Assembly: GCA_020466095.1 (NCBI GenBank) | Contig: CM035807.1 | Span: 57,298,605 to 57,362,604, forward strand | Reading direction: 5' to 3' | From: Chlorops oryzae | Taxonomy: Eukaryota > Arthropoda > Insecta > Diptera > Chloropidae | Length of the DNA: 64,000 nt | Shown here: in pieces, positions 1 to 64,000 of the stretch | How the letters are laid out: each line of letters opens with the position of its first letter | Numbering within the stretch: the stretch's first letter is position 1 | The notes under the pieces: generated by a model | The model's input: only the letters and a program-made list of their open reading frames with translations | The model's database searches: none | What the model was told of the DNA's origin: nothing | Program-made: the position numbers and the translations under genes

Positions 1-117
1 TAAGAAAATGAAAATATTCTAAGAAATATGTAAAAATTTTTTTCAAAAATAAAAGAAAATAAATTTTGTTTTCAATTCTTAAAAGAATCTTTTATTTAAT
101 AAATGAATAGAGAAACT

Positions 118-625
118 TATGACATAGCTGAACCATAATCTTGTACAAATTTTCTTAGAGCTAAAGAATTTTTAAGGGCGCAAGCCAAGCTTTCTTTTTT
201 CTTGTCTACAAATTACAATGATTGTTACATGTTATATCATCTGAATCACATAGGTGCCTTATGTTCTTAAGCGAATAATTACAATCGATTTCTTTTATGC
301 CAGAAATTGCGCACTCTGCCAAAAGTTCCTTTGCCCACATTGATTTTGCTTCGCCTTTTACATGTTTTTGATAGCCTTTGAGGAGAAATTTCATATATTT
401 TTTCATTTCACTCAAAGTGAAGTCCCAATCGTGCATATGGTTATTGTTTTTGAGCCAAATTACTGATTTTTTCTCGGCATCGTTCAATAATTTGAAATTT
501 AATGGTGACTTTATAAGAAAATGGATATATTTTTTATCACTGAAGCAAAAAGTGACTTCCTTAAAAATGAATTGGTTATTTGTGAGTCGGAATCCTTGAC
601 AATCGAAGTAAACAAATTTAGGCAT
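118..625 (-). pseudogene. conserved Polinton protein of unknown function, frameshifted near its C-terminus
   Basis: An ATG at 625 opens a 139-aa frame ending at 206. Beyond that stop a different frame continues the same kind of protein (an EslACALKNSLALRKF-like segment) to a TAA near 118, so one indel near 208 separates the last third. Visible features are an early FDCQGF segment, a WLKNNNHMHDWDF block and a VKGEAKSMW block, followed by a Cys/His-rich tail (CDSDDITCNNHC). I have the impression of a protein seen repeatedly in insect Polintons with an exonuclease-like arrangement of acidic residues, but I cannot assign an activity. It is the last gene on the minus strand, downstream of the major capsid gene. 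Confidence 0.4.
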
Positions 626-742
626 TTTTCCTTTATCCGGGTTTTATTGTCGTGAACAAGTTTTTTGCTCAAGGGCTTATGATGAAATAAATAAAGTGTG
701 CTACAAATAAATGCTTTATATTAAGTGTGCTTTACAATTTAA

Positions 743-1880
743 CCAGTCATCGGTTTGTATGTAATGACACGATCATGTATAAGAACACAATATGCCGAAG
801 TATTTGGTTTAATGTTTTCAAGAGTTTTGAACATTATGCGAATATCGAGAGCACCTGTTTTAATTTCTTCATTTTGATGCGACGTGTCAACAACAATTAT
901 TAGCCATTCCTTAAACTTTTTGCAGCATAAAAGTGAAACCTTGCATACATATCATATAAGAAAGCATATCGATTACGAAACAAATTTAAATTTAGGTCAT
1001 CGTATGGATATGAAACAGAGTCTAAATGTACGTTTAAATCGGTTAAGCTACAGTTTGTAAACTTTTCTCCATTCTCGAAAGCGATAAGAATAAAACGAGG
1101 ACGCTCACTTTGTGTTCCTACTTTTATGTTCCATGTATGATTTGTACTTTGAGGTAGCTCTGGATAAAAGTAACATTCCCAACTACGAAATGATATAGGT
1201 AGAGGAATATCCTCTTTAATAGTTGTATAGATTTTCAATTTGGCTGCATCGGATAATTGAATTTGGCGAACCTTCCAAGCAACATTTAAGAGCTTCAAGT
1301 TAATGTTATCCTTTTCACTCTCTTCCGTATTATAGACAGACTTATCATTTGATCTAGAACGTAGCAAGATAATCTCATGTTTTGAATTTATCATAATTTT
1401 ATCAAAGTCTTCGGCAAAGCCCATCAACATTTTTAGTGGTACGCAAAAATTGTAATAGCCATTATTTATAGCTGGTTTAATATTTTCTTCCGGAGACCAA
1501 CCGGCATTTTCCAACATTGTACTTGTATTTTTGTTTAAGGATACAAGATTTTTTAAAGTAGAAGTTTGACCCAAGTACCGTGTGCGATCAATTTCCACAC
1601 CATTCATTTCATAACGTATTTCCTCAAATAGATATGCAATACAATTATTTCGAAATTAAACTCCTTTGGGTTCTGCATTTTCGGAACCAATTGAAACAAC
1701 CCCCTCAATGTACAGTAAGCTTTCATGAGGTAGAACGTAGAGATCTTGATTTTGAATTGCTATCCGTATCTCATCATTGTTGTTAAAGGATTGAAAATAT
1801 GGTTGATATGTGTGAAATTCTTTCTTTGTAATAGACTCATCGAAGACGGGTTGTTCTCCACCTCTCAAGATATTATTCAC
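743..1880 (-). pseudogene. Polinton major capsid protein (double jelly-roll), broken in three frames
   Basis: Three consecutive minus-strand frames make up one capsid gene: an N-terminal piece (1880-1656), a long central piece (1607-900) and a C-terminal piece in a further frame to about 743. The N-terminal piece has the ILRGGEQPVFDESI opening and the DEIRIAIQNQDLYVLPHESLLYIEG block that I associate with insect Polinton capsids. The protein would form the pseudohexameric capsid of a Polinton virion. The start is odd: position 1880 reads GTG, directly overlapping the TGA of the upstream 58-aa gene, which suggests a former ATGA overlap whose ATG was lost. At least two frameshifts (near 1630-1650 and near 905) make it non-functional. 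Confidence 0.75.
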
Positions 1881-2053
1881 TTCTTTTTAATGTAAGTAAA
1901 TCCCAATGATTTTAAAAAGTTTCTATTTTTAATACTTAATGGCTTTTTTATAAGAAATTTTTCTTTGCTTATTCTTGATGCGTTATGTACAAGAGATGAA
2001 GATAAACTGATAGAAGAACCATCGTGCACACCATTTTTATTAAATATAATCAT
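1877..2053 (-). CDS. small Polinton protein between minor and major capsid genes
   Basis: This 58-aa minus-strand frame runs from ATG 2053 to TGA 1877. It is rich in Ser and Lys and ends with a RNFLKSLGFTYIKKK segment, a short basic tail of a kind I recall from small Polinton genes in this position. Its stop overlaps the presumptive start of the major capsid gene, as expected for a compact viral operon, and it begins just downstream of the minor capsid gene. The function is unknown; a small virion or cement component would be guesswork. The uninterrupted frame and conserved position support it as a genuine gene. Confidence 0.5.
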   Translation of the reverse strand: MIIFNKNGVHDGSSISLSSSLVHNASRISKEKFLIKKPLSIKNRNFLKSLGFTYIKKK

Positions 2054-2065
2054 AGCTGATGCTAA

Positions 2066-2761
2066 TTATTCAACAGGTTTCAAGTGGAGTCTTAGTGTAA
2101 TTGTTTCTCCTTGAAAATTTAATAATACACCGTTTTCGTTAACAAGTCTAACTGCAATTGAACCTATCTCTTTGACGATCACAGGCAAATAGATAACATT
2201 ATTTGGAATTATGTCTATTTTATATCCCGCTTCAACATTTATAGAGAATTCATTTAAGGTGTGTGCCAAGGTACTGTTAACATATGAACCGCCCACAATG
2301 TTGCACTCAATACGCACAACATTGTTTTGGGTAATCATTAAACTTGTATCCGATATGTTTGTTTCATAAGGTTTAAGTTGACGCTTTGAAAATCCCAAAA
2401 GCGATCCAATGCTTCTCTCTCTATCAAAATAAACTATATCTTTTTCAGAGAAGATTTCAGCTTTTAATGTATTATTATTGGCCTTTATACTTAATGTGGC
2501 ACCAGCTGCTGCTGCTTCTTGATTTTCGTATGCGTCTAAAATATATTTCACAATATCATCGAACTCATATGACCCGATAGGAAGCTCGATTACATGCTTG
2601 CCCATGTGAAAACAGTTATTTTTTTCATCAATATACGGTATTGAGTAATATGTATGAAAATCAATCAGTCCACAAACATATTCCTTTTTAAGCTCTATGG
2701 GAGGAAAATAATTTTCTCTAAGAATTGAGGAATTTCCAGTCAAAGCCAATGTTCTTGACAT
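2066..2761 (-). CDS. Polinton minor capsid (penton-like, single jelly-roll) protein
   Basis: From the ATG at 2761 the frame gives about 231 aa without interruption; an in-frame extension to 2797 begins with TTG and is not needed. The sequence is beta-rich, with ELPIGSYEFDDIVKYI near residue 60 and a SIGSLLGFSKRQL segment near residue 115. These are typical of the minor capsid (vertex) protein that accompanies the major capsid protein in Polintons. It lies between the integrase and the major capsid gene on the same strand, the usual capsid module. Unlike its neighbour it shows no break, so its protein could still be intact even though the element is not. The assignment rests on order and remembered family pattern. 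Confidence 0.65.
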   Translation of the reverse strand: MSRTLALTGNSSILRENYFPPIELKKEYVCGLIDFHTYYSIPYIDEKNNCFHMGKHVIELPIGSYEFDDIVKYILDAYENQEAAAAGATLSIKANNNTLKAEIFSEKDIVYFDRERSIGSLLGFSKRQLKPYETNISDTSLMITQNNVVRIECNIVGGSYVNSTLAHTLNEFSINVEAGYKIDIIPNNVIYLPVIVKEIGSIAVRLVNENGVLLNFQGETITLRLHLKPVE

Positions 2762-2831
2762 CTTGAGGGGTTGAGATTGTAAAGTAAACTGAATCAATCA
2801 AAGAAATAAAACTTATTTTTATAAATTTTTT

Positions 2832-3749
2832 TCATAGTATATCATATTTATTTATCCAAGAGTTGTGACTATCGGAAAACCCCAACCATTTTACATACAC
2901 TTTATCACCCCGCTTCTTTATAACTTTCTCAACTAAATACATGTGAGGAAAACGTGATTTTTGCAATTCTTGTGTATAGAAAGCACCCTTAATTACATTT
3001 CCCTGATAGTCTTCTAGAATATAAGTACATGGATTGGTATTTTGAATCTTATTTATCTTGAAGATTTCCGTTGTCCAATTGGGTGTGTAACCTTTCTCAA
3101 AAACATGTTTATATTTGCTTATTCGAACGTAATCGTTTACATGAAATTTGGGCTTATTATAGACTTTCAGACGGTTGTAAATCGTTTTTAGAATTGTTGC
3201 TGCATTTAAAGAATTCACTTTACCGGGTGCAATTTTTATTGTTCTGTGCACTTTTCCATTGTACTCTTTTTTCAATTTTTGATATTCATCAATCCAATTG
3301 TAAGAACCGCGATTACTGAAGCCCTTCCACATCATATTTTTCAAAGTGCGATTAAATCGTTCAACTATCGATGCTTTCATTACACTATAGGTAGAGTAGT
3401 GATTTATTTTGTTTTGTTTCATTAAAAGTTGAAACTCTTTATTGAAGAATTCCTTCCCATCATCTGTTTGCAAATTTTTAGGTTTTCGACCGCATTCAAA
3501 TTCACTTTTCATTGCTTTGGTAACATCAGGAGCTGTTTTCGACTTTATCGCAACAGTCCAGGCATATTTGGAGAAAGTGTCAATGATTGTGAGTAGGTAG
3601 CGATACACTTTGTTGAATGTAGAGTAATTACCCATTTCCACTAAATCAGCTTGCCAAAGATCATCAATATCTTTGGTTATAACAGCTCTTCGTCTAAAAT
3701 TTCGTCGTGCCTGTCGATGGAGCTCCTCAACTATTTGATATTGACTCAT
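2832..3749 (-). CDS. Polinton integrase (retroviral-type DDE core with C-terminal chromodomain)
   Basis: This 305-aa frame runs from ATG 3749. The rve-type core shows the catalytic triad: D in DLWQADL (about residue 34), D in LQTDDGKEF (about 97) and E in ASIVERFNRTLK (about 130). After an SH3-like stretch (NDYVRISKYKHVF) the C-terminus is a chromodomain, VEKVIKKRGDKVYVKWLGF. The protein cuts and joins element ends into the chromosome; the chromodomain may read histone marks. The frame is open throughout, but the region before the core is only about 30 aa, shorter than I expect, so the N-terminal zinc-binding part may be missing. Its start overlaps the preceding gene's stop by 4 nt (ATGA). 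Confidence 0.85.
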   Translation of the reverse strand: MSQYQIVEELHRQARRNFRRRAVITKDIDDLWQADLVEMGNYSTFNKVYRYLLTIIDTFSKYAWTVAIKSKTAPDVTKAMKSEFECGRKPKNLQTDDGKEFFNKEFQLLMKQNKINHYSTYSVMKASIVERFNRTLKNMMWKGFSNRGSYNWIDEYQKLKKEYNGKVHRTIKIAPGKVNSLNAATILKTIYNRLKVYNKPKFHVNDYVRISKYKHVFEKGYTPNWTTEIFKINKIQNTNPCTYILEDYQGNVIKGAFYTQELQKSRFPHMYLVEKVIKKRGDKVYVKWLGFSDSHNSWINKYDIL

Positions 3750-4174
3750 CTTGAAGATGGTATTGTGTGGTTTTGGTTTGGTTTTTGAATAATGTTTTGA
3801 TTAGAAATCATTGAAAACAAAACATTTTCCGTACCTTCTAAACGCTCAACATATTCCATATACACCTTAAACCTCTCATCAATATCGCGTTCAATAGATT
3901 TAATTTTTTCATAAAAGGTTTCAATTTCTTTATTACGGTGACTTTCATCAGCTTTAATTGAATCCTGGAATTCAGTGCGATACGCATCAAGACTTAGAAT
4001 TACCAAATTTTGCGTTGCAGCGTCTCCCTTTACTATTGGATCTTTAAGATTTCTGATGCGTTTCAAATGAGCGTTGAAGCTGTGATCTCTGCTAGAGCTT
4101 AGAGTCAATTCCGTATTAAAACTTTTTGACTTGGATGTATTGTTATTATATCGACCGAATTTGTCCACGCTCAT
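3746..4174 (-). CDS. conserved Polinton virion-associated protein, coiled-coil rich
   Basis: The frame from ATG 4174 gives 142 aa; the open frame extends upstream to 4204 but begins with TTG. It opens with SVDKFGRYNNN, has RIRNLKDP and KGDAATQNL segments in the middle, and continues into a charged helical stretch (KEIETFYEKIKSIERDIDERF) likely to form a coiled coil. This layout recalls the collar or fibre-like proteins of insect Polintons, but that is a family impression only. It overlaps the integrase start by 4 nt and is apparently intact. Confidence 0.45.
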   Translation of the reverse strand: MSVDKFGRYNNNTSKSKSFNTELTLSSSRDHSFNAHLKRIRNLKDPIVKGDAATQNLVILSLDAYRTEFQDSIKADESHRNKEIETFYEKIKSIERDIDERFKVYMEYVERLEGTENVLFSMISNQNIIQKPNQNHTIPSSR

Positions 4175-4196
4175 CTTTTTATTTTTCGTCGAGTTT

Positions 4197-5239
4197 TCAT
4201 TCAATTATGTCAGCTTCTTTAAGCTCTTCAATAATTGAAATAATTTCGTTGTTATGATTATTATGTCCTGCAGATTGTGATGCTATGAGTAGTCGGAAAC
4301 GATTAACCAATTCCTTTGGGTCATCCCAATATATAATATATAGTTGATTGGATTCAAATTTAAATTCATTAAACCAAATCCTTCTTTCTTCACATCTAAG
4401 TTCGAGTTTGACCCTTTACTCTCCACATCTTTGATTAAAAATTGAATAATGTTTGGATACTTGGATCCTTTGTCTCCATTGACTTGACCACAAGATGTAT
4501 AGCCACGTCTATAGGCATTAGTTTTCAATAGAATTTTCTTATACAATTTTAAATCCGGTTCAGTATATTCGATAGGATTTTTTGTGAACATTAACTGAAA
4601 AAGTCCTGGTGTCATTGTAAATGTTTCGTCACCAATTTTAACTTGATTAGAACTTTTGAATGATATTTTCGAGTCTCCAAACATCAATTGCTTTTCCGAA
4701 TTGTAATTCAATCCAAATATTCTATCTAGACTGTTTTGCTTTTCTAGTAGATCAAAATTCGGTTCATTTAACAAATTACTGACTTCTCCTTCTTCTTCTT
4801 CCATGGCTTTAATAGTGTTTGATTTATTATCATCATCATCGTCATCATCATTGCTATAAAATTGATCATTGCTTTCTTCATCATCATCATCATCATAATC
4901 TTGAACAGAATCAACACTATTAGACCATTTTGGTGTACTAGTTTCAATCTTTGGTAGTTTATTAATGTTTTTCCTCCTTCTTTCTTTTTTCATCGGTCTT
5001 TTGAATAAATTTTTTTTGTTGAAAGTTGAAATATTTGCTTTAGAGTTTTTAGCCAATTCATTTACTATTTCACTTTTAACTTTAGTTTCTGTAAGCAATT
5101 CCTTAATTGGAGCTGTGATTGGTAAAAAAGTTTTTTCCAGACTTTCTGCTGCGCTTAAATCATTAATTTTAATGGCTTTGAACTTATCCCTCAAAACTTT
5201 TTTCGTCTGAATAATTTTGGAAAGCAATTCATCATCCAT
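4197..5239 (-). pseudogene. large conserved Polinton protein (DUF8207-like), frameshifted near the C-terminus
   Basis: ATG 5239 opens a 318-aa frame ending at 4283. It has an N-terminal helical region, a basic patch (RPMKKERRRKN), two acidic poly-Asp runs near residues 115-140, then a globular part with TMTPGLFQLMFTKNP and KTNAYRRGYTSCGQ. The latter is the signature I associate with the DUF8207 family of insect Polintons; the function is not known to me. After about 4345 the correct continuation (a WDDPKELVNRFRLL-type segment through EELKEADIIE) is in another frame and ends at TGA 4197, so one indel breaks the gene. It sits upstream of the 142-aa gene in the same orientation. Confidence 0.6.
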
Positions 5240-5349
5240 GATTTTGTTGTTGCTACTGATAACGCTCTCAATGAACTGTTTGCATTAATGGTTAAATTAT
5301 TAATGAGAGTCCATGACATCTTTTATATTATAAATTTTCCTCAATTTAA

Positions 5350-5532
5350 TTGCCACCTTCCGTGGCGTAGTGGTTAGGAGTATGTCGTTGTCATACATCT
5401 ATAGGCTCAAAGCGAGATGTTTAACTCTCGACACAGGGAGAAACTTTAGAAAATCCTATTTATTCTCTTCCTCTCTCTTTCACTGTAACTTCTACATTGC
5501 AATTAATCGGGAAATAAGTGATAAAATATAAC

Positions 5533-5576
<44 letters not shown>

Positions 5577-5577
5577 G
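5350..5577 (+). repeat. tRNA-derived SINE with a CT-microsatellite tail
   Basis: The segment begins with a tRNA-like head: TGGCGTAGTGGTTAGG near 5362 matches a pol III A box, and ATGTTTAACTCTC near 5417 is a degraded B box about 55 nt later, the spacing of tRNA-type promoters. It ends in a (CT)n run at about 5531-5575. It fills most of the 340-nt gap between the BIR gene and the DUF8207-like gene, where Polintons normally have little spacer. A bona fide tRNA is unlikely because no clean cloverleaf follows. No clear target-site duplication was found. Confidence 0.5.
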
Positions 5578-5578
5578 T

Positions 5579-6241
5579 TTACAGTTGTAATAATGCATTG
5601 ACCATATGTAAAACTGTATATATGTCGTTTGGAAGAACATATTTGCTACTGCATCGTGGATATACTATTGCTTTAAGGCGTAGAATAAGTCGTGATATTT
5701 GCAATATTGCATTCAACTCATCTTGATGAATAGTATGATTGTTGGTATGACGTAAGCATATTAATGGACAATTAGGCGACCAGCGTAAATGTTCTGCTAG
5801 AGGATCATCATTTATTTTCCATTTACAAATTTCCACTATGCAAAAGTAACATTTTGCAATATCTTCACTGCCAGTGTAAAACATTCCAAATTGTGCAAGC
5901 CTTCTTGTATCCATCCATCCCAAAGGCCAATTTTCGAAAGTTTTTAGGCGCTCGCTCTCATAGCACATTCGATCGGTCATATCCAAAGGTTCAACATTCT
6001 TTACACTCTGGATTGATGGGGGCCAAAACGAGTCTGTTCCTCGATGAACAGGTCTGCTTATTGTTGTTGCTGTTGAACAGATCTGCTTATTAAACAGGTC
6101 TGTTCCATAATGAACAGGGCTGTTTGCTGTCGATGAAGAAGAAGAAGGATGACTATTGAACTGATCAGATTGTTGCTTGACTCCAAACATTGTTGTTGAA
6201 CTGCTTGATCTGTTTTTGAAACTGAATATTTTGTTGTGCAT
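5579..6241 (-). CDS. BIR-domain (inhibitor-of-apoptosis type) protein encoded by the Polinton
   Basis: The 220-aa frame from ATG 6241 has a Ser/Thr-rich N-terminal third with repeated PVHxGTD motifs, then one BIR domain at about residues 92-165. The domain shows the ERLKTFENWP opening, a MDTRRLAQFGMFYTG helix and the zinc ligands CYFC with EHLRWSPNC (CX2C...HX6C). BIR domains bind caspases or IAP antagonists, so the protein may delay apoptosis of infected cells, as IAPs do in insect DNA viruses; that role is inference. No RING domain is present, so ubiquitin-ligase activity is not expected. It lies between the DUF8207-like and packaging ATPase genes on the same strand and appears intact. Confidence 0.8.
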   Translation of the reverse strand: MHNKIFSFKNRSSSSTTMFGVKQQSDQFNSHPSSSSSTANSPVHYGTDLFNKQICSTATTISRPVHRGTDSFWPPSIQSVKNVEPLDMTDRMCYESERLKTFENWPLGWMDTRRLAQFGMFYTGSEDIAKCYFCIVEICKWKINDDPLAEHLRWSPNCPLICLRHTNNHTIHQDELNAILQISRLILRLKAIVYPRCSSKYVLPNDIYTVLHMVNALLQL

Positions 6242-6252
6242 ACACTTTGCTT

Positions 6253-6689
6253 TTATAGATGAATAAATATGTTGAACCCTTTTCTAAATCGTCCACTATT
6301 TAATGAATCATCTTTGCTAATGACGAGAAACCCATATTTATCCTTCCAACATTCAGTACAAATTTTTAAAAAATCTTGAAATGACATATCAGTACCAACA
6401 TGATCATTATAAATATGCCTTATGTTCGTTTCATCTTTTTTAAACATGATAATTAAGTTTGCATTGTCACGAATCAGATGTTTTGGTATTCGAGTATAAG
6501 TTTGGCATAGATAAAAGCTATCAATATTATTGTGCCGACAATTTCGTATATTGTTCTGTTTTTCACACGCAACATCATCGAAGATAAAAATAGAATCTGA
6601 TTTTGCTTTTTCTGGAGCTAGAACTTCTTCATTATCTGAGAAGGTGTAAAAGCCCATTCCTTTTGTTTGTTTTATAAGTTGTTAAAGAT
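6253..6689 (-). pseudogene. packaging ATPase (FtsK/A32 type), C-terminal part, cut by the Gypsy insertion
   Basis: This is the distal half of the Polinton genome-packaging ATPase. Walker B appears as SIFIFDDVACEKQ, followed by RHNNIDSFYLCQTYTRIPKHLIRDNAN and a C-terminal RFRKGFNIFI tail. The 134-aa frame begins at ATG 6657, but that is only an internal Met: the family sequence continues upstream in frame, through a TAA at 6682-6684, to the Gypsy 5' LTR at 6690. It resumes beyond the Gypsy at 17044. The break is therefore an insertion plus a nonsense codon. Confidence 0.8.
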
Positions 6690-7400
6690 TGTTGCATGAA
6701 TATGACACATAAGCGCCTTAGCGCCCTAAATCGCCTTAGTGCCTTAAATCTCATTTCAAATACCGACCCTGCACGGTTAATTTACGTTACGGCACTGTAT
6801 GCCTGAAAGCATAAGTAACAAGACACTTCGAACAATGCACTTATAGCATTGAACGGAACGAAGGCCGAAACATCAAATGCAAGCCAACGGAATGTAACCA
6901 AACACTTCGAGCAATGCACTTATAGCATTGAACGGAACGAAGGCCGAAACATCAAACGCAGGCAACTAAACACATGCAATGCATGCGCCGATATTGTGTT
7001 ATGACAGAATACCAATATCGAATCAATTGGGCATAACCCAAATTGGTCATTTGACACTTCTCAGATGTCAGCCAAATTCTGTGCGGCATTTCTCCTCTTT
7101 TGAATCAGCATTTATAAATACATAAGATATATACATAACATTTATAGATACCTAACATTTACATATACATAACATTTATATATACATAACATTTCTCCTC
7201 TCTTGGAATAAGTATAAAAGAAATTAGAATGTTTAAGAAAACAACAATTGGAGTTTCAACGTCAAAGGTTTGGACGACTGATTCTGGCTTCGGCTGAATA
7301 CGGTCCTACCTTAAAAATAAAAGACTACCAAACAAATAAAGTCTTCATTATTTTTTTGGAATATGTTGATCATCCCTTCATAAGAAGGAATAACTTTACA
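6690..7400 (+). repeat. Gypsy 5' LTR
   Basis: This 711-bp LTR has TGT...ACA ends. It contains a 79-bp imperfect tandem duplication (units starting near 6823 and 6902, each with CACTTCGARCAATGCAC), a TATAAAA box at 7213-7219 and an AATAAA at 7335-7340, so promoter and polyadenylation signals are recognisable. A short array of ATATACATAACATTT-like units precedes the TATA box. Confidence 0.92.
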
Positions 7401-7533
7401 TGGCGATCCTAGCCACGGACAAAAACTGGAAATAACAAGGAGATCTGGCGTTCCAGAAATAACAAGGAGATCTGGCATTCCACAATAAGAAGGAGATCTG
7501 GCGTTCCAGCAATAACAAGGAGATCTGGCACTG
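7401..7533 (+). promoter_or_regulatory. Gypsy primer-binding site and leader with four 27-28-bp repeats
   Basis: TGGCGATCCTAGCC directly follows the LTR terminal ACA and is in the primer-binding-site position; TGGCG is the usual start of Ty3 primer sites, but I cannot name the tRNA. The leader then contains four near-identical units of the form AATAACAAGGAGATCTGGC (about 27-28 bp, roughly 7427-7530). They end just before the first ATG at 7534. Such a leader array could influence packaging or translation, which is speculative. Confidence 0.6.
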
Positions 7534-7857
7534 ATGACCACACTTAAAGAAGCACTAGCAGACCCAACGGCTGGCCCAAGACCGTTAACAATTGCCGAAT
7601 ATCAGGCCAGGCAGGAAGCAACCAAGAGGGCAAAACAACAAAAGCAACACCAAGAAGAAAAACTCACTTCGATCCCGAAGGTCCGTCCACCTAAGAGGCG
7701 TGGTGGAAAAATCACGAAATTAATACACCGACGAGCTTTTCTCCGAACGGAGTTGAGACGAAAAACACTGGACTTGGAAGGAATTAAATCAATGGCCACT
7801 GAACTGACCCAAATCGAAAAGAAGCTGAAGGACAGGAAAGGGAAAAGTGCTTATTAA
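7534..7857 (+). CDS. small basic leader ORF of the Gypsy element
   Basis: An intact 107-aa frame from ATG 7534 encodes a very basic, helical protein (RPPKRRGGKITKLIHRRAF, then ELRRKTLDLEGIKSM and a KKLKDRKGK tail). It starts directly after the leader repeat array and precedes gag. I do not recognise the family. It could be a nucleic-acid-binding accessory protein or the N-terminal part of gag expressed separately. It has no stops despite decay elsewhere in the element, a mild argument that it was under selection until recently. Confidence 0.45.
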   Translation: MTTLKEALADPTAGPRPLTIAEYQARQEATKRAKQQKQHQEEKLTSIPKVRPPKRRGGKITKLIHRRAFLRTELRRKTLDLEGIKSMATELTQIEKKLKDRKGKSAY

Positions 7858-8139
7858 ACTGCACTACAACAACAACTAACTATTGCGATTCTCGCAAGTT
7901 ACAGTGCTTATTAAGCTGCACTACGTCAACCTTGCTATTGCGATTTTCGCAAGCAAAATTTTATAAAAATTGTTAGATTTTTTTTTAATAGAGAGAGAGA
8001 GAGAAATTTTTTTTAATAAAATACCTTATATTAGTATAATTTTGAATTTTTTTGCACCTTTGAAAAAAAAAAATATAAAAATAAATAAAATCTTCAATTT
8101 CAAAAAAATTGCAACATGTGAGGACATGAATCCAAAATC

Positions 8140-8335
8140 TCAGACCCTAACGCCAACGTAATTAACGAAATTGAGACAAAAGTAGAGACCTGCAATATTA
8201 GCTCAATTGAAATTTTATTGATCGTTCTAGTAGTTAGCGCAATCATTGATTTTGCGCTTAAAATCTACAAACAACATAATAAAAATCTAAAAAAAAGATA
8301 TTTAAGCAAAGCTAATGATCTAGATAAAATTTAAA
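8140..8335 (+). CDS. small membrane-segment ORF in the Gypsy 5' region
   Basis: An open frame starting around 8140 (no clean ATG) encodes IETKVETCNISS, a hydrophobic helix (IEILLIVLVVSAIIDFAL) and a basic tail ending ANDLDKI before a TAA at about 8333. The pattern is a single membrane span of about 19 residues followed by positive charges. Short membrane ORFs occur in the leaders of some insect Ty3 elements, but I cannot match it to a named one. Spacing to gag is only a few bases. A start codon may have been lost to a frameshift near 8135. Confidence 0.3.
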
Positions 8336-8337
8336 TC

Positions 8338-8729
8338 ATGAAAGTTTTGATTTTGATATTCTTTACTGAACTGACATCTACCCCAAATGGAAAATTAACT
8401 TTTACCATACCGATACCAAATGGCACGGCAAATCTACCTCAGTTTATACAATCAAATGTAGATAGATTTGATAATATCATATTTTCACAAGGAATAGAAG
8501 TGATAGAGTCATACGGGACTATCAGAGCCTCAAGACACACCCCCCAACGCCACAGAGCTTAAAGCATACAGACTTAGATTTCACTCACCAATGTCAAGCC
8601 CCGAAAAATGGGAAATAATACAAAAAAAGTTCAATGACTCCATAGATGAATTTAATAGATCGTACAAATGTCTAAATAAGACACAAATTCCAACAGCCAA
8701 AACGCAAACAAAACATTTTAATAATCTAA
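8338..8729 (+). pseudogene. Gypsy gag, N-terminal segment up to the Harbinger insertion
   Basis: ATG 8338 starts a frame of 74 codons (NGKLTFTIPIPNGTANLPQF). Past a frameshift near 8530 the neighbouring frame continues as a Gag-like helical region (LKAYRLRFHSPMSSPEKWEIIQ) up to the Harbinger target site TAA at 8727-8729. On the far side (11442 onward) the helical sequence resumes in a compatible way, so this is one gag gene split by an insertion. Confidence 0.5.
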
Positions 8730-8974
8730 TATCATGTTTCCACATAGGGGATTAACTGAATTATCGGGGTTAACGAGTTAATCCCAGATTATGCATGGGA
8801 TTACCCATACAAATATTTTGACTTTAATCCTTTCGCCGATGTGGGATTAAAAAGTAATCTCCTTAAAAAAGCATGGTTGATACAAAATGAAGTACGAAAA
8901 GTACGGAAAATATCAACTGTTCTGTCAAATAAAAAAAATAACGGATATCATAACAAACCAAATCAAAATAAACG

Positions 8975-9820
8975 ATGGAGCCTTCATGTTGTAAGTACAT
9001 ATTTCCAAATATTTCAATTCAAATAAAAAAAAGACTTTCATTATTTTAGCAAAACGCAAAAAGAGAACAGCCTGGAGCGAATCGGCTGAAGCCCAGCTTG
9101 TCGAATTGTGGGAGGAAAAAAATGAAGAGCTTCGTGGTGCTCGCAAAAATAACCACATTTTTGCAGAGTTGGAGCAGGAAATGGAGACAAAAGGCTTCAA
9201 TTTTTCAGCAGAGGAAATTAAAGTGAAGCTTAAAAACTTCCGCAGATTGTATAGGTAAATTACAAAAATTAGGTCATTGGACTTCATCTACAAATTTAGT
9301 ATGTTTACAGCGAAGAGAGAAAAAAGATTGGGCCCTCTGGTGGTACACCGTCAAATTGGAGGTGGTATGAAGATGTAAACCGTATTTTGGGTTCGTCCAA
9401 ACAATTTAATTTGGAAAGTGTTATGGAAGAAAGTGCAAGTAAGTTGAACGTATACAGGCCTATTTGCATTTATTTATATTTCAATATGTATGTAAATATA
9501 TGAAGTAATTAATTTCAGCATTCGAACCGCAGTCTCCTCCCCAATACGATGCATTTAATTGCGTCGAATTTTTAGACGGCTATTCGGACATGACGCTGAG
9601 CGTATCCAATACGTCTTCGGAACCTGCAAAAAAAAAAAAAAAAGTTAATGTGCAGGAAGAGATGTTGGAGGAAATAAAAGAGTCCAATAGGATGGTTAAG
9701 GAAGAAATGCGACAATCCATGGAGTTGATGCAGAGGAATGCTGCCACACTCGAAAAGATGGCAAATGAAAATGAAGATTTTCACAAAAAACTGCTGAGTG
9801 CATTATTGGAAAAAAAATAA
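8975..9820 (+). CDS. Harbinger Myb/MADF-like DNA-binding accessory protein (4 exons, 216 aa)
   Basis: Exons at 8975-8990, 9050-9254, 9311-9438 and 9519-9820 join in frame (651 nt) with GT-AG introns of 59, 56 and 80 nt. The N-terminal half is a trihelix/Myb-like domain (RTAWSESAEAQLVELWEE, then FNFSAEEIKVKLKNFRRLY and a GTPSNWRWYEDVN helix). The C-terminal half has a lysine run and a coiled-coil helix (ESNRMVKEEMRQSMELMQRN). In PIF/Harbinger elements this partner binds subterminal sites and carries the transposase into the nucleus; that role is known for the family and inferred here. Its 3' end overlaps the convergent transposase gene by 125 nt. Confidence 0.85.
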
Positions 9821-11248
9821 ATAAAATAAAAAACATACACAAATGAAATGCTATGGCTTTTCTTATTTCCTCAGCTGAAGCATTCCCATCTCCACACAGA
9901 TTGTTGTAGTCCGGTTGGGGCCTCTCGGTGGGAATTAAATCAGAGAGCCATTTTTCTGAGATTCTGCTGTTTTGGCTGTTGAAAAAGTTATGCAGCACGC
10001 AACAACATTTTATTATGCTGTTAACTTTAGTTACGTGGTTATCCAACCCCTTGCCAAGTCTTCGAAAACGCGCCTTTAGCTGTCCAAATGCGTTTTCAAC
10101 GACAATTCTACTCTTTGACAGGTGGTAATTGAATCTTTTCTGCTCGGGAGTCGAACTGGTAGAAAAAGGGTATGGCTTCATTAATACCTCCGAAAATGTA
10201 AATGCGGAGTCCCCAATAACGACCACTGGGGCCATAATTTCTCCAAACTGTCTGGTGTTGCTTTTGAGAAGAGATGAATTATCTAGAAATTTTTTTAAGC
10301 TTGACATATTATATATTTTCGAATCATGGCAACGACCTGGACAACCAACGTTAATATACGAAAACCTGCATCTGAAAATTTATTATTGCAATTAAGTTTT
10401 AAAAAAAAAAAAAATTTGCATTCATTTAGTACCTGTAGTCAACTAAAGCGAAAAGCACCACAGAATTCCACCCCTTATAATTGTGGTAGTCCACAGCTTC
10501 GTCTGAAGGTGCCATAACTTCAATATGACATCCATCTGAAAAATATCCCGACGTATTAAATTTGAAAAAAGTTATAATTCTAAGCAAATGACCGATTGCA
10601 CCAAAGCATTGTGGGAAGCCCATTGCCTCGAATCCTTTGACGTTCTCTTCAATTTTTTCTTGCGTCAAAAAATTTTGTGGTAAATATTCAGGTGCAAGTA
10701 TCCGCCAAGTTTCCGTGCAGAACTCCAGCAATATCTTGCACACAATTGATTTTGAGACTCCAAATAAGCGACCCACTGTCCGATATTCAGATGATGAGCC
10801 CAGGGTGTACAAGGCAATTGCAATCCGTTTTTCCAGCGGTATGCTTTGGCGAAAATACGTATTTTGCTTCTCCAAACTCTTAAGCTTTTCCACCAATATT
10901 TGGAAGCATTTTCGGTCCGCTCTGAAGCTGTTTTTAAAAAATAGATCGGAGTTTTTCGGCACGTCTAACTCCCAGAAAGATCCAAAACGTTCCTAAAAGT
11001 TGAATAAACTTTCAATATACAAAAATAAATTGAGGTTTTTTATATATTACCAGTGTCCAAAGCCTTCGTGGTCTATAGACTTTGCCAGCATAAAATGCAG
11101 CTATTACCATTTCGTTACGCTGAATAATCATTTTCAGTTTTCTCATTCGACGGCTTAGTTCAGCGTTTTGCTCGGCAATATGGAGAAATTGCAGTTGCAT
11201 CGCTTCCTCCTGCGCAATAACAGCACAAACAATTTGCTTAAAATCCAT
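9696..11248 (-). CDS. Harbinger DDE transposase (HARBI1-type nuclease, 4 exons, about 458 aa)
   Basis: Exons on the minus strand are 11248-11051, 10992-10593, 10535-10433 and 10371-9696, joined by GT-AG introns of 58, 57 and 61 nt. The total of 1377 nt is a whole number of codons. Splicing is essential: the first catalytic Asp (GAIDG) is created across the second intron, at 10593/10535. The other catalytic residues are D in VVIGDSAF and E in IVVENAFG. An N-terminal helical segment (QLQFLHIAEQNAELSRRMRK) precedes the DDE_Tnp_4 fold. The C-terminus runs past the usual family end into sequence antisense to the partner gene, so the true stop could be earlier by alternative processing. No stop or frameshift was found. 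Confidence 0.87.
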
Positions 11249-11441
11249 TTTTATATCTTATTTGCACTTTTTTAATTTTCACTTTCAATTTGCTGGTTTT
11301 TCTTCGCTTTTCTGTCTCGCTTCTATGCTAATCAGCTGATTGACTAATTAATCCCTACACCGAAAGTGAAAACGACTGAGATTAACTAACGGGATTAACG
11401 TTAATCCCTATAGTTAATCCCTATGTGGAAACATGATATAA

Positions 11442-12475
11442 CACTTCAACACAATACTATCTCGGCCTTGCTTAAAACATATATTCCATTACTAACTGAA
11501 AGTCATTAAACTGAATTCAAAAATTCTTTTCAAAATTTAAAAGACAAGTTCTCAATATTATTGAAAAAATTTGAAATCAAAGATCAAGTACCACAAGATT
11601 TAACGACAATTTTTAATTTAAAATTTACTGAAGATTCCGACTCAGATTCAGAATCAATAAAATCAGAAAAAATACCTTCAATTCAAGAATTTCTCAATAA
11701 TGCTAGTAAGCTTATCCCAGATTTCGATGGCAAACCCGAGAACTTGCGAAGTTTTCTGGATGCAATCGATCTGGTCGAACTAATAAAAGGAGAACACGAA
11801 AGAGTAGCAGTTACACTAATAAAAACAAAATTGAAAGGCACAGCAAGAAATCTTGTCGATACAGAATCAACTATAGCACAAATAGTGAAAAAACTTAAAT
11901 TGTCAGTAAAAGGGGAGTCTATTGACGTTATCACAGCAAAACTCCTCAACACCAAACAACAAAATAAAAATGCCACGACATTTTGTAACGAAATTGAAGA
12001 CTTAACAAAATCTTTACAAAATGCATACATTTCTGACGGATTGAACCCTGAACATGCAAATAAATATTCAACCTCAATTGCTGTTAAAGCATTAACTACA
12101 AATGCTAGTAATGATAGAGTAAAAATGATAATGGAATCGGGTAATTTCGGCAATCTGAATGAAGCAGTTGCAAAATTTGTCAACAGTTGCACCGCGGCAA
12201 CTGAATCAAGATCGGTATTTAACATCAATAACCGAGGAAATTTTTCCCGAAGGGGAAATTTTTCAAATAATAGAAATAGGTACCGGGGACGTGGTGGCTA
12301 TACACGGTATCACCAACAGCGCAACACTAATTATTCAAATAATAGAAATTACAACCACTACAATCGCGGCCGTGGACGCGGAGCTAGTTCTGGCAATGTC
12401 CGAGCTATCGAAGCAAATCCGGGAAACGAGTCAGCTCCCCAGAATGCCCAACTGGGGACATTAACTCAGCAATAA
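11442..12475 (+). pseudogene. Gypsy gag, main part, with arginine/glycine-rich C-terminus
   Basis: The frame continues from the Harbinger junction; one TGA at about 11510 is followed by a 304-codon open stretch to TAA 12475. It has an acidic segment (TEDSDSDSESIKSEK), a capsid-like helical domain (IPDFDGKPENLRSFLDAIDL to NEAVAKFVNSC) and an RG/RGG-rich, Asn/Tyr-rich tail (RYRGRGGYTRYHQQ) in place of a zinc knuckle. The tail would bind RNA. Pol follows in the -1 frame, consistent with frameshift expression. Confidence 0.75.
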
Positions 12476-12489
12476 TTAACTCAGCAATA

Positions 12490-13227
12490 CCCACAAAACT
12501 AACACAAACGCATCAAATCCTAAGCATTAATCTCAAATTCAATAACTACATAACTGTCAAAACTTCCTTTAATACATCAGCAAATATTTTTCTACTAGAC
12601 ACTGGTTCTGACATCAGCCTCATAAAACAAAACTGTATAAAAAATTCAATAATTAATCAAAATTCTTCGTTTAATTTAACTGGAATTGGAGAAGGAATAG
12701 TCACAACTTTAGGATATGTTCATGGTTCAATATTATTGAAAAATTACGATCTAGCTCATAACTTTCAAGTAGTTCAAAATGATTTTCAAATACATTGTGA
12801 CGGTATCATTGGCCTTGACTTCATAAAAAAATACAACTGCATACTTGATTACAATAATTCCAATAGTTTTCTCGTTATTAGACCAAGCTTTTCCTATACA
12901 CATGAATCTTTACAAATTTTAGATGCACCAAAACTATATTCAATAAGCCTACCTGCTCGATCTGAAGTCATACGAAAAATATATATAAAGTTCCCAGAAG
13001 ATGAATTTTTAATACCAAATCAAGAAATTTCAACAGGCATCTACATTTCCAATACAATAGTTAACAATAAAAATACCTACGTTCGCATACTAAATACTAC
13101 AAATAATAACATTTTATTAGAAAATCTTTCCATTAAAGCAGAAAGTCTTGAAAACTACCAAACAATAAAATTTAACCCTACATCAAACAATCAAGAGCGA
13201 CATAATACCATTCTTTCCAAAATATAA
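12490..13227 (+). pseudogene. Gypsy pol: aspartic protease
   Basis: The pol frame opens just past the gag stop. The protease active site is FLLDTGSDISLI (12590-12625), with a flap-like GIGEGIVTTLGYV stretch and the conserved IIGLDFIKKYN block near 12800-12830, typical of retropepsins. The frame ends at a TAA at 13225-13227, which in an intact element should be a sense codon because homology to the RT linker continues immediately. The enzyme would cleave the Gag-Pol polyprotein. Confidence 0.7.
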
Positions 13228-13974
13228 AACAACTGTCCAATTCAATTTAGAGAAAACCTTCAAAAACTTTGTTCATCATACACAGATGTCTTCGCTTTAG
13301 ACACAGGTAGTGTCACTTGCAATAACTTTTATAAACAAAAACTCAAATTAAATGATAAGAGCCCAGTTTACATCAAAAATTACAGACTACCACATACATA
13401 TAAACCTGAAATCGAACGACAAATAGATAAACTAATCAAAGATAACATTGTTGAGCCATCTGCCTCCGAATATAACAGCCCAATTCCCCTAGTACCCAAA
13501 AAGTCATTACCCGGCAATGCAGAAAAACGTTGGAGATAAGTAATCGATTATAGGCAACTTAATAAAAAATTAGTCGCCGATAAATTCCCACTACCAAGAA
13601 TCGATGACATTTTAGATCAACTAGGAAGAGCAAAATATTTTTCATGCCTAGACCTTATATCAGGTTTTCACCAAATAGAATTGCATGAAGCCTCTAGAGA
13701 CTTAACATCATTTTCAAGCCCAACAGGTTCCTACAGATTTAAAAGACTACCATATGGTTTAAAAATAGCACCAAACTCATTCCAACGAATGATGTCACTT
13801 GCATTCTCAGGCTTAGGCCCAAATAGAGCATTCGTCTATATGGATGACCTTATAGTAATAGGATGTACTGAAACCCATATGATTGAAAACCTTAAATTAA
13901 TTTTTGAAATATGCAGGAAAACTTATTTAAAATTACATCCCGATAAATGCAATTTTTTAACCATGAAGTCCTAA
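13228..13974 (+). pseudogene. Gypsy pol: reverse transcriptase, with nonsense codon, frameshift and deletion
   Basis: RT motifs are in order: IKDNIVEPSASEYNSPI, VPKKSL, VIDYRQLNKKL, FSCLDLISGFHQIEL, FKRLPYGLKIAPNSFQ and the catalytic VYMDDLIVIG (about 13836-13862). A TAA at about 13540 interrupts the palm (WR*VIDYRQ). Near 13965 the frame is lost in the thumb region: homology jumps from the DKCNF block to YPQPTNADETRRF in another frame. This implies a deletion of roughly 20-30 codons plus a frameshift. RT activity is therefore lost. Confidence 0.8.
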
Positions 13975-16052
13975 ATTACCCACAACCAACTAATGCAGAC
14001 GAAACACGTAGATTCGTAGCTTTTGTAAATTATTATAGAAGATTTATTCCGAATTTTTCATCTTACTCTATTCATTTAACACGTTTGACAAGGAAGAAAA
14101 CAGAATTCATCTGGTCAAAGGAATGCGAAAACTCATTTAATTATCTTAAAAACTCACTACTAAAGCCCCAAATATTACAATATCCAAATTTCGATAAACC
14201 ATTTTGTATAACAACCGATGCAAGTAAAATTGCATGTGGAGCAGTCTTAAGTCAGGAATATAACGGTACACAATTACCAATAGCTTTCGAATCGCGCACA
14301 TTCACAAAAGGCGAAAGTAACAAATCAGTTATTGAACAAGAGCTTACTGCCATACATTGGGCAGTCAACTTCTTTAAACCTTACATTTATGGAACTAAAT
14401 TCCTTATCAAAAGCGACCATAAGCCTTTAACATACCTATTTTCACTCAAAAATCCTTCTTCAAAACTAACACGAATGCGTCTGGATCTTGAAGAATTTGA
14501 TTTTGTTATCGAATATATAAAAGGCAAAGATAACTGTGGAGCTGACGCGTTATCACGTATTGATTTCGGGCAAATTAAACAAATAACCAACGATGCTACC
14601 CACATTAATCAAATAATAACAAGATCAAAATCAAAACCAATTTTAACAAAATCAGAAAAGCCTAACAACTCAAATGATATTTTTCAACATGTATATGAGA
14701 CATTACAGCATGCACAAATAAATAAATTGCCTTATATGAGATATGACAAAAGCGCGCAAATCTTGAAAATTTTTAAAGGAAAAATCAAACTTCTAGAAGT
14801 AAATTTAAAAGATTTAATTGTTCAAGGAAAAATCTCTCTAGAGAAATTATTTCCTAGACTTGAAAAATTAGTCGACAATTTAAACTCTAAAAAATTACGG
14901 TTATCTTTAAACGATGAACTATTTAATATAGTACGTGTACACGAATTCAAGGAAAAAGGCAACATTCATTTGAATAACATCACTATTTCACTCACACCAA
15001 TTCGCGAAACAATTAAGAGTAAAAACAGAAAACTAGAAATTCTTAACACTTTCCATAATGATCCAATCCTAGGCGGACATTGCGGAATTAATAAACTATT
15101 AACAAAAATAAAACATAACTACATTTGGCAAAACCTAAATCAAGACGTTCGAAAATTTGTTAAAAATTGCGAAAAATGCAAATTAAACAAACCAGGAAAA
15201 AACTTTAAAGAGCCGTTATTCACAACACAAACACCTGAAAAACCATTTAACAAAATTCAAATTGACACAATCGGTCCCTTACCAACCTCAATACATGGAA
15301 ACGCATATCGCATAACGATAATGTGCGAACTAACAAAATACCTAATAGCCATACCCGTTCCAGACAAAGCTGCCAAAACAATAGCTAAAGCAATAGTTCA
15401 ACATTGTATCTTAATTTATGGACCAATTAACGAAATACTTACAGACTCAGGCACCGAATATAAAAATCAAATACTTTTAGAACTTTGCAAATTACTCAAT
15501 ATAAAACAGTTAAATTCAACCCCATACCATCACCAAACACTCGGTATGGTGGAACGAAGTCATAGAACCTTTAATGAGTATATTAGGTCATACTTATCTC
15601 CTGAAAAAACCAATTGGGACGATTGGTTGAAGTATTTTGCTTATTGCTTCAACACAACACCGTCCTCAACTCATGGCTATACACCATTCGAATTAGTTTA
15701 CGGCAAAACACCTAGACCGTTTAACTTTCTAAATGGAACAACTGATCCTGTCTATAATTTCGATAATTACGTCAAAGAATTTAAATTTAGGTTGCAAGAG
15801 GCCCAAAAGCGAGACTTTAAATTAATCGAAAATGCCAAGATTCAATCAAAAACAAACTATGACAAAAAGGCAATACCTCAAAATATTCAAGTCAAAGATA
15901 AAATCTACCTCCGTGACGAATCCAGTCACAAATTGGAAAATGTTTTCAAAGGCCCATATGAAGTTACTGAAATTGATAATAGAGGAAATTGCAAAATAAA
16001 AATAGGCAATAAATTTGCCATTGTACATAAAAATAGATTAAAATTACAATAA
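13975..16052 (+). pseudogene. Gypsy pol: RNase H and integrase (open frame)
   Basis: About 690 uninterrupted codons encode the RT connection (RRFVAFVNYYRRFIPNF) and RNase H (ITTDASKIACGAVLSQ, EQELTAIHWAV, KSDHKPLTYLF, CGADALSRI). The integrase follows, with an HHCC zinc finger (GGHCGINKLL...CEKCKLNK near 15075-15190) and catalytic D in IQIDTIGPL, D in LTDSGTEY and E in MVERSHRTFNEY. The C-terminus has a GPYEVTEID SH3-like part. The segment is intact in itself but separated from RT by a frameshift. It ends at TAA 16052 with no env after it. Confidence 0.82.
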
Positions 16053-16332
16053 AAATTTATTACTGTTAAACTGATGCGCATCATCTTAATAAATAAATAA
16101 TTAGTTTAATATTTCAATTAATAAATTTACCTCAATATATGAAAATTTCAAAATATTACTTCATTAGATTTATCAATTTAAATTAATAAATGAATTATAA
16201 ATACATCTTAAAAAAAAAAAAACAAATATTTTAATTTTACATTTATAAGATAAATACTTTTTACTTTATACCTTAACATTATTAAATTATGAAAAATCTC
16301 TATTCTAAAGATTTTTCACAAAAGAGGGAAGG
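16053..16332 (+). promoter_or_regulatory. Gypsy 3' untranslated region and polypurine tract
   Basis: This AT-rich non-coding stretch has no significant frame. It ends with the purine run AAAAGAGGGAAGG (16320-16332) immediately before the 3' LTR, the expected plus-strand primer. Confidence 0.75.
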
Positions 16333-17043
16333 TGTTGCATGAATATGACACATAAGCGCCTTAGCGCCCTAAATCGCCTTAGCGCCTTAAATCTCATTTC
16401 ACATACCGACCCTGCACGGTTAATTTACGTTACGGCCCTGTATGCCTGAAAGCATAAGTAACAAGACACTTCGAACAATGCACTTATAGCATTGAACGGA
16501 ACGAAGGCCGAAACATCAAATGCAAGCCAACGGAATGTAACCAAACACTACGAGCAATGCACTTATAGCATTGAACGGAACGAAGGCCGAAACATCAAAC
16601 GCAGGCAACTAAACACATGCAATGCATGAGCCGATATTGTGTTATGACAAAATACCAATATCGAATCAATTGGGCATAACCCAAATTGGTCATTTGACAC
16701 TTCTCAGATGTCAGCCAAATTCTGTGCGGCATTTCTCCTCTTTTGAATCAGCATTTATAAATACATAAGATATATACATAACATTTATAGATACCTAACA
16801 TTTACATATACATAACATTTATATATACATAACATTTCTCCTCTCTTGGAATAAGTATAAAAGAAATTAGAATGTTTAAGAAAACAACAATTGGAGTTTC
16901 AACGTCAAAGGTTTGGACGACTGATTCTGGCTTCGGCTGAATACGGTCCTACCTTAAAAATAAAAGACTACCAAACAAATAAAGTCTTCATTATTTTTTT
17001 GGAATATGTTGATCATCCCTTCATAAGAAGGAATAACTTTACA
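16333..17043 (+). repeat. Gypsy 3' LTR
   Basis: This LTR has the same length as the 5' LTR (711 bp). I count six substitutions between them by eye, for example AGCGCC versus AGTGCC, CACTAC versus CACTTC and CATGAG versus CATGCG. The 79-bp internal duplication is present in both copies, so it predates insertion. The Polinton ATPase sequence resumes at 17044 with the AGAT duplication. Confidence 0.92.
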
Positions 17044-17219
17044 AGATATTGATATTTCGGTTGCTGCAATGACTTTGAATACAAGTATACATTTTTAAAT
17101 CTAAGACCATTGGGACTTATTGGACGTATTGTGTTTGGTAGCAATGAACTATGACGTATTTAAGACAATTTATCATTTGAAATCGTTTTTAGGTCTAAAT
17201 TTTTCAACGAAATATTCAT
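17044..17219 (-). pseudogene. packaging ATPase, N-terminal part, P-loop missing
   Basis: The minus-strand frame from ATG 17219 reads into the ATPase N-terminus with an in-frame TAA near 17160. The conserved LLPNTIR and PNGLRFKNVYLYSKSLQQPKY blocks are visible. Between these two blocks only a couple of residues remain, where the family has a Walker A P-loop of GxxGxGKT type. The nucleotide-binding loop has therefore been deleted. Sequence runs directly into the Gypsy 3' LTR and continues at 6689. Confidence 0.7.
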
Positions 17220-17365
17220 TTGTTGTCTTATGAAACGCATTTTACTCTTTTAACTAACAACAATGATATAAAAGCGATTCTTTTTATACTTTTTTGTTCA
17301 GAACGCTTTTGACCGTTGATTTGTTTGCTATACAAACAAACAAAAATTTATAAATGCTGTTATAA

Positions 17366-18098
17366 AAACTGCCAATTGAACTTCATTTACCAGGCTATCG
17401 GTTTTGTGGACCGGCAACAAAACTCGAAAAACGTTTAGCAAAAGGAGACAAGGGTATAAATATTTTGTATTCTGCATGTAGAGAACACGATATTGCCTAC
17501 TCGTAATTCAAAGACTTGCCTAATCGCCGGATTGCCGATAAGATTTTAGTTCAGAGAGCTTGGGAGAGAGTAAAAGCTCCAGATTCGAGTGTCGCAGAAA
17601 AGGCAAACGCTTGATTTGTCACAAACGCAATGAAAGCCAAACTGAAGATAGGTGGTAGTCTTCGAATAAACAATAATCGAAAACTAAAGACTGTGAAGAA
17701 CAAAAAGAAGAAATTCTGTACTCAAATATTCACTACTGCAATAAAAAATGCTACAAAAGTTTTAAAAAATGCAAAACCAATTGATATGAATGATGCTCTT
17801 CAAATTGCTGAGAAATCTTTATCATCTACTCTTAAGAGGAAAAATCGTAAAGTTCTACCTCGTGTAATCCCTGTACCAAAAGTGGGTGGATTTTTACCAT
17901 TAATACCAATTTAAGCGGATATTGCAAAACTTGGAGGAATAGTATCGGGAGGCATGTCGATTGCAAATATGATAAAAAAATATAATATCTGCAAAGGATA
18001 AAAAGCCCAAGGAACCTGTTGCCATTGGAAATGGGCTTTATTTTAAACCCTATAGAAATGGATACGGTTTCTTTCTTCATCCTTATTCAAAAAACTAA
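17366..18098 (+). pseudogene. Polinton phospholipase A2-like protein, several nonsense codons
   Basis: The plus-strand frame shows a PLA2-like calcium-loop region (YRFCGPATKLEKRL) and the catalytic His-Asp pair in SACREHDIAYS near 17480-17500, as in the PLA2 domains of Polinton and parvovirus virion proteins that breach endosomal membranes. Stops occur at about 17503 (TAA), 17611 (TGA) and 17912 (TAA). The stretch 17630-17911 alone is open and basic (NRKLKTVKNKKKKF). After a frame change the C-terminus (GNGLYFKPYRNGYGFFLHPY) ends at TAA 18096-18098. No start codon remains. The gene diverges from the ATPase across about 150 nt of AT-rich spacer. Confidence 0.75.
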
Positions 18099-18463
18099 TT
18101 AGCACTCTACCCAAAAAAGCCCTAACCGAGGTCGACCTAAGAAAATATGCCGCAAACTTGAAATCTTTCAGAGGAGTTTTTATGCGAAATACTTTACCAA
18201 GACGTCCTCATAAGATTGAATGTGGAATAATTAATCTGGATTCATCAGATGGAGATGGTACTCATTGGGTAACATATTTTAAAAATAATACTGTTAAGGA
18301 ATATTTTGATAGTTTTGGTAACCTTCCACCACCGAAAGAAGTTGTCAAATATCGCGGTGCAAATAATTTAAGATACAACTATAAACAACATCAGCAATAC
18401 AATTCATATAACTGTGGTCATTTGTGTTTAAAGTTTCTGTATTCACAATCATGCAACAATTAA
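18098..18463 (+). pseudogene. Polinton adenovirus-type cysteine protease (C5/ULP1-like), start codon lost
   Basis: An open frame of 121 codons runs to TAA 18463. The catalytic order His-Asp-Cys is seen in GTHWVTYF, YFDSFG and YNCGHLCLKF. The enzyme would mature virion proteins, as in adenoviruses. The frame is open from at least 18098, where ATT sits at the position expected for the start (TAATT where TAATG is typical). The first remaining Met is at 18158 (FMRNTLPRRP), which would remove about 20 N-terminal residues. So the coding body is intact but initiation is doubtful. It follows the PLA2-like gene without a gap. Confidence 0.75.
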
Positions 18464-21202
18464 ATAAAATATCAATTTTAAATACATAAAAAGTTTCTTT
18501 TATTTATAATTTGATAATATCTGATAATTATAAACCATTACACATATTCCATTAATTCAATATCTTTAGCAATACTCATGAGTTCGGCATCATTTACAGC
18601 AATCTTATAGTGTCCGCAAGCATAAGTATTTTTTTTATCCTCTTTAACAAATATTTTATCATCATTGTTACTTAAAACTAATTTCGAAATAATTGTGTAT
18701 AAATTTTATGAAATTTTGATTTAAAAATATACATATCGCGAACATAATATTTATCTTCTAATAAACATAATTTATAATCATTAATACTTAATTTATTGAG
18801 TACGCATCTTTTAACACCTTTCGACTTTTTTATTTCTTTCGTATCTGTTATATCTAAGGAATACATTTTGGGACGTAGACCCACAAATTCTCTAATTATT
18901 TTTCCATTAGCTTCGTCTTTCATCATTCCTAATATTTTTTTATTTTTTAAAGGTAAATTATATGGATTTTTGGGAGGATATTCGGACGTATCAAAACGCA
19001 AATCAATATTGGTGGATATATCTGAATAAAAGTCATCCGTCTTTATTGTGTATATAAAGGAATCCGTATCCATATAATTTAGTAAAAGGTTTTCATTATA
19101 TTTGGGTTTCATATAGTCGTAATGGAAATCATACATTAGAAATTTCGATAACTCGAGTACTATAAAACCTAAATATAACGGTTTATCATATGTAACATGA
19201 TCCCGATCTAATTGAATTGCTATCATAGAGTCGCTGAAATGTTTAACGCTGCGAAATGTTGGATGTGCTATAAGAGCACGAGCACCTAAATGTCGTCCTC
19301 TACTTTCCCATTCACTCACAATTTTTATGTTTTTCCTTTTATCTACATTTTCCATAGTTTTACTGTAAACCGAATTATTGAGTAATTTAAAAAAATTCTT
19401 CTCAAAATCACTCTTAGAAAGCGTTCTATGATGAGTATTTAAGTCAATGTAGCTCTTTAACCAAGGTGACTGTTTAAACTTTAAGGCTCTATGAACTTTT
19501 ATTAGTTTCATTTCATTCTTAATACATTGTTGTAGCACTCTTTAGTAAATGATATAATTTCGTTTATCTGTTAAGTCTGTTATTAGTTTTGATGTCCTTG
19601 AACCACTAATTTTTTTATTTTCCGCACAAAAAGGAAAATCATTATGATAATCATGAATTCCTTGGGGATAATCTAAATCTACTTCTAAAATATACCCATA
19701 TAAAGCTTCTGAATCTATTTCAAATATATTAAAACTTTCAATGTCTTCTACCCATTCAAATTCTCCAGTAGGTAGGTACTGAGACATTGCCTAACCATAC
19801 AAATTATTCGCATCTAAGTATACAATATATTCAGATGGTTTGGTGGAATCAAAATCAGGCATATATTTGTTGTTGGCTTTAGAATGTCGTTTTGAACATT
19901 GGACAATACCACCTCTGATTCCTTTTTTAACGAAATCATACATACATATATCTGTAAATAGTTCGAGTTATATTTTTGTTGATTTCAACATTGCATCCCA
20001 AGATAAGCCCGGAATAGTTATGTATTGACAAGGATCCAAATCATAGATACTTTTACATGTTTTTCGAAAATTTTCTAAGATATCGGTTAGGAGAAATACA
20101 TCTGTTTTTAAATAGAGAATCATGTAGTCTTTCAATGATTGACAATTTAATGTATTCCATACATTTACCGCATGACTATAGTCCTGAATAGAACACTCAC
20201 TTTTATTTAGTATATTGAAAAATATCTCACGGGGAGGTAGTTGATTTTCTTTAAGACGTTCAATTGAATCTAAATATTCATAGGGAAAGACACCCTTTCT
20301 TTTAAGTAAAAAAAAACTGTTCAGTGTTGGGATACATTGATCTGAGTACGTGAAAATCTTCAGATCGCAAGTTTTGAGCTAAGCTTTCTAAGCTTGCTGT
20401 CATGAATCTATAGGAATCTACAAAACGAATTTCCATGCGTTCATTCTTGAGATTATCCCCCATTGGAATGTATTTCGATAGTGAAATGTAAAGCTCTTTA
20501 TTGAGTGGAATTACTCTTATGACTCCGGGAATGGAAGTGAGTTCTTTTACAAACAAATGACAGTCGAAGGCGGAAAAATTATGAAAGAAAACTCGAATAA
20601 ATTTCGATATCTGATATTTCAAATTACATTCTGAATGAGCTGCTCCACGAAAATCTCCAGTAAAATGACAGTGATCTGCAACTCGATCATTAATAAGATC
20701 TTCATTACAGATATGACATACTGAACTCTCCGCTAAGTTTTTCATTTGCTCCTTTGTAAGAGAATTCATTGGTTTACAAACACTTAAATAGTTGCTATAA
20801 AGAAATTTAGAGTCATTTACGAATTTCTTTATAAACACTTCAACACATTCCTCTCCCGTATATATCCTAAACTTATCCAAACTTTCATCAAATTTAGCTT
20901 TAATAAAATAAGCGAATGCCATTGGCTTATGATGCTTAGTGCTTACAACTTTTTTCGAATCTTTAATATTTATATTTTCCAAAATGCACTCAAAATCGGC
21001 GTAAATAACAAAAGGTACATCTAGTTGCTTTTTTTGAGCACGAAACTTTAAAATTTTATTGTCCTCGTCTGGCAGCTTTGTTACGACATGATTACATACC
21101 AATTTATGAGCTTCCAATCGTTCCTTGGATAAGGTGTTTTGAAGACAGCCATGACAGAGATGTTTCATTCTGTGATTTGCAGAAAGTTGAGAGCTGATTA
21201 AT

Positions 21203-21295
21203 CTACAAAAATAAAATTTAAAAAAAAACAAAAATAAAAATAATAATAATAATAAAAAATTTAATTAATAAAGATAAATATTTTGGGTTACCAAC
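21203..21295 (-). other. spliceosomal intron in the Polinton DNA polymerase gene
   Basis: On the minus strand the sequence CAAG|GTTGGTAACC opens the intron and TTTTTGTAG|ATTAATC closes it. Joining at these sites keeps the polymerase frame (SR then LISSQLS) across an AT-rich 93-nt segment with a low-complexity TTATTATTATT run. The alternative GTAACC donor 4 nt downstream would break the frame. Confidence 0.75.
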
Positions 21296-21852
21296 CTTGA
21301 AATATTTTTAATCCATATATAATGCGTTTGATTGTTTTCCTTCTCAAAAAACAATAGATTTATATGCTTCTGTTGTTCTCCTCTAGTAAAATAATAGGGT
21401 CCAACAATCGCTTTACTCTCCTCATTCAATCCAAAAACATTTATACTTATTTCTGGATTATTCTCCTCAAAAATTTTAATTTGATTCAATGTCAATGGAA
21501 ATGCTAAGTTGGAGAAATTAAGCAAAGTTCCATCTGGGGTAGTAATGTGATCTAATTTTATATTTAGCTTAAAATTTGAGCATTTTTCCAGATTTCGATC
21601 TGTTTGAAAGGACGATATCACTGCCCATTGGAAGCAGTTCTCATCTTTATTTTTAACATTTATACAAGCATGTTTTTTCTGAATACTATATGACCAGATC
21701 CTCTCATGGGTCTATATTGGTTAATGTTCACTTCCAAGTTAACAATTCGTAAAAGAGACCATTCACTATCCCTTTCTTAAAAAACATTCATTTTTTCCAA
21801 AATATCTTTGCATTTCTCGGAAAAGTACTCATTTATATCTGATGACTCCGTT

Positions 21853-22648
21853 CAGGCGCGGTGTAACACCAAAAATCGGAGTGGGTAGTAGTCATGGCAC
21901 GATGCGACAGCAAAAAAATAATTTTTACTTCATTTATTATAACAATACAATTTATTAAATACATAACAAAAAAGTATTCTCCTTAGCTTATCAAAAAGAA
22001 ACAAATAGAAATCCTTACTTACTCATTTAACTCAATTTCTAATAGAATATGAGTGAAAATTTCTCAAGTGGGCCACAATTTTTTCGATGGTGGGATTTTC
22101 AATTTTTTTTATATCACAATAACCAGTAATAAATACAAGTTGAACAGTTTTGCGAAATTCGAATTTAAACGATAGTTATTATCAATATTTTTATTTCGGC
22201 ATGAAATCGGTTTTTTTTATGCATCTGTTGCATGTATCTTGTCAATTTTTGGTTTGAAATTTGTCAATAAGACACTCTTCTGAATGAAATTTTGTTTTTG
22301 TAAATTAACGGTTTTTTAATAAAAATATAAAGATTTTAAATAAACAAATTCAATTAGCTATAACGGGGCTATCGATTTTGATATTTTTCGTTATGGAATA
22401 TTGTACATATAACACACAATATAAAAAAATCGAAGCTTTTATCGAAGCTCTTTGGTTGTAGTATATTCGTTTACGTTTCAGCATTGCGGACACTTGTACA
22501 GTAAAATGAAGCTTTCTTTTTTTTAGAAGATTCTGCAAAAAATTTTTCTTTAGAAATTTTGAGTAAGTTTCGGACTGGGTAATTACCTATACCCTAAAAA
22601 TCGGACTAGGTAGTAGTCCCATACTACCCACACCTTTCGCCGGGCCTG
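21853..22648. mobile_element. non-autonomous hAT-type element in the polymerase gene
   Basis: This 796-bp element has an exact 8-bp TSD, ACTCCGTT (21845-21852 and 22649-22656), the hAT signature. Termini are CAGGCGCGG at the left and the inverse CAGGCCCGG at the right. A subterminal motif, AAAAATCGGAGTGGGTAGTAG, is repeated as a direct copy near the right end (AAAAATCGGACTAGGTAGTAG). No transposase frame is present. Polymerase coding sequence continues on both sides. Confidence 0.85.
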
Positions 22649-23303
22649 ACTCCGTTAATATAGTCATTTTAGTTGAGAAAGATTTTATCATTATTTTTGT
22701 TTCTTCCTCATTTTGCTTGTCCAGAACTTCTGTTTTTGCAGCTGCAAAGAACTGTTCTGGAATGAGTATACTTTCATCCTTATTCACATAAACTAGAGTT
22801 TCCATTTTTTCGTTAAAAGCATGTTTTATCCTCTTCAGGTTTTCACTAAAGTCAACCATACTGTTCTCTTTATGTTGATTGGTTCGCAGATGATAAGACC
22901 AATCTGATATAATTACATCTACTTCACATGCTTCACATTTCTTCGTGACAAGGTTTTCATCAGACATGTTTTGATCTTGGATTTGAAATTCCGTACCATG
23001 AAGTGTTTCATAACGACTTTTTATATCAAAACGGTTTTTAAATCTAATACCGCAATATTCGCACAGCATATCAGAATCGTTTTGGTCTTGGTTTGGAAAT
23101 TCCATACTATGAGTTGTCTCATAATGTCGTTTGAGAGTAAAATGATTCTTTAAAATAACACCGCAATATTCGCATAAAAAATTGTTCTTTAAATGCATTG
23201 CCCTTTTATAGCGTTTCATACCCGTTTCCGAAGAAAACTCCTTTAAACAAATTTCGCAAGCCTTATTCATTTTGATTGTTAATTTTGTATATTCTAGAAA
23301 CAA

Positions 23304-23574
23304 AAAAGAAAAATATGATATTTAATTCAACCCTACGTTCCCAGTAGGAATGAAAGGAATAAAAATACATATAAAATATATTACATTAAATAGAAATATT
23401 AAATGCTACGTGCACACTTCAGAAAAGGATGCAAAGGGTCACATACCTGGGGGTTTGACGGCGGAATTGTCTGCGATCGTCTTTGAGTGTAAACTTTGAT
23501 GATGGACGTTAGTCTTTATCAATACGAGGATCACGATACGGATTGGACAAGTCCACGGGGATTTTATACACTTA
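23304..23574. other. non-coding sequence upstream of the Polinton polymerase
   Basis: The segment is AT-rich at first and then mixed in composition, with no convincing frame. It may hold the Polinton polymerase promoter or terminal repeat, but no inverted partner is visible in the window. Confidence 0.3.
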
Positions 23575-24073
23575 TAGCACTGACAGACATAGGTATTTTA
23601 CACCATGATGGTGTGAAGTCTAGGTGACACACATAGGTATTTCTCAAAAGTCTACCTTAGCCAACATAGACTTTTTATAGACTTCACACTACATTGAAAG
23701 GGAGGATTTATTGTAGACTTCTTAGATTGATATGGTAACGCTGCACAAAATTAAATGAATAATCGATTATTTTATCGGAAACCAGATGTTTAAATTTCTA
23801 GTTACAAGTAATTTATGCGAAATACATGAAATTAATTCCATCGTATGGATTTATATAACAAACAAACGATATTTTCATGAATTCTTTTGAGATAAAATCG
23901 AAGCTAAATGCTACCAAAATGTTTTTATTGTTGTTTTAGTTTTCAATTACCAGCTGTTTTAAAGAAGTCCACAATAGAAATCCACAATCAATTATAGTGT
24001 GTCACCCCAACATAGACTTTTTTCATTGTAGTATGAAGTCTATAGACTTTATACCATATGTCTGTCAATGCTA
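23575..24073. mobile_element. Harbinger-like MITE with TTA target duplication
   Basis: The ends TAGCACTGACAGACATA and TAGCATTGACAGACATA (inverted) bound 499 bp, flanked by TTA at 23572-23574 and 24074-24076. The interior contains further short inverted copies of TAGACTTCATAC-like sequence. No open frame is present. TSD and size fit a PIF/Harbinger-type MITE, though its ends do not resemble those of the intact Harbinger at 8730-11438. Confidence 0.65.
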
Positions 24074-24276
24074 TTAAAGACGACACTACTTTCGAAACCG
24101 ACGCTCACGATCGATTTTTCGATAAATTTAAACTGAACTGTTTGATTTCACTTTAAAGAATGGCAACGTCAAAGGAGAAAATCTGATTTTATGCACACTT
24201 CACTTGTAAGACTGATAGCGTCAAAAGAACAAATTTTATTTTTATACCTTCACACTTTTCTTCAAACTTCCACACA

Positions 24277-24800
24277 GTTTCTCACCCACACCATACTCAC
24301 ACATATATGTACTAATTTTTCAAAACATTCAATCCCACAAATGTCCCCCTGATTGAACTGAACTTTAACTTGAAAAATTTTTGAATAAACATCCAATGAG
24401 GCAAGCTTCAACCTGTTCTGGCTAAAAAATCATGCCTTATCTTCATCTTAATGGCTTCAGTAGCGATAAGTCAACTCCAGCTCTAACCCAATGTTTACAT
24501 ATTGATCTATATATGCTCTCCTACCGCAAAGTTTCTCACCCACACCATACTCACACATATATGTACTAATTTTTCAAAACATTCAATCCCAAAAATGTCC
24601 CCCTGATTGAACTAAACTTGAACTTGAAAAATTTTTGAATAAACATCCAATGAGGCAAGCTTCAACTTGTTCTGGCTAAAAAAATCATGCCTTATCTTCA
24701 TCTCAATGACTTCAGTAGCGATAAGTCAACTCCAGCTCTAACCCAATGTTTACATATTGAACTATATATGCTCCCCTACCGCACAGTTTCTCACCCCCTC
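24277..24800. repeat. 254-bp tandem repeat, two full units
   Basis: Units beginning GTTTCTCACCCACACC start at 24277 and 24531; a third begins at 24786 and diverges after about 15 bp. The two full units are almost identical. They contain TCCCCCTGATTGAACT and CATGCCTTATCTTCATCT. No coding potential was seen. Confidence 0.8.
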
Positions 24801-24834
24801 ACCTGTTCAATGAGGCTCAATGCGAACCTTCTCA

Positions 24835-25147
24835 TATAAACCTCCAAAAATTTCCAAAGACCTAAATGTATGTCACCTCATACAAACTTCCTAAATTTCC
24901 AAAGACCTAAATGTATGTCACCTCATACAAACTTCCTAAATTTCCAAAGACCTAAATGTATGTCATCTCATATAAACCTCCAAAAATTTCCAAAGACCTA
25001 AACGTATGTCATCTCATACAAACTTCCTAAATTTCCAAAGACCTAAATGTATGTCATCTCATATAAACCAACCAAAACTTTCTAGGTCTTAAATGTGCGT
25101 TATCTCATACAAATGAACCAAAATTTTCTAGATCTTCAATGTGCGTC
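24835..25147. repeat. 45-bp tandem repeat array, about seven units
   Basis: The repeat core TTTCCAAAGACCTAAATG recurs every 44-45 bp (for example at 24851, 24896 and 24941), joined by CTCATACAAACTTCC or CTCATATAAACCTCC variants. The last two units are diverged (TTTCTAGGTCTTAAATG). It directly precedes the truncated Gypsy pol and may derive from retrotransposon LTR or UTR sequence. Confidence 0.75.
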
Positions 25148-25199
25148 TTTTTCCGATTTTCCATACGAAAAAAGTTGCACATCCAGAACGAACATATCC

Positions 25200-25702
25200 C
25201 CCCTACTGACGTGCTTTCGGAGTATGTCATCTAGAGCTCTTTGAAATAAAGATGGCGCATTTTTCAGTCCAAAAGGAAGCCTATTAAATTCATACTTCCC
25301 ATTATTAACTACAAATGCTGTTTTCTCCTCATCTTTTTCTCTTAATGATATTTGGTGGAAGCCGCTTTTAAGATCTATAGTAGAAATCTATTGATTTTTG
25401 TCTAAATTTGCTAGCAACTCGTTTATCTCTGGAATGGGGTAGCGGTCTGCTTTTGTTACTGCTTTTAGTTTCCTAAAATCATACACAAGTCTATATTTTT
25501 GTTTCCCTGAGGCGTCCATTTTCTTTGGGACTACTATAATTGGGGAGTTATAGGGTGAACGCGAGGGTCTGATGATACCATCTTCCAGCGTTGTTTTTAT
25601 TTCTTCGTCAACTATTGGCTTTAGTGTCATTTTGTAAGGGTATGGGCTGGTATAAACAGGATTCTCGCTAGTAGTGATTATTTCTGCTTTCACATTTAGC
25701 AC
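25200..25702 (-). pseudogene. reverse transcriptase N-terminal half of the truncated Gypsy
   Basis: Motifs on the minus strand: EIKTTLEDGIIRPSRSPYNS, IIVVPKKMDASGKQKYRLVYD, FRKLKAVTKADRYPIPEI, then after a TAG at 25385 the palm start STIDLKSGFHQI and NRLPFGLKNAPSLFQ. The sequence stops before the YxDD box, so the catalytic centre is absent. It belongs to the same element as the protease and gag upstream. Confidence 0.8.
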
Positions 25703-26182
25703 AAAGGTTAGTTTTTCGTTCGGGTCTGCGAAAAGGGTTGGAAATTTTGCAATAAGGCCACGAACTTTTTTTGATCATCTTCGTTTAAGTGGTCTGTTCT
25801 GATGTTGTTTACTGCCTGGCTGTATCGTCTGTGTAATTTGAATTTAAAATTTGAATTAAGCGTCATGTAGTCTTTTGCAATGTTAATAACTGCATTCAAT
25901 TCGGTTAGTGTGTCATTTCCTACAATGGCGTCGAAGGGGTAAAGGTCAGATACTATGAAAAATTTATGTTTAGGGAATGGGGTGCCAAAAACTCTGAATA
26001 GTCCGTGGTGTGTTATTTTAATTTTTCCTCCTACTGAATTTGCTAAAAATGGAGTTTGATTTGGAATGGGATTTCTTATAAAATTTTCTTGAACGTAGTT
26101 CTTATAAGAGCCTGTATCAACAAGAATTTTGAGTGTTTTCCCTCCTTTCGTTACTATCTCATGGTATAGTAGCGAGGAGTTC
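25703..26182 (-). pseudogene. protease and linker of the truncated Gypsy
   Basis: The retropepsin motif is KILVDTGSYKNYV (near 26110-26150), with IVGNDTLTELNAVI further down. The frame is interrupted near 25705 by a frameshift before the RT. It follows gag in an overlapping arrangement. Confidence 0.65.
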
Positions 26183-27612
26183 TCAATCTAAAAAATTCAA
26201 GTTCTGCAAATCATCAGTTACTTTCCATTGTGCATCTTCTAACTGAGTCTGTGATTGTTCAAAATAGTCGCTCATATTCGGGTCGTTGTAGGATATGTCG
26301 TCCTGTGGATTAAGTTGTGTGTCAAAAGGGATGTTGTTGTTCTCGTATTGATATGTAATTTCACTTGGTAGCTGTTGTGTGAAAACTGTTCTTTGTAATT
26401 TGTTTGGAGTTTGTGCCTGCTGCGATCTGTTATCTCTCTTTACTGCTGGCTGCTGTTGGTTAGCTTGCTGTTGCCTACGGAAATTTTGATAATCAACTAA
26501 TCTTGAGTGGATAGAGTGGTCAACGTCTATTGGGACTGGCCGGGGTTGTGGTTTTGGAGGCATGAATGGTGGGTTATTTGACGGAGAATTGAACTGTCTA
26601 TTTTGCTGAAACGGCTGTGGTGGCCATTGCGGGCGTGGATTTAATTGAATTTGAAAACCAGGTGCGGGGACATTTGACTGTGGAAAATGAAGTTATTGGT
26701 AAGCGTTATTTGGGGACATGTAGCCTGAAGTAAAGTCAGGAATTTTTGGCCAAATTTGGATAGAATGGTCTGACATTGTTTCTCTTGTTAAAATTTTGTT
26801 TAGGTGCAATTCTGCCTGTTTGTTAAGTTGCGTAGTTAGAATGGTTTGCAAATTGCGCTCTAAAGTTAATACTGTCGAGTCTAAGACACAAATGAAGTGC
26901 TTGTGGAAGGTCGGTTATTTCCCGAATGCTAAGTAAACGTGGAAGATCACCATTCAATCCTCTGATGAATGTGTCTAATGCTTTTTGGCGATATGATTGC
27001 GTCATAATGGCCAGCGCATCCTTTTGAAGCCCCATATTAGACAAAGTATTTAAAATAAGAGAAAGACTTTTTGATAAAATACCGGGACTGCTTGATTTCC
27101 TTGTATTAGGGAGTCCATTTGATAGTCTAACGTTCCTAGATCTCTTTTATCTGCATAATGGGTAATAAAGACTTTCCCAATTGCTTCCCAGTTTAAGGGT
27201 GTATTATATGACGCAAGTGCCGTGTCTGCTTGCCCAACGATTTTATTTCTGATGGTACTCAATATTCCATAGCACTTTGGTGTGCATTTAATGGATTCGT
27301 AAATGTTTAGAATGCGGTCGACACTTTTTTTCCAAGATGTGAAAGTGGAGGGATCTCCAGCAAATTCTTGAACTGTCTTAACTACATCTGGTATTTTGTC
27401 TAAGTCTGTTAGGTTATTCCCTGCAAAAGTAATGTCTTCCAAATTGTCATTTGTCGTGATTGGGTTAAGTGAGACTAACTCTTGAAGCACAATAGCTCTA
27501 ATTTGTTCTTTGAAGGCCGCATTGGATGAAGACGCACCATGACTATTTCCTCCTAAGGATAATGTCTTATTTATTCTTTCCGACAAATTGTCTACGCCGT
27601 TGTCAGGCATTT
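26183..27612 (-). pseudogene. gag of the truncated Gypsy, at least two frameshifts
   Basis: The gene starts at ATG 27612 (MPDNGVDNLSERIN). The central capsid region is VQEFAGDPSTFTSWKKSVDRI and WEAIGKVFITHYADKRDL. It then shifts frame near 27060 to SNMGLQKDALAIMTQSYRQ and ALDTFIRGLNGDLPRLL, the Gag pattern of insect gypsy-group elements. The last part (26563-26183) is Gln/Pro-rich and ends NLNFLD. No CCHC zinc knuckle was seen. Gag would assemble the particle; this copy cannot make full-length protein. Confidence 0.75.
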
Positions 27613-28226
27613 CTTTGAAAAATGTAAGCCAACTGATATTGAAAGAATTTAAAATCAAAACTTTTTCTTATTTTGCATTTCTCCATTAGAAAAAGGGGAA
27701 AAATCGTTTCAATTCAAAATGTGTTTTTTTTTTCTTTTCTCTATTTTATTTAAATTATGTTTTATCTTGATTTTATCAATATTTATTTTTACAAACAAAA
27801 AAATTTTTTCTCTTTTTTTTCAGCAATCTTATTTTTAAACTTACATAAAAAGTACGACGAGAATCATCTTCTGTGCCGCCGGTTGCCAAATTTTTTCCAG
27901 GGGGATACTAATTTCCGATTTCCAGTGAAATTTCTCAGGTTCCTTGATGTTCAAAATTATGCCGCAAATATTCGTTGACTTATAAGCTTCTTTGCTGTGT
28001 ATTTATTCGATTCCAGCTGTAGTAGTATTTTTTAGATAGATTGCCAATTACTTTTTTGCTTAATTTCCAGTAAATGGTTGCAGGATTCACTTCTTTTAGC
28101 TTAAGTCACTTTGGTAAAGTTTTTTTTTTTTTGTTTTTTGGAATCGTTGGTAAAATTTTTCAGGATTAACTTTTTTTTTTTTTATTTGTAAACTTTTCTA
28201 GGGTTTACTTTTTTATCTCGGGCGCC
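27613..28226 (-). promoter_or_regulatory. leader of the truncated Gypsy with tRNA-Lys-type primer site
   Basis: On the minus strand TGGCGCCCGAGA follows the LTR end (28228 downward), matching the tRNA-Lys primer site used by gypsy-group elements. The rest of the roughly 600-nt leader is T/A-rich homopolymer sequence without frames. Confidence 0.65.
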
Positions 28227-28838
28227 AATTATGTTTTTTGGTATATTTTTTAGCAAAAAAAAAATATTATTTTTCAATTTTCCAAGTAAAACACTTTTTA
28301 CTTGTCTTTGAGAAAATTTTTTTTTTTTATTCTTATTTTTACAATGTCCTTTTATTTCTTTTAATTACGAGACTTAAATATTTTCACAAGTGGAATTTTT
28401 AATTCACTTCACAAAACGTTTTATTAACTAAGGCTTAGAGTTAACTCTCGACTTTTGAGTCTTAATTATTTGAGTCTTTCTTAGGAAATTTTCTTTATAC
28501 TTATCGACTTTCTGTCGAACCAACTTCCACGCGCCGATCAGTAATTGCAGTGCTTGCACATTTAAGGATTTCGAAATGGATTGCGAAATGAATATGAATT
28601 TTTTATTTGGAGCACACAAGTGTGTAATATGAGAGTCGCTAAAAAAGAAAAGAAAAGTTATTTTTCTGGAGTGTGCAATATGAGCGTCACACTGGTTTCA
28701 AAACAGTACTTGGGCTGTATTGTGTTTGCTGCGCTTCAATTGCCAAACAGTCTATTTGACAAAACGTGGTTGTTGCTCTTTTGAAATTATTTATTCTTTT
28801 GATATTTTTGTTGCTATAAGCTATGGTGTTCCGTAACT
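28227..28838 (-). repeat. 5' LTR of the truncated Gypsy
   Basis: This LTR is about 612 bp on the minus strand, starting AGTTACGGAACACC at 28838 and ending AATT at 28227-28230 next to the primer site. There is no second copy in the window, so the boundaries rest on the terminal motifs and the adjacent primer site. Confidence 0.55.
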
Positions 28839-28844
28839 TATATG

Positions 28845-29640
28845 CTTCATGGTTGGTCGCAGCCAATGAGTGCGTCAATCGGACCCGGTGCACCAAGCCG
28901 CCCTTCTCCGGGGTCTGTTCAGTGGGGGTGGGCGGGGGTCTCGTGGAGCGAGGGTTTAGCTGGCACTCCACGAATTCGACGTCACCTTGTTCTTGAATTT
29001 CGAGTACGTCGCCCGCTTCAAGCCCAGGGGCTACGTTTTCGTCAGACTCCCGCTCGTCGGGTACCGAATGGATGCTTAGGCGGCGGCGACGCTCTGGTTG
29101 TGCTACCGTCCATGCCGAAGTTGGCTCAAACGTACGGTCTCGGAAATGGAATACGGTATGTAGGTAGATTTCCGCATACCGTAGTTCCCCGCCAGCATAC
29201 TAGGCCTGTCGAGTGAAACGTTGCCTGCGCACTTCCAACTAATACCGAGCGTCGGTCTCACTGTCGCTGCTGATGGTAATCGGGGACCCCCGGTTCGTTC
29301 TAGCGTCTGGATCGTCCCCCATTTCAATCTCGTCGGAGGTGCGAGACTTCGCCTCCGATTCAGGGCCCGCTGGGTTGTTGACTTCCTCCCTGCTTGGCCC
29401 CGGTTCCGTGCTGTCTTGAAACCAAACTCGCCCCAGCTCCTCTTCGACAGGTGTTTCTCGGACCCACGCAAGTGGGATAGGGGTAGAGGCGTCGAGGCCC
29501 TCCTATTCATCCCACTCTTCCTCGCTCGTGGACCATTCTACACTATCGTCTTCCCACCTCCGTTTCCGACCCACATCTCCCGGCTGTTCCGACATTTGGC
29601 AGGGTCGCTTCGTTCGAACGTTGCGGGAATCTGAAAGTAC
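28845..29640 (-). pseudogene. GC-rich coding-like island, probable downstream ORF of a Ty3 element
   Basis: Composition changes abruptly at the LTR edge to GC-rich. On the minus strand an ATG near 29596 opens SEQPGDVGRKRRWEDDS and a very acidic stretch (WSTSEEEWDE) before a TGA. The same frame continues with TPIPLAWVRETPVEEE and ITISSDSETDARY, more stops, then, after a frame change, VPDERE, GLEAGDVLEIQEQGDVEFVE and a proline-rich region. I do not recognise the protein. It follows the integrase fragment at 30397-29804 on the same strand and shares its GC-rich codon use, so it may be a third ORF of that element. Confidence 0.4.
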
Positions 29641-29803
29641 ATGAACAGACACAATTAGACACACCGAAAGTGTTGGTTGCGAAGTAACAGCAAAGGCAAT
29701 CACAACAGATATTCTACTCGCTCTCTGTATTTATTTATTTATTTATTTTTTTTCATTTAAAGTCTACTTCTTCACAGACATCACACTCTATTCGTCTACG
29801 TTT

Positions 29804-30415
29804 CTATGCTACTTGCAACACTTCCGTCGCCGCCGGGTCAGGAGTCCCGGGTTGACCTGTCCCTCCGTCCTGAAAGGCTTTCAGGTCCCCTATGTGGGCC
29901 CTTTTCGTTTTCTTCTGGCCTTCTTGGGTCAGTTCCACGATGACAGGAGAGACAAAACGTTTGACGGTGTATGGCCCGTCAAATTTCGGCGCTAATTTGG
30001 CGTTAAACCTGTCGATCGCGCTGGATAATGGCTGGGTTTTAACTAAAACAAATGTGCCGACCCCTGGCTTCCACTCTCGTCGCCTTAAGTTGTAGCTTTT
30101 TACTTGTTCCTGGTGTGCTAAGACTAGATTCTGTTGCACCATCCTCCAGATCTCCTTAAACCTCTCACCGCTCTTTTTTCTGGGCTGAGCTGCCTCCCCA
30201 TTATCGTTCTCGAACTCGCCATCTGCTCCCTGTGTTGGAAGAGAATGAGCCCTACTTCCGGTTTGCCCTAGCTCATCAAACAATTGACCTGGAAGCCGTA
30301 ACTCACGACCATGTATGATAAATGCAGGGCTGAGCCCTGGTGACGTCGCTACACTACTATTAAGAGCTAACAATAGTTCTGGCAAGAATTCATCCAAGCT
30401 GAGAATTTGTTTCCA
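29804..30415 (-). pseudogene. Ty3/Gypsy integrase C-terminal fragment
   Basis: The open frame (197 codons from ATG 30397, with homology starting a little upstream) encodes the end of the integrase core and its C-terminal domain: LPELLLALNSSVATSPGLSPAF, HGRELRLPGQLFDE, then WKPGVGTFVLVKTQPLSSA, KFDGPYTVKRFVSPV and a KKTKRAHIGDLK tail. The catalytic core lies beyond the truncated 5' side and is absent. The codon use is GC-rich, unlike the other Ty3 copies here, pointing to a different lineage. Confidence 0.75.
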
Positions 30416-31050
30416 GGTAGAGGAGGTACAATCGACCGATTGCGCAGGAATTCAGTTGTCCATTTGTGCATGATCAATAAATCAACAGTTTTTTTATGAG
30501 TCGAGATGCGAGATTGTAACTCAACAGTTACTTGGCCGCGGGATATTCCAGCATTTGTACCTGTCAGCCCGGTAAGGGGAATCCGAGCATGCGACCGCGA
30601 TCCACCAATTCTTTGAACGAATGCTTAACAAATTTGGAATTTATAAAAATCAAATGAATATTTGTAAAATTTTCCTGTAGATCTCGGCCTCCTAAGCAAG
30701 AAAAAATTTGTTTTTAATTTTCCTATGGAATAGTTTTTGAGAAAAAAATTTTTTTTTATTTTTTCAGTGCATTTTGTAGGTGCACTTGCTATTTCAAGCA
30801 TATCTCGAGCCCCGGTCTACCCATTTTAATATTTTTTGTTTTTAATTATAGATAATTAAGCTCGCTACAAGTTTTTGAATTGTATGAGTAGTTTTAGTGC
30901 TAGAGGTGCAATTATACAAGAAAATTATGTTTTTTTTTTTAAAAATCAGGGTAAATTTTTCATATAAAAATCTGTAAAAAATAGAAATCGAAGTGGCAAA
31001 CCCATTTTCAAATTTCTTACGTATAGTTAAGTATGTCTTCTAAAAATAAG

Positions 31051-33004
31051 CCCTATCTCCCCTCCTTAAGGGGGCTCCCATACAAAAATAATTTTTGTAA
31101 AAACTTTTCCCCCCATCTTCCTAACTAGCCCCAGAGTGCCCCTAGAGGAGTGAAATGTATGACCGACCCCCCTTAACTTTGCCCCCATAACATTTTTGCG
31201 GCACAAAGTGACTCCTATCTCTCCTCCTAAGTGGGGCCCCCATATAAAACTAACTTAATTTTATCAAAATTTAATGAAAACTGGCCGTCACTACAGTCGA
31301 ACCTGTCCTAGAGAGATGATATGTATGACCGACCCCCACTATTTTTTTACCCCAAACATTTTGTTGAAACACACCTACCCTCTATCTCCCCTCCTAAGGG
31401 GGTCCCCCATACAAAATTACTTTAATTTTATCAAAATTTCATACAAAAGGCCGTCACTACAGTCAAACCCGTCCTAGTGGGATGAAATGTATGACCGACC
31501 CCCACTGTTTTTTTACCCCAAACATTTTCTTCCAACACACCTACCTTCTATCTCCCCTCCTAAGGGGGGCCCCCATACAAAATGACACTTAAATTTAAAA
31601 AAAATGCCTCACGAACTTCAATCTATAATATAGATGCCGTAGGAACAAGAACGAGCATGTTCAGCATGCATATTCGAAAAATTTACAAAATTACCTCTTA
31701 AACGAGCCTAATATGAAGAATATTGGATTAGTTTTTGGTGTGTTTTAATAATATGATATATTTTATTACCTTTTTTTTTAAAACTGAATTTTGGGTTCCA
31801 TCCCCTAACTGGCCAAATAATGACCCTAGTAGAAAAAAATTAAATTTTCCAGTCAAATGCCGCAAACCTCAATCTATGACGAGTTTTTTGAGACTATAAC
31901 CATTAAAATCGGTTAGTGGTTTCTATTAATAAAATTAATTCAAAACAAATATTTTTTTAAACGCATTATTCACTGTTTTTACGTTCGTTTCTTAGGTCTT
32001 CGCATGTCTCTCTCGGTCTGTACGCATGGCTCTCTCGGTCTGTACGCATGCAAAGACTCAAGAAACGAACGTAAAAACAGTGAATAATGCGTTTCAAAAA
32101 ATATTTGTTTTGAATTAATTATATGAATAGAAACCACTAACCGATTTTAATGGTTATATGTAGTCTCAAAAAACTCGTCATAGATTGAGGTTTGCGGCAT
32201 TTGACTGGAAAATTTATTTTTTTTCTACTAGGGTCATTATTTGGCCAGTTAGGGGATGGAACCCAAAATTCAGTTTAAAAAAAAAAGGTAATAAAATATA
32301 TCATATTATTAAAACACACCAAAAACTAATCCAATATTCTTCATATTAGGCTCGTTTAAAAGGTAATTTTGTAAATTTTTCGAATATGCATGCTGAACAT
32401 GCTCGTTCTTGTTCCTACGGCATCTATATTATAGATTGAAGTTCGTGAGGCATTTTTTTTTAATTTAAGTGTCATTTTGTATGGGGGCCCCCCTTAGGAG
32501 GGGAGATAGAAGGTAGGTGTGTTGGAAGAAAATGTTTGGGGTAAAAAAACAGTGGGGGTCGGTCATACATTTCATCCCACTAGGACGGGTTTGACTGTAG
32601 TGACGGCCTTTTGTATGAAATTTTGATAAAATTAAGGTAATTTTGTATGGGGGACCCCCTTAGGAGGGGAGATAGAGGGTAGGTGTGTTCGAACAAAATG
32701 TTTGGGGTAAAAAAATAGTGGGGGTCGGTCATACATATCATCTCTCTAGGAAAGGTTCGACTGTAGTGACGGCCAGTTTTCATTAAATTTTGATAAAATT
32801 AAGTTAGTTTTATATGGGGGCCCCACTTAGGAGGAGAGAAAGGAGTCACTTTGTGCCGCAAAAATGTTAGGGGGACAAAGTTAAGGGGGGTCGGTCATAC
32901 ATTTGACTCCTCTAGGGGCACTCTGGGGCTAGTTAGGAAGATGGGGGGAAAAGTTTTTAAAAAATTATTTTTGTATGGGAGCCCCCTTAAGGAGGGGAGA
33001 TAGG
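31051..33004. repeat. 1.95-kb foldback: two 956-959-bp inverted arms around a 39-bp loop
   Basis: Arms 31051-32006 and 32046-33004 are close to perfect reverse complements over their whole length. The loop consists of two copies of a 22-bp unit containing CTCTCTCGGTCTGTACGCAT. Each arm also contains tandem units of about 190 bp beginning CTATCTCCCCTCCTAAG and including ATGTATGACCGACCCCC. An additional partial unit at about 33005-33103 has no partner in the left arm. A transcript would fold into a very long hairpin. Confidence 0.9.
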
Positions 33005-33317
33005 GGGTAGGTTTGTTCAGAAAAAATATTCGGAGTAAAAAAATAATGGGGGTTGGCCATACATTATATATCCGTAGGGGCGCCTTGTGGGGAGTTAAGG
33101 GCCGTTTCCTCTCTATTTTTGCCAATTTCCCAAACTTCAATTGAAAACTGCCACGGGTTCCCGTTATCCGATTGCTTCCAAATTTCTCACTTTTCTCCTC
33201 CATGTCCAATGGAACACTTCTGGACCCTGAGACCGATTGAAATTCCATTTCGGGAATTAAGAGCAGCCCTAATGTGACCTATGTCATAGAAAGTTATCAA
33301 AATGGGATTCTGGAGAA

Positions 33318-33374
33318 CGGTAAGAATTAAAAATTTAATACGCCTTAAAAAAAAACTTACTATTTGCATTCTAG
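33318..33374 (+). other. candidate 55-nt intron before the 33.4-kb ORF
   Basis: ACG|GTAAGA at 33319/33320 and GCATTCTAG at 33374 are good splice sites, 55 nt apart, with an A-rich interior. Joining them extends the downstream frame upstream with a C-x2-C-H type segment. Supported only by the sites and the frame. Confidence 0.4.
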
Positions 33375-34827
33375 CTGTTACATAGATTTTGACACGGCAG
33401 GGGAATGGAGTGAGCCCTTTTGTCACTCGGTGGACTGCTATTTTTGCCTTAATGTAAGAAGTGGATTTGGAAAAAATTTAAAATGGGAATACGCAAAAGT
33501 TCATTCGGTAAAATTTCCTATACCTCATTCAAGTGATGTGTTTTATCCAGAATGCCCTGGCTCAGCACCCAAAATAGAAGGATTATCAGAGGAAATGCTG
33601 GGGTCTAGTGGAAGTCAGTTTGAAACAAGTTTAAGGCAACGAATACTCTCACAGGCCGAATTGAATGACTGGATTCGTGATTTTGGTTTTTCAAAGCGTA
33701 AAGCTGAACTTTTTGCATCTAGAATGAAAGAACGCGTATTTGTGGCTGCTGATGTCAAAACAAGCATTTACAGAAATCGTCACTTGCAATACGGAAAATT
33801 CTACGAAAAAAAAGACGATATCTGTTTCTGCAGCAATATTTTAGGCCTATTCGAAGAGCTCAATGAAGTCTACAATCCCTAAGAGTGGCGTTTATTTATC
33901 GATAACAACAAAGAGAGCTTAAAAGCTGTCCTCCTACACAATGACAATCAAAAACCGTCTCTTCCTGTCGCATATGCATCGCACTCTAAAGCAACCTACC
34001 AAATAATGAAAACGCTCTTGGATCTTATTGAATATGACAAGCATAAATGGAAAATATGCGCTGATCTCAAGGTAGTGGCAATTCTGTGCGGGCTTCAAGG
34101 AGGATATACAAAATATTGTTGTTTTTTGTGCAAGTGGGATAGTCGCGCTGACCACTTACACTATATTAAAAAAGATTGGCCTTTGCGAACCAACATTATA
34201 GTTGGTGAAGACAATATTCAACGCACTGCTCTTGTTGATAAAAATAATATTATATTACCGCCACTGCATATAAAATTAGGACTTGCTAAGAACTTTATAA
34301 AAAAATTGGCAAAAACTGGAACACAGAAAGCTTTTGCCCGCTTAAAGGCGATCTTTTCCTAACTTTCACACGCAAAACTCAAGGAAGGAGTTCTAAATGG
34401 CCCAGAAATACGTAAACTTTTGCAAGACGACGAGTTCTCAAGCCTTTTGTCACCAGTCGAAGCAGCAGCGTGGAGCACATTCAAACTTGTTGTACACAAT
34501 TTTTTGGGCAACCACAAAAGTCCAGATTACAAGCAAATAGTAAATAACCCACTAAAGAATTATAAGAAAGCCGAAGTACACATGTCGCTGAAGATGAACT
34601 TTCTCGATTCAAACTTGGATTTTGTTCCTGAAAACTTAGGAGACGTAAGCGATGAGCATGGCGAACGTTTTCATCAGCAATTAAAGGCTATTGAAAATCG
34701 CTATAGCGGCTTTTTCGACACGGCAATGATGGGTGATTACGTGTGGTCTTTTGTGCGTGAAAATTATGGTATAAGAGACAAAGCGGAAGCAAGCAATTTT
34801 TTTCAATTGTATAAAAATAATTTTTGA
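33375..34827 (+). pseudogene. multicopy arthropod transposon-like protein, two nonsense codons
   Basis: One continuous plus-strand frame of about 484 codons is interrupted only by TAA at 33880-33882 and TAA at 34360-34362. Visible blocks are CYIDFDTAGEWSEPFCHSVD, a helical LNDWIRDFGFSKRKAELFAS, EWRLFIDNNKESLKAVLLHN, KICADLKVVAILCGLQGGY, KYCCFLCKWDSRA (CX2C), PPLHIKLGLAKNFIKKL and DEHGERFHQQLKAIENRY. I recognise the last part as a protein found in many copies in arthropod genomes, usually unnamed. Repetitiveness, position inside inverted ends and the His/Asp/Glu-containing blocks suggest a transposase or partner, but no known superfamily motif was matched. AATAAA follows the stop. Confidence 0.5.
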
Positions 34828-34991
34828 AATAAATGTTTATTTCTTTAACACTTTTGCATTAGAGCTTATTTCACAAATGTTTTACAGTAGTTGTACCAAT
34901 TTGGTAGTTCATGTTGTCTGAAAGAGGGCTGCATCACAGCGGCCCCGGTGTATCGAAGACCGGTAGTCAAATAATCCCAAATCAAGACTGT

Positions 34992-35387
34992 TGTTATGAA
35001 GACAAAAACAAACTCGCTGCCCAGTGGCGACGAAAACAAAACCAACCTACTGAACAAAATATGCCGATGCAGCAGTACGTTATGGTCACGACGTTGGGCT
35101 ATTGACTTCACTTAAATTTGCTGAAACTGATGAAGTAGTTTAAATGCTTTCTTTTAATTTAATTTTGTCAATTTTTCATTTATTTAATTTCCAAATTTCT
35201 GTGATCTGGCACTTTTATTTTAAACCAATTTTGTATTGATAAACAAATTATTAGTATATAAGAAATCAATTTAATAAAGAATTTTTAGTGGCTTTCACAA
35301 TCAACAACTGTAAAGTCATTGCAAACTGCAGACTGCAAGTTTTATTCAGGTCTAAACCGAATCAAACACCAAACGCAGTTCTAAACA
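34992..35387 (+). repeat. BEL 5' LTR
   Basis: This LTR is 396 bp. Compared with the 3' LTR it lacks about 34 bp after GTCATTGCAAAC, an internal segment containing TGATATAATATCA. Apart from that gap the two LTRs are nearly identical over the stretches I compared. Confidence 0.9.
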
Positions 35388-35438
35388 TTTGGTGACCCCG
35401 TCGCGATCCTCCAATCAACGAGACGAATAGCAAGGACG

Positions 35439-36767
35439 ATGGAGTCAATCACGGATTCGGTAAAATCGCAAAACAACGTTGGAGAAGGAATCCAACAAAT
35501 CATACGAAACTTCAAAAAGGATGCAAAGGATCGAAAGACGGCTGCGTACTATCGGGAATGACTCGAAAGGTTAAACAACGCTTGGACAAAGTATGAAGCG
35601 ACCGATCTGCAGATTAGATCGTCAGTTGATGAAGACCGCAACCACTCTTATTTCGCTGAAGATTATTTTGGAAAAATTGAAGAGATAGCAAACGATTACC
35701 GCTCCATTTTTGAAGATGGCATGATAAACACTCCAGGACTACCCAATCCTGATGGAGAGGGTACCTCAAAGCAGCCAGTGGCACCAACAGTCACAATCGA
35801 AAATAATCAACCTGACCCAACATTAAGAACAAACGCCGATAGCAACATCGGAGCAGTACGAAAGGTAGCGGCTTTAATGAAAGCACTCAACAGACAGTTG
35901 AAAGCCATTGAAAGCTACCAAGGACAAAAAACACGTCAATATGCTACCGTTAAAATCAACACAATAAATGAAGCATGGAAAACCCTGGAAACAACCAGTT
36001 TGTCCTTATGGGAGGTTCTGGATGATCCGGCTGATTCAGGGTTCGATTTGGGATAGTACATTGATCTTGAAACACGGATACAACAAGCCCTTATCGAATT
36101 AGAACCGTATCGAAAAGAAGCAGTCCTGCCAACAGGAATGAGATCCAACGTTCCTACTTCGGACATACCATTGCCAAAAGTAAATCTTCCAAAATCTTCT
36201 GGAGATTATACCAAATGGCATCAGTTTCACGACTTATTTTGTCAAATCATCCATAATCAGCCCATTTCAAACGCTCAGAAGATGTGGTACTTGAAGTCGA
36301 ATCTGGAAGGCGAACCAAAAAGAATCATTTTACATCTGGCAGTGTCAAACAACAATTATGACACGGCATGGAATTTATTAAAAAATCGGTATGAAAATAA
36401 GCGAGTGATAGCGGACAACTTGGTACATCGATTGAAAGACCAACCACAAACAGCATCAACATCAGCAGCAATGAAAGAATTTCATGATACCACTCAGGAG
36501 TTTTTGCAGGCACTTAAAAATTTGAATCTCAACATAGGCGCATGGGATGCTTTGCTGATGCCAATTTTGATCAGAAAATTGGACCGTCAAAACAGATTCA
36601 TGTATGAAACATTCAATTCAAATCCAAGAGAAATTCTGAATTTAGACGATTTTTTACATTTTTTGGAAACCAGATTCCAATCACTGGACGCTGTTGGATC
36701 AAAGGAGAAATCCAGCTCAAGCAAGGCTCATACTACAACAGTGAGAGAGCACATGCAAATGTTGTAA
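35439..36767 (+). pseudogene. BEL gag
   Basis: The frame from ATG 35439 is interrupted by TGA (about 35561) and TAG (36054). It contains an N-terminal coiled-coil region, a TINEAWKTLETTSLSLWE helix and the capsid-type LPKVNLPKSSGDYTKWHQFHDLF block (DUF1759-like in BEL elements). Further capsid helices follow, including YLKSNLEGEPKRIIL and LDDFLHFLETRF. It ends in a frameshift before the zinc-knuckle region. Confidence 0.8.
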
Positions 36768-37638
36768 ACAATCAAACCATCCTTTGTATTCTTGCTCGAA
36801 ATTTAAGCAAACACCAGTGAAGGAGCGAGTCAGTTTTGTGATTAAAAATGGAATATGCATCAATTGTTTAAAATCAGGACATCGAGCTAACACATGTTCT
36901 ATGCGCAGTTGCATCAAGTGCTCAAAAAGGCACAATCCGTTGCTTCCCATCAACACTGAGGATTCAAAGAAGGACAGCACAAGTTTAAAGCCACAGCCAC
37001 AACCTCCATCGCAACAAAATCCACCAAAGACCCAATCGGAACAGTTGCCAAATACTGTATCATTGATGTCTACTGGCAACTCAAATAATGCATATGTTTT
37101 ATTGGGTACAGCAGTCATTAACATTGTGAATCAACAGGGAAAAAGAGTAGAATGCCGAGCATTATTGGACTCTGGATCACAAATAAACTAAATAACAGAA
37201 GGACTTGCAAGAAAATTACAATTGCAATTTCAACCAGCATCAATCAAAATAGAGGGCATCGGTAAAGGCAGTAAAGGTTCACAATTTTTCATTCAAACAC
37301 AACTCCAGTCAAAATTGTCAGATTTTTCAGCGCCTCTTACCGCGTATGTCCTACCACATATTACATCAAAACAGCCATCTCAAACAATGGACGTTTCGAA
37401 ATGGTCACTGCCATCAGATATCCGGCTTGCAGACCCACAATTTGGTCGCCCCAGTAATGCAGATGTTCTGCTCGGTGCAGAATTTTTCTATCACTTACTA
37501 AAACCCCAACAACGAAGATTGGCACCTCATTTGCCAATTTTACAAGACACAGTTCTGGGATGGATTGTTACTGGCAAGATTGCACCAGTCCTACAAACTA
37601 AGGCATTTTGTGGACTTTATACTGAAGAGGACCAGTGA
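36768..37638 (+). pseudogene. BEL zinc knuckles and aspartic protease
   Basis: The frame has INCLKSGHRANTC and IKCSKRHN zinc-binding blocks, a polar linker, then the protease motif CRALLDSGSQIN. A TAA at 37189-37191 follows the motif, and a TGA at 37636 ends the stretch. The region LPSDIRLADPQFGRP and ADVLLGAEFFYHLL is typical of BEL proteases (DUF1758-like). Confidence 0.75.
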
Positions 37639-38757
37639 ATGGATGACATGCTGACACGGCTCTGGAAAATGGACGAACTTGATTCTGAAAATCAAACATT
37701 ATCGGTTGCAGAGCAACAATGTGAAAATCAATTTTGTCAAACACTACAACGCTCAAGAGAAGGACGTTTCATTGTTCAACTACCATATCAGGAAGAAGCA
37801 ACAGTCTTAGGGCAGTCGCTACAAATAGCCACAAACCAATTTCTCGCCCTAGAACGAAGGTTAGCTAGAAACCCAGAAGTACAGAAGCAATACGTTGGCT
37901 TCATGATGGAATATGAAAGGCTTGGACACATGAGCATAATTGACTCAGAGGATGTACTAACACCACATTACTTTATTCCGCATCACTGTGTTCTACGTCC
38001 GGAAAGCAGTTCCTCCAAGTTGCGAGTGGTGTTTGACGCATTAGCAAAAACATCATCACAAATCTCATTGAATGACATTTTGTTAAAGGGACCAACGTTA
38101 CAAAGCACACTATTCTCAATTCTATTGCGATTTAGAATGCCGCGCTTTGTATTTACAACGGATATAGAGAAAATGTACCGCCAGATTCAAGTCCACCCAA
38201 AGGATCAGCAACTCCAGTTGATTGTATGGCGGCATGAACCCACTCAAAATATTAAATACTACAGACTTCAGACTGTCACTTACGGTACAAGATCAGCACC
38301 ATACCTTGCAACAAGATGTCTTAAGCAATTGGCAGTTGAGAACCAGTCTAATTTTCCTCTTGGATCAAAGGCACTGGAGAGGGATTTCTACGTAGATGAT
38401 GCGTTAAGCGGTTCTGATAGTTTGGTCAAAGCTCGTGAGATCCAACAACAGCTCCAAACTATTCTTGGCGACGCAGGCTTTAAGCTACGAAAATGGTGTG
38501 CCAATCACCCACAACTTTTGTGTGAAATCCCCCAAGAAGACAAGGAGATAAATTTGGAACTTTCACCCGACATCGAAACATCAGCTAAAACATTAGGACT
38601 GGTCTGGACTCCAAAAACAGACAGCATTCGTATCGGAACAAACATTCCCGGCGCTCAAAGCATATCAAAAAGAGCAGTGGCATCCGATCGGGCAAAAATA
38701 TATGATCCACTTGGGTTAGTAAGTCCAGTAGTAGTCAAAGCAAAAATATTTGTTTAA
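37639..38757 (+). pseudogene. BEL reverse transcriptase
   Basis: The open 372-codon frame carries HYFIPHHCVLRPESSSSKLR, VVFDALAKTSSQISLNDIL, FVFTTDIEKMYRQIQVHP, YGTRSAPYLATRCLKQ and the catalytic FYVDDALSGSD (near 38390-38420). After the thumb, KIYDPLGLVSPVVVKAKIF ends at a TAA (38755-38757) where homology would continue. It is in the same frame as the protease, separated by a TGA. Confidence 0.85.
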
Positions 38758-39720
38758 CAGCTCTGGACCTTCAAAGTCGGTTGGGATGATCAGCTATCAC
38801 CGCAGCATCAGCAAGAATGGGCAGGGTTTCGAAAGGATATTGAATCATTAAACGGCACTTCAATACCAAGGCACGTATTCAACAAAAATATCCCCGACGT
38901 GATATATTCCCAAAGAAGTTCAAGTTCATTGTTTTACTGACGCTTCGGAGAAGGCATATGGTGCTGCTATATACATCCGATCAGTAAATAAGGATGGTAC
39001 GATAAGCATAAATTTGCTATGTTCCAAATCAAGAGTGGCTCCCATCAAAACCCAGACAATTCCAAGGCTTGAATTATTAGCAGCGCAAATTGGAGCACAA
39101 TTGACAAATCAAGTACAAAAGGATTTGAATTTCAAAGGACATATCTTTTTCTGAACCGACTCCCAAATTGTACTATGTTGGATCAACTCACACGCATCAG
39201 CCTTTCAAACCTTTGTATCTCATCGAGTGGCCAACATACAACGTTTGACCTGTCCTGAACAATGGCGATATGTCAACACCAAGGACAATCCTGTGAAAGT
39301 ACTCTCTCGTGGTTTGATGCCGAAAGAGCTTCCAAAATGCAATATATGGTTCTATGGTCCACTATTCTTATATAGTAAGCAGACAACCTGGCCAAAGGCA
39401 GTTATCAAAGGTCACCTTATTCATACTGAGAAAGGCTGAGAAAGCCACCTTAACCACAACTATTATCACAACAACAATGGAATCATTCATCTCCGAATTA
39501 AATACAAGAAATTCATTTTATCGAATGCAACGAGTGCTTGGGTACATTGTGCGCTTCATCAACAAATGTTAACGCAAGTCTCGAGAAGATCCAAATTCAA
39601 GCGAAGGTGCTGTTCTAAGTCCCAACGAACTAGATGACTCTCTGGCAATAATCATCAAAGCTATACAACAAGCAGCATTCAAGGTGGAAATATCTAAACT
39701 TAGAGTTTAAAGGTCATTAC
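38758..39720 (+). pseudogene. BEL RNase H region, heavily broken
   Basis: Fragments in changing frames include CFTDASEKAYGAAIYIRS, IPRLELLAAQIGAQL and a TDSQIVLCWINSH-type block around 39150-39190. The last of these is preceded by a stop. Then LTCPEQWRYVNTKDNPV leads toward the integrase. At least three frameshifts or stops lie between 38930 and 39700. Confidence 0.7.
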
Positions 39721-39734
39721 CGAATTCACACTCG

Positions 39735-41047
39735 TTGAGCAGCTTGACCCCTTTTCTAGACGAGAAAGGCATTTTGAGAGTTGGAGGGCGATTATCAAAT
39801 TCAAGTCTCCCGTATGAAACAAAACATCAAATTGTTCTTCCATACAACGACGTTCTTGTGAAGTTACTTCTGACGGAAGTGCATATTAAGAATAAACACT
39901 GCGGGCGTCAAGCGCTGCTTTATCAATCAAGACAACGGTTTTGGATAATCAAAGGTATCGCAATGGCTAAGTCTGCAGTCAATCATTGTGTACGCTGCAC
40001 AAGAACCAGGCCTACTCCATATCAACAAGTCATGGGAAATTTACCGCTCCCGAGAGTGCAAGCAGCTCGACCATTTATAAATGCTGGCGTGGACTTCTGT
40101 GGACCACTCACTGTGCACTATAAAATTAGAGGAAAACATCCGACAAAGGTGTACATTGCGATATATTGCTGCTTTGCAACCAAAGCAGTACACTTGGAGC
40201 TCGTAAGTGATCTAACAACGGAAGCATTCATCGGATCATTGAAACGATTCATTGCAAAACGGGGTGCCTGCGAAAATTTATATTGCGACCATGCTACAAA
40301 TTTTGTGGGTCCAAGAAATCGATTACCGGAACTCAAGGACATAATATACTCAGACAAGGCACAAAAAAGCATTAGACAACAGTGCAGCAGCTCTGGAATA
40401 AATTTCAGTTTTATACCACCTCGAGCACCGCATTTTGGAGGCCTCTGGGAGGCTGCTGTGAAATCGGCAAAACATCTACTAATTAGAAGTGTTGGTGCCA
40501 CTTCATTGACCTTTGAGGAATTAAACACGGTCATACATGAAATGGAGGCCATCTTAAATTCGAGTCCTATTACTCCAATGTCCAGCAACACTAATGACCT
40601 CATCGCCCTTACACCAGGACACTTCCTCATCGGACAACCTCTCACGTCAATGCCAGAACATACAAGCAGTACACAGCAACCCAATTTACTAACAAGATGG
40701 GAACAAGTGCCATATATTAAAGGAAAATTTTGGAAGAGATGGAGCTCCGAATACCTATCAGGGCTTCAACAGAGACATAAATGGAAACAACCAAACCGAA
40801 ATGTGGAAGTCGGGACATTGGTCATCCTTAAAGAGGATAACAGCCCACCATTAAAATGTCCATTGGGCCGCATCGTCAAGGTGTATGAAGGCGATGATCA
40901 AAGAGTCAGAGTTGTGGATGTAAAAACTAATACAGGAGTATGCAAGAGAGCAATACATCGACTTGCACCACTATTTCCAGAGGAAGAGTCATCACCGACC
41001 GTCAATTCAGGCAAAATGTCAACGGAGGTACCTGCAAAAAGGAGACG
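39735..41047 (+). pseudogene. BEL integrase
   Basis: The frame (39735 onward) shows the HHCC finger (EVHIKNKHCGRQALL...CVRCTRTRP) and the catalytic core with D in NAGVDFCGPL, D in LYCDHATNFVG and E in GGLWEAAVKSAK. The DUF5641-like C-terminal region is ALTPGHFLIGQPL to GRIVKVYEGDDQRVR, ending AIHRLAPLFPEE. The second catalytic block reads DHAT where DNGT is usual, a likely decay change. The integrase is open and runs into the env-like region in the same frame. Confidence 0.85.
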
Positions 41048-42775
41048 CACGTCTGTGAGTTCGAATTTACTAACACTCATCGTATCATTATTGATACTTC
41101 CAATAATTCTGGGAGCACAGATTGAAAATAAGGTATTTGGATCAAAATTAGGCGTTCACTTTGAAAACATTGGGATTACGATGATTTCGGTTACAGAATG
41201 GATCTCCTAATTTACTATGACTTGGAAGCGTTTTGGAATGAGCTTTCAATGCTCTCTAATGGAACAAAGGCGTTAAGGCATTTATGTGATGAAATGACAC
41301 TAAAAAACGCTTGCGATACGCACATATTACATTTCGAACACCTTGAGGATGAATTTAAAATGGAAAGTGTACTTCTAGCCAGGCGGATTAATATGGTTGG
41401 CAACGTTGCGAGCTCACTTTTTGGAATACTTGACTCCGAATACGCAGAAAATATGAGCCACACCATGGCTCAAGTAAAAGAAAATGAGAATCACTTAATC
41501 CATTTGTTAAAAATTAAACCTCGATAGTTGACTCCACTATCAATATACTAAAACATGATCAAACAGCGGTTAAGACGAAATTCGATCAACTAGACAATCA
41601 AATTCAGTTAATTCTCAACAGCGTACGAAGCAACGATGAAGAGCGATACCAAGAGAAGATGCACCACAGCTTTACTACATTGGCTATGCAATTATTGCAA
41701 CAAATTTGCAGCGAATGCAATCATCAATGTTGGACGTACTCACGGACGCTCATCATGGAAAAATAAGCCCGCTGCTCCTTTCACCCAATCAGCTGCAACA
41801 GGAGGTTGCTAAAGTTAAAATGCACTTGCCTAGTTCGCTTGAGTTACCTGTAAATGAAGACGAATTATTGAAACTGTACACAATCATGAGTGTCAAAGGA
41901 GGACTGACAAAAGACAAGGTCGTCTTCAGCATAACTTAACCCTTAGTAAGTCATGAGCGCTTTGAGCTTTTTCATCTCATTTCAATTCCAATCTGGACCA
42001 ACAACACGATGATAGCGATTGACATTTGCTCTCAATACTTAGCGATCAACAATCACATCGACCAGTATTTTCCAATAAGCAGCTCCGAACTTAAATCCTG
42101 TATCATCATCAAAGACGGAAGTTACATGTGTTCCAAGCTTCAAGTTAGATATAACCATGGCTCCACAGTATGAAAATGCGAGCTTAACCTTTTTAATAAC
42201 TTCACCCAGTCCGATTGCCACTTGCGACGAATGTCTGAAGAATTCACGTGGATTTCACTGCAGCATAGAAATCAAAGGATCTACGCAACGAAAAAGGAAT
42301 CACGCGCAACAGTTGTATGTGTCAGGGAAATGACACAAATCATTTAAAAAAAAACTCCGGGATACTTACTCTTCAACCAGAATGTATGGTCAAGCACAAT
42401 TTCATGGCCATTCAAGCTCATCAACAAGTGTCCAGCACCCTTATGGCATCCTATACCAGCCTAGGAAATTTAACTGAAGTATCGCGTATTGAACAATTGA
42501 AACCAATAGTAATGGAGGCAAATCCAAATAAGAACACGCCACAAATTGCTAATCTCAGTTTGTTGCAGTCTTCATTAGCAACAGAAGAATTACTTCAACT
42601 ACCAAATAAAATGGAAAATCAGAATTATACCATATCGCAGTTGGTTACACTGCACTATTTGCAGCTCTACTTATCTTGATGTATCTCAAGTGCAAAAGAA
42701 AACAAAATTTTTTTCCAACTCCACGGCCTCGTCAACAGCAAAACGAAACTGATTTCAGTGTTCACATTTAGAAAC
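41048..42775 (+). pseudogene. BEL env-like gene (baculovirus F-type fusion protein relative), broken
   Basis: After the integrase, a signal-peptide-like hydrophobic segment (LLTLIVSLLILPIILGA) precedes KLGVHFENIG. A shifted frame gives helical ectodomain sequence with RINMVGNVASSLFGILDSEYA, which resembles the fusion-peptide-proximal region of insect F-type Env proteins. Cys pairs follow, and near 42640-42700 a membrane anchor (ALFAALLILMYLKCKRK) with a basic cytoplasmic tail. The frame changes at least three times (near 41205, 41525 and beyond), so no Env can be made. Such genes let an LTR element leave the cell as a virus; here it is a fossil. Confidence 0.6.
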
Positions 42776-42850
42776 ATCAAACAGCTTACAAATCCCGAAT
42801 CAGCAAATAATTCAACGGCTAAGTTCAGGAATGCTCAACGGGGGGAGTAT

Positions 42851-43280
42851 GTTATGAAGACAAAAACAAACTCGCTGCCCAGTGGCGACGAAAACAAAAC
42901 CAACCTACTGAACAAAATATGCCGATGCAGCAGTACGTCATGGTCACGACGTTGGGCTATTGACTTCACTTAAATTTGCTGAAACTGATGAAGTAGTTTA
43001 AATGCTTTCTTTTAATTTAATTTTGTCAATTTTTCATTTATTTAATTTCCAAATTTCTGTGATCTGGCACTTTTATTTTAAACCAATTTTGTATTGATAA
43101 ACAAATTATTAGTATATAAAAAATCAATTTAATAAAGAATTTTTAGTGGCTTTCACAATCAACAACTGTAAAGTCATTGCAAACGGAATTTCTTGATATA
43201 ATATCAGAAATTTGTACAACGCAGACTGCAAGTTTTATTCAGGTCTAAACCGAATCAAACACCAAACGCAGTTCTAAACA
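42851..43280 (+). repeat. BEL 3' LTR
   Basis: This LTR is 430 bp and begins directly after GGGGGGAGTA. It contains AATAAAG (near 43132) and an additional 34-bp segment absent from the 5' copy. Confidence 0.9.
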
Positions 43281-43619
43281 ACTGTTTTTATTTTTTTCAA
43301 ACTAATGTGCGAAAATTTACTCAATTGCACCTTCATAAAATAATTTCGGCTCATATGGACAAGTTTTGTTAACAAAGCAAAAATTGTGAAATATCGATTT
43401 TTTAGTGGTTTGGCAAAAAAATCATAGCTCCGTAAAATTTTCCACCGATTTTAGCCAAACAGGGCTTATTTTTTAGAAAAAATATTTAGCTATACGCAAT
43501 ATATTTGAAAATGGGTTTGCCACTCTTCCATAGAAAAATTAAAAAAAAAATATTTCTTGCTTAGGAGGCCGAGATCTACAGGAAATTTGTACAAATATTC
43601 AGTGTTATTTGATCTAACT

Positions 43620-44571
43620 ATTGCACTCCTTTTTTTTAAGTCCAATGCTTTAAAATTTTCACAGCAAGCAAGTGCGTGTTTCTCGTCGGAAAAAACACGG
43701 TTTTTGCTATTCTGTTTTGGACTCTCCTTTGTTTCGTCTGAATTCGCTAGGTTTGTAACGGTTGTATTGCGATTCGATGTTGAGCGCTGCGGTTGACACG
43801 TTTCAAGTGCTTCGCAACGGCGGGATAAAAACGCTACAAATTCGTCAAAGTCCGACTCTGTTCTTGCGTCATGCTTTTCTGCCCAAGCTTGTTAAGTAGC
43901 ACTATCTACCTTTTTTAAGGAAATGTGTATATGCCATGGATCCCGTTGTTCAGAATTCAATGCTATTTTTCGTAGAGGCTGAAATTTGTAGAGGTCAACG
44001 AAGGGAGAGAGAAAAATGTTTGGACAAAAGAGCGAGCAATGAGCGGTTTTCAATCGTACCGTTACTCGAGACGAGCCCACGCTTGGGGATAATTTTCTTC
44101 AGTTAAGGGAAGATGCTGTATTAGCGCAAGTGCTTCACCATTAAGATACGACTTCAGATAATGAAATTTTTTCGTGTTGGTCAAACCGGCTTTATTTGCA
44201 ATAGCTCCCGTGTAAAGGTCGCGGCACGATGGCCAATCCTAATATATTCCAGAATATGTGGCTATTTTCATATTTTCAAATGGAACTTCAGCTTGAATGG
44301 TGGTACTGGAGACTGCCTTTGGAAATTCTGCTTGTTGAACAACTAACTGTAGTATAGTTTCAGAAGCGTAAAGCGCGTCGGAAGCACTCGATGAAATATT
44401 CCGTGCTTGAATGACCTTTGTTAACAGGTCATGCGCTTCAAAGAAATTTTCTTCGCATCGAATCTCGGTCTCAAATTGGTCAACAATTCCCTTTTCGTTG
44501 GCAAACATAAAATATTTTTTCCTGAACGCGATGAAGTAAGTATATGCGTCTTCCAGCTTATTCAAACGATG
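43620..44571 (-). pseudogene. BEL/Pao gag remnant, interrupted by the Transib element
   Basis: The minus-strand frame from 44571 down to 44239 reads HRLNKLEDAYTYFIAFRKKY and IVDQFETEIRCEENFFEAHD, then (with stops) FENMKIATYSGIY and NWPSCRDLYTGAI, LNGEALALIQHL, the capsid pattern of BEL Gag. Further pieces reach to about 43750. The frame continues at 52619-52680 on the other side of the Transib, using one copy of the CGATG duplication (…LIDTIK before HRLNKLE). It is a separate copy from the BEL element at 34992-43280. Confidence 0.65.
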
Positions 44572-44825
44572 CACTATGGGCCAGCTGGCCGCTTTTTTTT
44601 GGCAAAAAGTCGAAATTTTTTGTAGGAATTTAGAAAAAAATTAGGATGGATATAGTAAGAAAATACTCTGACCATTATAAAAAGTACTTCATTTTTTTCT
44701 ATTGGTAACCCTTTTAATTTGAAGTTCACAAAGCAAACAACGTGCGGCTTGGCTTTCCCAATAATTGAAATTAAGTGAGATTGTCTATTCAAATTTTTTA
44801 ATCAATTTCTTCGAAACTAAATTTT

Positions 44826-45853
44826 AAGATTGTTGTATGCATATGCATACAGAGAGTTGTTTTTTGGAATTTTAACTGTGAAAGTATATAAGCTAAACGT
44901 CTCTGTTTCTTTCATAGCAAATCAACAGATTCCTAATTTTATTGCATTTTATGGTCCCTTATTCGGTGACTCTTTTCTGCAACGAAAGTTTTTTTATTCT
45001 AGAAGAACAATCATTAATTTATTGATGTGAAAATTTATTTTTAAAGCGATGCTTGAGAAAATCATCCATAAGCCACTATTTGCTGACGTACGTTTCGACC
45101 TGCCGTCTGGGGTCTCATCAGAGCAATTTTTACGGATTGACTGACTATTGAGTCAAATTTTGGTTTGCGTATTAAACTACCTTTGACTGCGATTCATACC
45201 CTTGAATTGTAGCATCAGATATGACTCCTAATAGGAGATCTAACTAAAGCTTTTTGAGCTTGAAAGCATTCACTAAATAAATCAGTTCGTATTCTATGCG
45301 GCTGGCTCCCCGCTGTTTGAATTAAGTTTGTTGTATGCATAGGCATACAAAGAGTTGTTTTTGCAATTTTAACTGTGAAAGTATATGAGCTAAACTACTC
45401 TTTTTCTTTGATAGCGAATCAACAAATTCCTATTTTTGTTGCATTTTTTGGTCCCTCATTCGGTGACTCTTTTCTGCAACCAAAGTTTTTTTATTCTAGA
45501 AGAACAATAATTAATTTATTAATGTGAAAATTTATTTTTCAAGCGATGCTTGAGAAAATCATCCATAAGCGACTATTTGCTGACGTACATTTCGACCTGC
45601 CGTCTGGGGTCTCATCAGAGCAATTTTTACGGATTGACCGACTATTGAGTCATATTTCGGTTTGCGTATTAAACTACCTTCGACTGCAATTCATACCCTT
45701 GAATTGTAGCATCAGAAATGACTCATAATGGGAGATCTAACTAAAGCTTTTTGAGCTTGAAAGCATTCACTAAATTAATCAGTTCGTATTCTATGCGGCT
45801 GGCTTCCCGCTGTTTGAATTAAGTTTGTTGTATGCATATGCATACAGAGAGTT
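44826..45853. repeat. tandem dimer of a 498-bp unit with 18-bp palindromes at each boundary
   Basis: Units start with TGTTGTATGC at 44831 and 45329; a short third start at 45826 ends after about 28 bp. The 18-bp sequence TGTATGCATATGCATACA (44834-44851, again at 45829-45846) is a perfect palindrome; the middle copy has one change. The whole block is flanked by the 13-bp direct repeat GAAACTAAATTTT (44813-44825 and 45854-45866). No coding sequence. Confidence 0.8.
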
Positions 45854-46547
45854 GAAACTAAATTTTTTTTAAATATGGATTGTAGCATTCAGGGTATGTA
45901 CAATAAAACCTCATCACTCCTTTGTGTGGGTTTTTTTAAGTGTGTGAAATAAGTTCAGCTAAGCACTTGAAGCTTTTTAAAATAAATTTTAGACTTTTCC
46001 TTATGTTCTGTGAGAACAAAAAATATGAAGCAGTCCTCGGCAGTCCATAAAACCTATATAGAAATGAAGCCTAAGAATGTTGTCTATTAAGTCCTAATCG
46101 ATATTTTTGCGTACATTTGCGAATGATTGATAAAATTTATTTTTGAAAGCATATGATAAAATGCTACAAATCTTGAAAAAAAATATGTTCTGCCTACAAT
46201 ATGGAAAATTTTTTAATTTTAACATATGTAAATGCCAAGACATAATAAATTTATTAAAACCAACTGTGATCGGAATTAAATTCTTAAAAGATTTTTATTC
46301 AAATTTATCTTCCGGACAGGAAATTCAATTGCAACCTTTTGTTTTTCGGTGAAGGGTGGCGAGGGGGAAAGCAGGTCATGACCTCGCCCTTAAGAACTTC
46401 AAAACGAACTCACGCACCGATTTTCATGGAAAAATATTAAGAATTGCGGAATTTGAACGCTTTTATATGTTGTCCCAAGCACACCCTAGTACTGGAGGTA
46501 CCCTTAAAAATTTTCCAATAAAAATTTTATTTTAACATCGATCTAAG
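45854..46547. other. Transib-internal sequence without recognisable genes
   Basis: AT-rich; short frames only, none with family features. Nothing further is seen. Confidence 0.5.
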
Positions 46548-47109
46548 GCGGCCCGCACATAGCGCATAATGCAGCGCTGCACGTAAGGGTGTATGAGTGA
46601 AATGGAAGGGTATGTGTCACACCTACGATGCAGCGCTGATTACCAGTCAGTGCTGCACGTTTGCGCGCGAAATAGCGCTGCATTCATTTTAAACCGAATT
46701 TCACAGCGCCCGGTCGTCATGGCGGAGAAAGAAAAAAAGTATTTATTATCGAATTAATTCAATTTTATCATATGCAGTTTGGAGGCGACATGAAATAGCT
46801 TCCTATCAGTATTTCTCTGCATTAGCTCATTAAAAACCTTTGAATATGGAAAATTATTTCGTGCTCTTCTTAGTCAAAAATGGTTCATGTATTAAAACGC
46901 AAGCACAACTACCTGTACCCGTTCAAGGGACTATTTAATTTCTTCAGCAAATATGAGCAAAATAAATAGTATTTAAATATATAAGGTTTAACCATATTAT
47001 AACATGAATTATCTGCTCTCGTGCAATTTTTGAAGTCATATTAAAAAAAATATATATAGATACTAGCTGTCGCCAAAGCTGTCGCGCCATCTAGGCTCTA
47101 ACCGGTCTC

Positions 47110-47345
47110 ATCCCACTTGTACCACTAATCCCACTTGTACCACTATTCCCACTTGTACCACTATTCCCACTTGTACCACTATTCCCACTTGTACCTTTAA
47201 TCCCACTTGTACCACTAATCCCACTTGTACCACTAATCCCACTTGTACCACTAATCCCACTTGAACCACTAATCCCACTTGTACCACTAATCCCATTTGT
47301 ACCACTAATCCCACTCGTTACACTAATCCCACTTATACTACCAAT
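47110..47345 (-). repeat. 18-bp minisatellite near the Helitron 3' end
   Basis: About 13 units of an 18-bp sequence (plus strand CCCACTTGTACCACTAAT with variants) occur between the RepHel stop and the 3' end. As 18 is divisible by 3, the minus strand has an open frame encoding a GTSGIS repeat; this is probably incidental. Confidence 0.85.
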
Positions 47346-47427
47346 ACCACCAATGACTTCAAACCACCAATACCACCAATACCAATAATCCCACAATTCA
47401 TTCTATAACATCAATTTATTAAATTCT

Positions 47428-50400
47428 TTAAATTTTTTCATTGTAACGCTCTTTGGTACACCACATTTTTATTTTTTCATTCACATTGTCGGTGTAAATG
47501 AATAAAACGGATGGTTTTCCTACACGCGAACAGGCCACATATAATTGACCGTGTGAAAACACCGGATATTGCAAATTTAAAACACAAACTGCTAACGATT
47601 GACCTTGAGCTTGATTGATAGTAACAGCAAAGGCCAAACGCATTGGAAATTGAAGTCGTTTGAATTCGAATGGCAACTCATAAGGTATCATTGGGATGCG
47701 TGGAATCAACACTTCTTTGCCTTTAAATTTGCCAGTCAAGATTGTTGCCACAATAACATTTGTCATTAGCTTCTTTACAACAACTCTCGTACCATTACAC
47801 AAACGTGGCTGATTGATATTTCGAAGCATGATGACGGTGACTCCAACTTTCAATCGAAGGTTATGGGGTGGTAGTCCAAGAACATCCAATGAATTAAGGA
47901 ATTCTATAGGGTAATTCACTACTTCATCTTGGTTGGTTACCGTATCAACTGATTTAAACGACACTAAATCGCCTGGAATTTTTGATTGAATCGCTAAATT
48001 CAAATCATTGACATCCTTGTTTTTCGCTGCTAATATGGCTGGCTCGCTCAACCAAGTATGACTTTTATAATTTTCCGTAATATTCGGAAAAACATTTGCA
48101 ATCACTTCATCTCTGGACTGTGTGAAATGACATAACTCAGATGGCAAAGTGATCAAACCAGAATCCATAGGTACGAAGATTTCAAGCAAGCATTGATTTC
48201 GTCAGCTGCAGTTGATCTGGGCATAACTGGCAATGTTTGAAATCACCTGACAACAATATCAATGCACCACCAAATAAATCAGGTTTATCTCGAATATCTC
48301 TCATAGTTCGGTCTAGTGCTTCCACTGATTTTTTATGTGCCATGGTATATTCATCCCAAATAATGCTGTCACAACACTTCAATAGTTTTGCCGTTCCTGA
48401 TGTTTTGGAAATATTGCATATTGGTGTTTCAATAAATTCAATATTCAAAGGCAATTTGAGCGCAGAATGTGCTGTTCGGCCGCCATCTAATAAAGTAGCC
48501 GCTATGCCAGACGATGCCAATGCTAATGCGACTTTTTTCGAGGAACGTAACTTTGCCAAAATCAAAGAAATCAAAAAAATTTTTCCAGTGCCACCAGGTG
48601 CGTCCAGAAAAAAAAGCCACCAGTTCCACTATTGACACCTTGGGTGATTGTGTCATATGCCACCTTTTGCTCAGCATTTAATTTTGAAAGGTTTTCCACT
48701 ACATATGCACTCAATGCGTCGCAATCATATCGCAGTTCACGTTGTAGCTCAAGCTCGAAAATATCATGCATATTACGATTTGGTTCAGTTAGTCCTAACT
48801 GTGCTAATGCTTTACTACCAATAGCCAAACACAAATCTTCAATTATTATCAATGCTTCATTATATATTTCTGGTGTATATTCCAACACTGGATCAAAAGT
48901 CGACCGACGAACTCGATTCAATATATCTTCCGCCAAATTGTTTCGATACTTTGTCCACAGAATCAATGGATTTGATGGGAAGCATGTTGTCAAAATAATT
49001 GCAAATAAAATTCGTATTTGATGTGGATGGGCACTTACACATGCATCGGCAATAGTATCATCCCAATGACTATCATTTTCCAATAAATTCAGATTTTGGC
49101 ACGCTTCTCGATACGTTGCACATACCACTCCATTGACTGTTCTTAAATCCGAAAACAATTTTGGTCCACGCACATTAAATAATAACAAACGTAAATAGAA
49201 ACAATCGTCATTGTTTGGGTGCACAGTATAAGCACGTCCCAAAGCATCGCTGGAAAACACATTGGTATATCCATCAACAGGATTTCCTTGCTTACGCCTT
49301 TGAAACTCCTTTTTTGATGCGATCCAAATTAAATATGTTGGTACTTTAGCATACAATAATGTTCTCGCAAAAGGATCAACTGCACACAATTTAAAGAAAG
49401 CAGTTAACGTCGTATTTGGCGGTGAAACAGCTCTATCAGCAGCATTTGCAACTGTAAAATACACACGTTGACCATTTTCAAGATGCACAGCAAGATGAAC
49501 AACTGTTGGATATCTTTCATGTATATGAAACGAAAATATGAGCCAAATTGCTTCATTACTGCTGATGTAACGCACCATTTGATATTGGTACACTTCATCA
49601 TTTCTATTCGGATCAGTTGCACCAAACACTGCCATATCACTTGTTGACTTAGTTGACATATTTACAAATGTACTTAATCGATTTGACGGAATTACAGTAT
49701 TCAACGTTGATGTGCGCTTTGAATACTTTTGATATCAACAGATTATACGGTACGATCCAGTGATTATCCACTTCAACGTCTTTATTTCGTACTTTGATAG
49801 TAACAGAATCGGCCATGGTCTTCAACAGACCGACGACGGTACAGTGGATATCCATTACCATTGGTGACTGTATCCGAAACTAATGCCCTAGGTCAGCGCT
49901 TAGTGCATTTTCCATCAACCATACATGGTAAATTGATGTTATGTTCACCACAGGGGCCATGGATCATATTCTGCACAATAACATCGTATAATTCGGGATC
50001 AACGGCTGGATTTGGAATTTCAGCAGAAATCACAGTGTCCACTTCATCTGTTGTGATCTTATCAACTAACCACATGAGGATGTGAGCATGTGGCAAACCA
50101 CGTTTCTGCCATTCAACAGAATACATCCAACATTTCACAGTACCAAAAATTTTACTTTTCACAATGAAATTCGTCAACGCCTTTAACTTTTGGTTGAATA
50201 CACGGGCAGTTATGTCATGGCGATCGATTGGCTTTTGTCCAAAAAACATATTTTCTTTCATCTCTATCCATTGCGGATTGCAAGTAAAAGTAATAAACAA
50301 ATCCGGGCGGCCATAATGACGAACATATGTCATGGCGTCCTGCGCGTATTCGTGCATATGCCGTGGACTGCCTTGATACGACGATGGCAATATAATCATT

Positions 50401-51817
50401 TTGCCGACATCATTCACATCTCCATCATTGTTTATTGCATCGCGCAAATGAATGTATTCGTCTGAGCAAAATTTCTTCTGATTAAACCTGATAAAATTCA
50501 ATCTCTCCATTTCGATTTTGGCACACATGTCAACAACAAACTGATGGAAAAGTTTGCAAGAATGCAAAATGTAGTTCACCTCATTTCGACGCACCATAAG
50601 TCGATATGAATAAAAGTTCATTGCGCTAACTTTTTTATTTGTTTCTGTACCTAAATTGGAAGTAATAATGCATTTGAATAAAATAAACATTCTAAAATTA
50701 AAATAAAATTTAAAAAAATTAAAAAGAAACGGAAAACTGATAACTAACCGGCAAACGCATTTCTCATTTTAATATTCAAATGGTATCCGTCTTCTCCATG
50801 GCAAAACAAAAGCGGATATTGTAATGCGTCATAACACCGATGCGTTTCGGAAACTCTCTGCAATTTATTGTTTTGGCGATGCAAAACAATGTCGCGTGAA
50901 TAGAATTCATCACCAAAAATAACTATTGCGACATCATCAATTGTCGGTGCATTGAAACGTCCCGCATGCAATCCTGGCGGTTTCTTATCAGCACTTATGA
51001 CAATGGCATGATTGTCAGAAGGCATCCGATCCAAAGCAGTTTGAAATAAGTGCACCAGTTCATTTTCATCTCTCAACATTGATTGCAATCGCTCAACAAT
51101 ATGCCGTCTCAAATTTTATGAAACGTCGCACCGCAGATTAGTTTCTACAGATGTATTGCCAACAAAGTATATTTGCAAGAATTGATAACTTTGTTCCGCA
51201 AAAGGCAATAAAGAACCAAATGGCTGTTATACTTGACCTTGTATCTGTTAAATATCAATAATTTCGCAAATGAACGGGATATATATTCATTAAAATAAAT
51301 ATGAACTGTGTCATACGAAGTATTTACCTTGAAAGTGGGTATAAAATTATCTCAAACAATGTTCGTCGCACCGAAAGATGTCATTTGAAAACATCCATTG
51401 TACAACTGAATATTATTCAAAAAATGATCTGATTCGGGCAATCCGCCAATAAGCAATGATCGCAATGGCTCAGGTGGCGGAATCAATTTAGAGCAATTTC
51501 ACTTGACCTTTTGCACAACACAATCGAGGAGTTTCATGTTTAAATTTGAATGCCTTACAATGACCGCACACAAAAGACATTGATCCAATTGAAACGACAT
51601 CAAGTTCAGCATAATTCATAGTGGCATCATACGAAAATGCTGCACGTTCCAAAATAATATTTCTGTTTCTCGAAGCTCTCAAGCGAGCCATATTATTTCT
51701 AACGGTTTCATTTATATCACGATGCTGTGCATCACTTTGCAATGATCGAGCAGCCGCATATAATGTTACGTTGGGTGTACGGCGCCCCCATGCAGAACGA
51801 CGATGTCCGCGGGGCAT
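47428..51817 (-). pseudogene. Helitron RepHel protein (HUH endonuclease plus PIF1-like helicase), frameshifted
   Basis: The start is probably ATG 51817 (MPRGHRRSAWGRR). The zinc-binding N-terminus has FVCGHCKAFKFKHE and CCAKGQ. After a gap with stops, LQYPLLFCHGEDGYH precedes a 98-nt intron (50651-50748). The Rep domain has DLFITFTCNPQW and the HUH motif GLPHAHIL (near 50085). Helicase motifs follow in several frames: a GGTGK P-loop (near 48595), IIWDE, LLSGDFKHCQ, TINQAQGQSL and LYVACSRVG. Frameshifts lie at about 49660-49860, 48600 (A-run) and 48185. An active enzyme would nick and unwind DNA for rolling-circle transposition. Confidence 0.82.
50651..50748 (-). other. spliceosomal intron in RepHel
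   Basis: The minus-strand donor is GCCG|GTTAGTTATC and the acceptor CCAATTTAG|GTACAG. Removing these 98 nt joins NAFAG to TETNKKVSAMNFYSYR in frame, the normal Helitron sequence at the Rep start. Confidence 0.7.
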
Positions 51818-52618
51818 TTTTACCACAAACAATTTAAATGAATATTCTCGAGGAATTTTATCTCGAGAAAATTTTCTCCGCCGGAAAATGGAAGTCTTCT
51901 AAGCCACCAACTAAGAAAAGAAAGCGGTGACCTTTGCTTCATATTACCTTCCCAGTGTTCTTTGAATGGGAGAATTTTTTTCAAATCCGCAGGAGTATTT
52001 AAAATCAGGCTGAATGGTTCACAAATTCTTGCTGAAATATATTTTGGAATATATATACAAATCTAATTTCGACAAATGTAGTGAATAACGAAATCAGTAT
52101 CGAGTCGATATTATCGACAGTTTTCTTACAATTCACAAAAATGCTGATATCTCACGACATACGCACCAATGTCGCACACGCACCAATGTCGCATATAGCT
52201 TAAAACATTCAGGCAAACTTCACCTTTCAAACAAAAAAAACTGCATGCAAATCGGTTCAGCCAGTGCCGAGAAAGTTCAACACAAACACATTTCGCAACA
52301 TTATTTTATATATATAGACATAAATATACATATATATATATGTATATGCATCATATAATAAATTTCGATGTGTAAATGCATTCCTTTTCCATTCCTCATT
52401 TTTGGCACTCAAAACGGGCAAACGAAAAATTAAATAGCAGCGCGCCGTGTGCGGGCAAAGCGCTGCACAGGTTTACGGGCTTGCAGCGCTGCATGATGCG
52501 CTGTGTGCGGGCCGCTTGAGAGTTGTTCTCTGCACCTTTGTGAAAAATTTCAATGCTCTATCTCCTTTTCGAGGTTTTTTGCCAAACAAAACATGACTTT
52601 CTGGCCCATAGTTCGATG

Positions 52619-53890
52619 TTTTATGGTGTCGATTAGTGTTCGACAGAAGGTTCGGCTCCGGTTTCGGTAATCGGCATGATCGGCCAATTCTTAATCTTGG
52701 GTTTCGGCTTCGGCTGGAAAAAGCTGAATGTTTTAGCCGAATGCTTTTGCATATTAATGGAAGTAAAAAAGTCATGATAGATTTTCAATTGCTTCATTGA
52801 GACCTTTTAGACTAGTGAATTGCACTAGTTAACAGAATTTAGGACTTTCGCGAGAGCCGAGACGAAATGATGGTTTTAAAACTAAGTTGGGGTCGCTGAT
52901 CACGAAAATGTCATCTATTTTTTTCCAAAGAATAGTTTTTGAGATATGCGCAAAAAACGTGTTTTTCGTGATAATTTCGTCTCTTCTATTTTTTTTTTTT
53001 TTTTTGTAAACTAGTGTTATTGCCGTGAATTATCACTTTGTGGGCGACTAAAGTGAAAGAATTTAAAGAAAATTTGAGCGGTTGGTTTTTTGGCTTGTCA
53101 AATGAATAAAGACTATGTTACGCACGGGCTTAAATAGAACCAATTTAAAAAAAACTTCTTTAAATTTCGATTAACTTGGGATCTCACTAATTAACTTACT
53201 AATGTTTGGCTAGCTCTAGCAAGTGACGTAGATCTGCACCAATTTCCCGAGTAAGCGTAAACATAGCTACAATATTGCATTCAATCAAAGCCACTACCGA
53301 ATGCAAAGTTGAAAATTTTATCTGACTAAAAGAAACAAAGATTCTGTGCACTGGCAATCCAATACTTTTTGCTATGAACGGTGTTAATTCATGCGGAGCG
53401 CATTTATTTTCCCTTTTGACCCCTTCCATTGTAATTGTAATGCCCTTAGTTTAGTACAACTACCCCTTTTTTTGTTGTATCTCGTCTCAATCAACCATCG
53501 TGGTCATCAACCTTTTTCTTCACAAAACAATATTTATCAGTTCATAACAATATTTATTAATACAAACAAATTAGAAAGAGGTAAAGAAATTCAATGGAGC
53601 ATACTTGCACTAATATTTGAGTTCACTTCAATTCAAAACTTAGTACGAAACCAATAACATAAAGTCAAATAACATTAGCAGCACTTATAATAAGACACTG
53701 CTTTACCTGGCCATTGTTTTAGCCTAATACTCATATACGTGTGAATGAAATAGACAATGAGTGTAATTACATGGATGCTTTTGTGTTTTTTTTTTTCTTC
53801 AGTTTTTTGATTTACTTTACTTTGTATCCTTTTAGTTTAATTGATTCTTTAATTTTGACCAATAAGGGAATGTAGTACTGGGGAACTTTA
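52619..53890. other. largely non-coding spacer
   Basis: The first 60 bp continue the BEL gag remnant (minus strand). Next is a degenerate GGTTTCGGCTTCGG repeat (52650-52720). The rest is AT-rich with short frames only, in which I see no family. Confidence 0.4.
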
Positions 53891-55068
53891 AGGTAGAAAC
53901 ACTCACCCACTGCGCCGCAGTGCCATCTGTCACATAGAAATCAAAATGTATGAAAATGTATGAAAGCAGACACTCAGAAAATTAGCATGGCACAGCATGG
54001 CATAGCATGGCATAGCGTTCTATAGATTTTTGATTTCTATGCTAATTTGACAGATGATGTAGTGCTGCCATTGTTTGGAGACTAGCACTTATTTCTGGCA
54101 GAGCTGCCATTTCTAGTTCATTTTCATATAATTTTTTCAATTCTAAGAACATAAAACTAGAAAATATGGAAAATTACTATTATTTTTATTAATTAATTTT
54201 ATATTTCAATTTGTTGAGTTTTTGCAATTTATAGTATTGTCGACACCGCCAAATCAAATCTCGTTTGCAGTGCTGCCACTATGACAGTTTTCCCATATTG
54301 AGGGAATTTTTCTGCATGATTTCTACAATTTCAAAAAAGGGATTTTTCTCTCTACTGTGGGATTTTATATTTATTGTAATTTGAATAAATGAACCTGTAA
54401 ATCCACTGTATTTAATATATTTCTCTGAGTTTTCAATATTCTATATATCAGCGTTTTAAGTTCTTAACCTTTTTAAAATAACTGAGCATAGTGAAGTTTA
54501 TAGAATAAGTAAAAAAAAATCTTTCGACATAATTGCTTCGCTGAGTTTGAATCTTGGCTTCAAACTTTTGATGAAGATGATGAAAAAGCTTCATGCAGTT
54601 TACATTTGCGAGCTGAAAAATCCGGAATTACAAGGCATTTTTCTATAAAAAAAAATATATAAAAAGGATGTCAGTTTTATCAACTCCACACTATCGGCAG
54701 TTGAGTTGCAAGACTTTGAAGCGTTTTTTCTCAAAACATAAAATTTGAACTTATTCAGTTTTTCCTTATTGGCACAAACATAGTTTGACAAAAATGTATT
54801 CCTTACAAAGAAACGCTTTTCGTTCAGTACAATCAAGATTATCCAAAGGTTTCCGTGGGATTTTACCTAAACTAATAGGGAAAATAGGGATTTTCTAAGG
54901 ACTACAAAGGGGAAATTGTCCAAAACTACTGGCAGCACTGCACATATGTGTGAAACATTCATCAATCAGCTGATTGCTATGCGTCACTGTTTACTACAAA
55001 TTTTCTCTATGCCATGCTATGCTATGCCATGCCACGCAGTGCGCCGCAGTGCGTGAGTGTTTTCACCT
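53891..55068. mobile_element. TIR element (MITE-like) with TTA duplication and CATGGCATAG arrays
   Basis: The 1178 bp are flanked by TTA (53888-53890 and 55069-55071). Ends AGGTAGAAACACTCACCC and the inverse AGGTGAAAACACTCACGC continue into CACTGCGCCGCAGTG-type palindromic sequence. Both subterminal regions carry inverted arrays of CATGGCATAG. The interior has no plausible gene. The TSD suggests PIF/Harbinger, but the ends differ from the intact Harbinger above. Confidence 0.65.
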
Positions 55069-55455
55069 TTAATTTTATAAAGTGTGAATGAGCATTTTAA
55101 TAAAATGATGGTTTCTGGATGTTTTAAGTTTATTTTTCAAACTCAATATTCGTTTCAATATCATTTACTTACAATTGATGACTGTAGGTTAAGTGCACAC
55201 TAACCGTAGCCGTAGTGTTATCTGATACTTATAGGTTAGGATACTTAAACACATGATAGGGTACCAAAAAAACTTATCACTAATCCTAACATATAAAATT
55301 CTTTTTTTTTTCTTTTCCTTTTTCAATTCATTCGTACGTCAATTTCACCGAAGATAGGTAGGTAGGTAGGATGGTGCGGCAGCTTATAGCTCACGTAGGC
55401 TCACAGATAGGCCCTTTGTGGTACCATAGAGACACGACTATCCCCTTTCTACTTC

Positions 55456-58400
55456 CTATGGAAGCCAATTTGACTTCCTGATGAACCGCGCGATGTCTGA
55501 AATTTTGATTTCTGACAGTTCGGTGAGGCTGGTCAGAAAGGTGTGTCCCAGTAGAGACAGTCTTTTTGACGCTAAGGCCGGGCACTGACACAGGAGGTGG
55601 AGAATGGATTCCTCCTCCTCCTCCGAGCGACAGCTCCGGCAAAAGTCATTGTATGGGGCTCCCAGCCTTGCGGCATGTCTGCCGAACAGGCAATGGCCGG
55701 TGAGAACTGATACCGTCTGATGGATGGAGGTGTTGCTGAGTTTCACCAGGTTACTGGATCGTCTCTTATTCAGAGACGGCCAGGTTTGTCTAGTGATCCT
55801 GCAGAAATCTTCTTCGACCCAAAGCTTATTTGCCAGGTCGAGATATTCTTCTTTTATGCGGAATTTCACTGTAGCCAGTGGGATTCCTATGTTAGAAAAG
55901 GAGGTCTCTGGAAGCGATGTGCCCATCTTAGCAAGTTCATCGGCCTTGCAGTTTCCTTCAATGTCCCTGTGCCCCGGTACCCAGCAAATGGATACCGCTG
56001 AATGTTCCGCTATCTCGTTGAGAGATTTCCGGCATTCTTGGACAAGTTTTGATGTGGACTCCAGTCCGCAATCAAAGGATTTGATAGCCGCCTGGTTGTC
56101 GGTGAAAATGTAAATATTCCTGCCAAATATCTCATTACACATGAGCCACCTGGCGGCGTGGTTAATGGCCATGACCTCCGCTTGAAATACACTGCAGTGG
56201 TCAGGCAGACGGAGGGCTGAACTAAGGTTTAAGCTGTTAGAATAGATACCGCACCCTACCCTTGAGTCGAGTTTAGAGCCGTCAGTATAAATTTCAATTG
56301 CGTCCCGGTTGATTTGTAGACCATCGCACCACTCCTCCCTGCTCGGTATGCGGGTGGTATATCCGCATTCGAAGCAGAGCGAAGGGGTGCGATAGTCCAC
56401 ATCAGTCGGGATTCTGAAATCTTTTGTCAAGATTTGTGAGTGACCAGTGTCTGTTCTGGTCCATCGGCAGACGGTGTTCAATCGCGCAGCCGCGATCTTC
56501 GCTTGTTGTCTGATGAGGAGTGATGTTGGTAGCCAACAAAGGATTGTAAAAAGTGCCTTGGAGGGGGTAGTTCTCAGTGCTCTTGTTATCAATAGAGCAG
56601 ACTGTCTCCTCACCCTGTCTAAGGCTTGAATATACGATGATTTATAGGTGATCGGCCACCAAAAGGTTGAGCCATATAGAAGGATCGGTTCCACCACAGC
56701 TTGGTAGAGCCATTGTATAGAATTGGGGGAAAGTCCCCATTCTGTGCCTATTGCCCTTTTACAGCAGTATAACGCACAGAGTGCTTTTCTGGCTCTCTCC
56801 TTGGTGTTTTCTCTCCATAGGAGCTTAGAGTCGAGTATCAGCCCTAAGTATTTGACTTGGCTGCTTAGTTTCAAGACAACCCCATTTAATTTTGGTAGGT
56901 TGAAAGATGGGATCTTGTATCTTCTGGAGAAGAGTACGAGTTCCGTTTTGTTAGGATTGATTTTTAGTCCACACTCCCCGCTCCAGCGGCTGAGTGTTCC
57001 TAGATGTTGAGACATCCTATCCGAGATGATGTCGAGATGCTTCCCGGTGACGGATATTGCAATGTCATCTGCGTACGCTACTACATTGCATCTGATGTCA
57101 TCGAGTACAGTTAGCAGAGAGTTCACAACCAGATTCCAGAGAAGGGGGGAGAGGACACCTCCTTGGGGTGTTCCTCTCTCCACTTTTCTGCTGTGCTGCG
57201 TGTTCCCCACCGACGCAGTGATAGTCCTATCAATAAGTAGACTTTTCACTATGTTATTTATCGTGCCATCAACTCCTAAGTTGGCTAAAGTTGACGTCAC
57301 GGCTTGTGGGCAGACGTTGTTGAACGCCCCTTCTATGTCTACAAACGCACTGAGCGTATATTCTTTGTGAGAAAGTGATTTCTCAATTTGTTGAATTACT
57401 TTGTGCATTGCTGTCTCTACAGATTTGCCTTTGGTATAGGCATGTTGAGATCCAGATATATTATCGATACTGATGGTATCGTTTATGAAGTAGCCAAGGA
57501 TCCTCTCGAAAGTTTTCAGAAGAAAGGATGAAAGGCTGATGGGACGAAAGTCTTTCGGTTTCGTATGACTTGCTTTGCCTGCCTTAGGTATAAAGATTAC
57601 TCTGTACTCCCGCCATTTAACGGGAATATGTGAGAACTTCATACAGGCGTTGTAAATCATTGTAAGCCAGGGAATCGCCCACTCCGACGAGCGTTGCAGG
57701 TCGGCTGGTATGATGCCATCTGGGCCAGGAGATTTAAACGGGGCGAACGATTTGATCGCCCATTTGACTTGGTTCTGACTTATTCTCCTTCTGGGGGAGG
57801 GATAAGAATTCGTGGAGTGATGTATGGACGGAAGTCTGTGGTCGGATTCCTGGTAGCTACCTGGGAAATGAGTGTCCAGGAGGACCTCCAGGGTTTCTGA
57901 GGGAGTATCAGTCCAGGTCCCATTCTCCCTTTGGATGCAACCTGGGTACCTTGGCGACGAGCTTAGGATTTTGCGTAGGCGATTCGTTTCGGAGATGCTT
58001 TCTATTTTATCACAGAAGGTTCTCCAGGACGATCGCTTCGCTTTCCTGACGACGTACTTAAATATTCGGAGGTTCTCCCTATAGGGTTGCCAGTCCGATG
58101 TTATTTTGGCTTCATTGAAGCATTTTCTACATGTCCTCCTAAGGATAGCGATTTCCGCATTCCACCAGGGAGGTTTAAGTTTGCCCCTAGGTTTAGCGGG
58201 GTTACATGCTGCTTTGGCCGCGGTTTCGTAGGCCAACGTGAAAGTGTCTACTGTTTCATCTAAGCTTTGTATGCTCTGGATGGGAGTAGGTGTCGGATCA
58301 AGTGCAAACTTAAGGGAGGAGTGAAACTTCTCCCAGTTTGTACGTTTCCTGTTCGTGAACCTAGTTGGATTTTTAGTATCTAACTCTCCAACTATAAAGG

Positions 58401-59043
58401 TAATATATCTATGGTCTGACAGTGAGCAGTCTGAAGAGACCGTCCACTGCCGGACAAGGCTAGATGACCGTTCACTAATTAATGTGAGGTCTAGGACCTC
58501 GCTACGGTTCGAGGTCAAAAATGTAGGTTCCTCACCTATGTTAGCTACTGTAAGGCAGTTGCTTAATATATAATCAAAAAGTGACTCACCCCTTTCATTC
58601 GTGTCGGTGCTGCCCCACACCTGATGATGGGAGTTTGCATCCGCCCCTATGATTATGGGGGTGTGTGTCCTGTTGGCTTCTGCTGTCAAGGCCCTTAAAA
58701 GGTTGCCTGGAGGGTTAGGCCCATGGTCATGCGCCATGTAGCAGGACGCCATCCATAGTGGCGAACCACCCGCTCTGACCGCTATGCTGGCGTTGTCGTC
58801 ATCGCAGAACCTGTTGAGTGCAATCATGTCAATTGAATTCTTAATTAGGATACAGGCTCGTACCTTACCTGTGCCAGGTGATACCAGGGTGTAGCCTGGT
58901 TGGTTTAATCCACAAACCCGTTCCTGCGAGAACCAGGGTTCCTGGATTAGGCATATGTCCTCCCCTGATTTTGCCAGACGGAGGAGTAGTGCTGCTGACG
59001 CAGCCTTAGAATGGTGAAGGTTAATCTGCAATACCTTCACCAT
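55456..59043 (-). CDS. LINE ORF2: APE endonuclease, reverse transcriptase and RNase H (1195 aa, intact)
   Basis: One uninterrupted frame from ATG 59043. The APE-type endonuclease (about residues 1-215) has LQINLHHSK, CLIQEPWF, IIIGADANSHH and SDHRYITFIV. The RT (about 425-700) has FKSPGPDGI, AFVDIEGAFNNV, GTPQGGVLSPLLWNLVVN and the catalytic VAYADDIAI near 654. RNase H (about 915-1040) shows IEIYTDGSKLD, VFQAEVMAINHA, YIFTDNQAA and CWVPGHRDIEGN. The C-terminus has a CX2C/HX4C-like motif (DFCRSC...HLLCQC). It performs target-primed reverse transcription. No stops or missing catalytic residues were seen, so this copy may be recent. Confidence 0.92.
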   Translation of the reverse strand: MVKVLQINLHHSKAASAALLLRLAKSGEDICLIQEPWFSQERVCGLNQPGYTLVSPGTGKVRACILIKNSIDMIALNRFCDDDNASIAVRAGGSPLWMASCYMAHDHGPNPPGNLLRALTAEANRTHTPIIIGADANSHHQVWGSTDTNERGESLFDYILSNCLTVANIGEEPTFLTSNRSEVLDLTLISERSSSLVRQWTVSSDCSLSDHRYITFIVGELDTKNPTRFTNRKRTNWEKFHSSLKFALDPTPTPIQSIQSLDETVDTFTLAYETAAKAACNPAKPRGKLKPPWWNAEIAILRRTCRKCFNEAKITSDWQPYRENLRIFKYVVRKAKRSSWRTFCDKIESISETNRLRKILSSSPRYPGCIQRENGTWTDTPSETLEVLLDTHFPGSYQESDHRLPSIHHSTNSYPSPRRRISQNQVKWAIKSFAPFKSPGPDGIIPADLQRSSEWAIPWLTMIYNACMKFSHIPVKWREYRVIFIPKAGKASHTKPKDFRPISLSSFLLKTFERILGYFINDTISIDNISGSQHAYTKGKSVETAMHKVIQQIEKSLSHKEYTLSAFVDIEGAFNNVCPQAVTSTLANLGVDGTINNIVKSLLIDRTITASVGNTQHSRKVERGTPQGGVLSPLLWNLVVNSLLTVLDDIRCNVVAYADDIAISVTGKHLDIISDRMSQHLGTLSRWSGECGLKINPNKTELVLFSRRYKIPSFNLPKLNGVVLKLSSQVKYLGLILDSKLLWRENTKERARKALCALYCCKRAIGTEWGLSPNSIQWLYQAVVEPILLYGSTFWWPITYKSSYIQALDRVRRQSALLITRALRTTPSKALFTILCWLPTSLLIRQQAKIAAARLNTVCRWTRTDTGHSQILTKDFRIPTDVDYRTPSLCFECGYTTRIPSREEWCDGLQINRDAIEIYTDGSKLDSRVGCGIYSNSLNLSSALRLPDHCSVFQAEVMAINHAARWLMCNEIFGRNIYIFTDNQAAIKSFDCGLESTSKLVQECRKSLNEIAEHSAVSICWVPGHRDIEGNCKADELAKMGTSLPETSFSNIGIPLATVKFRIKEEYLDLANKLWVEEDFCRITRQTWPSLNKRRSSNLVKLSNTSIHQTVSVLTGHCLFGRHAARLGAPYNDFCRSCRSEEEEESILHLLCQCPALASKRLSLLGHTFLTSLTELSEIKISDIARFIRKSNWLP

Positions 59044-60497
59044 TCTTAGGCTGGCAGACTATCGTCTGGTTCAGGTCCTCGGCCTCGTCACCAGAACAGG
59101 AGGAGACTTCTTCTTGTTCTGAAACCAGGACAAGATCGAAGAAGTCCCCCGCCAGCTCGGCAGTCGAGGTTGTACTGCATCCGTCGTCGGATTGCAGGGC
59201 CTCTTTCACCGAGTTGTCTTCCATTTGGCTGGTGAGACTTACGGCTCCCTGCACAGGTGCAGGGGGTGCTGATGTTGAGCCACTTGATGCGTTGCTGGAT
59301 TTGTCGCCCTTGTAGATGCGGAGCGTGGCCGACTCGAAACCGTAGTTGACCACGCCCTTCCTCTGAAGCAGTGGCGTGAGGGACTCTTCGTTTAACACGA
59401 TGAGTACCTCATGCATGTTGCCGCGGGTCTCACCGACCTTGACCACCTTCCAGTCATGGGTTGGGAGATCTGTTGCTGAGCTTCAGCACTTCGAGGATCT
59501 CCTCGGGCGACGATGGCTCGGTAGGTAGCCAAGCCTTTGACCTAGGTCGGCTAGGGATCTGGTCTTTGGTGACCACCTTTATCAAGGCGCCGGGCCAGAC
59601 CTCTCCTACCTGCTCGATTGCAAGCTTGTACAGATCCGCTGAGCGTTGATCTGCACAAGCTATCAGCTTGACGTGGCCCTGATACCATCCTGCGTCCCTG
59701 CATACGGGAGAGGGACCAGGATGGGCACGGACAACGTCTCTGTAGATGCGCATAAGAGCCAGTTGTACCAACTTCCAGTTTGCTGGGGAGATGGTGCCGT
59801 CGCTCTTATTGGCGTCAATAATAGCCCATATTAGCGAGTTCTTTGCGATCTCGCTATAGGGTCGTGCCCCTGCGTTGGGCTTGGTGGCAAGCCTGGGCCT
59901 CTTTCCACCTTGAGAGATGGGGGGAGTGGTGGTCTCTACGGACCTTTGCCGTTTTTGAGTTGCCCCTGTGACAGGTGGCAGACTCACGGGTCGAACCGCG
60001 ACGTTTTTCTTGGCCCACTCAATGGAGGCCTTGTCGCTTTCCGTTAAGGAGTTCGGATCCACCTTCTCGTACTTTGCGAGAATCCGCAGAGCAGATCTCC
60101 GCGTCCTGTAGGCCCGGGTGGAGGCATTGGTCGCCTTGGATGCCGTGGAGGCAGCACTGGCTTCCTTCACCTTCAGGACAGGCTTGCTTGCCGAAGGTCC
60201 TGTGGTTCCCTTTGAGGCAGTTGGAGCAGTTCCATTGCCTCGCGAAGTAGATGGCAAAGTGCTGTCTCTTACCGGAGTGGTGAGAGCAATAACACTTTGC
60301 CTCAGAATTTTCTTTTGTGGCGGCCCCCCTTTAGGGTTGGGCGTACCACTTTTTGTAAAGCCACCTGGGGTGGACTTTTTCTGTCCCCCTGACGGGTTGG
60401 ACGTTTTTGGGATTGCTCCCGTCCCCGAAGGGGTGTTGGGTTGTCCCCCTGACGGGTTGGACTTGGTTTGTGGTGTTTGTTGATTTGAATTGTCCAT
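59021..60497 (-). pseudogene. LINE ORF1 (gag-like, DUF4780-type domain), one frameshift
   Basis: ATG 60497 starts MDNSNQQTPQTK; the N-terminal third is Pro/Ser/Gly-rich and basic (repeated SNPSGGQ). The middle has RRSALRILAKYEKVDPNSL and a nuclear-signal-like GGKRPRLATK. The C-terminal domain (AKNSLIWAIIDANKSDG, ADQRSADLYKLAIEQVGEVWPG) resembles the DUF4780 family of insect LINE ORF1. At about 59477 one extra base shifts the frame, and the first frame ends at 59454. The alternative frame (DLPTHDWKVVKVGETRGN) continues the domain to TGA 59021. The protein would bind LINE RNA. Confidence 0.75.
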
Positions 60498-61090
60498 GCG
60501 ATATGGGCCCCAACTCAAAGCCGCTATCTCCGCTTGTTGTGTAGTCGCCTTAAGGTCCCATGGGTATCTTTGCAAGCAGGGAGGCCATGCGAGGGTTGGC
60601 ACACGCCCTTATGGGGCAATGTGCTCAGAGCCAGACCAGCGTTAAGCGGGACAGAAGTCAACCGCACCTACACCGCCAACTGAATGGTGACAAGTTTTGA
60701 ACGTACTTTGAGACCTAGCCAGGGTTTTAACGGGGCGGGAGATGGCCGAGGCATTAGCGCTGGAGTCATTTCAGTAGGATTTCACTCCCCTTATTCAGAT
60801 CCAGCAATACCTCAGCCACCAGCTCCGTGGCGTCAATACCAAATAGTTTTTCCGGGTCGTGCCGTTTGGTGCGCTTCAGTAGCTGAAGCACACCGGGGGT
60901 AAGAAGATTTACAGTTTACTCTGACATGAATTGATTCGTCTACATGCTCGACAATGGGGCGTTGTTCCCGTTTGCCCCGATTACGTTTGGCTTCGGTGCT
61001 CCTCTGACGACCTTACCGGTATGGGTGGCCCTGTCCGGCATCGCTCGGAGATTCATTGCACGTACTGGGCCCCCTCACCACGGCGAGGTA
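60498..61090 (-). promoter_or_regulatory. LINE 5' untranslated region
   Basis: GC-rich sequence with no long conserved frame, expected to carry the internal promoter. No specific element could be identified with confidence. Confidence 0.45.
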
Positions 61091-61878
61091 GTAATCACGA
61101 AGATATAGCAACGTATGTTTATTTGTGTTCCTTTTATTATCAAAAAAATTTTATCTTTTTTTGTTGATTTTTTTTTTTTTTTTGTCTTAACTATACCAGC
61201 CAAATATTCGCAATGCGTGTTTTCAATCAAATTCAAGAGTGATGCTTTTAACCGCTCCCATTCTGGATTTCATCCGTCAATCTCTTTCCTTTTTCCACAC
61301 GGATTTACCAGATTTACAAACGATTATATTTGGAAGGGAACTTTCGACTCCGCTCGAAGGTTGTCTCTCATAGTTCAGATCGGTCTCGAACAAAAACACT
61401 TTTTCGGCTCGCACGCGGAATCAAAGCTTAGCCAGCTTTTCAGGCGTAATCTTTCACCTTCTTTAAATTTTTTTGTTAAGAGGTGTTGTGGAAATGTCTT
61501 TTGTTGTTTTTTTTTTTTACTTCCGAATAACCCGAATGATTGTCTTGCCCGTGGGTCCTCGCATAATATTCGATGCGTTTCGATTCGTTTTTTCTTGCGT
61601 TCTTGTTTTTCTTCACGACTTCGTTCACACGCGTTCTGTCACCGGAAACTCTTCTAACTTCTACCCTTCCCAGCGGGAAGTTTGTTCCTCGATTACCTTA
61701 TTCGTCGAGGAATTCTTCGATGAAAGGGTCATAGGAGAATGCTTCGACGAAAAAGGTAAGCGAAGCGGAAAAATTATATATATAATTAAAAGTTGGTTTC
61801 TTTAGTTCGGGTGTTATAGGCTTGAGGCCTTTTCATGTGCCTTTTCCAAGTTTAGTGGGATTTTTTCTCTGACGGTTG
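61091..61878. other. spacer, degraded Ty3 sequence toward its right side
   Basis: 61110-61190 is T-rich. The remainder has frames without recognisable domains. From about 61878 leftward to roughly 61800, minus-strand sequence could be the degraded end of the integrase described next. Otherwise nothing was seen. Confidence 0.3.
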
Positions 61879-62883
61879 CTAGCTTATCGGCCCTATAAAC
61901 AACGGTATCATGTCGTAACATGTTAAGTTTTTGCAATATTGGATATGATGAGCCATGTTTTGCCCAAACATAGCATAATAAGGTGAGCACTGAATGGAAC
62001 TATGAAAATCGCATCTAAGAGTGTTTAAAATTTTTGCGATTTGTTTGTCCCAATTGAGGTATTGTGGTTCATTTTTCAGGTAAGGTCTTAATTTCGAAAT
62101 TATTTCTCTGTTCACTCTTTCGGATGCATTGGCTTGCGGAGAATATAGTGCTGTTTGGATGTGCGTTATTCCATATTGTTCGAAGAAGTTTTTCATTTCC
62201 GCTGAGACAAATTGCTTCCCATTTTTGCTATGTATAAACTGCGGGACTCCAAAAGTGATGAACAGCTCATTTTGGAAGAAATCAATGACATTGCTCGAAG
62301 TTTATGACCTAAATGCGCGTAGAAACACAAATTTTGTGAAGTGGTCCAATACAATGAATAGGATGGTATTTTTAGCCTTTGAACCCGGGTTAGGGCCAAG
62401 AAAGTCACAATACAGTCTTTGCATTGATCGAGAAGTGTTGAATGCGTTTCCCATGGGTGGTTTAGAAAGCTGATTTGTGACCTTGATGATTTTGCAATCT
62501 TCGCAGTTACGTACATGCGACTTAACGTCTTTAACCATAGCGGGCCAGAAATATTTTTCGCTAATTCTAGCATATCCTCCATGGCCACCCGAATCGTGAG
62601 CTTTTAATATGGCGGTTTCGATGAGGGTTTTTGGGGGCCATAACCTCCACAGACTGTCTTCTTCGTTTTCCGCACCTTGTCTAAATTTAACAAGTTTGTA
62701 TACGAATTTATCGACTACTTGCAGATCAGGTAGCTGATCAGTGTTGGTTTGTATATAGGTTCGTAGCCCAGCATATTCATCACTATCAAAATCTGGTGCA
62801 GTAAGATCAATATCTGACATGGTATAATTCAACGTAAAAGAAAGAAGGAAGGAAGAACTAATTTTTATTAATATATATATCAT
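61879..62883 (-). pseudogene. Ty3/Gypsy integrase remnant with one stop and an altered catalytic Asp
   Basis: One minus-strand frame is interrupted only by TAA 62302-62304. It contains the zinc finger (HDSGGHGGYARI...CEDCKIIK) and the core with D in RLYCDFLGPN. The second catalytic block reads IHSKNGKQF where SDNG is usual, so Asp is replaced by Lys. E is in NASERVNREI. It ends in FGQNMAHHIQY. RNase H and RT upstream are missing; the region before (62884-62993) is AT-rich and non-coding. The element is otherwise gone. Confidence 0.75.
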
Positions 62884-62993
62884 ATTTTACATTTCAATTA
62901 ATTTTTAACAAAATATGTAAAAAAAAAATTTTATTTCAAAATATTTTGCTCATTCCTTATAATTTCAGGTAATGAATTAAATATCATAAGACC

Positions 62994-63233
62994 TGTGGCG
63001 TAGATGCTACCTGTAGAAGAGTTATCTAAATGATTTCTACGCCGTTAAATGAATTATATTTCAACAATTTATTAATTATTTCATTCTTAAAATTACTCAA
63101 CAAAAATATTCAAACGTGTTGTTGATCAGCTTGACGGAAGAAGAGAGCGATAGAGCTGTCCAAATTTATTCGATAAAAAATCGGAGATTATCGGAGAAAA
63201 GAAAAGGAATGTCAATACGACAGTGTTGCCACA
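62994..63233 (-). repeat. 3' LTR of a second Ty3 element leaving the window
   Basis: This 240-bp LTR begins on the minus strand TGTGGCAACACTG (63233 downward) and ends ...TACGCCACA at 62994, with TGTGGC/GCCACA inverted termini. The adjoining GGAGGGGGAGTGA (63234-63246 region, minus strand) is a polypurine tract. The 5' LTR lies outside the window. Confidence 0.7.
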
Positions 63234-63253
63234 TCACTCCCCCTCCAAGACTG

Positions 63254-64000
63254 TTAGGTCTGAAAACGAATTGGTTGTCGAACTGTTCTGCCGTAGCGAG
63301 TTTTTGACGAATCTGTTGTATCCTGGTTTGAATTTGTTATTGGCGGCAGATCGGCTTCCGAATGTGTTGATGGTTGTATGTTTTCAGAGATTATGTAAGC
63401 CGGTTTAAGGCGGTCGATGGAAATATTTACCTTTTTGTTTTTTATTAAGAGTGTAAAAACTTTGTCTGTCCTGTTGTGTACAGCATAAGGGCCTTCGTAG
63501 GGCGGTGTTAATGCTGGTTTAATCTTATCCACGCGCACGAAGACATGTGAACACTTGGAAAGCTGTGGGTGCACAAAAACAGTATGTTTGTTTTGATGCG
63601 AAGTGTCCGGTGCTTTTAAATTCTGCATGGTAGATTTTAGGTTTTGTACGAAGTCGGATTGCGCGGTATATTTTGCGTTTTCGAAAAACTCCCCTGGTAG
63701 TTTCAAGGTACAACCAAAAACCATTTCCGCTGGTGATGCTTTGATGTGTTCTTTAAAAGAACATCGAAGTCCTAAAAGAACTATCGGAAGGTCTCGTGTC
63801 CATTCGGTTGATTTTTTGCATAATAGGGCGGTTTTGAGCGTGCGGTGAAATCGTTCGATGGCGCCGTTGGCTTGGGGATGGTATGGACTTGTTCTCAGAT
63901 GGTTGATTCCCAAGAGCTGGGAGAGCTCTCTAAACAGATTACTTTCAAATTGTCGCCCTTGATCCGTCGTGATGCGTAATGGCACACCGAAATTTTTAAT
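63254..64000 (-). CDS. Ty3/Gypsy integrase C-terminal part (CsRn1-like), runs off the window
   Basis: The open frame to stop 63254 continues past the window edge. The integrase core has D in [11 protein letters not shown] and E in [12 protein letters not shown], preceded by TSPYHPQA, then [20 protein letters not shown]. The C-terminal domain shows [20 protein letters not shown], followed by [11 protein letters not shown] and a final [12 protein letters not shown]. The last two resemble CsRn1/Kabuki-type elements, in my judgement. No breaks are visible in this part. The 3' LTR follows about 20 nt downstream. Confidence 0.82.

Follow-up and report, generated by a model that had tools for sequence, protein, structure and literature searches.

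The window analysed here, a 64,000-nucleotide stretch of the Chlorops oryzae genome, contains a Polinton in which a gene for a BIR protein lies within the virus-like gene block. The element was identified as a Polinton by its rve integrase, A32-type packaging ATPase, double jelly-roll (DJR) capsid gene, terminal inverted repeats (TIRs) and target-site duplication, and it also holds putative remnants of a protease and of PolB. It extends from -1653 to 25207 (26,861 bp; the base before window base 1 is counted as 0, and negative positions are outside the window), and a Gypsy insertion makes up 9.9 kb of this length. The TIRs are ~1 kb long and 96.5% identical across 951 bp, and the termini, AGTAGGGGGG, are flanked on either side by a perfect 6-bp target-site duplication, GACGTG. 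The features are as follows.

Roughly -1653 to -552, ahead of the window's first base: left TIR.
742..1883, minus strand: DJR major capsid gene, interrupted, open only over 900-1607.
2066..2797, minus strand: orf243, conserved, without a Pfam family in this copy; candidate minor capsid gene.
2832..3749, minus strand: rve integrase (Pfam), with a chromodomain match under the cutoff.
3746..4204, minus strand: orf152.
4283..5239, minus strand: orf318, acidic, immediately downstream of the BIR gene.
5579..6241, minus strand: gene for the BIR protein, 220 aa, without RING (ORF call, Pfam and genome matches).
5579..5746, minus strand: C-terminal tail peculiar to the Polinton (residues 166-220), standing where DIAP1 has BIR2 and RING; two helices predicted with low confidence.
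5759..5950, minus strand: BIR domain of DIAP1-BIR1 type, residues 98-161, zinc ligands and groove residues retained.
6023..6121, minus strand: traces of N-terminal 13-aa repeats, residues 41-73 (PVHYGTDLF / RPVHRGTDSF).
6242..6252, minus strand: 11-nt spacer from the ATPase stop to the BIR start.
6253..6657, minus strand: packaging ATPase (A32 type), C-terminal part, below the Pfam cutoff in the window.
6690..16632, plus strand: Gypsy LTR element inside the ATPase gene, its LTRs 98% identical.
16998..17240, minus strand: packaging ATPase, N-terminal part, cut off by the Gypsy insertion.
17630..17914, plus strand: remnant of a gene with a Phospholip_A2_4 sibling, equated by position and by shared residues read by eye.
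18158..18463, plus strand: adenovirus-type protease (Pfam 20.2 bits, just under the cutoff of 21.3).
18678..21231, minus strand: PolB, degraded (DNA_pol_B_2 19.1 bits, under the cutoff of 25.8).
24197..25207, minus strand: right TIR, ending in ...CCCCCCTACT, followed by GACGTG.

The first-pass annotation had placed the BIR gene in a virus-like block between packaging and virion genes, and this is indeed the arrangement that we observed, with the ATPase upstream and the DJR capsid gene further downstream on the same strand. The capsid gene scored 267.7 bits (PF21738) and the integrase 57.7 bits (PF00665; cutoff 32.6), while the A32-type ATPase reached 37.1 bits in the sibling copy L034 (cutoff 22.8) and 19.0 bits, under that cutoff, in the window fragment. 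Because the Gypsy element sits in the ATPase gene and the capsid gene is interrupted, the window copy is dead as a unit. It had also been remarked that the BIR gene stays open beside a broken capsid gene; both halves of this observation are correct, but a single open copy is no evidence of selection. The PolB fragment at 20302-21231 (minus strand) also matches Endonuclease_7 (PF02945, 3.1e-05), and a DDE_Tnp_4 transposase is nested within the Gypsy element at 9696-10962.

The 220-aa ORF matched the Pfam BIR family (PF00653) over residues 98-161 (E 8.8e-19; 68.3 bits, cutoff 22.9), with CCHC zinc ligands at C131, C134, H151 and C158, bearing out the original description of 5579-6241 as a single-BIR protein with a full set of zinc ligands. 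It has the BIR fold with the CCHC zinc site of an IAP (type II BIR protein), and all four ligands are present in each of six Polinton BIRs compared. Its best matches among solved structures were BIR proteins, and the Drosophila DIAP1 BIR1 chains aligned at ~1e-28 over residues 82-180, a stretch longer than the BIR domain alone. In a structure model the BIR is the confident part, with pLDDT ~88-94 at residues 91-150, the full 220-aa protein reaching a pLDDT of only 60.2 and a pTM of 0.46. The protein thus shares with BIR1 of fly DIAP1 (thread) the domain, the zinc ligands, the groove residues and homology for ~20 residues beyond the BIR. However, unlike DIAP1 orthologues, which have BIR1, BIR2 and a RING, it has one BIR and neither BIR2 nor RING (one protein inspected in each of three lineages), together with new N-terminal repeats and a new tail. 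The lineage-2 loci (L031-L048, except L043 and L045) have 2-8 copies, by pattern count, of the 13-aa N-terminal repeat INRPVSNxTDLFP; in lineage 1, most copies show one recognisable 13-aa repeat, and by eye lineage 3 (L051) has a different N-terminal repeat of 13-14 aa. The window ORF stops 6 residues earlier than the ORF in 24 of the 30 best-matching loci.

A genome search with the BIR protein returned 150 scored matches out of 259 candidates. Most of them closely resemble the window copy, to which the full-length stop-free ones are 92-98% identical, and a second group stands at ~49-57% identity. The 30 best loci, among them the window copy itself, all have the final part of the ATPase directly upstream (in L019 only 16 residues of it), and orf318 was inside the 1.5-kb flank in 28. 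Another 18 loci, comprising 17 diverged ones and L043, which is a decayed member of the window family, all (18/18) have the order ATPase-BIR-orf318; where the stretch reaches far enough and is uninterrupted, orf152, the integrase, orf243 and the capsid gene come next. Because these loci had been picked by their BIR, we performed a second census based on the ATPase (150 scored matches of 270 candidates, BIR positions being those of the matches listed). A same-strand BIR match lay downstream at a distance of 1.5 kb or less in 127 of the 150 copies and 1.5-20 kb away in 7, and 16 had no BIR among the matches listed. Seven of these 16 were examined; all seven hold pieces of the BIR gene, mostly decayed or interrupted, with the BIR domain itself nearly or wholly gone in L054 and L056, so that no site free of the BIR gene was seen among these seven apparent exceptions. 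The 11-nt spacing of the window was common to 77 of the 98 copies with an ATPase identity of at least 90% and an adjoining BIR, and three diverged lineages hold the gene at the same position.

These data bear on the alternative that a host BIR fragment was inserted late and by chance into one Polinton copy and has no function. Many single copies are indeed broken, and just 51 of the 150 BIR matches span residues 1-220 stop-free (a hand count that excludes partially matching open copies of lineage 2). However, the gene adjoins the ATPase in 127/150 copies that had been picked by the ATPase and occurs in three lineages, between which the BIR genes show a dS of ~1 or more, which makes this explanation exceedingly improbable. 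A later independent insertion, the scenario under which the first-pass reading was to be given up, is ruled out by the ATPase census (127/150, and the 7/7 exceptions) and by the shared position in the three lineages. Within this Polinton clade, the BIR gene belongs to the standard gene set.

We further compared the coding changes of the BIR gene with those of its neighbours. Between lineages, where dS is near saturation, the median dN/dS of the BIR gene was 0.33 for the window copy versus lineage 2 (16 pairs) and 0.20 for lineage 2 versus L045 (16 pairs), and the value for the window copy versus L045 was 0.27 (one pair). The corresponding values were 0.07-0.08 for the ATPase, 0.07-0.09 for the integrase, 0.27-0.31 for orf318 and 0.23 for orf243. 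The dN/dS among copies, proposed at the outset as a check, falls between 0.20 and 0.33 when taken between lineages, and these ratios show the BIR gene to be constrained between lineages. Within lineage 2, the dN/dS was 0.46 for the BIR gene versus 0.15 for the ATPase. Since the BIR gene changes faster than the ATPase and the integrase but is constrained, it evolves like an interaction gene and not like an enzyme. The values within the window family (0.25-0.28) were rejected as evidence of selection, because the loci had been chosen on BIR score and the ATPase of the same loci was close to neutral (median-based 0.97, pooled 0.82).

The origin of the domain was addressed with two trees: one of 76 BIR domains, with a panel of 35 proteins drawn from protein searches, and one of 39 BIR1 regions, restricted to BIR1, with 33 panel proteins and the host's own DIAP1; both comprise proteins other than viral IAPs and DIAP2. 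The Polinton BIRs form one clade with support of 100/100 in both, and in the 76-domain tree this clade groups with BIR1 of dipteran DIAP1, apart from BIR2 (74/85). On this phylogenetic evidence, the Polinton BIRs go back to a single gain of BIR1 from a fly DIAP1 gene. The initial interpretation is thereby supported in part: the Polinton BIRs do fall in the DIAP1 BIR1 clade, as expected if a host-type apoptosis inhibitor gene had been captured, and it is from such a gene that the Polinton gene comes. The host's own DIAP1, a 526-aa open frame with two BIRs and a RING, pairs weakly with that of Teleopsis in the 39-region tree, and its BIR1 region is 44-56% identical to three Polinton BIRs. The AU test keeps all five placements (sister to host DIAP1, p 0.51; outside Schizophora, p 0.35), the Polinton BIR branch is long and the deeper nodes are weakly supported; the origin is therefore named only as "a fly DIAP1". 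The capture is probably not recent, because the lineages split after it and are separated by the dS given above.

In a protein search with the BIR protein, the best match was a fly DIAP1-like protein (60% identity over 40% of the query), and the only other match was a snail survivin (41%). A wider search, with 120 of 225 matches listed, had fly DIAP1s as its named top matches; among those listed, query coverage reaches 51% at most and none has the architecture of the Polinton protein. Three of the 120 have no RING family among their Pfam matches (P0062, P0084 and P0121), and on reading they were rejected as BIR-only relatives, P0062 and P0121 looking like DIAP1 paralogues and P0084 having three BIRs. 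Calyptrate DIAP1-like paralogues (P0001 of Cochliomyia, P0044 and P0052 of Calliphora) are among the nearest annotated sequences in the matches listed; unlike the Polinton protein, each still has its RING and both BIRs (P0044 and P0052, by eye and in the panel of the 76-domain tree). They are short proteins with changed BIR1 residues, and P0001 shares the stretch ICKW with the Polinton BIR.

Insect DNA viruses are well known to have captured IAPs. A fold search of BFVD, a set of viral proteins only, agrees with this, its top named matches being IAPs from DNA viruses of insects and crustaceans. The IAPs of baculoviruses, nudiviruses and entomopoxviruses resemble the present case as host-type BIR genes of similar fold in insect DNA viruses; they differ in that the carrier here is a Polinton, and the likeness is one of fold only. 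It could accordingly be proposed that the Polinton inherited its BIR gene from such a viral IAP and not from a fly, as these viruses carry IAPs and their folds match. We regard this as improbable, since the best sequence matches are fly DIAP1 or DIAP1-like proteins (the trees being of non-viral IAPs) and the top identity among the 50 fold matches listed is 40%. Scans of viral contigs with capsid, BIR and DIAP1 queries returned no relative; this absence is uninformative, because neither a viral IAP nor a capsid of an insect Polinton came up in the same scans.

The groove of the domain is informative about what the protein might bind. The positions W90, D94, E99 and W103 (DIAP1 numbering), which we take to be groove positions by equivalence with XIAP-BIR3, are unchanged in 6/6 Polinton BIRs. 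At the position of DIAP1 Gly88, 30 of the 33 BIR1 domains in the panel have Gly, and all six Polinton BIRs have Cys or Ser, a substitution that may alter binding. In thread alleles, changes at Gly88 affect the killing induced by Reaper or Hid. The portion of PMC3972657 consulted describes the BIR1 groove of DIAP1 as binding the exposed motif of effector caspases as well as the motifs of Reaper, Hid and Grim. Because of this binding, a RING-less BIR1 could act either by sparing DIAP1 or by blocking effector caspases.

Taken together, we propose, with a probability of roughly 0.6, that this standard Polinton gene derives from BIR1 of a fly DIAP1, has been kept in at least three lineages, binds IAP-binding motifs and delays apoptosis. 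The BIR1 module was captured once and has stayed between the packaging ATPase and orf318; BIR2 and RING were lost or never present, and a repeat array at the N-terminus and a tail with predicted helices were added. The groove would then bind the motifs of Reaper/Hid/Grim-like antagonists, serving as a decoy that spares cellular DIAP1, or alternatively bind and block processed effector caspases, and in either case apoptosis would be delayed while the Polinton replicates and packages. The gene, where it lies, where it came from, its retained residues and its constraint between lineages are demonstrated; the partners, the anti-apoptotic effect and its timing are what we infer from the domain. Several points weigh against this reading. 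Without a RING, the protein is, by its predicted domain content, incapable of ubiquitinating as DIAP1 does, the Gly88 equivalent is substituted, and the gene changes faster than the ATPase and the integrase, with the higher dN/dS of 0.46 within lineage 2.

Two other functions have to be weighed. The BIR may owe its retention to a structural function or to packaging, for example as a virion component or an assembly partner of the ATPase, with caspase and antagonist binding lost. The 11-nt distance to the ATPase in the same direction, the variable number of N-terminal repeats, the new tail, the missing RING and the substituted Gly88 equivalent would all fit such a role. However, the four groove positions, which a purely structural protein would not need, are intact in 6/6 Polinton BIRs, and we consider this role unlikely, although it is the most credible of the competing explanations. 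It is considerably harder to believe that the gene acts in non-apoptotic immunity, such as IMD signalling via the caspase Dredd. BIR proteins of flies do work in immunity too, DIAP2 being the case given in the consulted part of PMC3972657, but the nearest among the matches listed are of DIAP1 type (the trees cover BIR proteins other than DIAP2). The binding of IAP-binding motifs thus remains our preferred reading, and it suggests that Polintons carrying a BIR may, like many insect viruses, prevent the suicide of the cell.

It has long been asked whether the Polintons of animals are transposons or viruses that pass through an extracellular stage. The window element shares with Polinton/Maverick elements and adintoviruses the TIRs, the 6-bp target-site duplication, the integrase, the A32 ATPase, the DJR capsid and, putatively, the protease and PolB remnants, and its clade differs from them in carrying a fixed BIR gene. 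Adintoviruses are defined, in the part of PMC11071296 consulted, by a PolB with an N-terminal OTU-like domain, and PolB is broken in the window. The terms "apoptosis" and "iap" have a count of 0 in the main text of two adintovirus papers (PMC11071296, PMC8363768), and no description of a Polinton with a BIR came up in the literature searched, which did not extend to the founding adintovirus paper. Apoptosis inhibition in arthropod viruses has likewise been proposed for the NS3-like zinc-finger proteins of bidnaviruses and densoviruses, according to the part of PMC4061559 consulted; they differ in being unrelated to the IAP family and in not being BIR proteins. The Polinton BIR is a further variant on the known theme of viral IAP capture.

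A bolder reading, which we offer only tentatively, is that a fly Polinton clade took a host-derived apoptosis inhibitor into the core gene set of its packaging block, with a change of tuning at the Gly88 equivalent and a variable repeat array, because it passes through an infectious stage that host cells counter by apoptosis. If so, endogenous Polintons would be a germline record of a cell-death arms race. A host-derived death inhibitor kept across lineages in the packaging block, in elements that have capsid and parvovirus-type phospholipase genes as well, would answer the needs of a virus and not those of a pure transposon, and the transposon-or-virus question can now be reduced to a binding and cell-death assay on one small protein.

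The phospholipase is best seen in the sibling L034, where a 277-aa gene (L034:5609-6439, plus strand) matches Phospholip_A2_4 (PF08398, 7.4e-17) of the parvovirus VP1 type. The phospholipase of parvovirus VP1 has a role in entry, and its presence in this Polinton lineage, as predicted from the domain match, also points to a virion stage. Elsewhere in the window, 47428-50690 holds a possible Helitron-type helicase by eye, within which the ORF at 48571-49704 is without a Pfam match, and a long ORF for a non-LTR reverse transcriptase (RVT_1) lies at 55456-59043.
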